From positions 1-45,455 of the IMG/VR virus record IMGVR_UViG_3300048586_000914: a stretch of 45,455 nt of DNA, one strand, 5' to 3'. The DNA is from a virus. The translations under genes and the position numbers were made by a program. Below are positions 1 to 45,455 of the stretch, piece by piece. The notes below the pieces were generated by a model that was not told the DNA's origin, made no database searches, and saw only the letters and a list, made by a program, of their open reading frames with translations. How positions within the stretch are numbered: the stretch's first letter is position 1; the number at the start of each line of letters is the position of its first letter.

Positions 1-1101
1 TCATCGCCCGAACCTTCCTTCGATTGCTGAAACGGCACCGTTTTGAAAATTGGGCGAGAGGTGCCAGTAGACTCGCGTGATCGTCTCGATAGAGGTGGCA
101 AAAAAGGCGCTCGCGTCCTCCACTGACGCCCCGCCCCTGATTGCCCACGTTATCGCCGTGTGCTTGAGGGTGTGCGGGGTCGGTTCCCATCCGAGCGCCG
201 CGTCGGCCACGATGGTCTGCCACGGGTTGAGGATTTCCGCGATTTTGCCACCGCGACCCTGAACAGCCCATTCATCGCCCGCACGGTGCCACCGCCGCGC
301 GTGGGCAAGTAGCTGGCGGGGCAGACGGGCAGGCGTGCGGCGTTTCTTGGTCGCCACCTCTGCCGTGCCCATCCGGTAGAGGACGCCCGCGTTCAGGTCC
401 ATCCAGCCGCTATGCCGCTGCGGCCCGTCGAGGGCGACGTTCAGGACCGCCGCCTTGCGCGTGCCGGTGTAGATGGACACGAGGATGAAATGCGCGACGT
501 GCCGGTAGGTGCGCCCACGGGCACGGCAAGCCCACAACAGCTTTGCCACCTCGTCGCGCTCAAGGGCGCGCTGGTGCGTCTCGGGCGTGGCGGGCAGGGT
601 GACGGTCGGCGCGACCGCGATGTAGCGTTCGGCAAAGTTGTAGTTGATCGCGGCCTGCAACACGTTCAACTCGCGGCGTGCCGTGGCGGGCGCAATGGGA
701 TCGTAACGGATGATCTTGTTGCCGACCGACTTGATGGGTTTCTTGCGGGACGCGGCATAGGCACGGCAGGTCTGCCCGCTAATGTCGTTTGCAGTCTTGT
801 GCTGCCAGAACGGCAACAGGGCTTGAATGGCGTTTGCAATTCTCACCGGGTCGGCCACGGTCGGCGCGTGTTCCTCTGCATAAAGGGCGAGGATTTCGGC
901 CACCGTTATGTCCTCGGGCTTTGCCGGTTCGTCGCGCCGGTTCTTGGCTGCGATGTATTCCCCGAGTTGCCTTTCAGCTTCGACAAGGCTGCCCGTGCCC
1001 GTGCTGCGCTCGAATCCACCGGTGTCCTTGATGACCCAGGTTGACTCCCTACCTTTTCGTTCCCGCAAGACGAGGCGGGCACCTTTGGCTGGCATCGGCA
1101 T
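1..1101 (-). CDS. int: tyrosine-type site-specific integrase
   Basis: Phage integrase of the tyrosine recombinase family, about 366 aa, which would recombine attP with a tRNA-Arg attB. The C-terminal catalytic domain shows the first arginine in TGTRKAAVL, the beta-hairpin lysine region (ATKKRRT), the H-x-x-R-H box as HTLKH, and the nucleophile tyrosine in RVYWHL near the end. The second catalytic arginine is therefore a lysine, which is unusual. The open frame extends further upstream, but that part is low-complexity shadow translation of the preceding genes. The ATG at 1101, or a second at 1095, is the sensible start. The gene overlaps the excisionase-like gene by about 196 bases. Its stop codon is at the window edge, facing the predicted intact attachment site just outside, and the matching tRNA fragment lies at the other end. 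Identity is secure; the start is uncertain. Confidence 0.93.
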   Translation of the reverse strand: MPMPAKGARLVLRERKGRESTWVIKDTGGFERSTGTGSLVEAERQLGEYIAAKNRRDEPAKPEDITVAEILALYAEEHAPTVADPVRIANAIQALLPFWQHKTANDISGQTCRAYAASRKKPIKSVGNKIIRYDPIAPATARRELNVLQAAINYNFAERYIAVAPTVTLPATPETHQRALERDEVAKLLWACRARGRTYRHVAHFILVSIYTGTRKAAVLNVALDGPQRHSGWMDLNAGVLYRMGTAEVATKKRRTPARLPRQLLAHARRWHRAGDEWAVQGRGGKIAEILNPWQTIVADAALGWEPTPHTLKHTAITWAIRGGASVEDASAFFATSIETITRVYWHLSPNFQNGAVSAIEGRFGR

Positions 1102-1259
1102 TGTTCCAACAACTCCATGATTTCTGATTCGAGTATTCTGGACTGTGCGCCCACTTTTATCAGAAATCCATAGGAGAGTGCTGCCTTTGCCAAGGGTTTC
1201 TCGGGCAGCCCGAGGCGTTCCGCCGCCTCTGCGATGGTGAGAAGGACGCGCCCGGTCAT
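906..1259 (-). CDS. excisionase-like helix-turn-helix protein
   Basis: A 117-aa protein whose first 55 residues look like a winged-helix/MerR-like excisionase domain (TIAEAAERLGLPEKPLAKAALS, then a wing and ESEIMELL). The remaining half is polar, Ser/Arg/Gly-rich and probably disordered. It starts with an ATG that overlaps the TGA of the upstream gene (ATGA), so it is translationally coupled. It extends 196 bases into the integrase gene in another frame. Position directly before int and the HTH suggest a recombination directionality factor (Xis) that bends attachment-site DNA. This is inferred from context and fold. It could instead be a small repressor. Confidence 0.6.
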   Translation of the reverse strand: MTGRVLLTIAEAAERLGLPEKPLAKAALSYGFLIKVGAQSRILESEIMELLEQCRCQPKVPASSCGNEKVGSQPGSSRTPVDSSAARARAALSKLKGNSGNTSQPRTGATNRQSPRT

Positions 1260-1585
1260 GGCGCGACCCGCAGCGCGAATATGTCCTGACGCATGGACAC
1301 CAGCACGCGGTGATCCTCGTTGCCGAGCGCGGCGGGCTTGTGATCGTTGCGGGACCAATGCCCGCTAACGGATGACCACGGTGTGCCTTCCTCAAACAGC
1401 CCGCATGTGAAACAGACGCGGACGTTGCCGTATTCGATGCTGTCCCGATAGGCGACGATGTTGTGCGGGCATTCCGCCTGCACCGCAGCCGCGACGGCGG
1501 CAAGTTCAGCGTTCGCGGCCTTGACGGCATTGATCGCTTCCAACAGGGCAGGGTGACGTGCCCGCAGATCGCGCTTTTCGGTCAT
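1256..1585 (-). CDS. hypothetical small protein with C-x2-C motif
   Basis: A 109-aa protein of unknown function. Residues 1-35 form an Ala/Glu-rich helix likely to be a coiled coil (LLEAINAVKAANAELAAV). A region with four-odd cysteines and histidines follows (ECPH, then CFTCGLFEEG), which could bind a metal. The ATG at 1585 overlaps the stop of the methyltransferase-like gene (ATGA), and its own TGA overlaps the start of the excisionase-like gene, so it is an internal cistron of the leftward operon. The longer frame starting at 1618 would run back into the upstream gene and is not preferred. I do not recognise a family. Confidence 0.6.
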   Translation of the reverse strand: MTEKRDLRARHPALLEAINAVKAANAELAAVAAAVQAECPHNIVAYRDSIEYGNVRVCFTCGLFEEGTPWSSVSGHWSRNDHKPAALGNEDHRVLVSMRQDIFALRVAP

Positions 1586-2274
1586 GCTGCCATCCTCATG
1601 TGATGCGCCACGCCCCACTTGTCGGCCATCGCGCGGGCGATACCCTCATAGGTCCGCGACCGCTCTTTCCACCGGTCGGGCGACTCCGGTAGGCGGTTCT
1701 GCCCGCCGTCCGTCTGGTTCGCCCACCGGGGCTTGCCGTCCACCAGCCGGGGCGGGACGTAGCGGAACGGTTCGGGCGTGATCGGGTCCAGACCCCGCAG
1801 GAACAAACAGGTCGTCTTGCTCGCGTCATCCCCGTGGTTATAGGGCTGGACGACATTGGGCTTGGGCAGGATCGTGGTCAGGAAGCCCTTGGGGTTTTCG
1901 ATGCAGACCCGAGGCGCGGGGCAATTCCAGAACCGCATCGCAAACTCCACGGCATCTTGCCGTGCCGCCCGCCGCGCCGCGCCGGTCAGGGTGTCGGGCT
2001 TCAACCGCTGGTGATACCCGACGCCGGGATAGCGGACGAAATCGGGGTCGTTGTAAGCCCATTCCGCCGCATAGGTCAGGTAGGTGCAGGGCGGGTGCGC
2101 GATGACCAAATCCCACGGATGGGCGAGGGTCAGAAGCGGCGTCACGTCGCCCGCGATGTGGAACGGCGAGTCGTCCTCGGACGGCAACAGATCGCACGAC
2201 CACGCATCGTGCCCGAGGGCGCGGAACGCCTCGCGGACACGACCCGAGTATTCGCAGGCGACGAGGACTCGCAT
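1582..2274 (-). CDS. C5-cytosine methyltransferase-like phage protein
   Basis: A 230-aa protein of the phage family usually annotated as DNA (cytosine-5) methyltransferase. It opens with a Rossmann-like strand and glycine turn (LVACEYSGRVREAF), where classical enzymes have FxGxGG. It carries the catalytic-type PPC in AHPPCTYL (about residue 60) and the ENP motif in CIENPKGF (about residue 147). No recognisable target-recognition domain lies between motifs, and it is shorter than typical C5 methylases (300-450 aa), so specificity and even reaction are uncertain. A role in modifying phage DNA against host restriction is plausible. It overlaps both neighbours by 1-4 bases in the leftward operon. 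Confidence 0.7.
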   Translation of the reverse strand: MRVLVACEYSGRVREAFRALGHDAWSCDLLPSEDDSPFHIAGDVTPLLTLAHPWDLVIAHPPCTYLTYAAEWAYNDPDFVRYPGVGYHQRLKPDTLTGAARRAARQDAVEFAMRFWNCPAPRVCIENPKGFLTTILPKPNVVQPYNHGDDASKTTCLFLRGLDPITPEPFRYVPPRLVDGKPRWANQTDGGQNRLPESPDRWKERSRTYEGIARAMADKWGVAHHMRMAA

Positions 2275-2774
2275 TACAGGATCGTTGCCAGGTTGAGGGC
2301 GTAGGCTTCAAGCGCCAAGCGCACGACGACCTTTGCCGACCGCGACGGCAGATCGTGCCGTGTCTCGAAATCCTCAAACCCGCAGTTGGCGACGTGGATT
2401 TCCTCAAGCGCCGCGAGCATGTGCGGCGGCAGCACCGCCTTGATCTGGACGTAAAGCGACTTCGACAGGCCGTCCCGGTCGCGGTAGAGGTCGGCAAAGC
2501 TGATGGTGCGGGTCGAGGTCGCACGGTCGATGTCGGGGATGGGCACGGTGTCCTTGCGGATCACGGCCAGACCGGCAGGGGTCAGGTGGCAGTCGGCGGT
2601 CAACCAGCCCTGACGCACCCCGACCGCCACGGCGATGTCGGTTTCGGCAGGGTCCAGCCCCGTGAAGCTGGCGAGGTGCCCGCCTTCACGATCCTGCCGC
2701 CGCACGGCGTTCAGGAATTGCACCATGAGCATGTTGGGCGTGATGGTCGGGACGGTGATGGTCGAGTGCTTCAT
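2274..2774 (-). CDS. hypothetical protein, possible winged helix
   Basis: A 166-aa protein with no family I recognise. Residues 12-75 look like a winged-helix fold (MLMVQFLNAVRRQDREGG, then VAVGVRQGWLTADCHLTPAGLAVI), of the type found in small DNA-binding or restriction-associated proteins. The second half is predicted helical and ends with a hydrophobic helix. It sits between the two methyltransferase-like genes. Its ATG overlaps the stop of the DPPY methyltransferase (ATGA) and its stop abuts the start of the C5-like gene, so the three are likely expressed together. Confidence 0.55.
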   Translation of the reverse strand: MKHSTITVPTITPNMLMVQFLNAVRRQDREGGHLASFTGLDPAETDIAVAVGVRQGWLTADCHLTPAGLAVIRKDTVPIPDIDRATSTRTISFADLYRDRDGLSKSLYVQIKAVLPPHMLAALEEIHVANCGFEDFETRHDLPSRSAKVVVRLALEAYALNLATIL

Positions 2775-3478
2775 GCCGTTATCCTTCTGGTTGTGCCCAC
2801 ACTAGGCATGACACCCGCCCGGTTGCAAGCTATTTGGTAAAAAGTAACGTCTATTTCGTATCCGATAAACGACCGGCCCGACTGGCGCGCTGCAACGGCG
2901 GTCGATCCCGTGCCCATGAACGGGTCGAGGACGATCTGACCCGGCTGCGACGAGTTTTCGATGTAGGTCCGCATCAGATCGACAGACTTTTCGGTCGGAT
3001 GGGTCTTGTTGCCGACCGGGTTGACCCAATCGTGGCAGGTCATGAATCCGCAGTCGTTCAGGGCGAACGCCGCACCCTTGCGGGCGAGGATCACATATTC
3101 GCAGTTCTTCATGCCCCACCGGTTCGGCGTGGCGTTCTGTTTGCGCGCCACCAGCAGATTGTGCAGCTTGAAGCCGTGCCGCCGCAGTTCCGCCAAGGCT
3201 TCCTCAAGGTTGAGGAAATTGACCATCAGGTAGAGGTGGCCGGGGTCTTTCAGCACGCGGTGCAGGTCGTGGAAATACTCGCGGAATTTGATGTCGTTGT
3301 GGGCGAATATCTTGCCATCGTTCGACGCCAACATGCCACTCGGGCGCTGGTGCGTCTCGGATGGCCCCGACCCGCCGCTGATCGTGGGATAGGGCGGGTC
3401 GGTGATGATCAGGTCCACCATGCCGGTCGGCACCTCGCGCAACAGCTTGCGCGCGTCACCCAGGAACAGATTCAGCAT
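2771..3478 (-). CDS. DNA adenine/N4-cytosine methyltransferase (DPPY type)
   Basis: A 235-aa S-adenosylmethionine-dependent DNA methyltransferase. The catalytic motif IV is DPPY at about residues 27-30 (LIITDPPYPTIS), and the SAM-binding motif I comes late as DPFMGTGST at about residue 190. This order marks the beta class of N6-adenine/N4-cytosine enzymes, the class that includes CcrM. It lacks the C-terminal extension of CcrM (about 350 aa), so GANTC specificity cannot be assumed. The start at 3478 (MLNLFLGD) is chosen because motifs begin immediately after it, while the longer frame is Arg-rich shadow sequence. It overlaps the TetR-like gene by a few bases. Likely function is protection of phage DNA or control of phage promoters by methylation. 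Confidence 0.9.
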   Translation of the reverse strand: MLNLFLGDARKLLREVPTGMVDLIITDPPYPTISGGSGPSETHQRPSGMLASNDGKIFAHNDIKFREYFHDLHRVLKDPGHLYLMVNFLNLEEALAELRRHGFKLHNLLVARKQNATPNRWGMKNCEYVILARKGAAFALNDCGFMTCHDWVNPVGNKTHPTEKSVDLMRTYIENSSQPGQIVLDPFMGTGSTAVAARQSGRSFIGYEIDVTFYQIACNRAGVMPSVGTTRRITA

Positions 3479-3708
3479 GACAGCCCCAATTCCCGGCCCT
3501 CGGGCGCGAACGATGCGTCGGCGGCGACCACGGCAGCCCACAACGCGGCCCGCGACTTGTGATAGTGGCGCACGGTCTTTTCGCTCGTCTCGATCACGCA
3601 CCGATGCGCCACGGCGCTATGCGTCACCGCCACCAGCCCGCCGTCGCGGGCGAGGCGCAGGGCTGCCGTCAGGATCACCGCCTGCCGCTGTTCCGGGGTC
3701 ATCCTCAT
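3472..3708 (-). CDS. TetR-type HTH single-domain protein
   Basis: A 78-aa protein that is essentially only a TetR N-terminal DNA-binding domain: a first helix (QAVILTAALRLARDGG), then an HTH (VTHSAVAHRCVIETSEKTVRHYHKSRAALWAAVV). The ligand-binding and dimerisation domain of normal TetR repressors (about 200 aa) is absent. It may be a small regulator of this operon or a DNA-binding subunit. The start at 3708 (MRM) overlaps the stop of the VRR-NUC gene; 3702 is an alternative. It is the only clear transcription-factor fold besides the excisionase-like protein in the leftward operon, so it is a candidate lysogeny regulator, which is inference only. Confidence 0.6.
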   Translation of the reverse strand: MRMTPEQRQAVILTAALRLARDGGLVAVTHSAVAHRCVIETSEKTVRHYHKSRAALWAAVVAADASFAPEGRELGLSC

Positions 3709-4172
3709 TTCCACACGTCCTTTACTGATTGGGCGAACAGCCCGATTCCCCCGAGCGCCCGCACCTTGGTCAGAAAGGCGTTCTGCGCTTTCTCGCGGTC
3801 GGATCGTGGACCCTTGAAGCCCGGTGCCTTCACTTCGACCGCCGTGAACACGCCCACGATCTGCCCGCCGATCTGCACGGGCGTGATCCCGATCAGGTCG
3901 GACGACTTGAACACCTCGTTGATCTTGCTGGACGTGTTCGCCAGACCATAGCGGACCTGCCGCCCTTCCTGATCGACACACGCCCCCGAGTTGTTCCGCC
4001 AGAGCGCACCGCCGCGCCGCGCCGCCTCAAGCTGGATATTCGCCTGAACCGCCGCCTCGCTCGCCTCGGGACCGGGCGCACCGGTCGGGAACGTGGGGTC
4101 GATGATCTGCATCAGTTCCGCGACCGCCGCCTGCGTCAGCCCGTGCCGGTGTGCCCATTGAAAGATGGTCAC
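3705..4172 (-). CDS. VRR-NUC domain nuclease
   Basis: A 155-aa protein with the VRR-NUC (PD-(D/E)XK) endonuclease core. Visible elements are RGGALWRNNSGA, the aspartate in SSDLIGI, AVEVK (the E-x-K catalytic pair) and the C-terminal helix DREKAQNAFLTKV. Family members act on branched DNA as structure-specific or Holliday-junction nucleases and are common in phage replication operons. The start is a GTG at 4172 that overlaps the TGA of the HD-domain gene (GTGA); the longer frame from 4322 lies inside that gene. The first 45 residues are helical and may help DNA binding. Confidence 0.85.
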   Translation of the reverse strand: MTIFQWAHRHGLTQAAVAELMQIIDPTFPTGAPGPEASEAAVQANIQLEAARRGGALWRNNSGACVDQEGRQVRYGLANTSSKINEVFKSSDLIGITPVQIGGQIVGVFTAVEVKAPGFKGPRSDREKAQNAFLTKVRALGGIGLFAQSVKDVWK

Positions 4173-4663
4173 GACAGCAGACCCATCAGCGTTTGGAAGC
4201 CGAAAATGGCCTTGGTGTCGGCATACTTTTCCGACTTGATCAGGTCCGTGATCATGTCCGTCTCGGGGCAATCCTCGTGAAACGCCCGCCAGTCGCCAAG
4301 GTAGATGGTTTGGGACTCGCACCCGGCCATCATGGCGTCCATCATGCGAACGTCAGGGTGCGACAGGAACCGGTATTCAAGGTTCACGTCGAGGCACAAG
4401 AGACGGTCGAACGCTTCGACGGCGCGGTAATAGTCGGCGTTCATGTAGAGCGCCTTGTCGGGCGAGGGCACGTCACCGACGACTTCCGTTTCCTCGAAAT
4501 CGTGCAACAGGAAACCCCGCTGGACATTGCGCGGCGCACCCGTCGCCCGCAGGACGTGCGTGCCGATCACCATGTGTTCAAGGATCGAGTAATGCCGCGA
4601 GGTCCATCCGTTGAACCGGCAGTTGCGCGAGGCGGCGATGATCCGGTTAGGCGTCAGAAGCAT
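4169..4663 (-). CDS. HD-domain phosphohydrolase (YfbR/nucleotidase-like)
   Basis: A 164-aa protein with an HD superfamily signature: His in SILEHMVIG (about residue 30), the HD doublet in LLHDFEE (about residues 53-54) and a downstream Asp. The HDFEE motif and the size match phage YfbR-like 5'-deoxynucleotidases, which hydrolyse dNMPs and would complement the dNMP kinase at 12055. Nucleotide-pool tuning is thus a reasonable role. The ATG at 4663 overlaps the end of the helicase by 10 bases, and the longer frame beginning at 4852 is shadow sequence. Function is assigned from the motif, not from a confirmed substrate. Confidence 0.75.
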   Translation of the reverse strand: MLLTPNRIIAASRNCRFNGWTSRHYSILEHMVIGTHVLRATGAPRNVQRGFLLHDFEETEVVGDVPSPDKALYMNADYYRAVEAFDRLLCLDVNLEYRFLSHPDVRMMDAMMAGCESQTIYLGDWRAFHEDCPETDMITDLIKSEKYADTKAIFGFQTLMGLLS

Positions 4664-6258
4664 TTGATGCGGTCCTTGAGTTGACGGGCGTCCGATGCGC
4701 CCAGGGTTTGCGCGGTGAGAATGTCGATCCCGTAGCCGTGGAAGAATCGGCGGTAGATTTCGCTGTCCGACCGCCCGAGGTCGCGCTGGACGCCCGCCCA
4801 CAAGGCGATGGTCGCCCGCAGATCGGCTTGGGCTTCCTGCCGTGCGTCCCAATTCTTGCGCATCGCCCCGGTGCGGGGATCGACGGCGGTGATGGGATTG
4901 GGCCGGTCGATTTCGGCCACCTCGCCCCGCATCTTGGCGAGGGTTTCGGCGTCGAGTTCATAGAGGTCGCCATCGACTTGTTCGGGGCGGGAACGCCCGG
5001 TCGGTTCAGGCCGGTGCCCGCAGAACGGACAGTCGGGGCGGGTCGCCTCGAATGCCGAAAAGCATTCGGTGCAGGTCGTCACCGGCATGATGTCGGGGTC
5101 GCGTTCCTGTTTCTTGCCGCGTTCCTCGTTGAGCAATGACCACACGCGCGGGGCGTCGGGCAGCCCGTGGCGGATCACGTTGCCAACGTGGTCGATGATG
5201 GTGCCGTGCTTCTTTCCCGGCAGGGTCCGCACGGCCCGCCCGAATTGCTGGACATAAAGCCCGTAGGACTCGGTCGGTCGGCCCATGCTGACGACTTCGA
5301 CCGCAGGAACGTCCACGCCCTCACCGAACAGATCGACGTTGACGATTTGCAGGATCGTGCCCTTGACGAATTTCTGGAACACCGCGTCACGCACCGCGTC
5401 GGGCGTCTTGGCGCTCACGCACTCTGCCGGGACACCCTTGGCGCGGAACGCCGCCGCCACCTCTGTCGCTTGTTCCACGTCCACGACGAACGTGATCCCG
5501 CGCTTGCCCGGTGCAATCTTGAGGTAATGCGAAACGATGTCGCCCACGATCTTTGACTCGTGCGCTTCCTTCCGCATCGACGCCGACGAAAAGTCACCGC
5601 TCGCGCCGATGGCGATGTGCGACCGGTCGATGGACTGCGGCGGCGCGAATATGCGATACTCGCACAACGACCCTCGATTGATCAGTTCCCGCATGTTCGG
5701 ACCCACAACCATCGCGTCGAACACGCCGCCTTGCGACCTGGCGAGCGAACGGCGGTCGGCCCGAACCGGGGTCGCGGTGAAGCCGACGCCTCGGGCGCGT
5801 GGGAACATGGCGATTGCCTTGCCCCACTTGTTGCCCGACAGGACGTGATGGCACTCGTCAATCATCCAGAAACCGATTTGGTTCGCCCATTGCACGAGGC
5901 TGTCGGCCCGCGCCGCGAGGGTGTCCACGCTGGCAACCGTGAACGTCGCCCGAGGGTCATAGAAGGACCGGCCAAACTCGCGGATATGGCGCTGGATGCA
6001 GTAGGACACGCTGGTCTGACTGGCGATGACGTTGTGGGGCACCCCGAACCGGGCGATGGCCGTGCTGATCTGCCCCACGAGTTCATGCCGGTGAGCGATG
6101 GCAACGGACGGGACCGCCGACTCACTCGCCAGCTTGCCCATGACCACGGTCTTGCCGAAACCCGTAGGTGCCACAAGCAAGACATTACCGGCCTCTTGCC
6201 GATAATCGGCAATAAGTTGAGACTGATCGGGTCTTAATGTGAAAATGGGCGTTGACAT
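4654..6258 (-). CDS. SF2 DEAD/DEAH-type DNA helicase
   Basis: A 534-aa superfamily 2 helicase of the phage type. Walker A is APTGFGKT (about residues 30-37), motif II is DECH (about 134-137), motif III is GFTATPVR, and motif VI lies in QQFGRAVRT. A C-terminal zinc ribbon follows (CTECFSAF, then CPFCGHRP). It probably unwinds DNA in replication or recombination. It is first in the leftward operon. The chosen ATG at 6258 has no Shine-Dalgarno sequence. A minus-strand TTGACA at 6293-6288 with a weak -10 at 6269-6264 would place transcription start at or next to the ATG, so a leaderless message is possible. An upstream ATG at 6342 also lacks a ribosome-binding site and would run through the control region. 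Confidence 0.92.
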   Translation of the reverse strand: MSTPIFTLRPDQSQLIADYRQEAGNVLLVAPTGFGKTVVMGKLASESAVPSVAIAHRHELVGQISTAIARFGVPHNVIASQTSVSYCIQRHIREFGRSFYDPRATFTVASVDTLAARADSLVQWANQIGFWMIDECHHVLSGNKWGKAIAMFPRARGVGFTATPVRADRRSLARSQGGVFDAMVVGPNMRELINRGSLCEYRIFAPPQSIDRSHIAIGASGDFSSASMRKEAHESKIVGDIVSHYLKIAPGKRGITFVVDVEQATEVAAAFRAKGVPAECVSAKTPDAVRDAVFQKFVKGTILQIVNVDLFGEGVDVPAVEVVSMGRPTESYGLYVQQFGRAVRTLPGKKHGTIIDHVGNVIRHGLPDAPRVWSLLNEERGKKQERDPDIMPVTTCTECFSAFEATRPDCPFCGHRPEPTGRSRPEQVDGDLYELDAETLAKMRGEVAEIDRPNPITAVDPRTGAMRKNWDARQEAQADLRATIALWAGVQRDLGRSDSEIYRRFFHGYGIDILTAQTLGASDARQLKDRIKCF

Positions 6259-6304
6259 ACGGTTTGTTAGTCCGTATTGGTCCACATTGTCAACCACAAG
6301 TTGA
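6252..6304. promoter_or_regulatory. divergent promoter/operator region between the two early operons
   Basis: This region lies between the leftward helicase operon and the rightward replication operon. TTGACA occurs on the plus strand at 6252-6257 and on the minus strand at 6293-6288. The candidate -10 elements are weak (TATTGG at 6275-6280 on plus, TAACAA at 6269-6264 on minus). Two dyads overlap them: TACGG-N9-CCGTA at 6258-6276 and TCAAC-N5-GTTGA at 6290-6304. The layout suggests overlapping divergent promoters under control of a dimeric regulator, which would make this the best candidate for the lysis-lysogeny operator. No start site is proven. Confidence 0.5.
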
Positions 6305-6335
6305 ACCGCACGATCCACAAACAAGGAAACAGCGA

Positions 6336-6959
6336 ATGGCAAAGATCACCGTCACATACGAGTTCGACAACGAGGACGAGGTGCGCGCCCACTTCGCACT
6401 CACCACGCGCACCGAAACCGCCCCCATCACCCGCGCCGCCGTGCCGCAGGAAGCCATTCTTGCCGCCGCCGCCGCGCCGGTCGTGAACACCCCTGCGGCG
6501 GTCGCCCCGGTCGAGACGCGCGCCGATGACGAGGGCACGGGCGATGTCGTGACCGCCGATGTCGATGGCGACGGGCTGCCGTATGACCCCGAAATCCACG
6601 CCGACCCCAAGTCGTTCACGGCGGGCGGCCTCTGGCGCTCCAAGCGCGGCAAGTCGAAGGAAGCCGATCAGCGCCGTGCCGACTTCAAGGCTGCGGGCGG
6701 CAAGATGACCGCGCCGACGATGCCGACGATCCCGACCGGGATGCCGGGGATGCCGCTGCCGACCGCCGAGACGCGCGCCGAACCGATCACCTTCGAGGTG
6801 TTGCTTGCCAAGGCCCACGCGATGATGACGGACGGCAAGATCGACGCGAGCCGCATGATCGCCATGTATGGGGAATTGGGCGTCGATCCCAATTCGTTCC
6901 CGACGAACGAGTCGGCCCGCGCGTCGATGTATGACGCCCTCGTCAAGCTGGAAGGCTGA
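6336..6959 (+). CDS. hypothetical phage protein with GLPYDPEIH motif
   Basis: A 207-aa protein opening the replication operon. The N-terminal 80 residues are acidic and Ala/Pro-rich. Then comes a motif DGLPYDPEIHADPK followed by a basic patch (LWRSKRGK), which I recognise as conserved in phage proteins next to recombination and replication genes, although its function is not known to me. The C-terminal third is helical (FEVLLAKAHAMM to MYDALVKLEG). The ATG at 6336 is preceded by an AGGAAA ribosome-binding site. It sits just before the DUF2800 nuclease and the DUF2815 protein, which suggests a role in DNA metabolism. Confidence 0.65.
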   Translation: MAKITVTYEFDNEDEVRAHFALTTRTETAPITRAAVPQEAILAAAAAPVVNTPAAVAPVETRADDEGTGDVVTADVDGDGLPYDPEIHADPKSFTAGGLWRSKRGKSKEADQRRADFKAAGGKMTAPTMPTIPTGMPGMPLPTAETRAEPITFEVLLAKAHAMMTDGKIDASRMIAMYGELGVDPNSFPTNESARASMYDALVKLEG

Positions 6960-6962
6960 CCG

Positions 6963-8042
6963 ATGGACCTGCGCCCGTCATCCGCTCATATCTGGACCCA
7001 ATGCGCGGCGCAGCCCCGCATGGCTGCCCAGGTTCCGCCCGAGGTGCCGACCGACCCGGCACGGGAAGGAACCTGCGCCGCGTGGGTCGCGGAAATGACG
7101 TTGACGGGCGCAGTCGCTTCCTGCGCCGATCTTGTCGGCCAATCCCATGCGAACGGATGGCTTGTCGAAATCGACATGGCCCGTCGCATCCAGAAATACG
7201 TCGATCTGGTGCGGTCCTATGGCGGCGAAATCCACGTCGAACGCAAGGTGCGCCTGAACCAGTATGTCGCCGGGACGCCCGACAGCTATGCGGTCCTTTC
7301 CGCCGACTTTGTGCTGCGGGTCGATGATCTGAAATATGGTTTCGATCTGGTGGAACCGGCGCGCAACCCGCAGATCAGCATCTATACGGGCGCGATATTG
7401 CGCCAACTCGCCGCTCGCGGTGTGGTCATCCGGCGCGTCGTGATCGGGGTTTACCAGCCCCGCGCCTATCACGCGGCAGGCATACACCGCACATGGTCCT
7501 GCCACCCCGAGGCGCTTATGGCGTTCGTCCACGAGATTGAGGCGGCAGCCGAGCGGGCGCAGGCGCCCGACGCCCCGGCCACCGCAGGCGAGCATTGCGA
7601 GTATTGCCCCGCCGCCGCGACCTGCCCGGTTGTCGCTCGCGCCAATTACCGAACGTTTACCGCCCTCTGCAATAACCAGCAGAGGCACATGACAGCGCAG
7701 GAAATGGTCGAGGAATTGGAGTTTCTTCAAGCGTCGTCCGACATGCTCAAGGGTCGCATGTCCGCTGTCCACGCGGAAGCCGAGGCACGCATCCAGAAGG
7801 GCGAACACCTCCCCGGCTGGCACATGGAACAGCGCGCCGGTCAACGCCGCTTCAAATTTCCGGCCGATCTGGTGAAGGCGATGACCGGGATCGACCCGCG
7901 CTCGCCCAAGATGGTCACGCCTGCCGAGTTGGAACGCATGGGTGCCGACGAGTCCGTTGTCGCCGCCATCACCGAAATCCCGAGGACGAAACCCGCCTTG
8001 CGCAAGATCGCGCCGGGATACTTCAACAACCTGTTCAAATAG
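6963..8042 (+). CDS. DUF2800 family PD-(D/E)XK nuclease (Cas4/RecB-like)
   Basis: A 359-aa protein of the DUF2800 family, a Cas4/RecB-like PD-(D/E)XK nuclease. It starts with the family signature RPSSAHIWTQCAAQP. A glutamate-containing strand (IHVERKVRL), the catalytic D-x-K in VDDLKYG and a QISIYTGAIL helix follow in order. A cysteine cluster CEYCPAAATCP probably binds a metal or Fe-S cluster. The C-terminal part contains helices typical of the family. These proteins accompany DUF2815 ssDNA-binding proteins and phage DNA polymerases, as here. Likely role is 5'-3' exonuclease activity in recombination or replication. It follows its upstream neighbour after 3 bases. Confidence 0.85.
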   Translation: MDLRPSSAHIWTQCAAQPRMAAQVPPEVPTDPAREGTCAAWVAEMTLTGAVASCADLVGQSHANGWLVEIDMARRIQKYVDLVRSYGGEIHVERKVRLNQYVAGTPDSYAVLSADFVLRVDDLKYGFDLVEPARNPQISIYTGAILRQLAARGVVIRRVVIGVYQPRAYHAAGIHRTWSCHPEALMAFVHEIEAAAERAQAPDAPATAGEHCEYCPAAATCPVVARANYRTFTALCNNQQRHMTAQEMVEELEFLQASSDMLKGRMSAVHAEAEARIQKGEHLPGWHMEQRAGQRRFKFPADLVKAMTGIDPRSPKMVTPAELERMGADESVVAAITEIPRTKPALRKIAPGYFNNLFK

Positions 8043-8052
8043 AGGTCACAAC

Positions 8053-8397
8053 ATGGACGACCACGACCGGGACATCACCGATGTCCTGACCAAATCCGTC
8101 ATGCTTCCCGCCGACATCGGGCGTGCGTTCGCCCCGGAACACATCAAGGACCGCGCCGGATGGGGTCGGAAATGGGTCGCCAAGATGCGCGCCGCCGACA
8201 TGATCGTTGACCACCCGCACGGCGTGTCGGTCAAGCCCGCGCCCAAGCCCTACTCGGGGCTGAACCTCGCCCAAGAGTTCTATCAGCTTTTGGGCGCTGG
8301 CCTGCGGACCTACCTGGCCCCGCACGCGAACCGCCCGACCCCGCCCCGCCCGCATTTCTCGCGCTACCAGCGCACCCCGCGCTTCTGCAACATCTGA
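8053..8397 (+). CDS. hypothetical protein
   Basis: A 114-aa basic protein of unknown function between the DUF2800 nuclease and the DUF2815 protein. The N-terminal half (residues 5-60) contains short helices that could form an HTH (LPADIGRAFAPEHI, then WVAKMRAADMIV). The C-terminal half is Pro/Arg-rich and likely flexible, with a helix LAQEFYQLLGAGLRTYL. The ATG at 8053 is preceded by AGAGG. Operon position points to DNA replication or recombination, but no family is recognised. Confidence 0.6.
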   Translation: MDDHDRDITDVLTKSVMLPADIGRAFAPEHIKDRAGWGRKWVAKMRAADMIVDHPHGVSVKPAPKPYSGLNLAQEFYQLLGAGLRTYLAPHANRPTPPRPHFSRYQRTPRFCNI

Positions 8398-8411
8398 AAG
8401 GGACGTTACAA

Positions 8412-9239
8412 ATGGCAACCAAACTGGACAACCTGCAAACACCGGGCGGTCGCCTCGTGATGGGCAGCCTGACCGAAAAGTCGGACAAAGACCACGAGGG
8501 CAAGGCAATCGCGGTCGAGGATCGTCGGTATTTCTTCGGCCTCGCCGTGCCCAAGACCACCCCCGGCGTCGGGGAAATCATCAATGCCCTCTGGACGATG
8601 GCGGCGACCGACTACGCCAACGTGCCGCTGGTGATGCAACAGATCAATCAGGGACTCGCGGCCCGCGATTTCTCGTGGAAGGTGCAGGACGGCGATGTCG
8701 TCACCTATGACAAGAAAACCGGCCAGCCCCGTCCCACCCCCGAATACTTCAAGGGCTGTTTCATCTTCAAGTTCAGCACGAATTTCGAGGTGTCGTGCTG
8801 CGACTTCAACGGCAACGACATCAACCGCGCCGACATCAAGCGGGGCGACTACGCGGACATCATTTTCAACGCGGTCGTCAACGGCAAGATGGACGGCACG
8901 GCGGGCATTTACCTCAACCCGGTCGCCGTCCGTCGCCTCGGGTATGGCGAACCGATTGCCTCGGGCGTGTCCGCATCGCAGGCGTTCGCCGGTCGTGCTG
9001 CCGTCATGCCGGTCGGCGCTTCGCAAATGCCCACGGCAGCCGGTGCCACGCCGCCCGCAGGCATGGGGATGCCGATGGGAAACCCCGGTGCCCCGGCCCA
9101 CGGCGGGATGGTTCCTGCCGCCGCAGGCATGGGGATGCCCGGTGCGATGCCTTCGACTGCATCCCCGATGGCGGGTAACACGATCCCCCACACCGGTATC
9201 CTCGCGGGTCCGACCGGTATGCCGGGGATCGGTCAGTGA
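8412..9239 (+). CDS. ssb: DUF2815 single-stranded DNA-binding protein
   Basis: A 275-aa protein whose first 190 residues match the DUF2815 family, an OB-fold ssDNA-binding protein found beside DUF2800 nucleases. Recognisable stretches are RRYFFGLAVPK, KGCFIFKFST, and GDYADIIFNAVVN with GIYLNPVAVRRLGYGEPI. The last 85 residues are a low-complexity Gly/Met/Pro/Ala tail with repeats such as AGMGMPMG, comparable in position to the disordered tails of ssDNA-binding proteins but without an acidic tip. It would coat ssDNA for the PolB at 9742. The stop overlaps the GTG of the next gene. Confidence 0.85.
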   Translation: MATKLDNLQTPGGRLVMGSLTEKSDKDHEGKAIAVEDRRYFFGLAVPKTTPGVGEIINALWTMAATDYANVPLVMQQINQGLAARDFSWKVQDGDVVTYDKKTGQPRPTPEYFKGCFIFKFSTNFEVSCCDFNGNDINRADIKRGDYADIIFNAVVNGKMDGTAGIYLNPVAVRRLGYGEPIASGVSASQAFAGRAAVMPVGASQMPTAAGATPPAGMGMPMGNPGAPAHGGMVPAAAGMGMPGAMPSTASPMAGNTIPHTGILAGPTGMPGIGQ

Positions 9240-9517
9240 TCCGCGCCGGGATCGTTGCGATGGGGCTGGCGCTTGTCAGCCCCGTCACCGCCGTCGCGCA
9301 GGAGAATTGCGACAGCCATGCGCGCGTCCTGATCCACCTTGCCGAACACTACGGTGAGGTGCGCCAGGTCGCGGCCCTCGGGGCGGGCAACACCCTCGTG
9401 GAAACGTGGGCGAACCTCACCACCGGGACGTGGACGATCACCGTCACGCCGCCCGGTGCCCTGACCTGCATCGTCGCCTCGGGCGGGGATTTCACCCTTG
9501 TGAACCTGCCCGCCTGA
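9236..9517 (+). CDS. secreted small protein with signal peptide
   Basis: A 93-aa protein with a clear Sec signal peptide: a short basic start, hydrophobic IVAMGLALVSPV, and a likely cleavage after AVAQ. The mature part is small, with two cysteines and a beta-rich end (GTWTITVTPPG, CIVASGGDF). It resembles small periplasmic proteins common in Rhodobacterales, so it may be a moron or a host gene captured by the phage. The start is a GTG overlapping the stop of the ssDNA-binding protein gene (GTGA). An exported product inside a replication operon is odd. Function is unknown. Confidence 0.6.
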   Translation: MIRAGIVAMGLALVSPVTAVAQENCDSHARVLIHLAEHYGEVRQVAALGAGNTLVETWANLTTGTWTITVTPPGALTCIVASGGDFTLVNLPA

Positions 9518-9569
9518 CCGCTTCCCGGCGACGGGGATCAGTCGCACGACCCGATCAAGGATGACCACA

Positions 9570-9761
9570 ATGGCACTCACCGACAAACAGACCGCCGCTC
9601 TGGCGACCCTCAAGGCGAACGGCAAGGCCGTGCTGCACGTCAAGACTGGCGGCGTTCTGGTGAACGCGGGGCACGCGACCAAGCTGGCGACGACCGGCCA
9701 CGGGAAGCTGATGGCCGAATACCAGTTCAAGGGCCGACCCTGTGACTATCCCCGCGACTGA
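9570..9761 (+). CDS. hypothetical small protein
   Basis: A 63-aa protein upstream of the polymerase and overlapping it by 20 bases. It begins ALTDKQTAALATLKANGKAVL and ends with FKGRPCDYPRD. The ATG at 9570 is preceded by AAGGA at good spacing; the ATG at 9561 is an alternative. No family is recognised. Its stop lies inside the polymerase gene, so it probably couples polymerase translation. Confidence 0.5.
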   Translation: MALTDKQTAALATLKANGKAVLHVKTGGVLVNAGHATKLATTGHGKLMAEYQFKGRPCDYPRD

Positions 9762-11688
9762 TTTCGCATATGACATCGAAACGTATCTGGACTTGTTCTC
9801 GTGCGACATCACCCATGTCGCCACGGGCACCCGCTGGATATTCGAGGTGTCTGACCGCGTTGATCAGTCGCGGGATTTCGTCACCATGATCTATTGGCTG
9901 CGGGACATCGGTGCCCGCATGGTCGGTTTCAACAACGAGGGTTTCGACTGGCCGGTGTGCCAACACCTCGTGCAGATATTCCACTCGCGCGGGTCGTTCA
10001 CGGCGCAGGACGCCCGCACCAAGAGCGATGCCATCATCAACGGCGGCGACCGGTTCGGGCATACGATCTGGCCGTCCGACAGGATCGTGCCGCAAGTCGA
10101 TCTGTTCAAGATTCACCACTTCGACAACGTGTCGAAATCCACCGGCCTCAAGAAACTCGAAATCAACATGCGCGCCGGTCGCGTGGTCGATCTGCCGTAT
10201 CCGTCCCATCTGCCGACCACCTCGGAACAGAAGGACCGGATCATCGCCTATATGTGCCATGACGTTGCCGAGACGGTCAGGTTCTATCGGTTCAGCCTCG
10301 ATCAGATCGCGTTCCGCGACGAATTGGCTGCCAAGTATCCCGAAATGGGCGACGTGGTGAATTTCAATGACACCAAGATTGGCAAGAAATTCTTCGAGAC
10401 GATGCTTGAACGCGAGGTGCCGGGATCGTGCTATCAGCGGGTAAATCGTCGCCGCCAGCCCCGGCAAACGCTGCGGAACCAGATCGCCCTCGCGGACGTG
10501 ATCAGCCCCAAGGTGATATTCACACACCCCGAGTTCGTCCGCGTGCGGGATTGGCTGGCCGGTCAGGTGTTGACCAAGGATCAGGTCGAGGAGTCGTTGA
10601 AGGCGTCCACCGTGTCAGAGGACGACGAGGGCGACGGCACCGTCAACACCAAAGGCGTGTTCAAGGGGCTGTCCGCGACCGTCAACGGTTTCCGGTTCGA
10701 CTTTGGGACGGGCGGCATTCACGGGTCGATCCGCAAACAGGTGATCCGCGCGACCGACACGCACGATCTGATCGACGTGGACGTTGCCAGCTATTACCCG
10801 AACCTGGCGATTGCGAATAGCTGGTTCCCGCAACACTTGTCATCCACGTTCTGCGATATTTACAAGCGCGTCTATGACATGCGCCGGGGATACAAGAAAG
10901 GCACCGCCGAGAATGCGATGCTCAAGCTGGCGCTCAACGGCGTCTATGGCGACAGCAACAACAAGTATTCGCCGTTCTTCGATCCGCAATATACGATGTC
11001 GATCACGATCAACGGCCAGCTATTCCTCTGCATGTTGTCCGAATGGCTGACCACCCGCACGGGCGGCAGGATGATCCAGATCAATACGGACGGCCTGACG
11101 ATGCTGGTGCCCAAGGGCGACCGCGAGGTGTTCTTTGCGACGTGCAAGGAATGGGAAGCCCACACCGGCCTCGAATTGGAAGCGAACGATTATAGCGCGA
11201 TGCACATCAGGGACGTGAACAGCTATATCGCCGTGACCACCAAGGGCAAGCGCAAGCGCATCGGTGCCTATGCCTATGTCACGCCCCACGACGATCCATT
11301 CACCCGCGAACGGCAATGGCACCAGAACCATAGCGCGCTGGTGGCACGCAAGGCGGCAGAGGCGGCGATGATCGACGGCACGGACATCGCGCAGTTCATT
11401 ATGAACCACGGGCAAGCCTTTGATTTCATGCTGTCGGTCAAGGTGCCCAAATCCTCGCGCCTCACCATCGGCGGGAAGCCCGTCCAGAACACGACCCGCT
11501 ATTACGTTTCGACCGATGGGGCAGAGGCGGTCAAGATCATGCCGCCGCTCAAGGACAAGACCGACGAGCGGGAATTTGCGGTCGAGAAGGGTTGGCGAAT
11601 TACCGAATGTAACGACATCGCAACGTTTCGTTGGGATAACGTGAATTGGCTTTACTACATCGAAATGGCGAGGAAACTGGTGATATGA
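9742..11688 (+). CDS. family B DNA polymerase with 3'-5' exonuclease
   Basis: The 648-aa replicative DNA polymerase. The N-terminal exonuclease shows Exo I D-I-E (residues 11-13), Exo II in FNNEGFD (63-69) and Exo III in YMCHD (170-174), so proofreading should be active. The polymerase domain has motif A DVASYYP (D347), motif B K-LALNG-VYG (395-403) and motif C as INTDG (448-451). In normal family B enzymes motif C is D-T-D, so the first aspartate is asparagine here while the second, catalytic one is kept. The enzyme is compact for the family. The GTG start at 9742 has an AAGGG upstream. It works with the ssDNA-binding protein and the primase-helicase encoded at 39851. Confidence 0.92.
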   Translation: MTIPATDFAYDIETYLDLFSCDITHVATGTRWIFEVSDRVDQSRDFVTMIYWLRDIGARMVGFNNEGFDWPVCQHLVQIFHSRGSFTAQDARTKSDAIINGGDRFGHTIWPSDRIVPQVDLFKIHHFDNVSKSTGLKKLEINMRAGRVVDLPYPSHLPTTSEQKDRIIAYMCHDVAETVRFYRFSLDQIAFRDELAAKYPEMGDVVNFNDTKIGKKFFETMLEREVPGSCYQRVNRRRQPRQTLRNQIALADVISPKVIFTHPEFVRVRDWLAGQVLTKDQVEESLKASTVSEDDEGDGTVNTKGVFKGLSATVNGFRFDFGTGGIHGSIRKQVIRATDTHDLIDVDVASYYPNLAIANSWFPQHLSSTFCDIYKRVYDMRRGYKKGTAENAMLKLALNGVYGDSNNKYSPFFDPQYTMSITINGQLFLCMLSEWLTTRTGGRMIQINTDGLTMLVPKGDREVFFATCKEWEAHTGLELEANDYSAMHIRDVNSYIAVTTKGKRKRIGAYAYVTPHDDPFTRERQWHQNHSALVARKAAEAAMIDGTDIAQFIMNHGQAFDFMLSVKVPKSSRLTIGGKPVQNTTRYYVSTDGAEAVKIMPPLKDKTDEREFAVEKGWRITECNDIATFRWDNVNWLYYIEMARKLVI

Positions 11689-11807
11689 TCATTGCCCTTA
11701 ACGGCAGAATTGTGGCAAGCACGCTTTTGCCCGGTTCACGCGAGGAAACCGACGCGCGGATAGCATTGGCAAAAGCAATGCTCTTTGCAGGGATGGGTGT
11801 GAAATGA
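11685..11807 (+). CDS. 40-aa hypothetical protein
   Basis: A 40-residue ORF joined to both neighbours by ATGA overlaps: its ATG overlaps the polymerase TGA and its TGA overlaps the next ATG. The peptide is amphipathic (IIALNGRIVAS at the N-terminus, DARIALAKAMLFAGM at the C-terminus). The two-sided stop-start coupling is the main reason to call it a gene. No function can be assigned. Confidence 0.5.
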   Translation: MIIALNGRIVASTLLPGSREETDARIALAKAMLFAGMGVK

Positions 11808-12052
11808 CCACACTGGCCGACATGGAACGCATGATCTGTGAGAAACAGATGATCCACGTTCTGCACGCGGGGAAATGCACGGCATTCAGATCGCCGGGGT
11901 ATTTCGCCCACGCCAAGGATCAGGCGGGCAACCTGCAATTCCAATTCGAGGCGGATACCCTTGAGGGCGCGGTGCGCGGCCTCGTGGACAAGATCGACGC
12001 GACCCGCGCCGCATTGCCGGGGATGACACTCAAGATGCCGGGGATGGGCTGA
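11804..12052 (+). CDS. hypothetical protein
   Basis: An 82-aa protein of unknown function between the polymerase and the dNMP kinase. It has an N-terminal helix (LADMERMICEKQM), a central FRSPGYFAHAKD, and a helix TLEGAVRGLVDKIDATRAAL. The Gly/Met/Pro end echoes the tail of the DUF2815 protein. The start overlaps the preceding 40-aa ORF (ATGA) and the next gene begins 2 bases after its stop, so it is part of the same message. Confidence 0.55.
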   Translation: MTTLADMERMICEKQMIHVLHAGKCTAFRSPGYFAHAKDQAGNLQFQFEADTLEGAVRGLVDKIDATRAALPGMTLKMPGMG

Positions 12053-12054
12053 AC

Positions 12055-12570
12055 ATGATCGTTGGGCTTTCAGGATACGCGGGCGCGGGCAAATCGACCG
12101 CCGCGACCGAATTGGTGGCGATGGGTTATCAGCGCCGCAAGTTTGCCGCCCCGCTCAAGAACATGATGCGGGCGCTCTTGTTGGCGCAGGGTGCCGACGC
12201 GGCAGAGCGGGAACGGATGATCGAGGGCGACTTGAAAGAGGTGCCCACGGTTTACCTGAACGGGCAGACGCCCCGCTATGCGATGCAGACCTTGGGCACC
12301 GATTGGGGCAGGGCGCTCATTTCCGAGTCCTTGTGGGCCGACGCGGCGGTGCGCGACGTGACCGGTCACGCGGTGTTCGATGACGTGCGGTTCGACAACG
12401 AGGCGGAAGCCATCAGATCGCGCGGCGGTGTGATCATCGAAATCCGTCGCCCTGGCGTCGGCCCGGTCAACAACCATGTCTCGGAACGCCCGCCCGCGCC
12501 GGATCATGTCGTGGTCAATGACGGGACCGCCGCTGAATTGGCGCTTGCGGTGTGGTTGCTGACAGTCTGA
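12055..12570 (+). CDS. deoxynucleoside monophosphate kinase
   Basis: A 171-aa P-loop kinase of the phage dNMP kinase type. The Walker A is GYAGAGKST at about residues 7-15. The family-typical LGTDWGR segment and the VFDDVRFDNEAEAI strand-helix (lid/acceptor region) follow. It phosphorylates dNMPs to dNDPs for phage DNA synthesis and could salvage bases modified by the phage methyltransferases. It is the last gene of the rightward replication operon and is followed by an intrinsic terminator. Confidence 0.85.
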   Translation: MIVGLSGYAGAGKSTAATELVAMGYQRRKFAAPLKNMMRALLLAQGADAAERERMIEGDLKEVPTVYLNGQTPRYAMQTLGTDWGRALISESLWADAAVRDVTGHAVFDDVRFDNEAEAIRSRGGVIIEIRRPGVGPVNNHVSERPPAPDHVVVNDGTAAELALAVWLLTV

Positions 12571-12597
12571 TCGACCGACGACTCGAGTCTGCCCGTG

Positions 12598-12631
12598 CGC
12601 CCCGGTCCTGACAGGCCGGGGCGTTCGCTTT
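12598..12631 (+). terminator. intrinsic terminator of the replication operon
   Basis: An 8-bp GC stem (CGCCCCGG at 12598-12605 with CCGGGGCG at 12616-12623), extended inward by CCT/AGG, is followed on the plus strand by TTCGCTTT. It lies between the convergent dNMP kinase and metallophosphoesterase genes. On the minus strand the stem has no T-run, so it acts mainly on rightward transcription. The same TTCGCTTT tail follows the terminator at 33771-33796. Confidence 0.75.
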
Positions 12632-13820
12632 AGAACCAGACCGTGAACCGGTCGGTCTGTCCGTCCTGGGGATGGTGAAGGAACGCCTCAACCGCCTGCC
12701 GCCCGAGATACCCGTTGCGGTCGTGCCAGCCGTCAGGCGCGGACGGGCTGCGGACGTATTCGACCATCACGTTGTCGCCTTCCATCGCCCCGGCACCGGC
12801 CTGCATCACCGTCATGGCGGTGTGGTCCTTTTCCCGCATCATCGACCGGACCCCGAGCGCCTTCCTGATCTTGTGATGGTAATGGTGGACATACCAGTAG
12901 AGGTGCCGCGCATCGCTCATGTGCGGGCGGGCTTCGACAAGCATGATCTGCCCGAGGTCGGACTCCTTGGCACCGTCGCCGTGGGTGAAGCCCATGACGC
13001 TGTTGCCGAACCGGACGTATTTGCGATGCCGTTCGCTGACCGCATAGTCGCTCGCGGTCACGTTGGGATGACCACGGAACCACGCCTGAATGGTCTGTGC
13101 GATGGCAAAGCCCAAGACCCAATCGTGATTGGACGGGTTGAACAGGATGGTGACGTTCAGCCTCATTTCCAGCGCCATACCGACCACTCGGATATAGGCC
13201 CGCTGCGCCACCCGGTAGATCGTAAAGATCGACCCATCGGTGTCCTGGGGCGTGCCCGAGGTCGTCTTGCGGAACGGGCTGTCAATGTGGGCGATGTCGT
13301 TGCCGATCACCAAGACCACCGCCGTCGCCCCGTTGCGCTGCGCCTTTTCCAGCAGCTTGCGGCAGCCTTCGACCATGCGATGCTCTGCGATGTCGGCGTC
13401 ATAGCGGTATCCCGTCTCTGACGCGACCGCCAGCTTGCCGATGTGAACGTCAGCCGGGTCCAGCATCAAGAGGCTGCCCGCCTCGTTGTCGAAACGCGGC
13501 GGCAGACCCTTGGGCAGATCGTCCGTCATGCTGGCGACGGTCGCCCTGATGTGGTCGAGGAACGCCGGGAATTTGGTGTCGGTCGGTTTCAAGAGGACCG
13601 AAAATTCGGTCGGCTTGCCGTCCTTGGTCTTGGCCCACGTCATCACCGGCACCATGTCCGTGCCCGCCGCGTCCATGCTGTCCGCGATTGCCGGGTCCAG
13701 TTCAAGGCGATGGCGCAGGGTTGTGCGGGCAATGCCGCTCGCCCTGACTGCCGCCGCGACCGACCCGTGCAGGGCGACGAGCGCCTTCGCTTCCTCGTGC
13801 AACTCGCGGTTCTTACCCAT
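12630..13820 (-). CDS. HTH-metallophosphoesterase fusion protein
   Basis: A 396-aa protein, last in the late operon. Residues 1-50 form a helix-turn-helix (AVRASGIARTTLRHRLELD). The rest is a calcineurin-like metallophosphoesterase with DPADVHIGKL (metal-binding D-x-H), VIGNDIAHID, NPSNHDW (N-H-D) and THGDG, in the order expected for a two-metal site. Relatives occur in many phages and may act as phosphodiesterases or nucleases. The HTH suggests DNA or RNA targeting. Its place behind the tail-tip gene is unusual and its role in the virion or the cell is not known. The ATG at 13820 overlaps the tip gene by 8 bases. Confidence 0.75.
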   Translation of the reverse strand: MGKNRELHEEAKALVALHGSVAAAVRASGIARTTLRHRLELDPAIADSMDAAGTDMVPVMTWAKTKDGKPTEFSVLLKPTDTKFPAFLDHIRATVASMTDDLPKGLPPRFDNEAGSLLMLDPADVHIGKLAVASETGYRYDADIAEHRMVEGCRKLLEKAQRNGATAVVLVIGNDIAHIDSPFRKTTSGTPQDTDGSIFTIYRVAQRAYIRVVGMALEMRLNVTILFNPSNHDWVLGFAIAQTIQAWFRGHPNVTASDYAVSERHRKYVRFGNSVMGFTHGDGAKESDLGQIMLVEARPHMSDARHLYWYVHHYHHKIRKALGVRSMMREKDHTAMTVMQAGAGAMEGDNVMVEYVRSPSAPDGWHDRNGYLGRQAVEAFLHHPQDGQTDRFTVWF

Positions 13821-16800
13821 TGGCCGGTGCCCCTCTGCCGTAAAGGTTGCTGATCTGGTAGATCGTCCACCCGACCGATGCCTGGCCCGACCCAAAGTCT
13901 GCGACCTGATTTGCCAGTGTATAGGAAACAGAGTTACCACCCACTACGGATAGCGTTCGCCCGCCCGTGATCACCACGTCATAGCGTTCCGATGTCTCGT
14001 TGAGCGGCACGTCATCATAGCCCCAATCGTCACCGCCAAAGCGCGTGCGGCGCGTCCACGACAGGGTGATGTCGCCCCCGGCCTCTTTGACCTGGGTCAG
14101 ATGGACCGGCGCGTAGGGTCGCAGCGCCACGCCGCGAGGCGTCACGTCCACGTCCCGATAACGCCCGTCTGACGGGTCGATACCGATCGGTCCCACACGC
14201 AACCCCATGACCGTGTTCATTAGGGCCGACGACCCCGCGAGCGTTGACCACCGAGTCGGGTCGAAGGCGATGATCCGGCTGCCCGCAGGCGTGGGGCTGC
14301 CCATGAAACCCTCTGTCCCGAGCGACCCGCGCAAGAGCGTCCGCAGCGTATAGGTGCCGTCGAGGTTCAGGGTCGCGGTGCGGTATTGCAGGATTTCCCA
14401 ATCGCCCGAGGGCGTCAGGACCGCGAGGGTGTTCGCCCCGTTCAGCACGGCCAGTTCCGACGCGCTGACAAGCGTGCTGGCCGGGTTGAACAGACGCACG
14501 GTGAGGTCGTTGCCTCGATCCCACACGCCGGTCATGCCGGTCGGCAGATCGTTGACCGTGACGCCCACCTTGGCGGGCACGTCGATCCGCAGGTTCAGCC
14601 GGTTGCCGCCATCGTCGTCGTCCTCATAGATATTCACACCACCCGGCCACGGGTTTTGCGTTGCCACCACGCGGGGCGACCAGAGGGCAGGGCTTGTCTC
14701 GTCGGCCAGAGGAATGTCGGCAAACACCATGAGCGGACTTCCCGGCGCGGTCGGGATCGTCGCCTTGGCGACCGCCTCGGGGAAATAGTTGGGCTTGTAG
14801 ATCGCCGCCGAATACCCGACGCCTTCGATGTCAAGCTGATCGCCGGTCACGATCCGTTCGACCCGGTATTTCCGCGTCACCCCGTCGATGGTGAGCGGGA
14901 TCGTGTCGCCCGGTTGCACCCGCAGGAAGTTGAGCGGCAGGCTGAATTTGACCCCGTTCTTCGCAATCCACCGCTCTTGCGTCAGGGTGTCCGCGAGCGC
15001 CTTGGCGGTGCCGGTCTGCATCACCGACATGGACGAAAACTCGTTGACCCGCTGCGAATACCCGGTGACGGTGTGACCATCGACCGATGCCGACGCATAG
15101 TCGCGGAAGGCGTCGAGATAGGACACCTTGGTCCGGTCGGGCAGATCGGTATCCTGCACCCGCGACTTTTCGTAATCGTCGCCGCCATCGGCACGGATCA
15201 GATCGTCCAGATCGACCGACACCGTGTCGGACGTGTAGCACATGACGAACCGGAACACGTCGCCGTCCTCGAATACGTCAAACAGGTAGGCGGTCATCAG
15301 GTTTTCGAGGATGGCGCGCGAGGTCATCACCTCGAATATCCCAAAGCCTTCGACCTGCACGCCCGAGTCCCGCAGGCTTGTCACGTCAATGTCGGCGTCG
15401 GTGAAGCCCGCCCGGTGCATGATCAGCCGCACGAGGCGGTCCAGCGTCAGGCTGTTGACGCGCCCGGTGATCCAGTGACCCAGGAACCAGTTGTCGCCGT
15501 CCGACCAGACATCGGTGAGCGCGGGGAATGACGGATAGGGGCGTGCGTCCCATGTCCACACGAACATATTGGCGGGATCGACAAAGCCGTCATCGCCCCA
15601 ATACTTCAACATCGCTTCAAGATAGAGGCGTTGCACCGCGTCGTTCCGCAGCCCCGACGAGAAATAGGGAAAGAACGACTCGGTCGATTTGGGGTCATAG
15701 AACACGTTCGGCTGGTTCGCGCCCTTGTCGAGTGCGGGACAGCCAAATTCAGTGAACCAGATCGGTTTCGTCGGATGGTTCGCAATCGACCACGACCTGA
15801 TGTCCTTTTGCCGATAGATCGCGTCGGTGATCGGCGTTTGCACCCGGTCCTCGCGGTCCTCGAAATCGAGATAATAGTAATCCCAATACTCGCCGCCCTC
15901 GATCCCTGCCATAAACTCGTCAATGTTATAAATCTCGTCGCCGTCCCGCCAGTCGGTCAACGGCAGGTAATTGTCGATCCCGACGAAATCAGCGGATGCC
16001 CACACCGCCGACAGGACCGCGCCCTTGTATTCCGACCAGTCGGCGGCATAGCTGACCTTGACGCCTGCGGGCAGGATCGACCGGACATCGGCAATCAGAT
16101 CGACCAGCTTTGTGCCCCAGGACGCATAGGTGTTCGTCAGGCCGACCATTTCGGTGCCGACGAGGAAGGCGTCACCGGACACCAGAATGTCGGCCATCAG
16201 GCGGGCGTAGTGCAGGATCATCCGGCGCAGGGTCCATTCGGTCGGCCCCGAGTAGGGCACCACCTCGCCGTTCCACGCGCCGAAATGCGCCGGGGTCGCG
16301 GTGCCCACGAGGTTCGCGCCGTTGCCCTCGATCCGCCCGCGCCACGGGAAGCCCTCACTGTCCATCAGGATAAACGGATAGAACACCGCCCGCATCCCGC
16401 GCGCCTTGATGTCCTGCATCGTCTGCCGCACCGACAGATCGGACGGCGTGCCGCCATAGATCGGGTTGCCGAACGTGTCGGCGGGCACCACGTCTGCCGT
16501 CGCCCGCGTGCGGTCGCTCACACGCCACTGGACCGGTTCGGTGACGGCGGTTGATGTCTCAACCTTGGGCTTCACCGTGCAGACCGTGGCGTCGATGCTG
16601 GACCCGAACCACGCGACCACGAGCGACACCGAATCGACGTTCGGTGCCTCGTATTCCAGCACGTCGAGAGACTTGACGACATTGACCGTGCCATCGGGCG
16701 TGTGAATGTTGACCGGCGTCGAGTTGCCGTCGCCGTCCTCTTTCGTGACCACTTCCGTCGCCAGGGCAAACTCGCCGCTCGCGGGGATCATGCAAACCGA

Positions 16801-17400
16801 CCGCAGGTTGTTCCGCAGGCTGTCGGGATTGGTGTCGGGCACGAGGCGCGTGACTTCCACGGTCACGGCGGGCAGCCGGTTCCCGTAGTTGGTCAGAAGC
16901 AATTCCTCGAATACGATGTAGCAAAGGCCCCGGTAGGCCGGTGTGTTTTCCGCGCCTTCGACCGACTCGATCTTGGGGTCTGCCAATTGCGTCGGGTTGC
17001 CGTCATAGAAGCGATAGGTGATGTCGGCCAGATTGATCGCGGCCCCGTCGAAATAGACGGTCCCGAGCAACACGTCGCCCTCTGCCCGCGTGATCCCGAT
17101 GGCAAAGGACGCATAATAGAGGTAATTGGTTTCCTCTGTGATCTGGCGCGGCCCGCCCTTGCCACCCTGCACGGTTTCGGTCGCAACGACTTCCTCGCGG
17201 AATGTCGTCGTCCAGATCAGTTGCCCGCCGACCCTGATCTTGTGATACACCTCTGCGACCGCCGCGCCCTCTGCGGCCCCGGTGATCTGCGAATTGGCGA
17301 GGCGGGCACCCTCGGTCTTGGTCACGGTGTCGGGCGTCAAGGCCCTTTGCAAAAGCGCGGTGCCGACCGCAATTGCCGTGCTGATTACGATATTTGCCAT
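13813..17400 (-). CDS. tail tip/host-specificity protein with GTA TIM-barrel domain
   Basis: A 1195-aa tail tip protein, the counterpart of the large GTA tip protein and of phage gpJ. The N-terminus has a short membrane-like helix (IVISTAIAVGTALLQRAL). The middle (about 330-620) is the GTA TIM-barrel-like domain, with YPFILMDSEGFPW, a GTEMVGL strand, VSYAADWSEYKG and PIWFTEFGCPALDKG. A phage tail-3 type region follows (TSRAILENLMTAYLFDVFEDGD, then NEFSSMSV and LQPGDTIPLTIDG-like strands). The C-terminal domain has fibronectin-like strands. It forms the baseplate hub and probably degrades or threads the envelope. It follows the NlpC/P60 gene with a 16-base overlap, as in GTA clusters. Confidence 0.92.
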   Translation of the reverse strand: MANIVISTAIAVGTALLQRALTPDTVTKTEGARLANSQITGAAEGAAVAEVYHKIRVGGQLIWTTTFREEVVATETVQGGKGGPRQITEETNYLYYASFAIGITRAEGDVLLGTVYFDGAAINLADITYRFYDGNPTQLADPKIESVEGAENTPAYRGLCYIVFEELLLTNYGNRLPAVTVEVTRLVPDTNPDSLRNNLRSVCMIPASGEFALATEVVTKEDGDGNSTPVNIHTPDGTVNVVKSLDVLEYEAPNVDSVSLVVAWFGSSIDATVCTVKPKVETSTAVTEPVQWRVSDRTRATADVVPADTFGNPIYGGTPSDLSVRQTMQDIKARGMRAVFYPFILMDSEGFPWRGRIEGNGANLVGTATPAHFGAWNGEVVPYSGPTEWTLRRMILHYARLMADILVSGDAFLVGTEMVGLTNTYASWGTKLVDLIADVRSILPAGVKVSYAADWSEYKGAVLSAVWASADFVGIDNYLPLTDWRDGDEIYNIDEFMAGIEGGEYWDYYYLDFEDREDRVQTPITDAIYRQKDIRSWSIANHPTKPIWFTEFGCPALDKGANQPNVFYDPKSTESFFPYFSSGLRNDAVQRLYLEAMLKYWGDDGFVDPANMFVWTWDARPYPSFPALTDVWSDGDNWFLGHWITGRVNSLTLDRLVRLIMHRAGFTDADIDVTSLRDSGVQVEGFGIFEVMTSRAILENLMTAYLFDVFEDGDVFRFVMCYTSDTVSVDLDDLIRADGGDDYEKSRVQDTDLPDRTKVSYLDAFRDYASASVDGHTVTGYSQRVNEFSSMSVMQTGTAKALADTLTQERWIAKNGVKFSLPLNFLRVQPGDTIPLTIDGVTRKYRVERIVTGDQLDIEGVGYSAAIYKPNYFPEAVAKATIPTAPGSPLMVFADIPLADETSPALWSPRVVATQNPWPGGVNIYEDDDDGGNRLNLRIDVPAKVGVTVNDLPTGMTGVWDRGNDLTVRLFNPASTLVSASELAVLNGANTLAVLTPSGDWEILQYRTATLNLDGTYTLRTLLRGSLGTEGFMGSPTPAGSRIIAFDPTRWSTLAGSSALMNTVMGLRVGPIGIDPSDGRYRDVDVTPRGVALRPYAPVHLTQVKEAGGDITLSWTRRTRFGGDDWGYDDVPLNETSERYDVVITGGRTLSVVGGNSVSYTLANQVADFGSGQASVGWTIYQISNLYGRGAPANG

Positions 17401-17813
17401 TGGATTCTGAAAACCCCCGCAACGCGCGACCGCCATTTCGCGGTCAAATGCGTTTCATGCACGACACGAGAAACAGCATCGGCATGAATAAATCGTTCCG
17501 GTTCCGTCAGAATGCCGCAATGCTTGGCAATCATTGACCGGCGCATCCGAAACACCAGCACGTCGCCGGGTTGCCAGTCGCCCGCCGCGACCGGGGCGAG
17601 GTGTCGGCCTGCCGCGTCCAGCATAAACTCCACGTCGCCAGCTTCACCCCATGACGGTGAATAGGGCGGCGGGGTTTCCGGTTCCGGCCCCACCACGGCC
17701 CGATAGACGCCCCGCAACAGCCCGAGGCAATCGCACCCTGCGCCCTTGGTGGCGTGCTGGTGCCGGTAGGGTGTGCCTATCCACTCGCGCGCCTCTGTGA
17801 CCACCCGGTTCAT
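17385..17813 (-). CDS. NlpC/P60 tail-associated peptidase
   Basis: A 142-aa NlpC/P60-family cysteine peptidase. The N-terminus REWIGTPYRHQHATKGAGCDCLGLLRG contains the catalytic cysteine in the C-D-C-L-G-L motif, and the catalytic His lies in AKHCGILTE. GDWQPGDVLVF is the typical strand between them. The protein matches the GTA cell-wall peptidase that sits just before the large tip protein. It is carried in the tail tip and cuts peptidoglycan stem peptides during DNA entry. The start overlaps the stop of the DUF2163 gene (ATGA). Confidence 0.9.
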   Translation of the reverse strand: MNRVVTEAREWIGTPYRHQHATKGAGCDCLGLLRGVYRAVVGPEPETPPPYSPSWGEAGDVEFMLDAAGRHLAPVAAGDWQPGDVLVFRMRRSMIAKHCGILTEPERFIHADAVSRVVHETHLTAKWRSRVAGVFRIQWQIS

Positions 17814-18676
17814 TGGAACAGACTGCCGCCGTCATACTCGTCGCGCCCGCGCACCGGGTAATTCGTCAGGGCGTCGTTCCCCGGCATGTGCGGGAAGCCC
17901 ATAAAGAAGTTCAGCCGGTTGGCGAATTTGGTGTGACAGGTGGCGATGTCCTGTTTGCAGCCCGCGACGAGGGTGACGGTCGCCCCGATCACGGGCGGCA
18001 CCGCAGGTTCCTCCCAAAGCGTGATGGTGTTGTCCCGGTGCGACTTGACCCCGAACCGCGCCCCGCTCGCGTCGATCATCGTCCCGAGGGTGAAGAAATC
18101 GGTGTCCTTGCCCGTGGCCGAGACGGTGACGACATGATCGGTCACGGCGGTGATGGTCACGGTCGCACGGTATGCCGCGAGCGCGAGGTTGACCTTGCAA
18201 TTCCCGTCGCCAAGTTTGGCCTGGCACGTCCGCTGGTAGGTCAGGCCGATGGGCTGGTTCAGGACGTGGGCGCGGCTGCGAAACTCCACCGCAAAGCCCG
18301 CATCGACCTGCACGACATTGCCGAACGTGCCGCGCGCCCGGTGCGTGTATTGGGTCGGCGCCTTCCAGTTGACGATGTAGAGGTCCACCCGCGCGTCGTC
18401 ATACAGACCGCGTTCGATGTCGCCGGTCGTGATCCGGTCGTCGTCAATGGCACCCTCGATTTCGAGGTTGTCCACCGACAGCCCGAGGCGTTGCACCATT
18501 TGGGTCGTGGTGATTCCCGTGGACGCCAGATAGGTCGTTCCTGCCACGACCAGATCGCGGTCGTGATCCGTGAACGCCAGAACCGTCGCGTCCTTGCGTT
18601 CGATCCGCCAGCAGTAGCAGAGCGAGGTGACATCGCCGTCGAGGTGAGCGGTAAGGCCCGCGCCGAACGCCTTCAC
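17810..18676 (-). CDS. DUF2163 tail hub protein
   Basis: A 288-aa protein of the DUF2163 family (BR0599-type phage protein, GTA gp13 equivalent). Diagnostic stretches are CYCWRIERKDATVLAFTDHDRDL near the N-terminus, LEIEGAIDDDRITTGDIERGLYDDARVDLYIVNW in the middle, and a cysteine-rich TYQRTCQAKLGDGNC with CKQDIATCHTKFANRLNFFMGFP at the end. In GTAs the homologue is a hub protein that coordinates an Fe-S cluster through conserved cysteines, and the cysteines are kept here. It is coupled to DUF2460 before it and NlpC after it. Confidence 0.92.
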   Translation of the reverse strand: MKAFGAGLTAHLDGDVTSLCYCWRIERKDATVLAFTDHDRDLVVAGTTYLASTGITTTQMVQRLGLSVDNLEIEGAIDDDRITTGDIERGLYDDARVDLYIVNWKAPTQYTHRARGTFGNVVQVDAGFAVEFRSRAHVLNQPIGLTYQRTCQAKLGDGNCKVNLALAAYRATVTITAVTDHVVTVSATGKDTDFFTLGTMIDASGARFGVKSHRDNTITLWEEPAVPPVIGATVTLVAGCKQDIATCHTKFANRLNFFMGFPHMPGNDALTNYPVRGRDEYDGGSLFQ

Positions 18677-19341
18677 AGGGACGCCCTCAAGGCGTCATAG
18701 ACCGCCACGTCGATGTCCTCTGTCACCCGCACCTCTTGCAACGCCACGTTCGACGCCGCCGCCAGCTTGTGCGTCATCAGGGCAATGTCGGTCGCGTCAT
18801 CAGCGAACCGCACCGGCACATCAAACTCGAAACCCGCCGTGATCACCGCGCCGGTCAGGGGCGGGTTCTTGAACACCACGGTCCCGTTGACGTAATCCCC
18901 GAACCAGACGGTCGGCCCGACCGCGACACCATCGACCGCGACCACGAGGGTGCCCGTGCGCGGCTTGGCGATGCGGCGCTGGTAGGACGTGCCATAGGGC
19001 TTGTAGAGACGCCACCAGTAGGTCGTGCCGTTGCCGGTGCCCACGGGCACGTCCAGCGCCGTGACGGCCTGCCGTGGCGGGCAGGATTTGAAGTCGGCCC
19101 AATCCTTGAGGCGGAAGCCGTGCGCCGCGCCTTCGGTGTTGGCGACGAAATCCAGCAGGTCTTGAATCTCGTCGGTGTCCCGGCCACCCAAGGACACCGA
19201 ATAGGACCGCAGCGGGTCGGCCCACATCGAATTGCGGCGTTCCTGACCGCCCCGCAGTTGCTTGACGGTCGTGCGATACACCGGCCCGCCGTTCGCCTCG
19301 GGTCTGATGTCGGTGAAGAACCGGGTTTCGAGGAAGGCCAT
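18673..19341 (-). CDS. DUF2460 distal tail protein
   Basis: A 222-aa DUF2460 protein (GTA gp12 equivalent), which forms the distal tail ring between tube and hub. Recognisable parts are FLETRFFTDIRPEANGGPVYRTTV at the start, ERRNSMWADPLRSYSV, HGFRLKDWADFKS, WFGDYVNGTVVFKNPP and a C-terminal strand FDVPVRFADD. The start at 19341 overlaps the stop of the tailspike gene by one base (TGATG). The longer upstream frame is antisense-type shadow sequence within that gene. Confidence 0.92.
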   Translation of the reverse strand: MAFLETRFFTDIRPEANGGPVYRTTVKQLRGGQERRNSMWADPLRSYSVSLGGRDTDEIQDLLDFVANTEGAAHGFRLKDWADFKSCPPRQAVTALDVPVGTGNGTTYWWRLYKPYGTSYQRRIAKPRTGTLVVAVDGVAVGPTVWFGDYVNGTVVFKNPPLTGAVITAGFEFDVPVRFADDATDIALMTHKLAAASNVALQEVRVTEDIDVAVYDALRASL

Positions 19342-21251
19342 CAGAATGTCCCTATGCTGCCGCCATCCGTCACCAGTTCGGTGCCCGCGATGGTCACGGT
19401 GTTGCGCTTGAGGACGGCCCCGCCGTTCGCCTCGATAGCGTAATTTTCGGCCGATCCTGCCGCGTCCGCGATGGTGTCCTGCAACCACATTTCCGACGAG
19501 GTAGAACACTTGAACGCGGTCGAGGTGCCGTCCACGTCGCGGGCTTCGACCTGCGCCCCGTAGAGCCAGGTCTTTGTGGACTCGATGCAATGCACCTCTG
19601 TCCCATTCCGCGAGTGCCCAAATTCCCCGCCGATCACGCACGCCTTGACCGCATCGTGGGTCGTGAAGGCGTTGCACGAGGTGGCGTTGCCGTCGCCGTT
19701 GTCGTGGCCGGTGCAGTTGACCAGCAGCACGTTCATGCCGACCGACCCGTCATCGTGGAAATTCCACCCGTCCTTTGCGGCACCCGAGGCGTCGGACTCA
19801 AAGAACGCGACAAGCCCGATGGTGCGCCGCACCCGCACCGCGTCGAGTTCCTGGCCGACCGTGGTAGGGGCGGAATAGCCGATCTTGCAATTCAGGCCGA
19901 CCACGTTCCGCGTGGCGATGGCGTCACAATGCAGCGCCCCGGTGATGCCGCCCTCAATGGTCAGGTTTTCCAGATACAGGTCGCTCGTGTGGGTCAGGAA
20001 CCGCGCGCCGTTGAAGCCCCGGATCAGGGCGATGTCGGACGACGAGGGTGCCTTGCCGATGTTGACGTGGCAGACGCTACCAGACCACCAATAGCTGTTC
20101 AGGGTCGCGGCGCACGCGGCCTGATCGGCGGCTTTGGTCAGCCGGGTAAAGCTGCCCTTGGCGGTCAGGACATCGGTGCGGAACACGGCGTTGAGCGACG
20201 TGACGCTGAACGTGTAGGTGCCCGACCCCGAGTTTGCCCACGAGGGTGTTTGCGTGCCGGTGCGGTAGCTGGCGATGCCGTCCCACCCGATGATGGCGAC
20301 GTGCTGGTTCGGTTCGACCAGCCCGTTGTTCGTGAACGTCGCGCCGTTGTAATTCCCGGCCTTGAGGATCACGCGGTAGGGTGCGCCGGTCGCGTTGCCC
20401 GCCGTGAATGCCGCATGGATCGACCGCTTGGCGTTCGTGAAATCGCCATCCGCCGACCCCAAGCCGGTCCACGAGTCATCGCCCGAGACGGGATCGACGT
20501 GAATCCCGGCGCCGGTCCAGATCGCGGCGTTGACCAGATTGCGGGGCGTCAGGTTGACCGAAAAGCCGTCGATGGTTTCGACCGCCGTGAACGCGGGACC
20601 GCCCCATCCCAAGCCTGCGGGCGGGGCATACTGGACCCCGTAAATCTTGCTGATGACGGTCTGCACCATCGACAGCGCGGGCGACCCGAAACCGTTGACG
20701 GCGGTCCAGACCATTTGAATGACCTGCGAAAATGCCGTCTTGGTGATGGTCTGCACGAGCGCAGTGTTCCCGGCAACGCCGTCCACGGTGAGCGCCCGCG
20801 TGACGGTCGGCGTCGGGTTGCCTGCCACCACGGGCGGTGTGAACGTCAGGCTCGCGGTCGTGTCGGTGTTGACCACCTCAACCGACCCCTGCACCGTGAT
20901 CGAGGGCGCGGCGGGCGTGACGCCTTCCGGCAGGGACGCGGCCTGCACGACGATCTGGCCCTTGGCGACGAGCGTCAGGATCAGGGCGGCGCTTGACCAG
21001 ACGTAATAGAAATACGTCTGCCCGACCGTCAGGGTTTCCATCTGGACCGAGTCGATGGTCACGGTGCGGACACCGTTGACGGTCAGGATTTCCGGCCCGC
21101 CGTCCGTCTCTGCGACCGCAAAGAACACGTCCGTCCCGATGTCCTGCCCGTTCGGGACGACGCGCACGGTCAACGCCTCGCCCTGATAGACAGTGAGAAT
21201 GTCGGCCACGAGCGGCCCTTGTTCCGCCAGAACGGTCACATTGCGTGTCAT
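19341..21251 (-). CDS. beta-helix tailspike/tail fibre protein
   Basis: A 636-aa protein. Residues 1-110 look like beta-sandwich attachment domains (LTVYQGEALTVRVVPNG, then TYFYYVWSSAALILTL). Residues about 115-200 resemble an immunoglobulin-like repeat. Residues about 250-636 form a right-handed parallel beta-helix (DPVSGDDSWTGLGSADGDFTNAKRSIHAAF, GNYNGATFTNNG, LYLENLTIEGG, NVLLVNCTGHDNGDGN and so on), the fold of polysaccharide-binding or depolymerising tailspikes. It sits between the tape measure and DUF2460, where GTA clusters have no gene, so it is likely a later insertion that sets host range. Confidence 0.8.
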   Translation of the reverse strand: MTRNVTVLAEQGPLVADILTVYQGEALTVRVVPNGQDIGTDVFFAVAETDGGPEILTVNGVRTVTIDSVQMETLTVGQTYFYYVWSSAALILTLVAKGQIVVQAASLPEGVTPAAPSITVQGSVEVVNTDTTASLTFTPPVVAGNPTPTVTRALTVDGVAGNTALVQTITKTAFSQVIQMVWTAVNGFGSPALSMVQTVISKIYGVQYAPPAGLGWGGPAFTAVETIDGFSVNLTPRNLVNAAIWTGAGIHVDPVSGDDSWTGLGSADGDFTNAKRSIHAAFTAGNATGAPYRVILKAGNYNGATFTNNGLVEPNQHVAIIGWDGIASYRTGTQTPSWANSGSGTYTFSVTSLNAVFRTDVLTAKGSFTRLTKAADQAACAATLNSYWWSGSVCHVNIGKAPSSSDIALIRGFNGARFLTHTSDLYLENLTIEGGITGALHCDAIATRNVVGLNCKIGYSAPTTVGQELDAVRVRRTIGLVAFFESDASGAAKDGWNFHDDGSVGMNVLLVNCTGHDNGDGNATSCNAFTTHDAVKACVIGGEFGHSRNGTEVHCIESTKTWLYGAQVEARDVDGTSTAFKCSTSSEMWLQDTIADAAGSAENYAIEANGGAVLKRNTVTIAGTELVTDGGSIGTF

Positions 21252-22993
21252 CAGTTGCCCCTCGCGCCCATCTTGACGGCCTGCGCCATTTCCGCCTGAA
21301 TCTGCGACCGCGACTTGCGGAAGCTGTTCGCATCAGGGGTCGAAATGTTGAACGTCACGTTGATGACCTGCCCGCCCTTGCCCGAGGGCGAGCGGTGATC
21401 CTCAACCGTTTCATCCGAGTGCAACAGCGCGAGGCGACCGCCCTTGCCGTCCACACCACCCACGCGCGGACCCGACCAGGTGTCGCCGCCACCGTCAAAG
21501 GACGGCATTGCCGTGGGCACCGTCGCGCCCATGCCGGTCAGGCCCCCGAGGATGCCGCCCGCGAGGCTGCCCGCGAGGCTGTTGAACACCGGGGTCATCA
21601 GTATGTCGATCACCTTGTCCGCGACGGACCCGAGCAAATCCATCGCCACCTCTGCGAACGACTTGCTGCCATCCGCGAGTGACTTGAACGCGGCCAGCAT
21701 GGACGACGAAATCGACTTTTGCATGTTCTCGAAAGTCGTCTCAACCTGATCGGCGGCAGCCGTCGCCGCGTCAGCCGCAGCCCCGGCACCAGTCGGGTCG
21801 CCACCGGCAGGACCGCCGAACGGCGACACGGGCGGTGCATCACCACGCGCGAGGGCGTCCTTCAACGCCTGCCACGCCGCCCGCGTGTTCGTCCACGAAC
21901 CAGCCGTTGCAGCCGCGTCGGCCATCATCGACTCGTGCGCCGCTTGCGAGGTGGCCGACAGAGCGTTCAGTTCCGCGATGGGTCCGTTGAAATCCCACGA
22001 CCCCATCGCCGCGATAAACGCCCGCAAGAGCGGATGCCGCGCCAGACCGCGAAAGAACGTATTCGCCGCAAAGAGCGCCGACGCGAGGGCTGCGGTGAAT
22101 GTCGCAACCATGTATTGCGTCATCGCGCCCCATTCCGACGAGAATTGCGACATGTAATTGCCGATGTCGTCAAAGACCGCCGAAAACAGGTTGCCCAAGA
22201 GGACCATCGCATTGCCAAGCCCGCCCGCGCCCTTGGCGAGCGTCAGGAAGCGTTCGATCAGGTAGGACACGGCAAGGATGATGGCGGGCAGCCCGAGGCG
22301 GATCAGGGCGGTGCGCAGGATCGACAGGGCGGCAGAGAATGCGGACGTGGCGAGGGTCGCCGCTGCGGCTGCCGTGCCCGACATCGCATAGACGAGCGCC
22401 GTGGCCCGCAGGACGTTGCTGAACGCCCCCGTGGTGATCGTGGCGGTGATGACAGCCGCGACCCACTTGACCCCGAACCAGCCCGCCGTGACGGCCATTG
22501 CGATGACGATGGTGTCAAGGTTCTCGATCAGGAACCGGCCCACCGTGCCCATCATGTCGCCCACGGCCTGAATCGCCGCGACCAGCCCGCGCAACTCGTT
22601 TTCGACCGCGCCGAAATACGGGTAAAGCTGGTTGAGCGCCACGCCCGACTTGGTGATCCCGATGGCGAGCGAACCAAAGATCGCAAGCGCCGCCGCAGCC
22701 ATTGCACCGAACGGCCCAAAGAATTGCAGGATTTGCCCGCCCTGTTGCGTGAACGCGAGCATTGCGGACTGACCGCCCGCAATCTGGATGGCAAAGTCGG
22801 ACATTTGAAAGCCGACTTGCTGGATCATGCGCCGGTTGCTGTTCAGGCCCGCGTTCCACGAGCGCATGAGCGGCCCGGTCTGTTGCACCTGATCCCGCAT
22901 CGACTGGACGCCACGGTTGAAACCGGCAATTGCCGGTCCCGCCGCGTTCGTGGCGCTGATCTTGAAGTTGACGCCTTTGATCATGCTGGACAT
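21251..22993 (-). CDS. tail tape measure protein
   Basis: A 580-aa tape measure protein. The N-terminal 60 residues are helical (FKISATNAAGPAIAGFNRGV). Long Ala/Gly/Ile-rich hydrophobic segments follow (AMAAAALAIFGSLAIGI, LGLPAIILAVSYLIERFL), and the C-terminal region has FADGSKSFAEVAMDLLGSVADKVIDILM, GSLAGGILGG and an RVGGVDGKGGRLALLHSDE motif typical of lambda-H-like and GTA tape measures. It is short, so the tail should be short for a siphophage (order of 80-90 nm, using about 0.15 nm per residue as a rough rule). It lies right after the frameshifting chaperone genes, as expected. Confidence 0.9.
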   Translation of the reverse strand: MSSMIKGVNFKISATNAAGPAIAGFNRGVQSMRDQVQQTGPLMRSWNAGLNSNRRMIQQVGFQMSDFAIQIAGGQSAMLAFTQQGGQILQFFGPFGAMAAAALAIFGSLAIGITKSGVALNQLYPYFGAVENELRGLVAAIQAVGDMMGTVGRFLIENLDTIVIAMAVTAGWFGVKWVAAVITATITTGAFSNVLRATALVYAMSGTAAAAATLATSAFSAALSILRTALIRLGLPAIILAVSYLIERFLTLAKGAGGLGNAMVLLGNLFSAVFDDIGNYMSQFSSEWGAMTQYMVATFTAALASALFAANTFFRGLARHPLLRAFIAAMGSWDFNGPIAELNALSATSQAAHESMMADAAATAGSWTNTRAAWQALKDALARGDAPPVSPFGGPAGGDPTGAGAAADAATAAADQVETTFENMQKSISSSMLAAFKSLADGSKSFAEVAMDLLGSVADKVIDILMTPVFNSLAGSLAGGILGGLTGMGATVPTAMPSFDGGGDTWSGPRVGGVDGKGGRLALLHSDETVEDHRSPSGKGGQVINVTFNISTPDANSFRKSRSQIQAEMAQAVKMGARGN

Positions 22994-22996
22994 TGT

Positions 22997-23499
22997 TCAA
23001 CCCTCGGGCTTGGTCAGATCATAAAAGGCGCACCAGTCGAGAATGTCGTTCAACGGCCAGGACATTACTTCATGGACGGGCTGGTGCAGGTTACGGGCAA
23101 GCCCGAAACAAATCATGCGCAGCCCGTCCGCTTTCAATTTTTTGCGCGTGCCTCTTGCGCCGCATCATCCTCGTTGAGCGTTTCCATTTGCTCACCGAAC
23201 AGCGCGGCAAAGATTTCCCCGACCTTGTTGGTGTTCCACCGCATCATCAGGGGCTTGTCGCCCTTGTCGAACGCGGCAAGATTGTTGCCATCCCGCGCCT
23301 TGAGGATGATCAGGTCCACCATGCCCTCAAGGCTTGGGTTGTTGACGAAACCGGCGTGCTTCGGCCCGAGGCGGGCGAGGTCGGCGGGCGTCAGGGGCTT
23401 GGCGTAGATGGTCACGGCGACCGTGCCAAGGTTCCCCGACCATTCCGAGTCCGTGTAGGAATTGGACTCGCTGCGAACCGCATCCGAAAGAGCGCCCAT
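22997..23499 (-). CDS. tail assembly chaperone, long form by -1 frameshift
   Basis: Predicted 167-aa fusion (gpG-T type) made when ribosomes shift -1 near the end of the 121-aa chaperone. The slippery heptamer A-AAA-AAT sits in the zero frame at 23143-23137, directly before the TGA. The -1 frame stays open for 46 codons to a stop at 22997-22999. The extension includes LRMICFGLARNLHQPVHEV and ends LDWCAFYDLTKPEG, a small helical domain like GTA and phage T-domains. It ends 4 bases before the tape measure start. Long form and short form together chaperone the tape measure during tail assembly. No separate start for the extension is evident, although an internal ATG exists. Confidence 0.75.
23134..23499 (-). 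CDS. tail assembly chaperone, short form (gpG-like)
   Basis: A 121-aa protein with the composition and position of tail assembly chaperones: between major tail protein and tape measure, with a helical core (LTPADLARLGPKHAGFVNN, GMVDLIILKARDG, MRWNTNKVGEIFAALFG) and a charged C-terminus. It ends in EARAKN followed by TGA, and the codons for this end contain the slippery sequence that gives the long form. The start at 23499 overlaps the stop of the major tail protein gene. Confidence 0.8.
   Translation of the reverse strand: MGALSDAVRSESNSYTDSEWSGNLGTVAVTIYAKPLTPADLARLGPKHAGFVNNPSLEGMVDLIILKARDGNNLAAFDKGDKPLMMRWNTNKVGEIFAALFGEQMETLNEDDAAQEARAKN
23137..23143 (-). other. -1 programmed ribosomal frameshift heptamer
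   Basis: On the minus strand the sequence is A-AAA-AAT, a fit to X-XXY-YYZ in the zero frame of the short chaperone, with the TGA stop following at once. Both tRNAs can re-pair one base back on AAA-AAA. The -1 frame then encodes the T extension. The adjacent stop codon may add to the pausing. Confidence 0.75.
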
Positions 23500-23888
23500 T
23501 ACGCCACCACCGCCGTTGCCAGGGCACCGTCGCCCTTGAGTTTCACCGTGCGCTCAACGATGTTGTCGTGCGCTTGCGCCTGCCCGATTTCGGTAATCAG
23601 CGCGGACCCCGACTTTTCGACAAGGCCGGTCGTGCTGCCCTCGGGATAGAGTTTCAGGGCGACCTTGCTGCCGATGACGAGCAATTCCTGCCCCGCGTCA
23701 CCCTCGTCCCAAAACATCGAAATCGACGCCGACCACGAGTTTTGCGTGGAGTCGACTCCGGTCCAGTCGGTGCCCATCGTGGACGTGTCCACCTCGTTTG
23801 CCGTTTCGGTCAGGTCGAAGGATTTCACCTCGCCCACAACCACGGTGCCGATCTTGATGACACCCTCTTTGCCCTTGGTCGTTGCCAT
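23499..23888 (-). CDS. major tail tube protein
   Basis: A 129-aa major tail protein of the short TP901-1/GTA type. It has VGEVKSFDLTETANEVDTSTMGTDW (the family's beta-loop signature), SWSASISMFWD, and a C-terminal EIGQAQAHDNIVERTVKLKGDG. It polymerises into the tail tube. The ATG at 23888 has GGAG eight bases upstream and is preferred over a GTG at 23897 that overlaps the previous stop. The same GGAGTG-plus-spacer leader precedes the capsid internal start and the gene at 24657. Confidence 0.88.
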   Translation of the reverse strand: MATTKGKEGVIKIGTVVVGEVKSFDLTETANEVDTSTMGTDWTGVDSTQNSWSASISMFWDEGDAGQELLVIGSKVALKLYPEGSTTGLVEKSGSALITEIGQAQAHDNIVERTVKLKGDGALATAVVA

Positions 23889-23893
23889 TGCCG

Positions 23894-24340
23894 TCACTCC
23901 ATCACGGTTTCGGGGTTATTCCAGTTTGCCCGCCATTCGACATCGAACCGCAGGATCAGCGCGCCGACCGGGCGACCGGTCTGGCCGTCCTCTGCGAAAA
24001 CGACCTGGGTCAACTCGGGCTGTTCCTCCAAGAGCGACGACCAGTCGATCCCGGCCATGACGCCCACGACAAGCACCTCGTCGGCGTCAAGCGCGTCGTC
24101 CAGCCCGGTTTCCTCACTGTCCCGCTGCACGCGGATCAGAAGCGACCCCACGTTGCGGCGTTCGTCGCCCATCGTCTCTTGCACGATGTTGACCTGCGCG
24201 AACCGGACATCGACCACGGGCGCACCGGCCACGCGGTTCAGGGCGTATTTCCGCGACCCGAACACGCGGTAGCTGGCGGGCAGATCGGCGGCAAGCGCCT
24301 CGATCACCGCGTGCCGGATCGTGGTCCTGGCGTGGGTCAT
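23894..24340 (-). CDS. tail terminator protein
   Basis: A 148-aa protein just before the major tail protein, in the position of tail terminators (gpU/GTA gp8-like). It starts with a helix TIRHAVIEALAADLP, continues with YALNRVAGAPVVDVRFAQVNIVQE and a beta-alpha core, and ends in FDVEWRANW. It would cap the tail tube and join it to the head. Assignment rests on position, size and the alternating strand-helix pattern, so another connector function is possible. Confidence 0.7.
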   Translation of the reverse strand: MTHARTTIRHAVIEALAADLPASYRVFGSRKYALNRVAGAPVVDVRFAQVNIVQETMGDERRNVGSLLIRVQRDSEETGLDDALDADEVLVVGVMAGIDWSSLLEEQPELTQVVFAEDGQTGRPVGALILRFDVEWRANWNNPETVME

Positions 24341-24654
24341 GCGCCGACTTCCTCAAGCCAAATGTCGATGACCCCGGTGCCGTCATCCTTCCAGTTCTTG
24401 ACCCGGAAGGACCGACCGCGAACGATGACGGGATCACCGTCCGCGATGCCGGGGAATTGTGCTGACGGACCCGAGAGGACCGCCTGATGCTGGATTTCAC
24501 CGACGCCCTCGCCAAGCGCCACGTCGATGTCCTCGTCATCGAAAATCGCGCCCTTGATGACCACACCGCGCCATCTGACGGACCCCGCCGTTTCCCCGAA
24601 TGCGTCATCCGAGAAAACAGCGGTCAGATCGGTCGTCAGGCACGGCATGGGCAT
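24337..24654 (-). CDS. head-tail joining protein (lambda FII-like)
   Basis: A 105-aa beta-rich protein resembling the gpFII head-tail stopper: an N-terminal LTAVFSDDAFGETAGS, a central VVIKGAIFDDED, and a barrel IADGDPVIVRGRSFRVKNWKDD, ending IDIWLEEV. It closes the portal-connector after packaging and receives the tail. It lies between capsid and tail terminator, as in lambda-like heads, and overlaps the next start (ATGA). Confidence 0.75.
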   Translation of the reverse strand: MPMPCLTTDLTAVFSDDAFGETAGSVRWRGVVIKGAIFDDEDIDVALGEGVGEIQHQAVLSGPSAQFPGIADGDPVIVRGRSFRVKNWKDDGTGVIDIWLEEVGA

Positions 24655-24656
24655 GA

Positions 24657-24896
24657 TCAGGACTGACCCGGCAGGGTCGCGGGCGTGGCGGCAGCCTTGG
24701 CCTTGGCAGCCTTGGGCTTGCCCACCTCGTCGTCGGTTTCCGCGAGGCGGGGCGTGTCGAACGCGAACGCAAGGTTCTGCCAGTCGCCCTTGACGGCGAA
24801 ATCGCTCTTGGCGATGACCGTGCCAGCTTCGAGGTGTTCGCCCTTGAACAGAATGGGAACCAGAACCTTGAGGTTCGGCTTTTCCTTTTCGGCCAT
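24657..24896 (-). CDS. hypothetical head-region protein
   Basis: A 79-aa protein after the capsid gene. The first 60 residues could form a small beta-barrel (NLKVLVPILFKGEHLEAGTVIAKS, AFAFDTPRLAE), and the C-terminus is a Lys/Ala/Pro tail (KPKAAKAKAAATPATL). Its place matches that of lambda gpFI or small decoration proteins, but similarity is not visible. The ATG at 24896 has GGAG eight bases upstream. It starts after the hairpin at 24946-24971. Confidence 0.6.
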   Translation of the reverse strand: MAEKEKPNLKVLVPILFKGEHLEAGTVIAKSDFAVKGDWQNLAFAFDTPRLAETDDEVGKPKAAKAKAAATPATLPGQS

Positions 24897-24945
24897 TGTC
24901 GGCACTCCATTTCAGTGATGTGGATGGGATCGTGTCGGGATTGGC

Positions 24946-24971
24946 GCGGGCGAGGCGTGAACCTCGCCCGC
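24946..24971 (-). promoter_or_regulatory. 10-bp hairpin downstream of the capsid gene
   Basis: A perfect 10-bp GC stem (GCGGGCGAGG at 24946-24955 with CCTCGCCCGC at 24962-24971) with a 6-base loop lies 8 bases beyond the capsid stop. There is no T-run, so it is more likely an mRNA stabiliser or a processing or pause site that sets capsid expression relative to downstream genes than a full terminator. Confidence 0.55.
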
Positions 24972-24978
24972 TGCCGGA

Positions 24979-26799
24979 TCAGGTGCCCTTGGTGAAGGAA
25001 CCGACGCGGGCGACGGCCACGTCAACGGTCTGGATGCCCCGCAGGCGGATGCCGCCCGACAGGAATTTCGCGGCGGTGTCGCGGTCGAGGTCGAGCGACC
25101 CCCACATGCCGATGATCATGTCCGACCAGTAGCCAAGCCAAATGTCGTTGAAGGTCGGCCCGAGCGGGATTTGGTTCGACTCGATCAGCGGCTTGTCGAC
25201 GAGGCGGTCGGCGGCGTCGTTGATCAGGAAGATGCCCGAACCGGCGTCAACGCGCGTCTTTTGCAGATCACCGACCGACCCCGTATTCATCAGCCACTTC
25301 AACGAGTCGGTGCCCCGGTTCGTCGCGGCAATCAGCTTGCCCATGTCGATCAGTTCGTCACGGGTCGGGATGCCGGTCGTGGCGGTCGCAGCGAACGCGA
25401 CCGAACCGATGCCCGCCGTGGCGTTCAGACCCGTGGGCTGCCCCGTCGCGCCCGTGCCGTAAAGACCGGCGCGGTCGATTTCGAGGATGATGCCGTCCGT
25501 GATCTGGCGGCGCACATACGCCTCGATGTCGATGGTGGACTGTTGCAGCATCCGGCGCGTCAGGTCGGTGTAGCTGCCCAGGTCCTTCGGCCCGAGGGTG
25601 ATCTTGCGGAACGTGGGGTTCGACTCGGCCACGTTCGCGTCCTCGGACGCCAGCCACGCCGCCGCGTTGTTCGCCTGACCGCCGGGGATTTCGACGTTGC
25701 CGTCCAGACCCGAAAGCATGGTCGCACCGGCACGCATCACCGACGAGGCGTTGCGCAGGTTGTCGATGAACCGGCCCGCGAGGTGCGCGGTGTCGAGAAT
25801 GTTCGCACCGGCAGAGGTGCCGATGGCAGCCCGATACTGCGCCGAACGCACGCCATCCACCTCGAAGTCGCCCCACGACCCCATGACATCGGCGGGCAGG
25901 GTGTAGGCACCAGAGGTCTTGCGGCCATCCTTGTCGGCCTGTGCGCGAGCGGCATAGGACGCTTCGATTTCAAAGGCGGCGGCGTCGAGGTCGTTCTTGG
26001 TCGCGCCGTCAACCATCGCCCGCGCCAGCTTGAGGATCGAGAAGCGGCGGGTTTCCTTCGGCGTCAGGCCGATGTCCTCGTTGCGCAGGGCGGTGCCCTC
26101 GGGGATGGCCGACCGGGCGATGCCCCGGAACACTTCGATGGAAGGCGTCAGACCGGCACGAATCTGCGCCTGAACGAACGACTCGCCCAGGTGGCCGATG
26201 TTGTGGGTCGAGGCGAGCGAGCGGATTTCGTTCAGCGCGCTTTCAAGCGCGGCACCCTGTTCGGCCTCGGTCATTTGGCCGGGCATACGGTCGAGAGGCA
26301 TGGCTTTCACTCCATTTCTGTTTGCAGATCGCCCGATGCCCACCGTGGGGTCAGCCGGGACCGGGACAAAGGAAGCCTCAACGGGCTTCCACCTCGTGAC
26401 GCGGTAGGTATCCCCGTCCTCGTCGCGTTCGGTTTTCAGGACTTCGTAACCGACCGACACATTGCGAATGATGCCGTCAGTCACGTCCTTCAAAATCTCT
26501 TGGGCGTGTGCCTTGGCGCTGAACCGCGCCATCACATAGACGCGGCTTGCCTCGATCCACGCCCGCACGATCACACCGATCTGTTTGTCCACACCCGACC
26601 ACCGGTCGTGGTTATCCAGCAACGGCGCATTGCCGCTGTTGAGGAACGACAGATCAACATTGTCGGCACCGTGTGCGAGGATTTCCACCCCGTCATAGCG
26701 CCGATATGGTTCTTCGGACGACAGCGGAAAAGTCACCGTCCCGTCCTTGTTGGCGACGGCGCGGATCGACAGATAGCTATTGCTCCGGTTCGTCGTCAT
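24979..26799 (-). CDS. HK97-type prohead protease-major capsid fusion
   Basis: A 606-aa fusion of the HK97-type prohead serine protease and the major capsid protein. Protease part (1-150): catalytic His in LLDNHDRWSG (H64), Ser in IIRNVSVGYEV (S115), and the acidic PVEASFVPVPADP. The capsid part begins after a helical linker that would act as scaffold (MTEAEQGAALESALNEIRSL). Then come the HK97-fold features: SAGANILDTAHLAGRFIDNLRN, ASSVMRAGATML, STIDIEAYVRRQITDGIILEIDRAGLYG (long spine helix) and the C-terminal GGIRLRGIQTVDVAVARVGSF. An internal ATG at 26301 with GGAG at 26313-26310 would make a separate 440-aa capsid precursor. The gene overlaps the portal by 23 bases. Confidence 0.92.
   Translation of the reverse strand: MTTNRSNSYLSIRAVANKDGTVTFPLSSEEPYRRYDGVEILAHGADNVDLSFLNSGNAPLLDNHDRWSGVDKQIGVIVRAWIEASRVYVMARFSAKAHAQEILKDVTDGIIRNVSVGYEVLKTERDEDGDTYRVTRWKPVEASFVPVPADPTVGIGRSANRNGVKAMPLDRMPGQMTEAEQGAALESALNEIRSLASTHNIGHLGESFVQAQIRAGLTPSIEVFRGIARSAIPEGTALRNEDIGLTPKETRRFSILKLARAMVDGATKNDLDAAAFEIEASYAARAQADKDGRKTSGAYTLPADVMGSWGDFEVDGVRSAQYRAAIGTSAGANILDTAHLAGRFIDNLRNASSVMRAGATMLSGLDGNVEIPGGQANNAAAWLASEDANVAESNPTFRKITLGPKDLGSYTDLTRRMLQQSTIDIEAYVRRQITDGIILEIDRAGLYGTGATGQPTGLNATAGIGSVAFAATATTGIPTRDELIDMGKLIAATNRGTDSLKWLMNTGSVGDLQKTRVDAGSGIFLINDAADRLVDKPLIESNQIPLGPTFNDIWLGYWSDMIIGMWGSLDLDRDTAAKFLSGGIRLRGIQTVDVAVARVGSFTKGT
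26299..26313 (-). promoter_or_regulatory. internal ribosome-binding site and ATG for free capsid precursor
   Basis: Within the fusion ORF and in frame, GGAG (26313-26310) precedes ATG (26301-26299) with an 8-base spacing. The eight bases ATGGAGTG around it recur upstream of the chosen starts at 24896 and 23888. This would allow capsid protein to be made in excess of protease from one mRNA. Confidence 0.65.
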
Positions 26800-28201
26800 T
26801 GGGTTTTGCTTTCCCTGATTCGTCGCCCGCAGGCTTCGATTTCGATACCGGTTCTAGCTTGAATTTCTTAAGGAGTTCCTTATCCGCCGCAATCTCGGCA
26901 AAGAGTTCTTGCACGTCCATGCCACGATCCGCCGCAATTTGCGTATAGGACGTTTGCAGGGTTTCGATGGCCTCGGCGTTGGCGCTGATGTCCTTTGCCG
27001 GGTCGATCCACGGCCAGCCCCGGCCCCGGAATTTGGCGGCGGCAACGGTCGTGCGCAATTTGGTCGGCGCAATCGAGGAACCGACCGCCAGGACGTGCAT
27101 GTTCGCCCATTTCTCGAATACCGGACGCATCCCGAGGCGGATAAAGAACGACTGCAACCCTTTATAGAATGTGCGGTCCTCCATGATCACGCTGCGGCCC
27201 GTCGAGTAGGAAACACCGGCTGTTTCCATGCCCAAGGCGAACGTGGAAATGCCAAGGCCCATCGCAATGTCTTTCTTGACCTGCGACTCGAATTGCCCGT
27301 AATCGGTTTGCGACCCGCCCGGATCGAATTTGTCGAACCGCATCCCATCGGGCAGTTGCTTGAGCGTGCCCGGTTCCAACGAGAGGGTGAAAGTTTCCTC
27401 ACCGTCCGCGTCCTTGGTCGTCTCGTTGGCAAACGCCTGAATGCCGTCAGCCTTGGGCAGATCGCGCGAGAAAAAGCCCATCATCGCCGCCGCGATGCGC
27501 CGGTTCATGGTTTCGGCCTCGCGGTATCCGTCCAGCATTTTGATGTCGTTGATCACCGCGCTCGCGGGCGGTTCCCCTCGGGTCTGGCCGGGGCGCAGGC
27601 GGTCATAGATATGGATGATCGAGGTGGCGGGCACCCGGCGATGGCGCTCGCGCGACAGGGGCATTCCCACAACGATGTCGCCAGGGTGCCGGGTCAGGAC
27701 GTGGTAGGCGACCGGTGCGCCCATGTCGTCCAGTTCGACGCCCATGATGATCCGGTTCTTGGTGAAAGGATTGGTGACGTTCAACGTCTCGTCAACCATG
27801 TCGGCCTCGATAGGGTTGAGCGCCAGCATGTCGGGGAACCGGCTGTTGACCACCAGTTCGATGAAAAACTCGCCGTCGCGTGCCCATGTGGCGACCATCT
27901 GGCGGCAGAGGTCCACCATCGTCATCTTGCCGTCCACGGTCGGGCGCTCGCACCATGCGTTCCACGCATCGACCACGGACGGCGTGGTGGCCTGCACGCG
28001 GAAACCGTTCTCGCCCACCACGTTGTCGCGCAAAAGCTGGATGAACCGCTTCATGGTGCCGCTGTTGCGGGCGAGGAAGCGCGTCTTGCGACGGACCTGC
28101 ACCATGCCGTTCAACAACTCATAGTCGGCAGACCCCGAGGACGACACGAAATCACCGAACCGGGCGGTCGATTGGGCGGCGGAATAGTTGCGCTTTGCCA
28201 T
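26777..28201 (-). CDS. portal protein (lambda gpB-like)
   Basis: A 474-aa lambda-type portal protein. Signature parts are the N-terminal LARNSGTMKRFIQLLRDNVVGENGFRVQ, the GEFFIELVVN strand, DMLALNPIEADMV, HVLTRHPGD, the RLRPGQTRGEPPASAVINDIKMLDGYREAE segment, and MGLGISTFALGMETAGVSYSTGR near the end of the core. It forms the dodecameric channel for DNA packaging. Its start abuts the stop of the gpW-like gene and its end overlaps the protease-capsid gene, matching the lambda order A-W-B-C/E. Confidence 0.93.
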   Translation of the reverse strand: MAKRNYSAAQSTARFGDFVSSSGSADYELLNGMVQVRRKTRFLARNSGTMKRFIQLLRDNVVGENGFRVQATTPSVVDAWNAWCERPTVDGKMTMVDLCRQMVATWARDGEFFIELVVNSRFPDMLALNPIEADMVDETLNVTNPFTKNRIIMGVELDDMGAPVAYHVLTRHPGDIVVGMPLSRERHRRVPATSIIHIYDRLRPGQTRGEPPASAVINDIKMLDGYREAETMNRRIAAAMMGFFSRDLPKADGIQAFANETTKDADGEETFTLSLEPGTLKQLPDGMRFDKFDPGGSQTDYGQFESQVKKDIAMGLGISTFALGMETAGVSYSTGRSVIMEDRTFYKGLQSFFIRLGMRPVFEKWANMHVLAVGSSIAPTKLRTTVAAAKFRGRGWPWIDPAKDISANAEAIETLQTSYTQIAADRGMDVQELFAEIAADKELLKKFKLEPVSKSKPAGDESGKAKPNDDEPEQ

Positions 28202-28743
28202 TATCTGAAACCGATCATCAGCGTGTTGTTGGTTTTGCGCCGCCCGGTAATCGGGTCAGCCTCGCGTCCGAGTTCCGCGAGATAGTATTCGCGCCAGTCG
28301 GTCAGTTCCTTGACGGACATTTTGGTGATCGACCGCGACTTGATGGTGTAGGACTCAACGTCCTGTTCGGCGCGGCCCGAGAGGATCGACTCGATCTTGT
28401 CCACCATCAGGCGGGCGTGCGAACGCCGGTCGGCGTCATTCGAGAAACAGGCGACCGACATCGTGCGCAGGACGCGGGACTCGTCGTCGGCCAAGCGGAT
28501 GACCACGAGGTCGGCGGTGTTCCGACCGTGGCGCATGTCCTGGGTGACGGTGCCCGAGGCGGTGAATGTCCAGACGCCATCGACCGACGCCCCGGCGATT
28601 TCGCGGGTCGTGCCGCCCGAGGCGAAAACGTATTTGAGGCTGAACAAGCTGGCGTCATATTCGTCGGGGATCGTCCACGCGACGAAATGGCCGATCACGA
28701 TGCTGACCGGTTCGCCTTCAATCGGTTCAAAAGGATCAGCCAT
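28201..28743 (-). CDS. gpW-like head connector protein with N-terminal extension
   Basis: A 180-aa protein between terminase and portal, the lambda W position. The C-terminal 65 residues fit the gpW pattern (DVESYTIKSRSITKMSVKELTDWREYYLAEL). The N-terminal 110 residues form an extra beta-rich domain (VSIVIGHFVAWTIPDEYD, VWTFTASGTVTQDM), which gpW (68 aa) lacks. The connector stabilises packaged DNA before FII and the tail attach. The start at 28743 is chosen because the frame above it is shadow sequence, and it overlaps the terminase end. Confidence 0.65.
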   Translation of the reverse strand: MADPFEPIEGEPVSIVIGHFVAWTIPDEYDASLFSLKYVFASGGTTREIAGASVDGVWTFTASGTVTQDMRHGRNTADLVVIRLADDESRVLRTMSVACFSNDADRRSHARLMVDKIESILSGRAEQDVESYTIKSRSITKMSVKELTDWREYYLAELGREADPITGRRKTNNTLMIGFR

Positions 28744-30556
28744 TTTTCCACCCGTTGACCCAATCGGTGCCCTTGCGCGGTGCCGGTTTCGCGGGCTTGG
28801 CCTTGGGCATGACCTTTTCGAGTTCACGCTTGGCGTATTCACGCATGGATGCGCGCCGTTGTGCGTTTACATCGACCGACAGCATTTCAAACGCCGCAGT
28901 AGCATAGACCCGGTTATCGAATGGTTCATTGCGCGGACGGATTTTGTGCCAAACCAGTTTCTTGAAGCCCTTGACAAAGGTCGTGCGCAATTCCTCTGCG
29001 GTCAGGCCCCGGAAATAGTCATCGCCATAGCTGGCCGGAAAGGCGCAATATCCCGCCTCGTCTGGACCTGCCGCGAGGCGCGCGACGACCAATTCCTTGA
29101 TCGTGTCCACCCCGAGCGGGAAAACCTGGGTGCCGTCGAGGTTGTTTTTCGATGGCTTGCCGACCATCGGCTTGCCGGTGCCGCCGATACCCTTGATCGG
29201 GACGACGCGGGACATCGACCGGCAGAATTTATAGACCGATTGGGTATAGTGACCGCCCGAGTCCATGCACGTCATCCGGGGCGAGATTTCCCCGAACAGA
29301 GGGTGCATGAACGACTGGTTCAGGTAGGTGCGCAGGGCAGCCCACGGTTCCGGCGTCGAGAGGTCGCCATAGATCGTGTGATATTCAATCGACCATGTGC
29401 GATGGTCGTTGCCCCACCCGAGGGTTTCAATCTCGAAACGGTCGTCCTGAACGTCCACGCCTCGGGTCAGGATGGTCACGGCCTCGGGCACCGGGGTCGC
29501 GTAGTCCTCGCGCTGCGCCAGCAGATCGGACCATTCGGTGCGCTTGCCCGCGTCCTGCCACACCTCGCCCAAGAACGTGTTGACCCACGTTTTCATCAAC
29601 TCGGGGTCGCCCTTGGCGTCGAGGAAGTCGCGCACGCCATCGGCCAGAGGCGCGAACCGACTGTAAAGCTGCGACAGGTGATAGGACAGGTTGCCGTTGA
29701 ATGGCTTTTGCGCGACCCAATGACCGGCGCGCACCGCCTCGATCCGCATCAGGTCGTCCCAATGCTCACCGCAATGCTCGCACTCGTAAACTGCCGTCTC
29801 GGGGTCGTTGTCGGTCCATTTGACTTGCGACCATTTCAAGACCTGCAACGCGCCGCACGCGGGGCAGGGGCACCACCTCTGCCGCATGTCGCCGCGCTCA
29901 TATTCGACCATGATCCGGCTGGTGTTCGCGTTCCCCGGCGTCGAGACGAACACCAGCACGCGGTTCCAGTAGGTCGTGGTCCGCTTGACGGCCAGGTTGA
30001 TCGGGTCGCCTTCCGTCCCGGCGCTGCGCTCAAACCGGTCCACCTCGTCGGCCAGCAGGACGCGGACGGGTCGGGACGCCAGACCTGTCGGCGCGTTCGC
30101 CCCCACGAGCGACAGCACGCCACCGGGGAATTTCTTGCTGCGGATCGTGTTGCCGCTGTCCCGCGACTTGGCGTCCTTGACCAGATTGCGCAGGACCGGC
30201 GTGTCCCGCAGCATCGGCGCGAGCCGTTCCTTGCTGAACATTTCCGACGACTCGATGGTCGGACTGACGTGCAGGATGGGGCAGGGGTCGCGGTGCATGA
30301 AATACCCGACCACGTTTTCGACAAAGGACGACTTGCCGACCTGCGCCGATGTCATCAGCGTGACGCGGCGCACCCCCGGCTTGCCGATCATGTCCATCGG
30401 TTCCCGCAGGTATTCCACCATGTCGGTGCGCCACCGACCGGGCGATGCGGACGACTCTGCGGACAGACGGCGGTATTCGTCAGACCATTCGGAAACGGTC
30501 TGATCTGGTGGCGGTGCAAGAACCGAAAGAACGGCCCTGATCAGCCGTTCGGACAT
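28736..30556 (-). CDS. terminase large subunit (lambda gpA-like)
   Basis: A 606-aa lambda gpA-type terminase. The ATPase domain opens with MTSAQVGKSSFVENVVGY (Walker A-like, QVGKS) and has ILHVSPTIESS, a Walker B in VRVLLADEVDRF, and FVSTPG as coupling motif. A zinc finger follows (CPCPACGALQ, then CEHCGEHWDD). The nuclease domain starts at TRGVDVQDDRFEIE, with acidic residues in MDSGGH and a late D. The family makes staggered cuts at cos, so this phage probably has cohesive ends. The start overlaps the o-spanin gene by 16 bases. Confidence 0.94.
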   Translation of the reverse strand: MSERLIRAVLSVLAPPPDQTVSEWSDEYRRLSAESSASPGRWRTDMVEYLREPMDMIGKPGVRRVTLMTSAQVGKSSFVENVVGYFMHRDPCPILHVSPTIESSEMFSKERLAPMLRDTPVLRNLVKDAKSRDSGNTIRSKKFPGGVLSLVGANAPTGLASRPVRVLLADEVDRFERSAGTEGDPINLAVKRTTTYWNRVLVFVSTPGNANTSRIMVEYERGDMRQRWCPCPACGALQVLKWSQVKWTDNDPETAVYECEHCGEHWDDLMRIEAVRAGHWVAQKPFNGNLSYHLSQLYSRFAPLADGVRDFLDAKGDPELMKTWVNTFLGEVWQDAGKRTEWSDLLAQREDYATPVPEAVTILTRGVDVQDDRFEIETLGWGNDHRTWSIEYHTIYGDLSTPEPWAALRTYLNQSFMHPLFGEISPRMTCMDSGGHYTQSVYKFCRSMSRVVPIKGIGGTGKPMVGKPSKNNLDGTQVFPLGVDTIKELVVARLAAGPDEAGYCAFPASYGDDYFRGLTAEELRTTFVKGFKKLVWHKIRPRNEPFDNRVYATAAFEMLSVDVNAQRRASMREYAKRELEKVMPKAKPAKPAPRKGTDWVNGWKNG

Positions 30557-30762
30557 TCATCCTCGCCCCACCCGCAGGCAAGCGCGGTCAGCAACCGTTC
30601 GCCGGTCCTGCGCATGTCTGTAAGGTTGCCTTCGACCAATGCAAGGGCGTGGGCTTGCCTCAAGCTGGCGGTGCCGTCACGCACCGCATCAGCGTTCGGC
30701 GTGCCTGCGCAACCGCTCAAGAACAGCATCGTCAGGCAAATCGCGGTCAGTCGCATGTTCAA
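30541..30762 (-). CDS. o-spanin-like lipoprotein (Rz1-like)
   Basis: A 73-aa lipoprotein precursor with hydrophobic LTAICLTMLFL and lipobox LSGC, so Cys18 would be lipidated and the protein placed in the outer membrane. The mature part is short and charged, with a possible helix (SLRQAHALALVEGNLTDMRRTGERLL). It overlaps the i-spanin-like gene by 74 bases in another frame, the classical Rz/Rz1 arrangement. Together they would fuse inner and outer membranes in the last step of lysis. The product is not proline-rich as Rz1 often is. Confidence 0.75.
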   Translation of the reverse strand: MNMRLTAICLTMLFLSGCAGTPNADAVRDGTASLRQAHALALVEGNLTDMRRTGERLLTALACGWGEDECPNG

Positions 30763-30895
30763 TCGCCTTTCGTGTGTCCCGGTAGGTTTCCGCGTCCTCG
30801 ATCAGATCGGCGGCACGTTGATCCGCACCGCCGCGCCAGTAGATCACCCCTGCGACGGCCAGGATCAGGGCGACCGCGACCGCCAGCCGGGTCAT
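30689..30895 (-). CDS. i-spanin-like membrane protein (Rz-like)
   Basis: A 68-aa protein with an N-terminal membrane anchor (LAVAVALILAVAGVIYW) and a charged periplasmic helix (RAADLIEDAETYRDTRKAIEHA). It is shorter than lambda Rz (153 aa), but matches small Rz-like proteins of alphaproteobacterial phages. The start overlaps the endolysin stop (ATGA) and the end overlaps the lipoprotein gene, so the lysis genes form one translational chain. Confidence 0.75.
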   Translation of the reverse strand: MTRLAVAVALILAVAGVIYWRGGADQRAADLIEDAETYRDTRKAIEHATDRDLPDDAVLERLRRHAER

Positions 30896-31689
30896 TTCCG
30901 CGACCGCAACAGCATGACCACACCCGCGATGGCGAGGATCACCAGCACCGCCGACAGGGCATAGGACATCGGTCCCGAACCGTTGCCCGAGGTGATCGCC
31001 GCCGTGACAATCCCGCCCACGGTCGTCAGCACCGCAGGATCACGGGCGGCGTCCTTGATGGTCGTGGTGACGGCCTCGTCGGTTTCCGGTGCCTTGGCGT
31101 TCGCGCCGTCATCGACCGCACGCGGAAGGGTCGGGACGCCTTTCGCCGCCATGACCACGGCGCGGTCGATCACGCCGTTATCATCCTCCGACGACCCGTC
31201 ATTCAGACCCATCACGCGCCGGGTCCAGCCGCGACCGAACGTGCGCCAGGTCCGCAGCCCCTTGAGGAACGCCATGCGCCGGTCGCACAAGTCGAAGATC
31301 AGTTGCGTCACGTCTGCGTTGAGGATGGCGCGCAGGGTGATGTCACCGATCACGCCGTCCGCGTTGACCCCGAGGACGGTTTGCAGGGTGCGGACGGCCC
31401 GACTGACCCCGCTGTTCACGGCAAAGTCGAACACCGCGTAGTCCAGACCTGCGGGCATGACGCTGCACCGGGCGGCGTCCCAATAGTTGCGCCGGTAGAT
31501 CGTCGCCACGGTGTGATCGCTGATGTTCCGCACGTCATCGACCGTCACATTTCGCCCAAGGTGCGCCGCGAGCGTGCGGGCGGTGATCCCGCGATTGGTC
31601 GCGCCACCGGGGTCGTCAGGGTGATTGACGAAACCGCCCTCATGGGCCAGCACCAGCCGCAGCGCCAGATCGAAAGTCGCAATTGCCAT
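30892..31689 (-). CDS. GH108 endolysin with C-terminal membrane segment
   Basis: A 265-aa glycoside hydrolase 108 muramidase. The catalytic signature is LAHEGGFVNHPDDPGGATNRGIT, with the Glu in HEGGF (about residue 16). The PG_binding_3 domain follows (FDFAVNSGVSRAVRTLQTVLGVNADGVIGDITL). The last 40 residues contain GGIVTAAITSG and a strong hydrophobic helix (YALSAVLVILAIAGVVMLL) with basic RSRK, so the enzyme probably ends in an inner-membrane anchor, and release may need holin action. The ATG at 31689 has GAGGA upstream. The longer frame from 31749 overlaps the small membrane ORF and is not preferred. Confidence 0.92.
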   Translation of the reverse strand: MAIATFDLALRLVLAHEGGFVNHPDDPGGATNRGITARTLAAHLGRNVTVDDVRNISDHTVATIYRRNYWDAARCSVMPAGLDYAVFDFAVNSGVSRAVRTLQTVLGVNADGVIGDITLRAILNADVTQLIFDLCDRRMAFLKGLRTWRTFGRGWTRRVMGLNDGSSEDDNGVIDRAVVMAAKGVPTLPRAVDDGANAKAPETDEAVTTTIKDAARDPAVLTTVGGIVTAAITSGNGSGPMSYALSAVLVILAIAGVVMLLRSRK

Positions 31690-31783
31690 CACATGCTTCC
31701 TCGGATTCAGCGGACCACGCCGCGATAAGAACGACGATAATAATGACAATCAGCGGTGACTGCCGGGTTAACGTATCGCGCAT
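31640..31783 (-). CDS. small single-span membrane protein in the lysis cassette
   Basis: A 47-aa ORF between the holin-like gene and the endolysin, overlapping the endolysin start by 50 bases in another frame. It has a polar start, one strongly hydrophobic helix (PLIVIIIVVLIAAW) and an acidic tail with two cysteines (SAESEEACDGNCDF). Its ATG at 31783 follows the upstream stop by one base and has GAGGA at good spacing. It could be a second holin, an antiholin, or a leader that couples endolysin translation. Not experimentally known. Confidence 0.5.
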   Translation of the reverse strand: MRDTLTRQSPLIVIIIVVLIAAWSAESEEACDGNCDFRSGAAAGAGP

Positions 31784-31784
31784 G

Positions 31785-32093
31785 TTATTTGTCCTCGTCA
31801 TCGACCCCGAGGCGCTTGCGCAGAAATGCCGACATGAATTTCTCGTTGGCGAATAGCGCGGTCGCAGCGTCGAGAAAGATCAGACCGAACGCCATCACGC
31901 CAACAGCGGCAAGAGCCTCACCCAATCCAAGATAAAGAGCGACATCGGACGACAGGCCAAACCCGAGTGTGGCAGACGCGGCAGTTTTGCCGACGCGGCT
32001 GACAATGCTTTCCGCCTTGGGCGTCCGAAAGAAGAACCAGACCGACATGCCCGCAATGACGGCCCAATACTCCGGTGATTTATTGTCCATCAT
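31785..32093 (-). CDS. holin candidate
   Basis: A 102-aa membrane protein with two to three hydrophobic segments (WAVIAGMSVWFFF, ASATLGFGLSSDVALYLGL, LAAVGVMAFGLIFLDAATALF) and a charged C-terminus (RKRLGVDDEDK). It lies between terS and the endolysin and resembles alphaproteobacterial phage holins. Several starts cluster here (TTG 32102, ATG 32099, 32093, 32090). AAGG lies nine bases before 32093, and the closely spaced starts recall dual-start holin/antiholin genes. The assignment rests on topology and position. Confidence 0.7.
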   Translation of the reverse strand: MMDNKSPEYWAVIAGMSVWFFFRTPKAESIVSRVGKTAASATLGFGLSSDVALYLGLGEALAAVGVMAFGLIFLDAATALFANEKFMSAFLRKRLGVDDEDK

Positions 32094-32607
32094 CGTCATC
32101 AACCTTGTCCCGCCAATCGTCGGCCAATTCGGTCAAGGCATCGTGGACACCCTGTTTGAGTTCGGTCGTCACCACGTTCAGATCGGTCTGACGAGCGATG
32201 ATAGGTGCCAGCTTGGTCGGCAGTTGCAGCAAGCGCGTGCGGACCCGCATCAGTATGTCTTGCCACGCGGTTTCGACCGACGCGGCGTCCAGCAATTCGC
32301 CTTCCGCAACGCGGTTCTCGCGCTCAACCTTTTCGGCCTGCGCCGTCTTGAGGCGGGTTTCGGCGGTCATCCCCTGACCGTCACCGCCGTCGAGACGTGG
32401 CCGACCGACACGCTTGTTGCCACGCACCTCGATCAGCCATTTGCCGAACGCCCTGGCGGGATAGGACTTGTCAGGGTTGCGAGGTGGCGGGTTGTCTTGC
32501 TTGTCCCAAAGGATTAACGACTGGACACTGACACCGGCCAGGACCGCAGCCGCGTCCTGCGCCATGTCGAAGTCGCCGCCGATCACCTCGATACTTGCCC
32601 GTGCCAT
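32080..32607 (-). CDS. terminase small subunit (Nu1-like)
   Basis: A 175-aa Nu1/DUF1441-like small terminase. The N-terminus is a winged-HTH (FDMAQDAAAVLAGVSVQSLILWDKQDNPP, ARAFGKWLIEVRG), and residues 80-150 form the helical oligomerisation region (TRLKTAQAEKVERENRVAEGELL, AWQDILMRVRTRLLQLPTKLAP). It binds cosB and recruits the large subunit. In lambda-like phages the binding sites lie just upstream, which here is the repeat region from 32650 upward. It is the first gene of the late operon, has GAGGG before the ATG, and overlaps the holin-like start. Confidence 0.88.
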   Translation of the reverse strand: MARASIEVIGGDFDMAQDAAAVLAGVSVQSLILWDKQDNPPPRNPDKSYPARAFGKWLIEVRGNKRVGRPRLDGGDGQGMTAETRLKTAQAEKVERENRVAEGELLDAASVETAWQDILMRVRTRLLQLPTKLAPIIARQTDLNVVTTELKQGVHDALTELADDWRDKVDDDDGQ

Positions 32608-32660
32608 GCCGACCCTCGCGTGTCGGAACGCATTTAGAGGGTCAGCTTTAAGACAACAAA

Positions 32661-32765
32661 AACCGACAGAACGGTTGTTTTCAGGGAGTCAAGCGAAAAG
32701 GCCAGATAGCGGGATAGTCACGGTTCCGGGCGCCATTTTACCGAGTCAAGCGGTAATTTTACTGG
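32661..32765 (-). promoter_or_regulatory. candidate late-operon control region with dyads
   Basis: Upstream of terS there are two dyads: AACCG-N6-CGGTT at 32661-32676 and TTACCG-N7-CGGTAA at 32738-32756, the latter followed by TTTTACTGG to 32765. A minus-strand TTGACT lies near 32695-32690 but has no good -10. The words TTTTACCG and TAATTT(T)ACTGG recur together at 38093-38131 upstream of another transcription unit, which suggests one regulator for both. No start site can be fixed by eye. Confidence 0.4.
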
Positions 32766-32840
32766 ATTCCGGCCGATTTGGCTGAAAAAACCTCAAAATT
32801 TTTGTAGCTAGAAATCAAACGAGGTCGCGCGTTACCCCCG

Positions 32841-33219
32841 GCGCAATAATGTTGCACAGGACCCGTGATTCGCGCAAGATTCTTGCGTGCAACAATCGTT
32901 CGCCGCACGGTATGAGTCGCGCAATAATCGTTCGCGCAAGAATGTTGCGCACGATAGTTGCGTATGAACGCCGTCCAGCGCACCAATGTTGCGCGCAAGA
33001 TCATGTCGAGTCGGGGTATGAGTCGCGCAACAATCCTGCGCGCACGATAATTACCCGACCACGCAATAATCATGCGCGCACGATAGTTGCGCGGGATGAC
33101 CGGCAGACGACATGATCGGTCGCGCACGATAGTTGCGCCCCGTGAGCCTCGGGCGCACGATAGTTGCGCGCAAGAATGTTGCTCCTAAACGCAACTATCG
33201 TGCGTCAAAATAGTAGCGC
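32841..33219. repeat. cluster 1 of a 17-bp interrupted palindrome, GCGCA-N7-TGCGC
   Basis: About 17-18 units of the form GCGCA-N7-TGCGC, where N7 fits [A/C]NA[A/T][T/A]N[T/G]. Starts lie near 32841, 32872, 32887, 32903, 32919, 32934, 32947, 32978, 32993, 33025, 33040, 33061, 33076, 33122, 33153, 33168, 33189 and 33203. Most successive starts are 15-16 bp apart or a multiple of that, so neighbours overlap in TGCGCGCA. Spacers come in reverse-complement pairs (CGATAGT and ACTATCG). Four units are identical (GCGCACGATAGTTGCG). Arms are degenerate in some units, often on one side only. This looks like arrayed binding sites for a dimeric DNA-binding protein. Confidence 0.85.
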
Positions 33220-33272
33220 GACTCGTGGTCATGCGGGTCACGTTTCGCACCTTGATTCGCCCTTGGCGCGGG

Positions 33273-33349
33273 TCGAGGGTCGAGGGTCGAGGGTCGAGGG
33301 TCGAGGGTCGAGGGTCGAGGGTCGAGGGTCGAGGGTCGAGGGTCGAGGG
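33273..33349. repeat. 7-bp tandem repeat TCGAGGG, 11 perfect copies
   Basis: Eleven exact copies of TCGAGGG run without interruption, and related copies reappear at 33790-33830 beyond the next array. Each unit supplies a GGG run separated by TCGA, so the plus strand matches the general G-quadruplex pattern (four GGG tracts with 4-base loops) many times over. The unit is not a multiple of three and no gene is expected. Confidence 0.95.
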
Positions 33350-33350
33350 T

Positions 33351-33416
33351 CGCACCTGGTGGCGCACCTCGCACCTGGTGACGGGTCGCACCTGGTGGCG
33401 CACCTCGCACCTGGTG
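33351..33416. repeat. four copies of CGCACCTGGTG
   Basis: CGCACCTGGTG begins at 33351, 33370, 33387 and 33406, that is, at 19, 17 and 19-bp steps. The block GGCGCACCT precedes the second and fourth copies. It links the 7-bp array to the 11/12-bp array and probably arose by the same slippage or unequal recombination. Confidence 0.9.
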
Positions 33417-33420
33417 GCGC

Positions 33421-33762
33421 AGGCGAGGCGCAGGCGAGGCGCAGGGACGGGCGCAGGCGAGGCGCAGGGACGGGCGCAGGGACGGGCGCTGGGACGGGCG
33501 CAGGCGAGGCGCTGGCGAGGCGCAGGCGAGGCGCAGGGACGGGCGCAGGCGAGGCGCAGGGACGGGCGCAGGGACGGGCGCAGGGACGGGCGCAGGCGAG
33601 GCGCAGGCGAGGCGCAGGACGTGGCGCAGGCGAGGCGCAGGCGAGGCGCAGGCGAGGCGCAGGCGAGGCGCAGGGACGGGCGCAGGCGAGGCGCAGGCGA
33701 GGCGCAGGGACGGGCGCAGGCGAGGCGCAGGGACGGGCGCAGGCGAGGCGCAGGCGAGGCGC
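33421..33762. repeat. 342-bp array of 30 units of two types (11 and 12 bp)
   Basis: The stretch parses completely into 30 units: type A, AGGCGAGGCGC (11 bp, 18 units), and type B, AGGGACGGGCGC (12 bp, 12 units); 18x11 plus 12x12 is exactly 342. The order is AABABBBAAABABBBAABAAAABAABABAA. Single variants occur at unit 7 (TGGGAC), unit 9 (TGGCGAG) and unit 18 (AGGACGTGGCGC). The strand is strongly G-rich. There are no unique spacers, so it is not a CRISPR. Its variable order suggests a fast-changing minisatellite. Confidence 0.95.
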
Positions 33763-33796
33763 AAAGCGAAACCCGCCACGGGTTAGCGTGGCGGGT
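33763..33796 (-). terminator. intrinsic terminator of the small-gene operon
   Basis: A perfect 10-bp stem (ACCCGCCACG at 33771-33780 with CGTGGCGGGT at 33787-33796) with a 6-base loop is followed on the minus strand by TTTCGCTTT. It lies 36 bases past the last small ORF and directly before the repeat array, so leftward transcription should stop before entering the repeats. Confidence 0.8.
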
Positions 33797-33831
33797 CGCG
33801 GGTCGAGCTGTCGAGGGTCGCGGGTCGAGGG

Positions 33832-33930
33832 TTAGAACATCAAGCCGATTGCCACACCTAGCGCCATGCCGCGCGCTGTCGGGTATCGCATCAGGAACAG
33901 AGCCGCGCCAATGGCGAGTCCGAGTCTCAT
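33832..33930 (-). CDS. 32-aa hydrophobic peptide
   Basis: A very short ORF whose ATG overlaps the stop of the 93-aa gene before it (ATGA). The peptide is mostly hydrophobic (LGLAIGAALFLM, then GMALGVAIGLMF) with two or three arginines and could span the membrane once or twice. It is the last cistron before the terminator. Stop-start coupling and composition support it, but its size makes it tentative. Confidence 0.45.
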   Translation of the reverse strand: MRLGLAIGAALFLMRYPTARGMALGVAIGLMF

Positions 33931-34208
33931 GCTATCGCACCTCGCCGGATTTGCAGCGCATCAGAGGGCGTGCGCTTGATGACGCGCGGGTCATATCCAA
34001 TCCGCGCCAATTCCGTCCCAAGGTCGCGCCATTCGTCAGGCGTGGCGGGTCGGGTCGATTGGATGACGTGTTGAGGGTCGCACGATCCGTGTTGACCAAT
34101 GGTCTGATAACACGCGCACGAATAGGGGTCATTGGTTCCGGGTTGATCAATCAACACCGCCACGACATCGCCTTGCGGATAGACCCGCATCAAAACCCGG
34201 TCAGACAT
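33927..34208 (-). CDS. hypothetical protein
   Basis: A 93-aa protein in a leftward operon of small unknown genes. It starts with a strand SDRVLMRVYPQGDVVAVLID, has a cysteine pair (SCACYQ) plus another Cys in HGSCDPQHV, and ends in a helical DEWRDLGTELARIGYD and a basic tail. The start at 34208 is preferred because it overlaps its upstream neighbour by 8 bases while the longer frame is shadow sequence. No family recognised. Confidence 0.55.
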   Translation of the reverse strand: MSDRVLMRVYPQGDVVAVLIDQPGTNDPYSCACYQTIGQHGSCDPQHVIQSTRPATPDEWRDLGTELARIGYDPRVIKRTPSDALQIRRGAIA

Positions 34209-34488
34209 TTGCAATTGCCTCTCTCTTTGCATCGTCGCGGGATTTGGCGCGAACATATGCGACTCCATCGTGGCCGAAACCTTTGACCCATACTGCCCAA
34301 ACCGGCCCAAGGTGACTCGGCGGTAATCCCCAATACGCGCCACCAGAGTCATATTCGTAGGCGGGACCGGCGACAGCCAATTCCGCAAGGGTCACGTTTT
34401 CCGGGTCAAGCATCAGACGATCAGACACGCGACCCATTGGCGCACCATATCTGCAATTCACTTTCGGGAACGGATTGAAACGCGCCAT
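34201..34488 (-). CDS. hypothetical protein
   Basis: A 95-aa protein of unknown function. It has an N-terminal ARFNPFPKVNCRYGAPMGR with a leucine-rich helix (NVTLAELAVAG) and a compact YDSGGAYWGLP to WAVWVKGF segment, ending in a charged helix (RAKSRDDAKREAIANV). It adjoins its upstream neighbour by one base at 34488 and overlaps the downstream start. Nothing points to a particular function. Confidence 0.55.
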   Translation of the reverse strand: MARFNPFPKVNCRYGAPMGRVSDRLMLDPENVTLAELAVAGPAYEYDSGGAYWGLPPSHLGPVWAVWVKGFGHDGVAYVRAKSRDDAKREAIANV

Positions 34489-34712
34489 CAGACCGACTCC
34501 TTGCGATATTCGACAGCATCAAGGCGATTTGAGGACTCGAGACGGAATGCAACGCATTTGCGCTCGATTCCGCCCTCAAATCCCATTGCGTGCGCCACAA
34601 GGGCAAATGCTGACCACGCGCCACGCCTCGTGGTGAAATGGCGCGTAACAGGTTCAGCAATGCACAAGGCGGCGTTGTATTTCCAGACCGTGACGGAATA
34701 GCGGGTTTTCAT
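34488..34712 (-). CDS. hypothetical protein
   Basis: A 74-aa basic protein starting MKTRYSVTVWKYN, with a helix AWSAFALVAHAMGF and an end LESSNRLDAVEYRKESV. The pattern of two short strands, a helix and a further strand resembles small nucleic-acid-binding or dimeric phage proteins, but I recognise no family. Its ATG lies 2 bases downstream of the stop of the preceding gene. Confidence 0.55.
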   Translation of the reverse strand: MKTRYSVTVWKYNAALCIAEPVTRHFTTRRGAWSAFALVAHAMGFEGGIERKCVAFRLESSNRLDAVEYRKESV

Positions 34713-34714
34713 TG

Positions 34715-34969
34715 TCACACCCAAACCGGATTGAAGCGATAGCAATTGAGGGTCACGCACTTGGAATTGTGGCGCGGGCGATTGCTCGCAAACCAATTGA
34801 ACCGACCCGCGCGCGTGGTGCATTCCGGGTCACGATATAGCGCCACGTCGAACCGACCTGCGAAACCGTATTTGATGGACTCGGGGTCCGTGGTAGGTTC
34901 TTTGCGCGCATAGAGCGTCAGCAATGGCGCGGGCGCAGGATCGTCAAAGCGATACAGAGCAAAGGTCAT
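34715..34969 (-). CDS. hypothetical protein
   Basis: An 84-aa protein, TFALYRFDDPAPAPLLTLYARKE at the start and aromatic, Asn- and Arg-rich later (FNWFASNRPRHNSKC, NCYRFNPVW). The Trp/Tyr-rich, basic character is shared with its operon neighbours and may indicate nucleic-acid binding. Its ATG overlaps the stop of the preceding cistron (ATGA). Function unknown. Confidence 0.55.
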   Translation of the reverse strand: MTFALYRFDDPAPAPLLTLYARKEPTTDPESIKYGFAGRFDVALYRDPECTTRAGRFNWFASNRPRHNSKCVTLNCYRFNPVWV

Positions 34970-35187
34970 TGCACGTCCTCGCCCTTGGCAATGGTGCGTG
35001 CGAGGTATGCGTGGAAATACCTTGCGCGCGACCCGTTAGCATTCTTTGGCGCGCGATACTTGACCGAGTCGGCAGCCTGTATCACGCATTCGACCTGATA
35101 GGAGTTGAGGGCGTGGAAATCACGATCCACGGGAATGCAAAAGGTCGAAACCATCGCCCGTGCTTCCCAATATGTGAGGCGCGCCAT
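34966..35187 (-). CDS. hypothetical protein
   Basis: A 73-aa protein with an N-terminal ARLTYWEARAMVSTF, a middle DFHALNSYQVECVIQAADSVKY and a basic region (NANGSRARYFHAYLARTIAKG). The ATG at 35187 comes 2 bases after the upstream stop; a TTG six bases earlier is less likely. The spacing suggests reinitiation of translation. Function unknown. Confidence 0.5.
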   Translation of the reverse strand: MARLTYWEARAMVSTFCIPVDRDFHALNSYQVECVIQAADSVKYRAPKNANGSRARYFHAYLARTIAKGEDVQ

Positions 35188-35189
35188 GA

Positions 35190-35582
35190 TCAATAGACCA
35201 CGAAAAGCGCGCGGTCATCTTTGGCGGCAAACACCTTGCAAGGTGCGCCTCGCGGGTCGCAATTAAATTCGACCCGGTAAAAGTCGCGCCAATACTCGCC
35301 ATAGCATTTCGCCATTCCCGCAAGAAACCGCGCGCGGTTCTTTTCCATGATCCGTTCCGCGCGCGCCTCGTCCTTATCAGTCCATTCCGCCATGACGCGG
35401 CGCAATTTCGGGTCGTAACGTTCCACGCCATTGCAGCGCATCATATTGATGCGGTCCAGTTGGAAAGCGGCAAGGCGCAATTCCTGCGCGTTGCCAAAGA
35501 TATTCGCCACGGGCGACTCGGTAATGTCAGCCGCACGGAACATGGATTCAAGCAAAGCGTGGCGCGTGATGTGTTCAGACAT
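35190..35582 (-). CDS. hypothetical protein
   Basis: A 130-aa protein, the largest of this operon. The first 90 residues are helical (HALLESMFRAADI, AAFQLDRINMMR, KDEARAERIMEKNRARFLAGM), and the last 40 look like a beta hairpin (FYRVEFNCDPRGAPCKVFAAKDDRALFVV). Two Cys in the hairpin could form a bridge or bind metal. It overlaps the preceding gene by 8 bases. No family recognised. Confidence 0.55.
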   Translation of the reverse strand: MSEHITRHALLESMFRAADITESPVANIFGNAQELRLAAFQLDRINMMRCNGVERYDPKLRRVMAEWTDKDEARAERIMEKNRARFLAGMAKCYGEYWRDFYRVEFNCDPRGAPCKVFAAKDDRALFVVY

Positions 35583-35898
35583 TGGAAGACTCCACCATAT
35601 CGGAAATCGACGGGAACATATTGAGCGGGAAGCAACGGGAACGGCACCGCGACCCGGAATAGCGGGTCACGACAAGAATCCCCGAAAAGGTCACGCCATT
35701 GGAAGAGTCGCCCGACTCTTCGCACTCGAGTCCCGACATCGCTTCCCGCAACGTGATACCGCGCGACCCGCGACCACCATTGACGCACCGCGCCTGATAG
35801 CGGGTCACGTCAAACGCCACGTCCCGAGTCCATTCCTCGCCAATCGGCCACCACAAAGCGCCGTGCGCTGTCGCGTGGATCGTGAGTTGAGTTGTCAT
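35575..35898 (-). CDS. hypothetical protein, first gene of the small-gene operon
   Basis: A 107-aa beta-rich protein (TQLTIHATAHGALWWPIGEEWTRDVAFDVTRYQARC, GITLREAM, VTFSGILVVTRYSG) with a basic C-terminal part. AAGGTGA precedes the ATG by about six bases. It is the first cistron of a seven- to eight-gene leftward operon bounded by palindrome cluster 2 upstream and a terminator plus repeats downstream. The flanking AT-rich 35920-35970 region may hold its promoter. Function unknown; accessory anti-host or regulatory genes are often found in such sets. Confidence 0.55.
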   Translation of the reverse strand: MTTQLTIHATAHGALWWPIGEEWTRDVAFDVTRYQARCVNGGRGSRGITLREAMSGLECEESGDSSNGVTFSGILVVTRYSGSRCRSRCFPLNMFPSISDMVESSNV

Positions 35899-36341
35899 CT
35901 GTCGTCACCTTTTCGCGTGATGTGTGACCACAAATTACAAAATAACGGAAGGTCAGTAAAGGACTCAAAGTAACGTCAAAACTACTAGCGCGCAACAATC
36001 TTGCGCAAGCTGGCAACTATCTTGCGCGCAAGAATAGGCCAGGAACACGCAACAATCTTGCGAGGTCGGGTAATTACCTTGCGCGCACGATTATTCCAGG
36101 TTCAGGTAAGATTGTTGCGCGCACGATTATTGCGCAGGTCGGCAATTTTATGACCGACAGTAAGTTGCGGGACTCACCCCGAGTCGCGCACGATTGTTGC
36201 GCGCAACATTGTGAGGCGAATCGGCCAGGCAGCGCAACAATCGTGCGCGCACGAAAATGACCGATTCGCGCAAGAATGTTGCGCGCCAGGGCTGATCAAA
36301 CTAACCCCTTGGGCACACCGGAAAAAACCCGGAAAAAACCG
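35899..36341. other. 443-bp non-coding region with palindrome cluster 2
   Basis: The region contains no gene. The right side of the small-gene operon (35899-35973) is AT-rich with possible promoter elements on the minus strand. From 35974 to 36284 it is filled by the 17-bp palindromes, and 36305-36341 holds two copies of CGGAAAAAACC. Confidence 0.7.
35974..36284. repeat. cluster 2 of the GCGCA-N7-TGCGC palindrome
   Basis: About 14 units with the same arms and N7 spacer rule as cluster 1, starting near 35974 (degenerate), 35990, 36011, 36026, 36047, 36068, 36083, 36104, 36119, 36140 (degenerate), 36186, 36201, 36232, 36247 and 36268. Best units are GCGCA-ACAATCT-TGCGC (35990), GCGCA-CGATTAT-TGCGC (36119), GCGCA-CGATTGT-TGCGC (36186), GCGCA-ACAATCG-TGCGC (36232) and GCGCA-AGAATGT-TGCGC (36268). 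The two clusters bracket the small-gene operon about 2.8 kb apart. Confidence 0.85.
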
Positions 36342-36385
36342 CTACATGACGGCGGAAAAAACCCCGGTAGCAGCGGAAAAAACCG
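36319..36385. repeat. four copies of CGGAAAAAACC
   Basis: CGG-A6-CC begins at 36319, 36330, 36353 and 36374. The first two lie downstream of the 158-aa gene and the last two inside its 3' end, where they encode repeated VFSA. On the minus strand they are T6 tracts between CGG/CCG arms, so they could aid termination or DNA bending. Confidence 0.75.
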
Positions 36386-36818
36386 TCGCGGCCTCGTGCA
36401 AGGGCAGGCGCTTGAGCGCCAAGAGGATCGCGTTGCGTTCGATGGCGATGCGACCGTTGAGGTATTCGATCATGTCACGCGACCGCGATGTCTCGATCCG
36501 GCGTTCCAACTCACTGATCGCCAGCTTGCGCAACAGGATATAATCGTTCGCGTCCTTGGCGGTCCTGATGGTCACGAGGTCGGTCAGACCCGGCACCAGA
36601 AAGTAGGTGTCCGCTATCCGCTTGACCGCCGACTGGTGGCGCGACGAGGTGGCGGTGAATGTGTCGGCGCTCACATACAGGACATCACCGTCCCACATGG
36701 CGACGACATCATCATACGAGGTCAGCACGCCGTCCTTGAAGCGCAGGGTGTTGCGACCGTTGGCGGCTGATGATGCTCTGCGCGTGCAGAAAAGAGCGAC
36801 AATATCGTGGTTGTTCAT
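36342..36818 (-). CDS. hypothetical protein
   Basis: A 158-aa protein of unknown function. N-terminal half: NHDIVALFCTRR, LRFKDGVLTSYDDVVAMWDGDVLYVSAD, ATSSRHQSAVKRIAD, a beta-rich region. C-terminal half: two helices (KDANDYILLRKLAISELERRIE and EYLNGRIAIERNAILLALKRLP), perhaps a helical hairpin. It lies 51 bases downstream of the gpZ-like gene and shares its transcription direction. The 3' end has two of the four CGGAAAAAACC repeats. It may belong to the early control region, but no DNA-binding motif is clear. Confidence 0.6.
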   Translation of the reverse strand: MNNHDIVALFCTRRASSAANGRNTLRFKDGVLTSYDDVVAMWDGDVLYVSADTFTATSSRHQSAVKRIADTYFLVPGLTDLVTIRTAKDANDYILLRKLAISELERRIETSRSRDMIEYLNGRIAIERNAILLALKRLPLHEAATVFSAATGVFSAVM

Positions 36819-36869
36819 GCTATCACCGTTCTAATACCTAACGATGATATAATGGACCGTTCGCTGGTG

Positions 36870-37499
36870 TCAACTGGATGGGTAAAATCTGGACGATGTG
36901 ATCGCTTTGTCCATCGCAGCCGACCACCGATGCGGAAACACGTCGAGTGTGACCGACAAGCTGTCCTCATAGAACCGGAACGTGCCGTCGATCTTGGCGC
37001 TCGCGGTGATGACATACAGCAGTTCGTTCGCCTTGCCCCGGCGACCTTTCTTCACCACGAATTTCCGCGCGCCCTTGGTGATCGTGAACACGTCTTTGCG
37101 TTCCTCAAGGCGCAGGGGCTTCATCGACGCCTTCACCCTGCCGGTCGCCGTCCGCACCTTGTCGGGCGTGACAGGGATGGCGATGCGCCCGCCCCTCGAT
37201 CCCGTCTTGGTGCCGCCGTCCGCGTGCAGGGCGAGATAGGCGCGGTCGAGGGTTTGCCCCACCTCGGCCTCGGGCGTTCGCTTGTAGGCGCGTTGAGTGA
37301 CCTTGAACAGCCGACCGGGGAACGCCCGGTTCCTGACCTTGAACGCCTTGCCCCAGGTCGAATTGACGACATGGTTCCGCACCTCGAATGCGGTGTCGTT
37401 GATCGCCCACGCGGTAGCGACGGGAACCTGGGAACGCCAAAACTCGCCCACCTCTGCGATGGCGCGGTCAATGTCCGATGTGATGTCGATGGTGATCAT
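36870..37499 (-). CDS. minor tail protein Z/HK97 gp10-like protein
   Basis: A 209-aa protein resembling the GpZ/HK97 gp10 family: AIAEVGEFWRSQVPVATAWAINDTAFEVRNHVVNSTWGKAFKVRNRAFPGRLFKVTQRA, then an AIPVTPD segment and a basic C-terminal part (RKFVVKKGRRGKANELLYVITA). In most siphophages this gene lies between head connector and tail terminator, but here it is 12 kb away, upstream of the late operon. That could mean it has been recruited elsewhere or that it has another role. The start at 37499 overlaps the previous stop (ATGA). Confidence 0.65.
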   Translation of the reverse strand: MITIDITSDIDRAIAEVGEFWRSQVPVATAWAINDTAFEVRNHVVNSTWGKAFKVRNRAFPGRLFKVTQRAYKRTPEAEVGQTLDRAYLALHADGGTKTGSRGGRIAIPVTPDKVRTATGRVKASMKPLRLEERKDVFTITKGARKFVVKKGRRGKANELLYVITASAKIDGTFRFYEDSLSVTLDVFPHRWSAAMDKAITSSRFYPSS

Positions 37500-37882
37500 T
37501 GCGACCTGTATTCTGCCCAAAGCTGGCGCTCGTGCGCGTCCATCGCCTTGCATCCTTCAATCACCTCGGGGAAATACCCGTCAATCGTCAACGACAGGTG
37601 ATTGTGTAGGGCGGCGTCGGGATCAGCGTCGAACGCATCGACCGCGCTCTGAATCTCGCGCCGCAGGGCGAGCATTTCCGCCTCGTGTCGCAGCCGCATT
37701 TCAGTCAGCCGGTCGTCAGCCATCAGTCTCTTGCGGTGACGGGCGATGATCACACGCCGCTGCGACAGCGCATCTTTCACCTTGTTGCGGGCGTCCTGCA
37801 ACCACGCGACGGAACGGCCAATCTCAACCGCTATTTCCGCCTCGTGCTGCGCTATTCTGTTCTTCACGTCATCAATGTTCAT
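37496..37882 (-). CDS. coiled-coil hypothetical protein
   Basis: A 128-aa, mainly alpha-helical protein. Residues 1-85 are a long coiled coil (IDDVKNRIAQHEAEIAVEIGRSVAWLQDARNKV, RLRHEAEMLALRREIQSAVDAF). The C-terminus is more globular (LSLTIDGYFPEVIEGCKAM). It is the first cistron of the short minus operon with the gpZ-like and 158-aa genes, just downstream of a recognisable promoter. No function can be given. Confidence 0.6.
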   Translation of the reverse strand: MNIDDVKNRIAQHEAEIAVEIGRSVAWLQDARNKVKDALSQRRVIIARHRKRLMADDRLTEMRLRHEAEMLALRREIQSAVDAFDADPDAALHNHLSLTIDGYFPEVIEGCKAMDAHERQLWAEYRSQ

Positions 37883-37887
37883 GTCAC

Positions 37888-38083
37888 GACTCCACCACCA
37901 CGACTCGGTTCATACCGTTCGGCTGGAGAGATATATGGGTATGGGTGTGTATGTGTCAACCTGCATGGTATGGGGTATATATATACTTACTACTACTTAC
38001 TATAACTATAAAGGAGTCAGGGAGTCAGTAGTAAGTCACCGTGATCATTAGACTTTTTCGACTCCACGACTCCACCACGACTC
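37888..38083. promoter_or_regulatory. divergent intergenic region with seven GANTC sites
   Basis: Seven GANTC sequences, the CcrM methylation site of alphaproteobacteria, lie in 196 bp: 37888, 37902, 38014, 38022, 38060, 38068 and 38079. Five lie in short repeats (GGAGTCAGGGAGTCAG and CGACTCCACGACTCCACC). About one site per 256 bp is expected by chance. This suggests that the two divergent units may respond to the methylation state of the DNA, hence to cell cycle or replication. Confidence 0.6.
37930..37959 (-). promoter_or_regulatory. sigma70-type promoter for the 37882-36342 operon
   Basis: On the minus strand a perfect TTGACA at 37959-37954 is followed after 18 bases by TATATC at 37935-37930. 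Transcription would start about 40 bases upstream of the coiled-coil gene. GANTC sites lie just downstream. It is the clearest promoter in the window. Confidence 0.65.
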
Positions 38084-38092
38084 CACGACTTA

Positions 38093-38131
38093 TTTTACCG
38101 CTAATTAACGAATACGCCGCTAATTTACTGG
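38093..38131 (+). promoter_or_regulatory. shared TTTTACCG / TAATTTACTGG motif
   Basis: TTTTACCG at 38093-38100 and GCTAATTTACTGG at 38119-38131 lie just before the GTG at 38154, with CCGCTAATT repeated 19 bp apart (38098 and 38117). The same two words occur in the same order at 32736-32765 upstream of terS. They may be the binding site of one phage regulator. TATAAC/TATAAA around 38001-38012 is a possible -10 for the plus-strand unit. Confidence 0.4.
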
Positions 38132-38153
38132 CACCCCAAACAGGAGTGCGACC

Positions 38154-38333
38154 GTGATCATCATCGACCCGCAAGGCAATCCCATCGGAACCGTCGAGGC
38201 TGACGGCAAGCCCCTCTATGACATGCAGCCCGTCCAGATCACGGTCTATGTCGCCCGGTCACTCCCCGCTGCCCCCGGCATCACCAGCCTGGCCCCCAAA
38301 ATAGCGGTTGATCCTGCCGGTATTTCTATGTAG
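38154..38333 (+). CDS. 59-aa hypothetical protein
   Basis: A small protein starting at GTG with AGGAG eight bases upstream. It begins IIIDPQGNPIGTVEADGKPLYD and is extended and proline-rich later (SLPAAPGITSLAPKI). It opens the rightward early unit that continues to 39854. The good ribosome-binding site and the position after a control region support it. No family recognised. Confidence 0.55.
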   Translation: MIIIDPQGNPIGTVEADGKPLYDMQPVQITVYVARSLPAAPGITSLAPKIAVDPAGISM

Positions 38334-38364
38334 TCTTAGATACAGAATTAGTTGGAGTGCATCA

Positions 38365-38610
38365 GTGAACACCATCGACCTGCCCATCGCGTTCTTCACC
38401 GACCGGCGCGAACGTGATCTGCCCATGCCCACGGTGATCGCCTACCTCAAGCGCAAGGTGCGTGTCGCCGCCGACGATCCGGTGATCCCCGACTACCTGT
38501 CCGACGCCGACTATTATTCCGACATCGTGCGGTCGTCCGGTGATGTCAGCTATGTCGGGTTGCAGTCGTCGGCCCGCGCCACCGTCAAAGCCATCAAGGA
38601 GTCCCGCTAA
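38365..38610 (+). CDS. hypothetical protein
   Basis: An 81-aa protein with GGAG seven bases before a GTG start. It has a compact beginning (NTIDLPIAFFTDRRERDL), a helix (PTVIAYLKRKVRV), an acidic Tyr/Asp-rich middle (PDYLSDADYYSDIVRS) and a final helix. The stop overlaps the next ATG by one base (TAATG). Unknown function, part of the early plus-strand set. Confidence 0.6.
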   Translation: MNTIDLPIAFFTDRRERDLPMPTVIAYLKRKVRVAADDPVIPDYLSDADYYSDIVRSSGDVSYVGLQSSARATVKAIKESR

Positions 38611-38990
38611 TGGCACGCCGCCGCTACTGGCCCGATCTGCCGCCCGTCGCTGACCTGCCGGTCGCCCCGCACCGCTATCTCTGGACAGCGCCCTACACGC
38701 CGGAACCAGAGACTTACCGGCAAGCGGTCGACTCTGCGCCCTACAAGGTCGGTGATGTCGTCTATGTCATCGAAGGCGGCGGTGAGTTCCGCCGCGCCTA
38801 CATCACTTTCGTGGGCGCAAGCCGAAACTATTACGGTGATCTGCGCGAGGAATACACCGTGCGCCCCGAGACGAAAGCCGGGGCATGGGCACGCCGCGAA
38901 TACAAGGTGTTCCCCGGTTTCATCCAGCGCGGTTACAAGCGCGCGGGGCTGGCCCCGGAAATGCCCGCCGACGAGAGGATCATGGGATGA
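38610..38990 (+). CDS. hypothetical protein
   Basis: A 126-aa basic protein. The middle looks like a small SH3/KOW-type barrel (PYKVGDVVYVIEGGGEFRRAYITFVG, DLREEYTVRPE), flanked by a Pro-rich N-terminus and a helical, positively charged end. Such folds bind nucleic acid or protein, but no family is recognised. Translation is coupled to the preceding gene by a one-base overlap. Confidence 0.6.
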   Translation: MARRRYWPDLPPVADLPVAPHRYLWTAPYTPEPETYRQAVDSAPYKVGDVVYVIEGGGEFRRAYITFVGASRNYYGDLREEYTVRPETKAGAWARREYKVFPGFIQRGYKRAGLAPEMPADERIMG

Positions 38991-39172
38991 CCACGCGCGC
39001 CCGCCCGCTGTCCTACACCGCAGCCCTTCGCTGGATGATCCTGAACGATGATACTGAATGGCTGAACGATGACGATCCTGCCATCAGTGTCACCGCCGCG
39101 CTCGTGGCCGACATCTATGACCGCACGAACGACGAGGTGATCCGCGACTTGTTGAAGGAGTCCCGCAAGTGA
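38987..39172 (+). CDS. hypothetical small acidic protein
   Basis: A 61-aa acidic helical protein (LSYTAALRWMILNDDTEWLNDD, then SVTAALVADIYDRTNDEVIRDLLKESR). I have the impression that similar short helical proteins occur in other alphaproteobacterial phages, but cannot name a family or function. The ATG overlaps the stop before it (ATGA) and its stop overlaps the next GTG. Confidence 0.6.
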   Translation: MTTRARPLSYTAALRWMILNDDTEWLNDDDPAISVTAALVADIYDRTNDEVIRDLLKESRK

Positions 39173-39312
39173 CCCACCTGGAAGAATTGCGGCAGGCGAT
39201 GGCCGACGAGATTGCCAAGACCCGCCCCGAGATTGCCGCCGCCATCCGCGCCGCCGACACGCCGCAGTTCAAGCCCACGGCGGTGCCCCATCTGCGGGTC
39301 GTCGTCCGATGA
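39169..39312 (+). CDS. 47-aa hypothetical protein
   Basis: A short ORF starting at GTG that overlaps the preceding TGA (GTGA) and ending in a TGA that overlaps the next ATG (ATGA). It is a helix (LEELRQAMADEIAKTRPEIAAAIRAAD) with a basic tail (KPTAVPHLRVVVR). The double coupling argues that it is translated. Unknown role. Confidence 0.5.
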   Translation: MTHLEELRQAMADEIAKTRPEIAAAIRAADTPQFKPTAVPHLRVVVR

Positions 39313-39548
39313 CGCGGCACGCCGGATCACTCGCCTCGCGCCTGATCGACATGCGCCCCGGCGATGTCCTGTATCTGGACGATACGTTTTGCCCAGGTAA
39401 AGCGACCATACAGGAACGTGCTGTTCGTAATCTCTTGGTCAAAGTAACGGAATTGTCGGGTCGGGAATATGCAACCGAACGATGGGTTGCCGTCAGGGTC
39501 GCACCGCCCGAGGCGAAGCAATTGCTGGCCGTGACCCGCCATATCTGA
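39309..39548 (+). CDS. hypothetical protein
   Basis: A 79-aa protein, probably a small alpha-beta fold (GSLASRLIDMRPGDVLYLDDTF, AVRNLLVKVTELSG, RWVAVRVAPPEAKQLLAV). The pattern of a positive loop followed by strand is like phage regulators or anti-restriction peptides, but no specific match is seen. It starts in an ATGA overlap and is the last of the coupled plus-strand chain. Confidence 0.55.
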   Translation: MTRHAGSLASRLIDMRPGDVLYLDDTFCPGKATIQERAVRNLLVKVTELSGREYATERWVAVRVAPPEAKQLLAVTRHI

Positions 39549-39588
39549 CGAGCGGAAAATAGCGCATCACTTTAACGCATCTTGCCAG

Positions 39589-39621
39589 CTTGATTTGATG
39601 ACAACCCCCGGTAGTATCAAG
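39589..39621 (+). promoter_or_regulatory. dyad and possible promoter before the 69-aa gene
   Basis: CTTGAT at 39589-39594 and ATCAAG at 39616-39621 form a 6-bp dyad. TTGATT with TAGTAT about 16 bases later is a weak sigma70-like pair on the plus strand inside the dyad. The 96-base gap before the gene at 39645 makes a separate, regulated promoter reasonable. Confidence 0.35.
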
Positions 39622-39644
39622 CGAAGCGAACCGGGAGAATCAGC

Positions 39645-39854
39645 GTGACAAGTGAGACGGAAAAGTTGAAGGCCGAGATTGCCAGACTCAAGACCCAATA
39701 CGTCAACGCCCGCCTCGCGGGATGGCTGGACGGATACCAGCATTGCGCCGACACGGCCAAGGCACTTGCCGCGAACGCCGACACGCCTCTGGTCGCTCGC
39801 CTACAGCATACCGCCGCGTCTCACCGTCACACGATCCACGGCCCGCGACATTAG
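39645..39854 (+). CDS. hypothetical coiled-coil protein
   Basis: A 69-aa protein with an N-terminal coiled coil (TSETEKLKAEIARLKTQYVNARLAGWLDGY) and a second helix (CADTAKALAANADT). A GGGAG sequence lies before the GTG start. It ends with a 4-base overlap with the convergent primase gene and no terminator is visible between them, so transcripts may run into each other. Unknown function. Confidence 0.55.
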   Translation: MTSETEKLKAEIARLKTQYVNARLAGWLDGYQHCADTAKALAANADTPLVARLQHTAASHRHTIHGPRH

Positions 39855-42052
39855 CGGACGATGTAGTGTTGGGCGCGGCAGTAATCGTCCACTGTCTCGC
39901 CCGGTGCGGACGGCAGCTTATAGAGGACGGGTCGTTTCCCGTCCTCTTGTTCAATGGGCTGCCAAGCGCGCTCAAACCGTCTGTATCCCATTGCTTCCAA
40001 TATCTTGCCGTGCTTGTTCCGACCGATGCGAATGCCACGGTCGCGCATCAGCCGGTCGAGCGCCCACGACGAAACCCATCCGCCCCGGAAGCCCACGGTG
40101 TTGTCCTCTGCCGCTTCAAGGATTTCTTGTTCCACGCCGCCAAGCGATTCACCGATGGACTCCTCTGTCGATGTCGTCGTGGGCGCGCGATGGCACGAGG
40201 TGGCCGGGTTGAGGTCGTCCGGTATCTGGTAATTCTTGAGGTAGTGGCCGACCGCAGAATAACCGCCATCCCGCAGCCAATCATAGAGGTCGGGGAAATA
40301 GCGCCCGGTCATCCCGTCCCGCACCAGATCGTCCGTTGATTGCTGCGCCGTGAAGAATATCGCATAGCGCCGATCATTGCGGGATTTCAGCACGGCATCC
40401 TTGTAATTGGTGCAGAACGCCCAATTCGCCAGATTGCGGATCAACCGCTGATCTGCGCCTTTGCGTTCGGCCTCAATCTCGATGTTCGTGATCATCGTTT
40501 TGAGGTCGTCCAGTATTTCCCGGCGACCGTTCATATGGATTTCTTCAACGAGGATAAACAGCTTGTTTTCGACCCATCCGTTGAATTGCCCGCCAAGCAA
40601 TTTGGCGCGCGGCTGGTGCGTGTATTGCCGACCGACAGCGTAGGACACGCACGACAACAGCGCCGTCTTGCCGTTGCCCTCGCACCCCTGCACGACCGGT
40701 GCCCACTGGAATTTGACGCCGGGATACTGGACGACCGCCGCCATGTAGGCCACGAGGATCGACCGGTCGCGCTCGTCGGGCAACAGCTTGCACATCAGAT
40801 CGAGGAACCGCGACACGTCGCCCTGGGTGATGTCCACATCGGGCGGCATGTAGGCGTTGACCGTGCCATCGTTCAGGATCAGGCCGAACGCCAGATCGGG
40901 GCGGAAACAGGTCGTGATCGCCTGCGGAAACCGGGTCGCCTTGTTTTGGGTCAGCGCCTTGAACGCATCGTCGGTCGGCTTGGTCCCGTCAGGCATCATC
41001 TGGAACATATGCCCGCCATAGGTGGCGTTGAATTGTTCGGGCTTGAGCATCCGCCCGTCAGGGATCAGCACGCGGTGAGCATCCGAGATATAGACGCATC
41101 CCCGAAAGTGTTCCTGCATTTCGGGCACCGTCAGATACACCTCGGGCACCCCGTCAGCGCCAGCTTGCGCCGCAGCCGCGACCGGGGCAGGGCGGTCATA
41201 GACGGTCTTGCAGAGGCGGGCGGCGTTCTGCACGGTGTCGCGCCGGTAATCCTCGCGGCGCTCATACTTGTCCCGCATCAGCGCCGACCGGCGAAACAGG
41301 CGGTCCATCCGGGGCATGTCCCGGCCCGTCCAGAACGCGAGGTGCGCCATCAGCGCCGCGTCGGCAGAGGACCGGTCGAAACCGCCCGACCCGTCGAACG
41401 CCGGATAGATGCGCGCCAGCTTGGCGGCGTCGGCATTCCAGAGGTCGGCGGCAGAGGCACGCATCCCGAACGCGGCACCGGCCCCGCCCGACCGCAGCAT
41501 CAGCGCCAGCAACGCCTCGTCATCCACCGGCCCCGTATAGCGCGGATCGACACCCTCGGGCAGATCGCCAAGGTGTTCACGCTGCGGCACCACCTTGAGA
41601 AGCGTATCGGTAAAGTCGCGGTCGATCTGGACGCCACCAATGGGTGCCCATCCGGTTCCGCCAAAGGCGACAAACCTCTGATCGGTGTAACACTCCAACC
41701 ACCCATCCCATTTGTTCCTTCTGTCCGCGAGGCGCGACGGGTCGCAGCGCCCGATGATGTGAAGGCCCGTGCCTGATTGGGACACCTCGCCCAATGCACC
41801 GGCAAAGCTGGTAAAGATCGCCACGGCCTCGGGCTTCCACGCGCCATCGACCGCGCACTTGTCCAGATCGAGGAAGAACAGCCCGTCCTCGCGCCTGATG
41901 TCGAACGCCACCGGCAGACCCGAGGCGACCGCCGTGGCGTAGTCGGTGTGATTGGCCGGATCGTGGGCATCGCAGATCGTGCCGTCCCGCAGGCATGGCA
42001 TCTTGCGACCGTCCACGAGACGCCAATTGAGGAACCGGGGCGGCAGGTTCAT
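39851..42052 (-). CDS. AEP primase-polymerase/SF3 helicase fusion
   Basis: A 733-aa replicative primase-helicase. The N-terminal bifunctional primase-polymerase domain has the metal-binding DLD in FFLDLDKC (about 61-64), the nucleotide-binding SGTGLH (about 93-98) and a following FVAFGGTGW. The C-terminal superfamily 3 helicase of the D5/DUF5906 type has Walker A GCEGNGKT (456-463), Walker B LFILVEEIHM (about 498-507) and a later NWAFCTNY sensor. A winged-helix-like end follows (WVSSWALDRLMRDRGIRIGRNKHGKILEAMGY). It would prime and unwind DNA for the family B polymerase. It is last in a minus operon that begins near the attachment site with luxI and fic. Confidence 0.92.
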   Translation of the reverse strand: MNLPPRFLNWRLVDGRKMPCLRDGTICDAHDPANHTDYATAVASGLPVAFDIRREDGLFFLDLDKCAVDGAWKPEAVAIFTSFAGALGEVSQSGTGLHIIGRCDPSRLADRRNKWDGWLECYTDQRFVAFGGTGWAPIGGVQIDRDFTDTLLKVVPQREHLGDLPEGVDPRYTGPVDDEALLALMLRSGGAGAAFGMRASAADLWNADAAKLARIYPAFDGSGGFDRSSADAALMAHLAFWTGRDMPRMDRLFRRSALMRDKYERREDYRRDTVQNAARLCKTVYDRPAPVAAAAQAGADGVPEVYLTVPEMQEHFRGCVYISDAHRVLIPDGRMLKPEQFNATYGGHMFQMMPDGTKPTDDAFKALTQNKATRFPQAITTCFRPDLAFGLILNDGTVNAYMPPDVDITQGDVSRFLDLMCKLLPDERDRSILVAYMAAVVQYPGVKFQWAPVVQGCEGNGKTALLSCVSYAVGRQYTHQPRAKLLGGQFNGWVENKLFILVEEIHMNGRREILDDLKTMITNIEIEAERKGADQRLIRNLANWAFCTNYKDAVLKSRNDRRYAIFFTAQQSTDDLVRDGMTGRYFPDLYDWLRDGGYSAVGHYLKNYQIPDDLNPATSCHRAPTTTSTEESIGESLGGVEQEILEAAEDNTVGFRGGWVSSWALDRLMRDRGIRIGRNKHGKILEAMGYRRFERAWQPIEQEDGKRPVLYKLPSAPGETVDDYCRAQHYIVR

Positions 42053-42054
42053 GC

Positions 42055-42927
42055 TTAGAACAACCAGCCGATCAGCACGAAACCGTCGCCACCGCGACCA
42101 CCCACACCCCCGGTCGTGCCCGCGCCACCGCCGCCACCGCCCGACCCCCGCGCACCATAACCGCCCTTGCCGCCGACGCCGGTATTGCTGGACCCGCCAC
42201 CGCTGCCACCCGTGAAGGTCGGCGGCAGCCAGAGTTCATACCCGGCGTTCCCATCGTTCGATCCGGCAAGCCCGCCCGCGATGGTCGGTGCCAGGCCCGC
42301 AGCCGTGACCGCACCACCGGCAAAGTCTGCCGATGTCGTGCCGCCACCGCCCGCGCCGCTGGACACGATCACACCGGACCCGCCGAACGCCACCGCAGCG
42401 CCCGCCGCGCCAGCTTGACCACCACCGGCACCGCCGCCCTGGCCCGCGAGCGACACGAACGCCCCGAGGCTGGAATAGGGGCACGAGGTGCCCGCCACCA
42501 CGGCACCGGCAGAACCAGCCGCACCGACCGCCGCAGCCGCGCCGTTGCCGCCAAGACCACCGCCCCGACCGATCAGCAACAGGGACGCCGCCGCCGTGGT
42601 CGAGCGCAGGGCGACAAAGCTGTCACCGCCGACCGCCGCGATACCGCCAAGCCCCGGCTGGACATAGAGGACATCAGGCAAGAGCGCCGCGAGGATCGAG
42701 ATACGCGACATCGACGCGGACCCGCCACCACCGCCGCCACCACCGGCAGCCGCAGCCGCCCGCGTGAAGCCATTGCCACCGGCACCACCGCCGCCCACGG
42801 CGACGATTTCCAGCATCTTTGCGCCATAGGGCACGTTGAACGCCTGCCACTGGTTCGCACCCGTGCCCATCGGGTCGAACCGGCGCATCTGACCCGGTTC
42901 TTTCGGCAGGTAATGCGGGAAGGTCAT
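42055..42927 (-). CDS. glycine-rich tail fibre/adhesin protein
   Basis: A 290-aa protein in which most of residues 40-285 are Gly/Ala-rich, with runs like VGGGGAGGNGF, GGGGGGGGSAS and GKGGYGARGSGGGGGGAG. Such Gly-rich proteins of phage tails form polyglycine-II helical sandwiches in tip adhesins. The N-terminal 38 residues may be the attachment part. The end (GGDGFVLIGWLF) is hydrophobic, a typical trimerisation or assembly end. It would bind the host receptor. The DNA is naturally repetitive here because of the Gly codons. Confidence 0.75.
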   Translation of the reverse strand: MTFPHYLPKEPGQMRRFDPMGTGANQWQAFNVPYGAKMLEIVAVGGGGAGGNGFTRAAAAAGGGGGGGGSASMSRISILAALLPDVLYVQPGLGGIAAVGGDSFVALRSTTAAASLLLIGRGGGLGGNGAAAAVGAAGSAGAVVAGTSCPYSSLGAFVSLAGQGGGAGGGQAGAAGAAVAFGGSGVIVSSGAGGGGTTSADFAGGAVTAAGLAPTIAGGLAGSNDGNAGYELWLPPTFTGGSGGGSSNTGVGGKGGYGARGSGGGGGGAGTTGGVGGRGGDGFVLIGWLF

Positions 42928-43337
42928 CAGTAGTCACCCCCGACCGCCGTGACGGCGTAACCGCCCGCCACCGCCGTCCCGAGGGTCACGTTGATCTTGT
43001 AACCGGCAGGGATGGGGATATTGAGCGGCAGTTGCATCCCGGCGATTGCCGCGACTTCCGAGTTGGTCGTGGCGGGCAGACCGATTTCCTCAATCAGCAC
43101 GTTGTTCGCTGCGGTCGCATTGGTCGATCCGTTGTTCAGGAACACCCGCAGGACCGACGCGACGTTCGTGCCCCTCGGGCGCACGATCAGCTTTTGCACG
43201 AACGACCCGTCAGCCGCCGCCGTGAACACGGTGTCAACCGTGCCGGTGCCGTCCTTGGCGGTGTTCGCTGCGGTGATCCCGTTCGCCCATTCGGCGTGCG
43301 GCGTGTCCGAAAAGATCGGGGCGGTATTGGCAACCAT
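42927..43337 (-). CDS. putative tail/virion decoration protein
   Basis: A 136-aa beta-rich protein (TVDTVFTAAADGSFVQKLIVRPRGTNVASVLRVFLNNG, LNIPIPAGYKINVTLG, AGGYAVTAVGGDY) that resembles small structural proteins encoded beside tail fibres. It follows the DUF2793 gene by 12 bases and precedes the Gly-rich adhesin with a one-base overlap. Probably a fibre-associated or decoration protein; direct evidence is lacking. Confidence 0.55.
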   Translation of the reverse strand: MVANTAPIFSDTPHAEWANGITAANTAKDGTGTVDTVFTAAADGSFVQKLIVRPRGTNVASVLRVFLNNGSTNATAANNVLIEEIGLPATTNSEVAAIAGMQLPLNIPIPAGYKINVTLGTAVAGGYAVTAVGGDY

Positions 43338-43349
43338 GTCAGTGACTCC

Positions 43350-43979
43350 TCAATTCGTGTATGCGTTCTGGCCCATCGCCAGGGTCAGCCCGAGGTTGAC
43401 CACGCCATCGGCGCCATCGGCACCGGCTGGACCCGTGGCACCCGGCGCACCGTCAGCCCCGTCCGCGCCATCGGCACCGGCTGGACCCGTGGGACCGGCA
43501 ATCGCGGGGATCGTGACCGTCACCACCCCGCCCACGTTCGTGACGGTCACGCCCGTCCCGGTGAAGTCGAGTGTGGTCAGGGCGGTCGTCAGGGTCGTGC
43601 CCTCGTCCTTGACCGTGACCGACCCGCCGCCAGACGACAGGGACAGCGTGACCCATGCGGTGCCATCCCACGACACGAACGAACCAAGGGCGGCGTTCCA
43701 CCCAAGCCATCCGTTGCGCGGCGTGAAGAACACCCACCCGCCCGAGAGGCGCAGGGCGACCTTGTTCGTCTGCCCGGCCCACGCCCCGGTCGCGCCGGTC
43801 GGCACGATGTATTTGTCACCCTCTGCCGGTGATCCGGGCGGCGTGGTGATCGCGCCCGAAATGACATTGAGTTGCAACAGGGCGTCGAGGCGCATGAACG
43901 CCTCGTTGGCGGTGACGTGCTTTTGCGCCTGCGCCGCTTGCAAAAGGGTGATATTCGCCTGCGGGGTCGTGGTCATCAT
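43350..43979 (-). CDS. DUF2793 tail fibre protein with collagen-like repeats
   Basis: A 209-aa protein whose first 115 residues match DUF2793, common in alphaproteobacterial phages (LLQAAQAQKHVTANEAFMRLDALLQL, EGDKYIVPTGATGAWAGQ, NGWLGWNA, WDGTAWVTL). Residues 160-195 contain about ten collagen-like Gly-X-Y triplets (GPTGPAGADGADGADG, GAPGATGPAG), so the protein is likely a trimeric fibre. The last 15 residues are the tip. It lies downstream of fic with an ATGA overlap. Confidence 0.85.
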   Translation of the reverse strand: MMTTTPQANITLLQAAQAQKHVTANEAFMRLDALLQLNVISGAITTPPGSPAEGDKYIVPTGATGAWAGQTNKVALRLSGGWVFFTPRNGWLGWNAALGSFVSWDGTAWVTLSLSSGGGSVTVKDEGTTLTTALTTLDFTGTGVTVTNVGGVVTVTIPAIAGPTGPAGADGADGADGAPGATGPAGADGADGVVNLGLTLAMGQNAYTN

Positions 43980-44500
43980 TTCACCCTGAATTGCGCCTGC
44001 ACGTCATAATCACCGGACGTGTCGAAACGCTTAACCCTGCGGTCGTGCGCCTCAAGCGTCTGGTAATGAAAGCATTGCAGGAAACCCAATTCGCGGTGCG
44101 GTCGGTCGATCTGGCGTTCCATCATCCACAACCAGATCGCACGGCCAGATCGCCCATTGCCGTCCGTAAACGGATGCAGGTGTTCATAGGCACAATAGGC
44201 GTCGTGCGCGTCGATCATGCCGGTGACGATCCGCGCGTTCAGATCGGCAAGCGCCCGCCCGATCTGCGGCCCGCCTTCCGGTGCCATGTGCCGACCGACG
44301 CGGACGTTCAGGCCCGGTTCGGTGCGCAGGCTGTTCCCCGGCGCGACGGCACCGACGAACACCTTGAGCGGTTCGATCCCCACGTCACCGGCCAGGAACG
44401 TCGTGTGCGCTTGGTATTCGGTCTTGGATGGGTCGCGGTCGATCCCCTCGATCCGGTTCGATTCGATGATGAAATTGTAAAGCCACGTCTCGATCCTCAT
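43976..44500 (-). CDS. class II Fic domain protein (AMP-transferase)
   Basis: A 174-aa Fic protein. The active-site motif is HPFTDGNGRSGR (residues 109-120), a complete match to HxFx(D/E)GNGRxxR. The N-terminal helix has SNRIEG (residues 14-19), the (S/T)xxxE(G/N) inhibitory motif, so it is a class II, self-inhibited Fic. The flap strand region is HMAPEGGPQI (71-80). Such enzymes usually transfer AMP to a protein side chain. A short N-terminal arm suggests no extra targeting domain. It starts in an ATGA overlap with the AHL synthase and ends in ATGA with the DUF2793 gene, so luxI, fic and the fibre genes share a message. Its target is unknown; toxin, host-takeover or antidefence roles are possible. 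Confidence 0.92.
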   Translation of the reverse strand: MRIETWLYNFIIESNRIEGIDRDPSKTEYQAHTTFLAGDVGIEPLKVFVGAVAPGNSLRTEPGLNVRVGRHMAPEGGPQIGRALADLNARIVTGMIDAHDAYCAYEHLHPFTDGNGRSGRAIWLWMMERQIDRPHRELGFLQCFHYQTLEAHDRRVKRFDTSGDYDVQAQFRVK

Positions 44501-45075
44501 GCCGCAATCCCCCACTGGTCCGGTCTGATCCCGGCACGCTTCAACAACACCTCGCGCTGGTCATCCGAGTATTGCCACACCCCGACGCCAATCTCGCCGT
44601 CCGTCCCGGCGACGACAGGTTCCGACCCGATCAGGCGATAGACCCGCAGCATCGGCATGGCGAACACGCCGACGAAATGGGTCACGTCATGCTTGCGCAT
44701 CAGTTCCCCGCCGCCGAACATCAGGGCCGACGCGATGCGATGGCTGGACCCCGGCGCGAGACAGAACCGCGTGCATTCCCACATCGCCGGGTCGCGGAAC
44801 GGATGGTTCCCGACGAGGTGCATGAAATGCTCGTTGATCATCGTGCGACCGGTCGTCGGCAGGAACCGCGCCGACCCGCCGTGCAGCCCGTCAGGACTGC
44901 GCCAGATCACATAGATGGGGTCGAGGTCGTCATACTGGTCGCGCTCGCGGCCCTCGTCATCGACCGTCACCGGCCACCCGAGGCGGTCGCGGAATTGCTT
45001 GGTGCGGTCGCGGAACATCGAGTCCCGCAACTCGGGATGCTGGTCGAGGTCGTGCCCGTGCAGGTAGAGCAACAT
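44497..45075 (-). CDS. LuxI-family acyl-homoserine-lactone synthase
   Basis: A 192-aa autoinducer synthase of the LuxI family, which makes N-acyl-homoserine lactones from S-adenosylmethionine and acyl-ACP. Family invariants are present in order and spacing: R24, F28, W34, D46, D49, R70, F84, E100 and R103 (in the stretches RDRTKQFRDRLGWPV, YDDLDPIYVIW, RFLPTTGRTM, WECTRFC). The C-terminal half (FVGVFAMPMLRVYRLIG, GVGVWQY) is the usual acyl-chain pocket part. No luxR gene exists in the window. The gene is coupled to fic (ATGA) and abuts the gene before it (TGATG). It is near the prophage end, a site for cargo genes, and may give the lysogen a signal or help the phage sense related hosts. Confidence 0.93.
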   Translation of the reverse strand: MLLYLHGHDLDQHPELRDSMFRDRTKQFRDRLGWPVTVDDEGRERDQYDDLDPIYVIWRSPDGLHGGSARFLPTTGRTMINEHFMHLVGNHPFRDPAMWECTRFCLAPGSSHRIASALMFGGGELMRKHDVTHFVGVFAMPMLRVYRLIGSEPVVAGTDGEIGVGVWQYSDDQREVLLKRAGIRPDQWGIAA

Positions 45076-45455
45076 CAGTTTGCCCCCTTGCGCCAGTTGC
45101 CGCCGCGACCCTTGCCCAAGAGGTGCAGGGTGCCTTTCTTGATCGACGCGCTGATGTTGTTGGGATGAATGCCGAGCGCCTTGGCAGCCGCCGCCCGCGA
45201 CGGATAGACCACGCCGTCAACCTCGGTTTCCTTGTATTTGCCCCGACCACCGTTCGCCCCCGGTTCGCCCCGTTTTGCGGTCGGAATCGGGCGGATTCGG
45301 TCAGGTTTCGTTTTTGGAAGTTGCTGGATTTCCAGAGACTTAGCGGTTTCCCGCTGCCCTCCGAAGGCAGAGGTCGCACGTTCGAATCGTGCTGGGTGCG
45401 CCAACTTCCCCTCATTGATCTCCCAGTTGTGACGGCTTGTCGCGTGACGGCGCAT
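45075..45455 (-). CDS. NUMOD1-like DNA-binding peptide, start uncertain, spans attachment site
   Basis: Only the C-terminal 55 or so residues look real: a NUMOD1-like helix-turn-helix (DGVVYPSRAAAAKALGIHPN, then NISASIKKGTLHLLGKG) with a basic tail. The frame stays open to the window end, but residues 17-35 (LAHPARFERATSAFGG) are an antisense translation of the tRNA-Arg fragment. The true start is probably internal, for example a GTG at 45212 with GAGG eight bases upstream (45 aa), or it lies in flanking DNA and differs between integrated and excised forms. The gene abuts luxI. NUMOD1 domains usually accompany homing nucleases, but no nuclease domain is present. Confidence 0.45.
   Translation of the reverse strand: MRRHATSRHNWEINEGKLAHPARFERATSAFGGQRETAKSLEIQQLPKTKPDRIRPIPTAKRGEPGANGGRGKYKETEVDGVVYPSRAAAAKALGIHPNNISASIKKGTLHLLGKGRGGNWRKGAN
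45354..45403 (+). other. 3' half of tRNA-Arg(CCG), predicted attachment site core (attR)
   Basis: The segment folds as the 3' part of a tRNA: anticodon arm CTGCC-CTCCGAA-GGCAG (anticodon CCG), variable loop AGGTC, T arm GCACG-TTCGAAT-CGTGC, acceptor strand TGGGTGC, discriminator G and an encoded CCA. The D arm and 5' acceptor strand are missing upstream. Phages often integrate into tRNA 3' ends and leave such a duplicate. The intact gene should lie just left of base 1, beyond the integrase. Sequence right of 45403 would then be host DNA. Confidence 0.85.

Follow-up and report, generated by a model that had tools for sequence, protein, structure and literature searches.

The window, a 45,455-bp virus record from IMG/VR analysed over its whole length, represents a temperate phage of alphaproteobacteria. 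Its late operon is preceded by a dense array of a short interrupted palindrome, which raises the question of what protein would read this array and what process it would control. The integrase gene of the phage is located at positions 1–1530, and its structural genes are oriented leftward. The locus contains the following genes and arrays:

28736–30556, minus strand: terL, lambda GpA-type large terminase (phrog_15)
32080–32607, minus strand: terS, terminase small subunit, the first gene of the late operon (phrog_57)
32841–33205, no strand assigned: array 1, 16 units of a 17-bp palindrome, from a position-weight scan
33927–35898, minus strand: operon of small proteins with no assigned function, between the arrays
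35990–36284, no strand assigned: array 2, 11 copies of the array 1 palindrome, from a position-weight scan

The earlier note on this DNA had counted 17–18 copies of the palindrome upstream of terS. The position-weight scan confirmed the array with a count of 16 units, and the proposed spacer rule, [A/C]NA[A/T][T/A]N[T/G], is obeyed with exceptions. Array 2, absent from the earlier note, is located upstream of the leftward small-gene operon and is considered the equal of array 1. The units of array 1 have the 17-bp consensus GCGCA[A/C][G/C]AT[T/A]NTTGCGC; individual units are 15–17 letters long and occur in mixed orientation in the arrays. The best-conserved bases, CGCAA and TTGCG, flank N-WWW-N and form the core CGCAA-N-WWW-N-TTGCG. 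Fifteen units of array 1 and ten of array 2 match the symmetric template GCGCAANWWWNTTGCGC in at least 12 of 15 positions, whereas 1000 dinucleotide shuffles gave a mean of 0.21 and a maximum of 3 matches, and the 44.7 kb of the window outside both arrays contains only four weak ones. The pattern GCGCA-N7-TGCGC is exact in six units of array 1 and occurs 11 times in the whole window (0.33 expected). All 15 occurrences of CGCANNATNNTTGCG in the window are inside the arrays, and its reversed control has none.

The units of array 1 follow one another at steps of 13, 15, 21, 31–32, and 46 bp. In 16 array-bearing sequences, the neighbour steps are 13 (14 cases), 15 (17), 21 (5), and 31–32 bp (13), and overlapping neighbours have GCGC in common. 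Among 95 distinct units, there are 138 deviations of one arm and a single compensated pair. Since the arms deviate singly and almost never in compensation, the units appear to be DNA half-sites read by a protein rather than an RNA stem or cruciform. An array of RNA hairpins was rejected for the same reason, together with an Rfam search that gave no match.

The region between array 1 and terS is organized as follows:

32679–32695 and 32736–32752, no strand assigned: two 17-nt direct repeats between cosN and terS
32803–32814, minus strand: conserved block resembling TTTCTAGCGACA on the downstream side of cosN, with the sequence TTTCTAGCTACA in the window
32823–32836, minus strand: cosN-like block GGTAACGCGCGACC, the putative cohesive end, at which two contigs (L019 and L020) begin exactly
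32841–32857, minus strand: array unit inside the cosQ–cosN spacer, ending 4 bp before GGTAACGCG
32858–32864, minus strand: cosQ-like heptamer GGGTCCT, also found near the right end of lambda

Judged by homology, the block at 32803–32864 is a lambda-type cosQ–cosN. The heptamer GGGTCCT, which we take to be cosQ, is followed in the window by 21 nt and GGTAACGCGCGACC. A set of 30 distinct sequences, collected as TerL relatives and by a pattern scan, contains the corresponding block upstream of terS, composed of a cosQ-like heptamer (GGGTCCT or AGGTACT, rarely AGGTTCT or GGGTCTT), 19–23 nt, GGTAACGCGCGACC, 8 nt, and TTTCTAGCGACAG. The lambda record ends with GGGTCCT and 23 nt, and begins with GGGCGGCGACCT. 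Like lambda, the window has a cosQ heptamer, a spacer of fixed length (21 nt; 23 nt in lambda), and a conserved, GC-rich cosN-like block beside terS; it differs in the array, which is positioned outside the cos set on the cosQ side and has no counterpart in lambda. The functions of cosQ, cosN, and cosB have been described (PMC4669245). The TerS-binding R sites of lambda are located in cosB, and cosB-like terminase sites were among the candidates named for the array. Array 1 begins within the cosQ–cosN spacer and extends away from terS, which starts at 32607. Its location beyond cosN, towards cosQ, and the presence of two other repeats between cosN and terS argue against array 1 being cosB. The 17-nt direct repeats themselves are, from their position, candidate TerS-binding sites of the cosB type. 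The array unit in the cosQ–cosN spacer ends 4 bp before GGTAAC in the window and in the related phages L012 and L013 alike. A different palindrome, ATGTTATAACAT, is present near cos in L127, L136, and L141 in only one to three copies, in L136 inside the cosQ–cosN spacer, and possibly represents another specificity.

The array is widespread among uncultured phages. A scan that used the motif only and required two neighbouring units identified 49 stretches. Eighteen loci with P22-like TerL were found by the motif, with units 0.1–0.5 kb upstream of terS. A retrieval by the TerL protein alone added four loci (L259, L260, L263, and L265), and the array is present in each of these, the close relatives whose upstream sequence was long enough. 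In total, 22 P22-like loci have an array upstream of terS, four of them found without the use of the motif. The distant P22-like relative L269 has no array. In P22-like records of 44–47 kb, the array separates leftward genes from rightward late genes. Unit pairs are also found upstream of the terminase genes of HK97-like phages (L173, L198, and L160), and L013 has an array upstream of terS. The sites upstream of terS recur in three or more families of terminase, and the absence of the pattern from this locus in all related phages, which the earlier note would have held against its proposal, was not observed. The nearest relative of the window, G408, retains the flanking gene order and has no array, as is the case for most cos relatives; about 27 related cos sites contain neither an array nor a unit in the cosQ–cosN spacer. 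The strict exact motif occurs in 98 IMG/VR contigs in one copy each, which is the chance level. Cultured P22-like Rhizobium phages contain no units, and BLAST of the palindrome against cultured phages and plasmids gave weak, non-array matches only. A search with the TerS protein retrieved nothing.

The units are not restricted to arrays. Within P22-like phage DNA totalling 368 kb, a set picked partly for arrays and not for unit-bearing promoters, 7 of 42 promoters of the form TTGAC[AG]-N16-18-TANNNT carry a unit in the spacer (starting 3–8 nt after the start of the −35 element), compared with 0.13 expected (p about 1e-10). The promoter of G393 reads TTGACA-CGCAATAATATTTCGCC-TATATT and that of G006 TTGACA-CGCGCAATAATCTTGCG-CATAGT, each with the unit in its spacer; L196 and the promoter of G396 (locus L309) were recovered again by a separate promoter scan. 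The gene downstream of the unit-bearing promoter encodes the major capsid protein in G006, G393, G396, G395, L165, and L263. The promoter scan found the same promoter form in integrated elements of 9–12 kb with integrase, AlpA, AAA_25, TerL, capsid, and portal genes, which, by their layout, resemble capsid-forming PICIs and are termed cf-PICI-like satellites here. In eight satellite contigs, as well as in L321, which is divergent, the promoter between the integrase gene and alpA has the unit in its −35/−10 spacer. The alpA promoter unit is kept in L321, a 62%-identical relative, whereas the 96%-identical relatives L318 and L319, the RepA of which is 96% identical to that of L304, have a different int–alpA upstream region without the unit; this suggests that the int–alpA control region is a swappable module. 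Sites thus overlap promoters above chance in the P22-like relatives and in the satellite alpA promoters, and not in the window itself, where neither array was found to contain a promoter with an embedded unit. The one overlap of TTGACG with a unit in the window is the following:

33203–33208, minus strand: TTGACG, overlapped by the unit at the cos-distal end of array 1 in the manner of the capsid and alpA promoters elsewhere, but with no good −10 element

We propose that both clusters are probably operator arrays of one dimeric HTH-type transcription regulator, most likely a repressor of the late and small-gene operons. Repression is suggested because the spacer, 17 bp long and next to a near-consensus −35 element, is where repressors usually bind, and is filled by an odd-centred palindrome of the same length. 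The dimer would contact the CGCAA and TTGCG half-sites one helical turn apart around the AT-rich centre and, until its removal, would keep both the late (terminase and structural) operon and the small-gene operon silent. Filling of the arrays may be cooperative, at steps of 13, 15, and 31 bp. Upstream of terS, the arrays would serve for such cooperative filling, act as decoys, or stop readthrough from entering the late operon, and the unit inside cos might let the regulator influence cos cleavage or might have arrived there by spread of the repeat. The palindrome supports the earlier suggestion of a dimer-bound site; dimer binding, repression rather than activation, and cooperative filling are what we infer from the sequences. 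Arguing against the operator reading, the arrays exceed by far the length that control of a promoter requires, G408 and most cos relatives lack them, no DNA-binding protein shared by the carriers was found, the window arrays are without an embedded-unit promoter, and the unit inside cos would fit a packaging role too.

Classical phage operators of the lambda OR type sit between the −35 and −10 elements. The unit is similar to them as a 17-bp odd-centred palindrome over the spacer of a sigma70 promoter, and differs in being present in 10–16 copies per array and in being common to unrelated phages and satellites. Stoperators of Cluster A mycobacteriophages (L5, Bxb1) are copies of one short repressor site, many per genome, some of which are promoter operators and most of which are not promoter-associated (PMC6550527). 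The window phage likewise has many copies of one short site. However, stoperators are asymmetric, monomer-bound, mostly in one orientation, and dispersed, whereas the units of the window are palindromes, point either way, and are crowded into two arrays at 13–15-bp steps; the remaining 44.7 kb has the four weak matches. Among the four candidates of the earlier note (cosB-like sites, origin iterons, a partition site, and stoperator-like repressor sites), repressor-type sites fit best because the unit occupies the −35/−10 spacer of capsid and alpA promoters, although true stoperators are unlike it. A described GCAA-N5-TTGC operator was not found in the literature searched.

The same observations bear on other explanations. 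The arrays could be mainly decoys that act as a titration timer: replication would add 15–27 sites per genome and titrate a scarce regulator, host-encoded or early, until the single-operator late promoters open. The dense, near-consensus, irregularly spaced units, the lack of a promoter inside the window arrays, the single units in late promoters of P22-like phages, and the lack of a regulator gene common to the carriers all agree with this. We nevertheless consider it unlikely as the main function, as a decoy could sit anywhere, and the proximity of the arrays to terS and cos in three families would remain unexplained. That proximity, together with the unit at the same distance from GGTAAC in the cosQ–cosN spacers of the window, L012, and L013, would instead suit a packaging element, in which the array extends cos on the cosQ side and a bound protein helps the terminase to stop or cut at the right end. 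Such a role is improbable, given the approximately 27 related cos sites without array or spacer unit, the units in capsid and alpA promoters far from packaging sites, and the arrays of P22-like phages, which, judged by their TerL relatives, package by the headful mechanism without cos.

Binding of the units by the host regulator NtrX, which has a Fis-type DNA-binding domain, would enable the phage to read host physiology. NtrX sites are CAA-N3-5-TTG in Brucella and CAA-N2-5-TTG in Sinorhizobium, and binding over the transcription start represses (PMC9223101). By this definition, the unit contains an NtrX core, CAA-N5-TTG, in a 6-5-6 geometry with Fis-type spacing, and one alphaproteobacterial genome has a unit pair in an intergenic stretch. 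However, CGC flanks and an AT-rich centre are required in the phage unit, neither of which belongs to the published sites, and the motif proposed for Rhodobacter sphaeroides differs (GCA-N9-TGC; PMC7240162). There is also no clear host regulon: in 115 genomes, single full units number 79 and matches to the reversed control 30, and the majority of the inspected units are inside ORFs. We therefore regard NtrX as a very improbable binder. Two units within 30 bp occur in one of 385 alphaproteobacterial genomes, so the genome-wide scatter that the earlier note had named as grounds for doubt is not seen in this set. The least credible explanation, to which we assign hardly any probability, is an origin of replication or a partition site, with the units as iterons or a centromere. 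A short motif densely repeated in two clusters is what such a site would look like, but iterons are direct repeats in one orientation beside an initiator gene. Here, the units point both ways at variable spacing, primase and helicase genes are at least 3.5 kb away (primase at 39851–42052), and no initiator, ParA, or ParB was found among the proteins scanned near the arrays, which were part of the ORFs. Moreover, the phage encodes an integrase, and the same units occupy promoter spacers elsewhere; nothing positive was found for the iteron and partition candidates of the earlier note.

If the units are operators of a repressor, as we favour, its source has to be considered. The site is common to unrelated phages and satellites, but no regulator gene common to them was detected. 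For this reason, we slightly favour a regulator from the host, or from a helper or resident element, over one per phage; a fast-evolving phage protein may be the source instead. No DNA-binding protein common to the array-bearing phages was found among the carriers. Two proteins of the window were rejected as binders: the TetR-like ORF of 77 residues (3472–3705) is present in non-array relatives too, and the protein with HTH and metallophosphatase parts (12630–13940) occurs in several carriers, with its HTH part differing or absent. Only tentatively do we extend the operator reading to a single host- or mobile-element regulator that would be read through one 15-bp operator by cf-PICI-like satellites and by phages from three or more unrelated terminase families. 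The arrays at terS and cos would titrate it upon replication and so time late genes and packaging, and the satellite would wake simultaneously via its alpA operator. An operator common to unrelated phages and satellites would, if true, constitute a shared regulatory code among mobile elements of one bacterial group, and could explain the timing of late genes and packaging as well as the sensing of helper phages by satellites in Alphaproteobacteria. The 17-bp unit provides a concrete bait for finding the binding protein, and a large, mostly uncultured phage group gains a lambda-like cos signature.

Other repeats flank the arrays. Approximately 500 bp of G-rich tandem repeats (33270–33763; GGGTCGA 12 times and GGCGCAGGCGA-type 30 times) are located right behind array 1, and L009 and L018 have other tandem repeats at the equivalent position. 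In six P22-like carriers (L259, L260, L263, L265, L056, and L202), the terS promoter is separated from the array by a conserved, G-rich block, GACCGGGGTGGGG. Repeated CGGAAAAAACCG-like elements are positioned upstream of array 2 (36318–36386); the small-gene operon is preceded by similar CGGTTTTTTCCGG repeats in L013 and by CGGATTTTTTCCGG repeats in G408, the closest relative, which has no array. In an alphaproteobacterial chromosome (L217, contig C71 of G069), a unit pair is located upstream of a gene resembling a complex I-associated subunit. The window phage also encodes an autoinducer synthase domain of the LuxI type (PF00765, E 5e-22) at 44497–45075 on the minus strand, adjoined by an ORF with a Fic/DOC domain (43976–44515).

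Follow-up and report, generated by a model that had tools for sequence, protein, structure and literature searches.

Why should eleven letter-perfect copies of TCGAGGG stand in a row beside the packaging genes of a tailed phage, and does the phage make use of them? The DNA analysed here (the window), 45,455 bases long, is the record of a temperate tailed phage with a gpA-type terminase, and also encodes portal, capsid and tail proteins (Table 1). Its late genes start with terS (32607) and run downward on the minus strand, which also has small frames above 33927. Going from the small genes to terS, the 1.3-kb gap contains a hairpin, the repeat block, an array of a 15-bp palindrome and a conserved element. 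The hairpin (MFE -25 kcal/mol over a 51-nt stretch, z -3.8 vs shuffles) is likely the terminator of the small-gene operon. The heptamers thus lie between this terminator and the late (terS) operon, as an earlier note on this DNA had stated.

Table 1. Coordinates of the features discussed in the text.
Feature	Position	Strand	Remarks
Integrase	1-1530		phrog_1
Terminase large subunit (TerL), gpA type	28736..30556	-	phrog_15, E 8.5e-238; tblastn to lambda A
Terminase small subunit (terS)	32080..32607	-	phrog_57
cosN GGTAACGCGCGACC	32823..32836	-	left virion end inferred at 32836
15-bp palindrome CGCAANAWTNTTGCG, 12 copies	32842..33204	.	at most 1 mismatch; first copy between cosQ and cosN
cosQ GGGTCCT	32858..32864	-	identical to lambda
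Heptamer array GGGTCGA/TCGAGGG, x11.9	33270..33352	+	TRF, period 7, 100% match including partial end copies
36-bp unit, x2	33347..33418	+	97-100% identical; joined to the heptamers without break
11/12-bp array, GGCGCAGGCGA / GGCGCAGGGACG, x~30	33416..33763	+
Hairpin, 10 pairs	33771..33796	-	weak T tail
Degenerate GGGTCGM heptamers	33793..33832	+	far side of the 11/12-bp array
Second CGCAANAWTNTTGCG cluster, 7 copies	35991..36283	.	at most 1 mismatch
Primase	39851-42052

Other features were noticed towards the right edge of the window. At the end opposite the integrase (~45389-45455), a stretch resembling by eye the 3' end of a tRNA is likely an attachment site; ARAGORN reported no tRNA there. 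A gene for a LuxI/TraI-type acyl-homoserine-lactone synthase (44497-45075, minus strand; Pfam Autoind_synth, 5e-22) has distant, partial matches in only four phage records. Between it and the gene of a DUF2793 protein sits a Fic/DOC-family gene (43976-44515, minus strand; E 2e-5, just above Pfam's cut-off).

Direct comparison with the window recovered the eleven perfect copies, 77 bp in all, exactly at 33273-33349. The longest exact period-7 run has 76 matches, whereas 100 dinucleotide shuffles of the window gave 11 at most; the repeat is no accident. The heptamers are the left segment of a compound, strand-biased tandem block of ~500 bp (33270-33763); its 36-bp and 11/12-bp segments, like the degenerate heptamers beyond them, were absent from the earlier note. 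Near-identical units follow one another head to tail, in the manner of a minisatellite, and a 92-bp tandem duplication (98%) is nested inside the 11/12-bp array. The degenerate heptamers beyond that array look like the remnant of an older tract, which the other arrays would have split. The block is non-coding. A coding role of the array was considered and rejected: the open frames across it are of low complexity and, because units of 7, 11 and 12 bp are not multiples of 3, no reading frame is kept.

The nearby packaging signals resemble those of lambda. The TerL of the window can be aligned with lambda gpA at 31%, and in both phages cos directly precedes terS-terL. The 7-bp cosQ, the same in both, is described in the available portion of the source as highly conserved and required to end packaging (PMC4669245). 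The distance from the start of cosQ to the inferred cut is 28 nt (lambda: 30), and the cosN overhang would measure up to 14 nt. Its sequence is unlike that of lambda, where the right end reads GGGTCCT...TTACG and the left end starts with GGGCGGCGACCT. The string GGTAACGCGCGACC...TTGATTTCTAGC (32836-32807, minus strand) had zero chance matches in shuffles; it was found in five viral contigs, always before terS, and in one MAG contig. A looser cos pattern with GGGTCCT in front was found in 34 contigs. Contig ends of relatives point to the same place. Those of L019, L030 and L031 start exactly at GGTAACGC, and L032/L129 open with what is presumably sequencing adapter, followed by GGGAACGCGCGACC. 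In all, 28 of the 99 terminase-bearing loci start with GGT, vs ~1.5 expected at random, many of them exactly at the cos site and many with a CTAGCGACAGAA-like sequence after GGT. Judged from the identity of cosQ, the conserved string, the relatives' contig ends at cosN and the gpA-family terminase, the site is a lambda-type cos. With the left virion end placed by the relatives' contig starts, the distance from the heptamers to the right cohesive end would be 437-513 bp. Lambda has neither a palindrome array nor a repeat block in its last 1.2 kb, whereas the window has both on its right-end side.

The sequence of the block is not found again in relatives. (TCGAGGG)4 occurs in only three other viral contigs, none of them among the terminase relatives, and the 11-bp unit (x2.7) matched no viral contig. 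No match was obtained for 32600-34000 with blastn in phages or plasmids, for 28-40 kb with megablast against phages, or in an Rfam search; a second copy of the repeat locus was not found in the viral contig, phage and plasmid searches. Close relatives sought through TerS gave 11 pattern matches, of which zero were confirmed. In the literature, as far as the text available to the search extends, no published description of a TCGAGGG repeat was found; the matches listed for the bare string came mostly from unrelated molecular biology and are uninformative. Moreover, L013 and L024 (71 and 63% TerL identity, respectively) keep the cos site and are missing the block. They share with the window another element, a repeated GGTTTTTTCCGG / CCGGAAAAAACC (window 36318-36385, L013 2247-2314, L024 246-300), also found in L179. 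The length of the spacer appears to be free, since L106 has ~30 bp from cosQ to the end of the frame running up to it (by eye), vs ~930 bp from hairpin to cos in the window.

What recurs is the place. Of the 45 loci that have both cosQ and cosN, the window and five of the other 44 carry a strong array (TRF score of at least 100) in the kilobase preceding cosQ, with differing units (L020 and L066, 20 bp; L104, 11 bp; L100, 5-6 bp; L035, 24 bp). Without the window, this 7.9% of the sequence holds 5 of 8 strong arrays (p 1.4e-4, a value resting on eight arrays only and on some closely related loci); lower cut-offs gave 5 of 13 (p 0.002) and 6 of 23 (p 0.008). For this test of 44 loci, L030 and L075 were dropped because their cos matches were false, and L071, L083, L087, L093, L039 and L040 because they were duplicates; the set did not take in L060, L019 and further loci whose motifs are shifted, and some, such as L013, had been added by hand. 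In a separate comparison of loci, L087, L071, L073, L075, L085 and L083 were dropped as near-duplicates. Assemblies break at repeats, and three of the five same-place arrays reach the edge of their contig. Contig G012 breaks between two arrays (L179 edge, 30 bp x3.4; L020 edge, 20 bp x6.1), and among 13 far contig ends checked, L179 alone had an array at its edge. The array of L100 (240 bp of CCTGCG/CCTGTG/CCTGC units) stands between a terminator-like hairpin, seen by eye, and cosQ, and has three 10-mers in common with the arrays of the window, CCCTGCGCCT, CGCCTGCGCC and GCCTGCGCCT. That of L104 consists of 19.6 copies of CCTGATGCCAG. At the remaining loci the spacer is absent or unique in sequence, and a TRF array was found in none of eight isolate right ends (lambda, RcHotPocket, FoX1, Mica, PPpW-3, MQ-4, KLER1-1 and Vibrio phi 2).

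Over the 99 TerL loci, the 2.5-kb stretches upstream of TerL (117 kb in total) contain 11 strong arrays, and the remaining 864 kb contain 5. These counts include the coding array of L033, a possibly coding one in L161 (69-bp period), the origin-like TGAGCTTTTCC of L099, L100 and L125, and the L154 and L165 arrays, close to TerL and probably after cos; L020 is scored as elsewhere. The L033 array was rejected because it proved coding. Direct repeats of the TGAGCTTTTCCA type (L099 2049-2123, L100 3976-4065, L125 7715-7803, L110 1-70) are located 1.3-1.9 kb before cosQ in L099, L100 and L125 and at the contig start in L110; it is possible that they are origin iterons.

The reading that we favour, with a probability of a little under 0.6, is that the heptamers are part of a minisatellite born of slippage in a right-end spacer that tolerates it. 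The exact repeat, its nested structure, its position in the series hairpin-cosQ-cosN-terS, the lack of sequence conservation and the recurring place all support it. The compound array would grow by replication slippage and unequal recombination in a non-coding stretch close to the right chromosome end of a lambda-type cos phage. Arrays would arise, lengthen and be replaced in this spacer, which presumably tolerates changes in length because it contains no gene. The heptamer run would be the segment of youngest appearance within the block. The ability of the G-rich strand to form hairpins or quadruplexes may aid slippage, as a cause of growth and not as a selected function. Short, G-rich, foldable and unstable units are also known from minisatellites of the GGCAG/GGCAGG type (mouse Pc-1; cited in the accessible part of PMC2248197), although these are eukaryotic and their unit is not identical to that of the window. 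Right-end repeats of the Rhodobacter capsulatus RcD phages, as portrayed in the accessible part of PMC8601537, are alike by description. Against a minisatellite and nothing more, it should be noted that selection could explain why arrays recur at a single place and why several of them are C-biased on the strand that is read in the direction of cos, and that the window and L100 arrays have 10-mers in common. The copy number in the window comes from one contig only.

The strongest alternative to the minisatellite, still doubtful at roughly half its weight or less, is an insulator of transcription. Leftward transcripts escaping the weak hairpin would be stopped by the RNA of the block, either through Rho-type loading or through a repeat terminator, before they reach cos and the terS/late operon, and late expression would need antitermination. 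Both orientation and position suit such a role. In the direction of transcription the RNA of the block is C-rich and G-poor, as expected of a rut site, and the top 78-nt stretches of the whole minus strand for C minus G (33265-33342, 33535-33612 and 33686-33763, the third tying with 22279-22356) all lie in the block. However, the plus strand of a Gly-rich gene region shows a similar excess (0.423 at 42089-42166), and because it comes so close the measure is not specific. A C bias is also seen in the arrays of L100, L029 and G012 (L179), whereas it is weak or nil in those of L104, L020 and L035; the idea that the spacer is generally C-skewed was rejected, as it holds in only part of the 44 loci. 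Moreover, the spacer array is missing from many relatives. A precedent exists in the Caulobacter crescentus GTA, where, according to the available portion of PMC11150451, three 150-bp GC-rich direct repeats form a strong, proven terminator bypassed by GafZ antitermination. This terGTA likewise places GC-rich tandem repeats before structural genes in an alphaproteobacterial phage-like cluster, but its units contain inverted repeats, it stands behind the first gene and its function was shown by reporters (PMC11150451, same portion), whereas the units of the window are short.

Other explanations appear less probable still. Repeats ahead of a terminal cos might slow or register the motor so that cosQ/cosN are recognised, and the block does belong to the final ~1 kb to be packaged ahead of termination; yet relatives with the same cos have no block and lambda has no such repeat at its right end, which makes a packaging aid improbable. 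The packaging site of the earlier note survives as a neighbour, with the cos 437 bp away. Chi-type protection of the end was set aside, since we take the polarity of the G-rich strand to be wrong for entry at the right end. The G-quadruplex pattern announced for the plus strand is real: the canonical G3N1-7 motif (four G3 runs, loops 1-7) occurs three times on that strand of the block, in the heptamer array, at 33467-33498 and at 33559-33590, and the prediction for that strand is slightly better than for a hairpin. The energies are nevertheless near-equal (-29.9 vs -28.0 kcal/mol, RNA parameters), because the TCGA spacers also self-pair. Such motifs are not especially frequent in the phage: the whole window has 5, vs 3.66 on average in shuffles (max 8). 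Same-place arrays in L104 and L020 are devoid of GGG runs. A quadruplex acting as a polymerase block or as an origin mark is chemically possible but unsupported, and we consider it very unlikely; the block's absence from relatives and the close energies speak against the maintained element suggested earlier, and no evidence was found for an origin at the heptamer. Least probable of all is an assembly artefact, either a wrong copy number or a k-mer loop. The window is a single metagenomic contig and long near-identical units are apt to collapse, but the 83-bp heptamer run is flanked by differing sequence on each side and is short enough for a typical short read.

Beside the presumed minisatellite, the palindrome array is probably the more important element. 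With 2 mismatches allowed, CGCAANAWTNTTGCG has 37 strand-wise matches vs 5.9 expected, and in the window as well as in L023 and L024, one copy sits between cosQ and cosN. A paired-motif scan retrieved 17 contigs, in 10 of which the array precedes a terminase gene. Three unrelated types are represented: gpA (L024), phrog_51/phrog_2 (L043, L044, L047, L048, L053, L054) and phrog_9 (L046, L058 and L052, the last with a ParB-methyltransferase gene between). In the other seven, nine query proteins found no terminase; L045, L056 and L057 are alike. From its placement, the array looks like a common, putative operator of late operons. A GafA/GafY/GafZ site was considered and rejected, with no matching site among the GTA activator sites in the descriptions available.

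A joint role for both elements is conceivable, if rather unlikely: the right-end spacer would be a roadblock indifferent to sequence, for which any C-rich, G-poor array serves, combined with the 15-bp operator array common to three terminase types. If so, early transcripts would not reach cos or the late operon before an antiterminator is at hand, arrays would re-arise at the same spot since any of that composition would do, the palindromic operator array would cover cos and the start of the late operon, and a common, perhaps host, regulator of packaging genes would be implied.

By itself, a phage minisatellite is ordinary. Nevertheless, in a large group of uncultured lambda-like phages the cohesive end becomes readable from contig ends, and the spacer before cosQ emerges as a hot spot for tandem arrays, which may account for the breaks of some contigs there. 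This spacer is also a defined place for asking whether arrays terminate transcription ahead of late operons.

Follow-up and report, generated by a model that had tools for sequence, protein, structure and literature searches.

Why should a phage carry the same short palindrome many times over, packed into two clusters that bracket an operon of small genes, and which protein would bind them? This question is raised by the viral DNA analysed here (the window, a stretch of 45,455 nt), in which one of the two clusters begins next to a putative cos site and the other lies 2.8 kb away. An earlier note on this DNA had proposed that both clusters are bound by one protein, which could loop, isolate or silence the segment between them. 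Here we compare the clusters with each other, with host genomes and with other phages, and weigh the explanations for them.

Two clusters of one palindromic unit

The second cluster reported in the earlier note is real. Its unit has the same consensus as that of cluster 1, CGCAA-NAWTN-TTGCG (15 bp), and a matrix built solely from the 14 strong cluster 1 units finds, at a threshold of at least 12 bits, 14 units in cluster 1, eight in cluster 2 and none in the rest of the 45,455 bp (Table 1). At a threshold of at least 10 bits this matrix detects nine units in cluster 2, whereas 500 dinucleotide shuffles of these 331 bp gave a mean of 0.07 and at most 1. Both clusters are also recovered by a matrix derived from the array of a related phage, L017 (14 and 8 units, plus 1 elsewhere). 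The figure of about 14 units given previously for cluster 2 is reached by adding degenerate units that fall on a 15/21-bp ladder to the eight or nine strong ones; several of the degenerate units have low scores, among them those at 36069 (2.8 bits), 36141 (−4.8 bits) and 36248 (1.0 bits). The related flank words described for the two clusters are present (CGTCAAAATAGTAGCGCG at ~33203 and CGTCAAAACTACTAGCGCG at ~35974) but they are not units, with scores of −0.1 and −10 bits.

Table 1. Positions of the clusters and neighbouring features in the window
Feature	Position	Strand	Remarks
terL, lambda gpA type	28736..30556	-	PF05876, PF20454, PHROG 15
terS, small terminase	32080..32607	-	First gene of structural operon; PHROG 57
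Putative cosN, GGTAACGCGCGACC	32823..32836	-	Block conserved in relatives; contig edges at first G
Virion left end	32836		Starts here, reading towards terS
Cluster 1, strong units (14)	32842..33204	.	Starts 32842, 32873, 32888, 32920, 32935, 32948, 32979, 33026, 33062, 33077, 33123, 33154, 33169, 33190
Cluster 1, degenerate units			Starts 32994, 33041
Putative cosQ, GGGTCCT	32858..32864	-	28 bp left of cosN
Small-gene operon	33927..35898	-	~7 overlapping small ORFs, between the clusters
Cluster 2 (35974..36284), strong units	35991..36283	.	Starts 35991, 36012, 36048, 36105, 36120, 36187, 36233, 36269
Cluster 2, degenerate units			Starts 36027, 36069, 36084, 36155, 36202, 36248
Four CGGAAAAAACC repeats, A-rich	36316..36388	.	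Beside cluster 2

Cluster 1 stands at the head of the packaging/late (structural) operon and cluster 2 at the head of the small-gene operon, whose genes head away from cluster 2; the ORFs of this operon that were scanned gave no family match. Across 20 arrays, the spacing between neighbouring units peaks at 13, 15, 21, 28 and 31–32 bp, with 36 and 46–47 bp also present, and pair distances are best fit by periods of ~5.2 and ~15.3 bp, which amount to half-turn steps. Degenerate phage units carry an alternative arm (GGTAA at 36069 and 36105, TTACC at 33041), which is also the one used in the host sites described below. An array of RNA hairpins was considered and rejected, since 10 of 16 distinct units do not maintain pair 5–11 and the stem has 0 compensatory cells, which argues that the units are sites in duplex DNA.

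Several other repeats lie nearby. L006 (~4225–4310) and L017 (~248–300) share the A-rich CGGAAAAAACC / CGGWTTTTTTCCG repeats, which are conserved in the interval from the 158-aa gene to the small-gene operon. They occur in phages with and without palindrome arrays and may be a further operator or part of an origin. Long low-complexity tandem repeats at 33266–33770 (GGGTCGA; GGCGCAGGCGA-like) adjoin cluster 1, and different tandem repeats are found left of cosN in L013 and L022. At the far end of the window, the start of the ORF at 45075–45455 resembles what we take to be translation of a host tRNA region, fused to a phage DNA-binding ORF; together with an integrase-like ORF at 1–1530, this suggests that the window ends are prophage ends.

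A host counterpart at the phaB promoter

In the Gemmobacter family, which we take to be Rhodobacteraceae, 43 of 198 genomes contain perfect single units. Of 30 loci with such a site, 19 lie beside phaA/phaB (10), a MaoC-type phaJ-like gene (5), an mcl-like lyase (2) or pntA (2), as named by NCBIfam, with phaB, phaA (thiolase) and pntA above the cut-off and the phaJ-like and mcl-like genes below it. The singletons in L055 and L068 are coding coincidences within an apparent AsnC-type gene, its family assigned by eye. We then applied a matrix built from 22 window units only to the 200 bp upstream of phaB in 58 genomes (58 of 60 matches). Sites scoring at least 12 bits were found in 41 of the 58 regions, against a mean of 0.43 and a maximum of 2 in 40 shuffles and 0 of 30 in a control set taken upstream of phaR. 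The phage-trained matrix thus recovers the 15-bp site [CG]G[CT]AA-N5-TT[AG]C[CG] of the phaB operator, most of the sites lying 57 to 84 bp upstream of the start.

In the host logo, the site is followed ~17 bp past its right arm by a TAACA-like −10 element that is overlapped by a second, related element, GTAAC-N3-RTTAC. This second element stands at +31/32 in 33 of the 41 regions and scores at least 7 in 26 of them (null mean 0.39, maximum 2). We found the paired pattern in 43 of 384 genomes and its reversed control in none; of 30 such loci that were fetched, 29 lie at phaB and the other at a MaoC-type enoyl-CoA hydratase. The presumed phaB promoter of Rhodobacteraceae coincides in part with a conserved paired operator (phaA–phaB intergenic regions of 58 genomes, L283–L340). 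Dense arrays, defined as two strong units within 32 bp, were found in none of 394 host genomes.

Several observations count against the operator model set out below. One is that 17 of the 58 phaB promoters have no site, and another that 17 of the 41 sites continue into longer hairpins, in 12 cases by at least 5 bp, which could be phaA terminators; the second element is kept in 17 of the 24 host sites that have no longer hairpin. In the order to which an Enhydrobacter MAG with an array-bearing prophage belongs, the site was found at none of 18 oriented phaB loci, and the binder may therefore differ there.

Pairs of units 31/32 bp apart are also common in the phage arrays, where no −10 element follows the units. 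The layout TTGCGN-N16-18-TANNNT is seen in only 2 of 107 phage sense units (background 2.7%), and the units are accordingly not copies of the host promoter, a difference that also counts against the model. It suggests that the arrays are upstream operator arrays and not repeated promoters. From the related phages and from the site itself, we infer that the window phage has a host among the Rhodobacteraceae.

Candidates for the binding protein

As both clusters carry the same site, it is probable, as proposed earlier, that one protein acts on both. Judged from the match between this site and a host operator, that protein probably belongs to the host. A phage-encoded cognate regulator was sought by BLAST of the ORFs of array-bearing records against those of the array-less G200, and no protein outside the structural set was common to the former and absent from the latter, a comparison that fast-evolving regulators could escape. 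This favours, weakly, a host binder. Two known regulators were rejected. The PhaR box core, YGCRNYGCR (PMC12542648; PMC10888616), is unlike the unit; in the same family of genomes, the boxes upstream of phaR read TGCACTGCA and similar, and these are the regions in which the phage matrix found no site. The RamB (ScfR) boxes, TGACAAACCTTACA / TGACAATACTGACT with an 18-bp spacer (PMC10370305, Table 3), are alike in the 18-bp spacing and not in sequence when compared by eye. The literature searched names no regulator for the phaB site.

Arrays upstream of terminase genes in other phages

A strict two-unit pattern was found in eight viral contigs and two genome contigs, and a relaxed pattern in 27 viral contigs. 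The array adjoins terminase genes in 18 of these 27 (17 phages, L030 being the same as L032), with large terminases of PHROG type 2 (L202, L203, L204, L206, L209, L213, L214, L215, L217, L219, L030, L031, and L032, typed by its identity with L030), type 9 (L201, L207, L036) or type 15 (L033, and L017, taken as this type from its similarity to the window TerL). It lies on the 5′ side of the terminase genes in 17 of the 18, the exception being L206, where it is just 3′ of terL. In 10 of 13 assigned cases, in most of which the terS start was set by position and not by model, the nearest unit is 131–275 bp upstream of the start of terS or the first gene; the others are L032 (433 bp), L215 (1022 bp) and L204 (a weak unit within the gene).

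The nine other contigs comprise L205/L216/L218, a single phage type without assignment, L034, L210, L211, with a unit pair ~0.7 kb from a primosomal/O-like gene, L035, whose array falls within a replication-initiator gene, and L208 and L212, in which the units lie within long ORFs, perhaps by chance. The L035 array (L179:4987–5102) consists of five CCGCAAC-NNNN-TTGCG-like units and can be likened to the iterons of lambda, which sit inside gene O. Nearly all array-bearing phage contigs other than the window have a single cluster; L031 has a second, weak unit pair 3.8 kb from its first cluster. A blastn search of the arrays against named phages and plasmids returned nothing, eight regions of named phages that were scanned held only scattered single matches and no array, and the literature searched for sequence strings and for cos/array and decoy terms gave no earlier description.

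A model for the arrays

Taken together, these observations make it on balance probable that both clusters are multi-site operators for the host transcription factor that controls phaB in Rhodobacteraceae through paired 15-bp sites. The same factor probably also controls the phaJ-like gene, mcl and pntA, and thus PHB, ethylmalonyl-CoA and NADPH metabolism. The phage would have amplified the host operator into arrays in which half-turn steps (15, 21, 31, 36 and 46 bp) place dimers on two opposite faces of the helix, a spacing that could allow the protein to coat the array cooperatively. Bound in this way, the host protein would regulate transcription of the phage, setting the activity of the packaging/structural and small-gene operons according to carbon status, while replicating phage DNA would titrate it. 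Looping or isolation of the segment between the clusters, as suggested in the earlier note, finds no support so far; a loop is possible but not required, and the phages with one cluster indicate that an array can work alone.

Alternatively, the arrays may be decoys, in which ~22 strong sites per incoming genome sequester the host regulator and derepress acetyl-CoA/PHB genes to the benefit of the phage. This would fit the number of phage sites, as against one or two at the host operator, the lack of a promoter layout and the position at the right end beside cosN, the virion end that would enter first, as the right end of lambda DNA does. However, a sponge would have no need to lie upstream of terminase genes, which is where 17 of the 18 terminase-linked contigs have the array. 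We consider a pure decoy unlikely and, because of this recurrent place, favour operon control combined with titration.

Relation to cos and DNA packaging

The presence of GGGTCCT 28 bp to the left of GGTAACGCGCGACC (30 bp in lambda) indicates a lambda-type cosQ–cosN arrangement. A contig edge coincides exactly with the first G of GGTAACGCGCGACC in 37 of the 90 viral contigs that contain it together with a downstream CTAG, and in a few more it is one base off. In L025, what we recognise as Illumina adapter sequence is joined to GGGAACGCGCGACC at the cosN cut point. The contig edges and this adapter junction indicate, indirectly, that the virion DNA ends at cosN. From the edges at GGTAACGCGCGACC in viral contigs L084–L162, the cos cut can be located for a large group of phages by means of assemblies only. 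Given this placement of cosQ and cosN, cluster 1 begins between them and runs into the virion right end, away from terS, and cosB would fall on the opposite side of cosN.

The closest syntenic relative, L006 (TerL 71% identical), has the same order of tail gene, 158-aa gene, A-rich repeats, small genes, cos and terS, and has an array at neither the cluster 1 nor the cluster 2 place. L017 (TerL 63%) has nine units at the cluster 1 place and none at the cluster 2 place, L016 has one unit within its 46 bp left of cosN, and in the prophage of the Enhydrobacter MAG (L038) four units lie to the left of GGGTCC and GGGTAACGCGC. In a comparison of 46 cosN entries that extend at least 60 bp leftwards, some contigs being represented twice, the array is confined to the window and L017. 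The array is thus an accessory of cos whose presence does not track terS similarity. Searches for related loci with terS and with the 158-aa gene found nothing.

A pure cosB role, which the earlier note had found hard to reconcile with two clusters, is therefore wrong: cluster 1 is on the cosQ side of cosN, outside the interval from cosN to terS, and the array is missing from close relatives that share this cos. That the unit is not a terminase site is also implied by its occurrence beside terminases of three TerL families. Some packaging assistance by the arrays is possible, for instance if a host DNA-bending or DNA-wrapping protein on an array beside cos or pac aided the terminase, in the way that IHF helps lambda terminase. 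Units that begin between cosQ and cosN, that touch cosQ in L033 and that lie beside terS in phages of three TerL types would suit such a role, which is nevertheless quite improbable as the main explanation, given the scarcity of arrays among the 46 cosN entries, their absence from L006, with its more similar terS, and the distance of 3.2 kb between cluster 2 and cos.

It is very unlikely that the units are replication origin iterons. The five units within the initiator gene of L035 and the A-rich CGGAAAAAACC repeats that adjoin cluster 2 are consistent with an origin, but the window yielded no such initiator, L006 and L017 keep the A-rich repeats without an adjoining array, and the usual place of the arrays is at terminase genes. 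An array bound by TerS, as an extended cosB or pac site, can be dismissed despite adjoining cosN and terS: a lambda-type cosB would lie across cosN from it, the unit recurs beside terminases of different families, the array is missing in relatives with the same cosN, and there is a second cluster far from cos.

Significance and comparison with known systems

If the arrays are operators for the host regulator of phaB, the late development or packaging of these phages would be tied to the carbon-storage metabolism of the host through a shared DNA site. This would explain why the same palindrome is found beside the terminase genes of unrelated phages, and would provide a handle on the regulator of phaB itself. 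We tentatively extend this to a wider proposal, in which unrelated alphaproteobacterial phages independently amplified the operator of a host regulator of the acetyl-CoA/PHB pathway into phased arrays at the head of their packaging/late genes; the carbon-storage state of the host, together with titration of the regulator by replicating phage DNA, would gate late expression or packaging, and host PHB genes would be deregulated.

The cos region of the window resembles that of lambda, where a GGGTCCT cosQ lies ~28–30 bp from cosN and is followed by terS and a gpA-type TerL. It differs in that the window array starts inside the cosQ–cosN interval and runs away from terS, whereas the 84 bp leading up to the right end of lambda contain no such array. 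With the phaB operator of Rhodobacteraceae the arrays share the 15-bp site, the arm variants CGCAA and GGTAA and, apparently, the 31-bp pairing; however, the host operator has one or two sites that overlap the promoter and no dense array. Lrp/AsnC-type arrays, such as that at Escherichia coli ilvIH, consist of phased 15-bp palindromes with an AT-rich centre at multiple sites upstream of a promoter, and are similar in geometry only, as the sequence differs. Mycobacteriophage L5 likewise carries many copies of one operator, the stoperators, but these are scattered and bound by the phage's own repressor, whereas those of the window are packed in two clusters and match a host operator.
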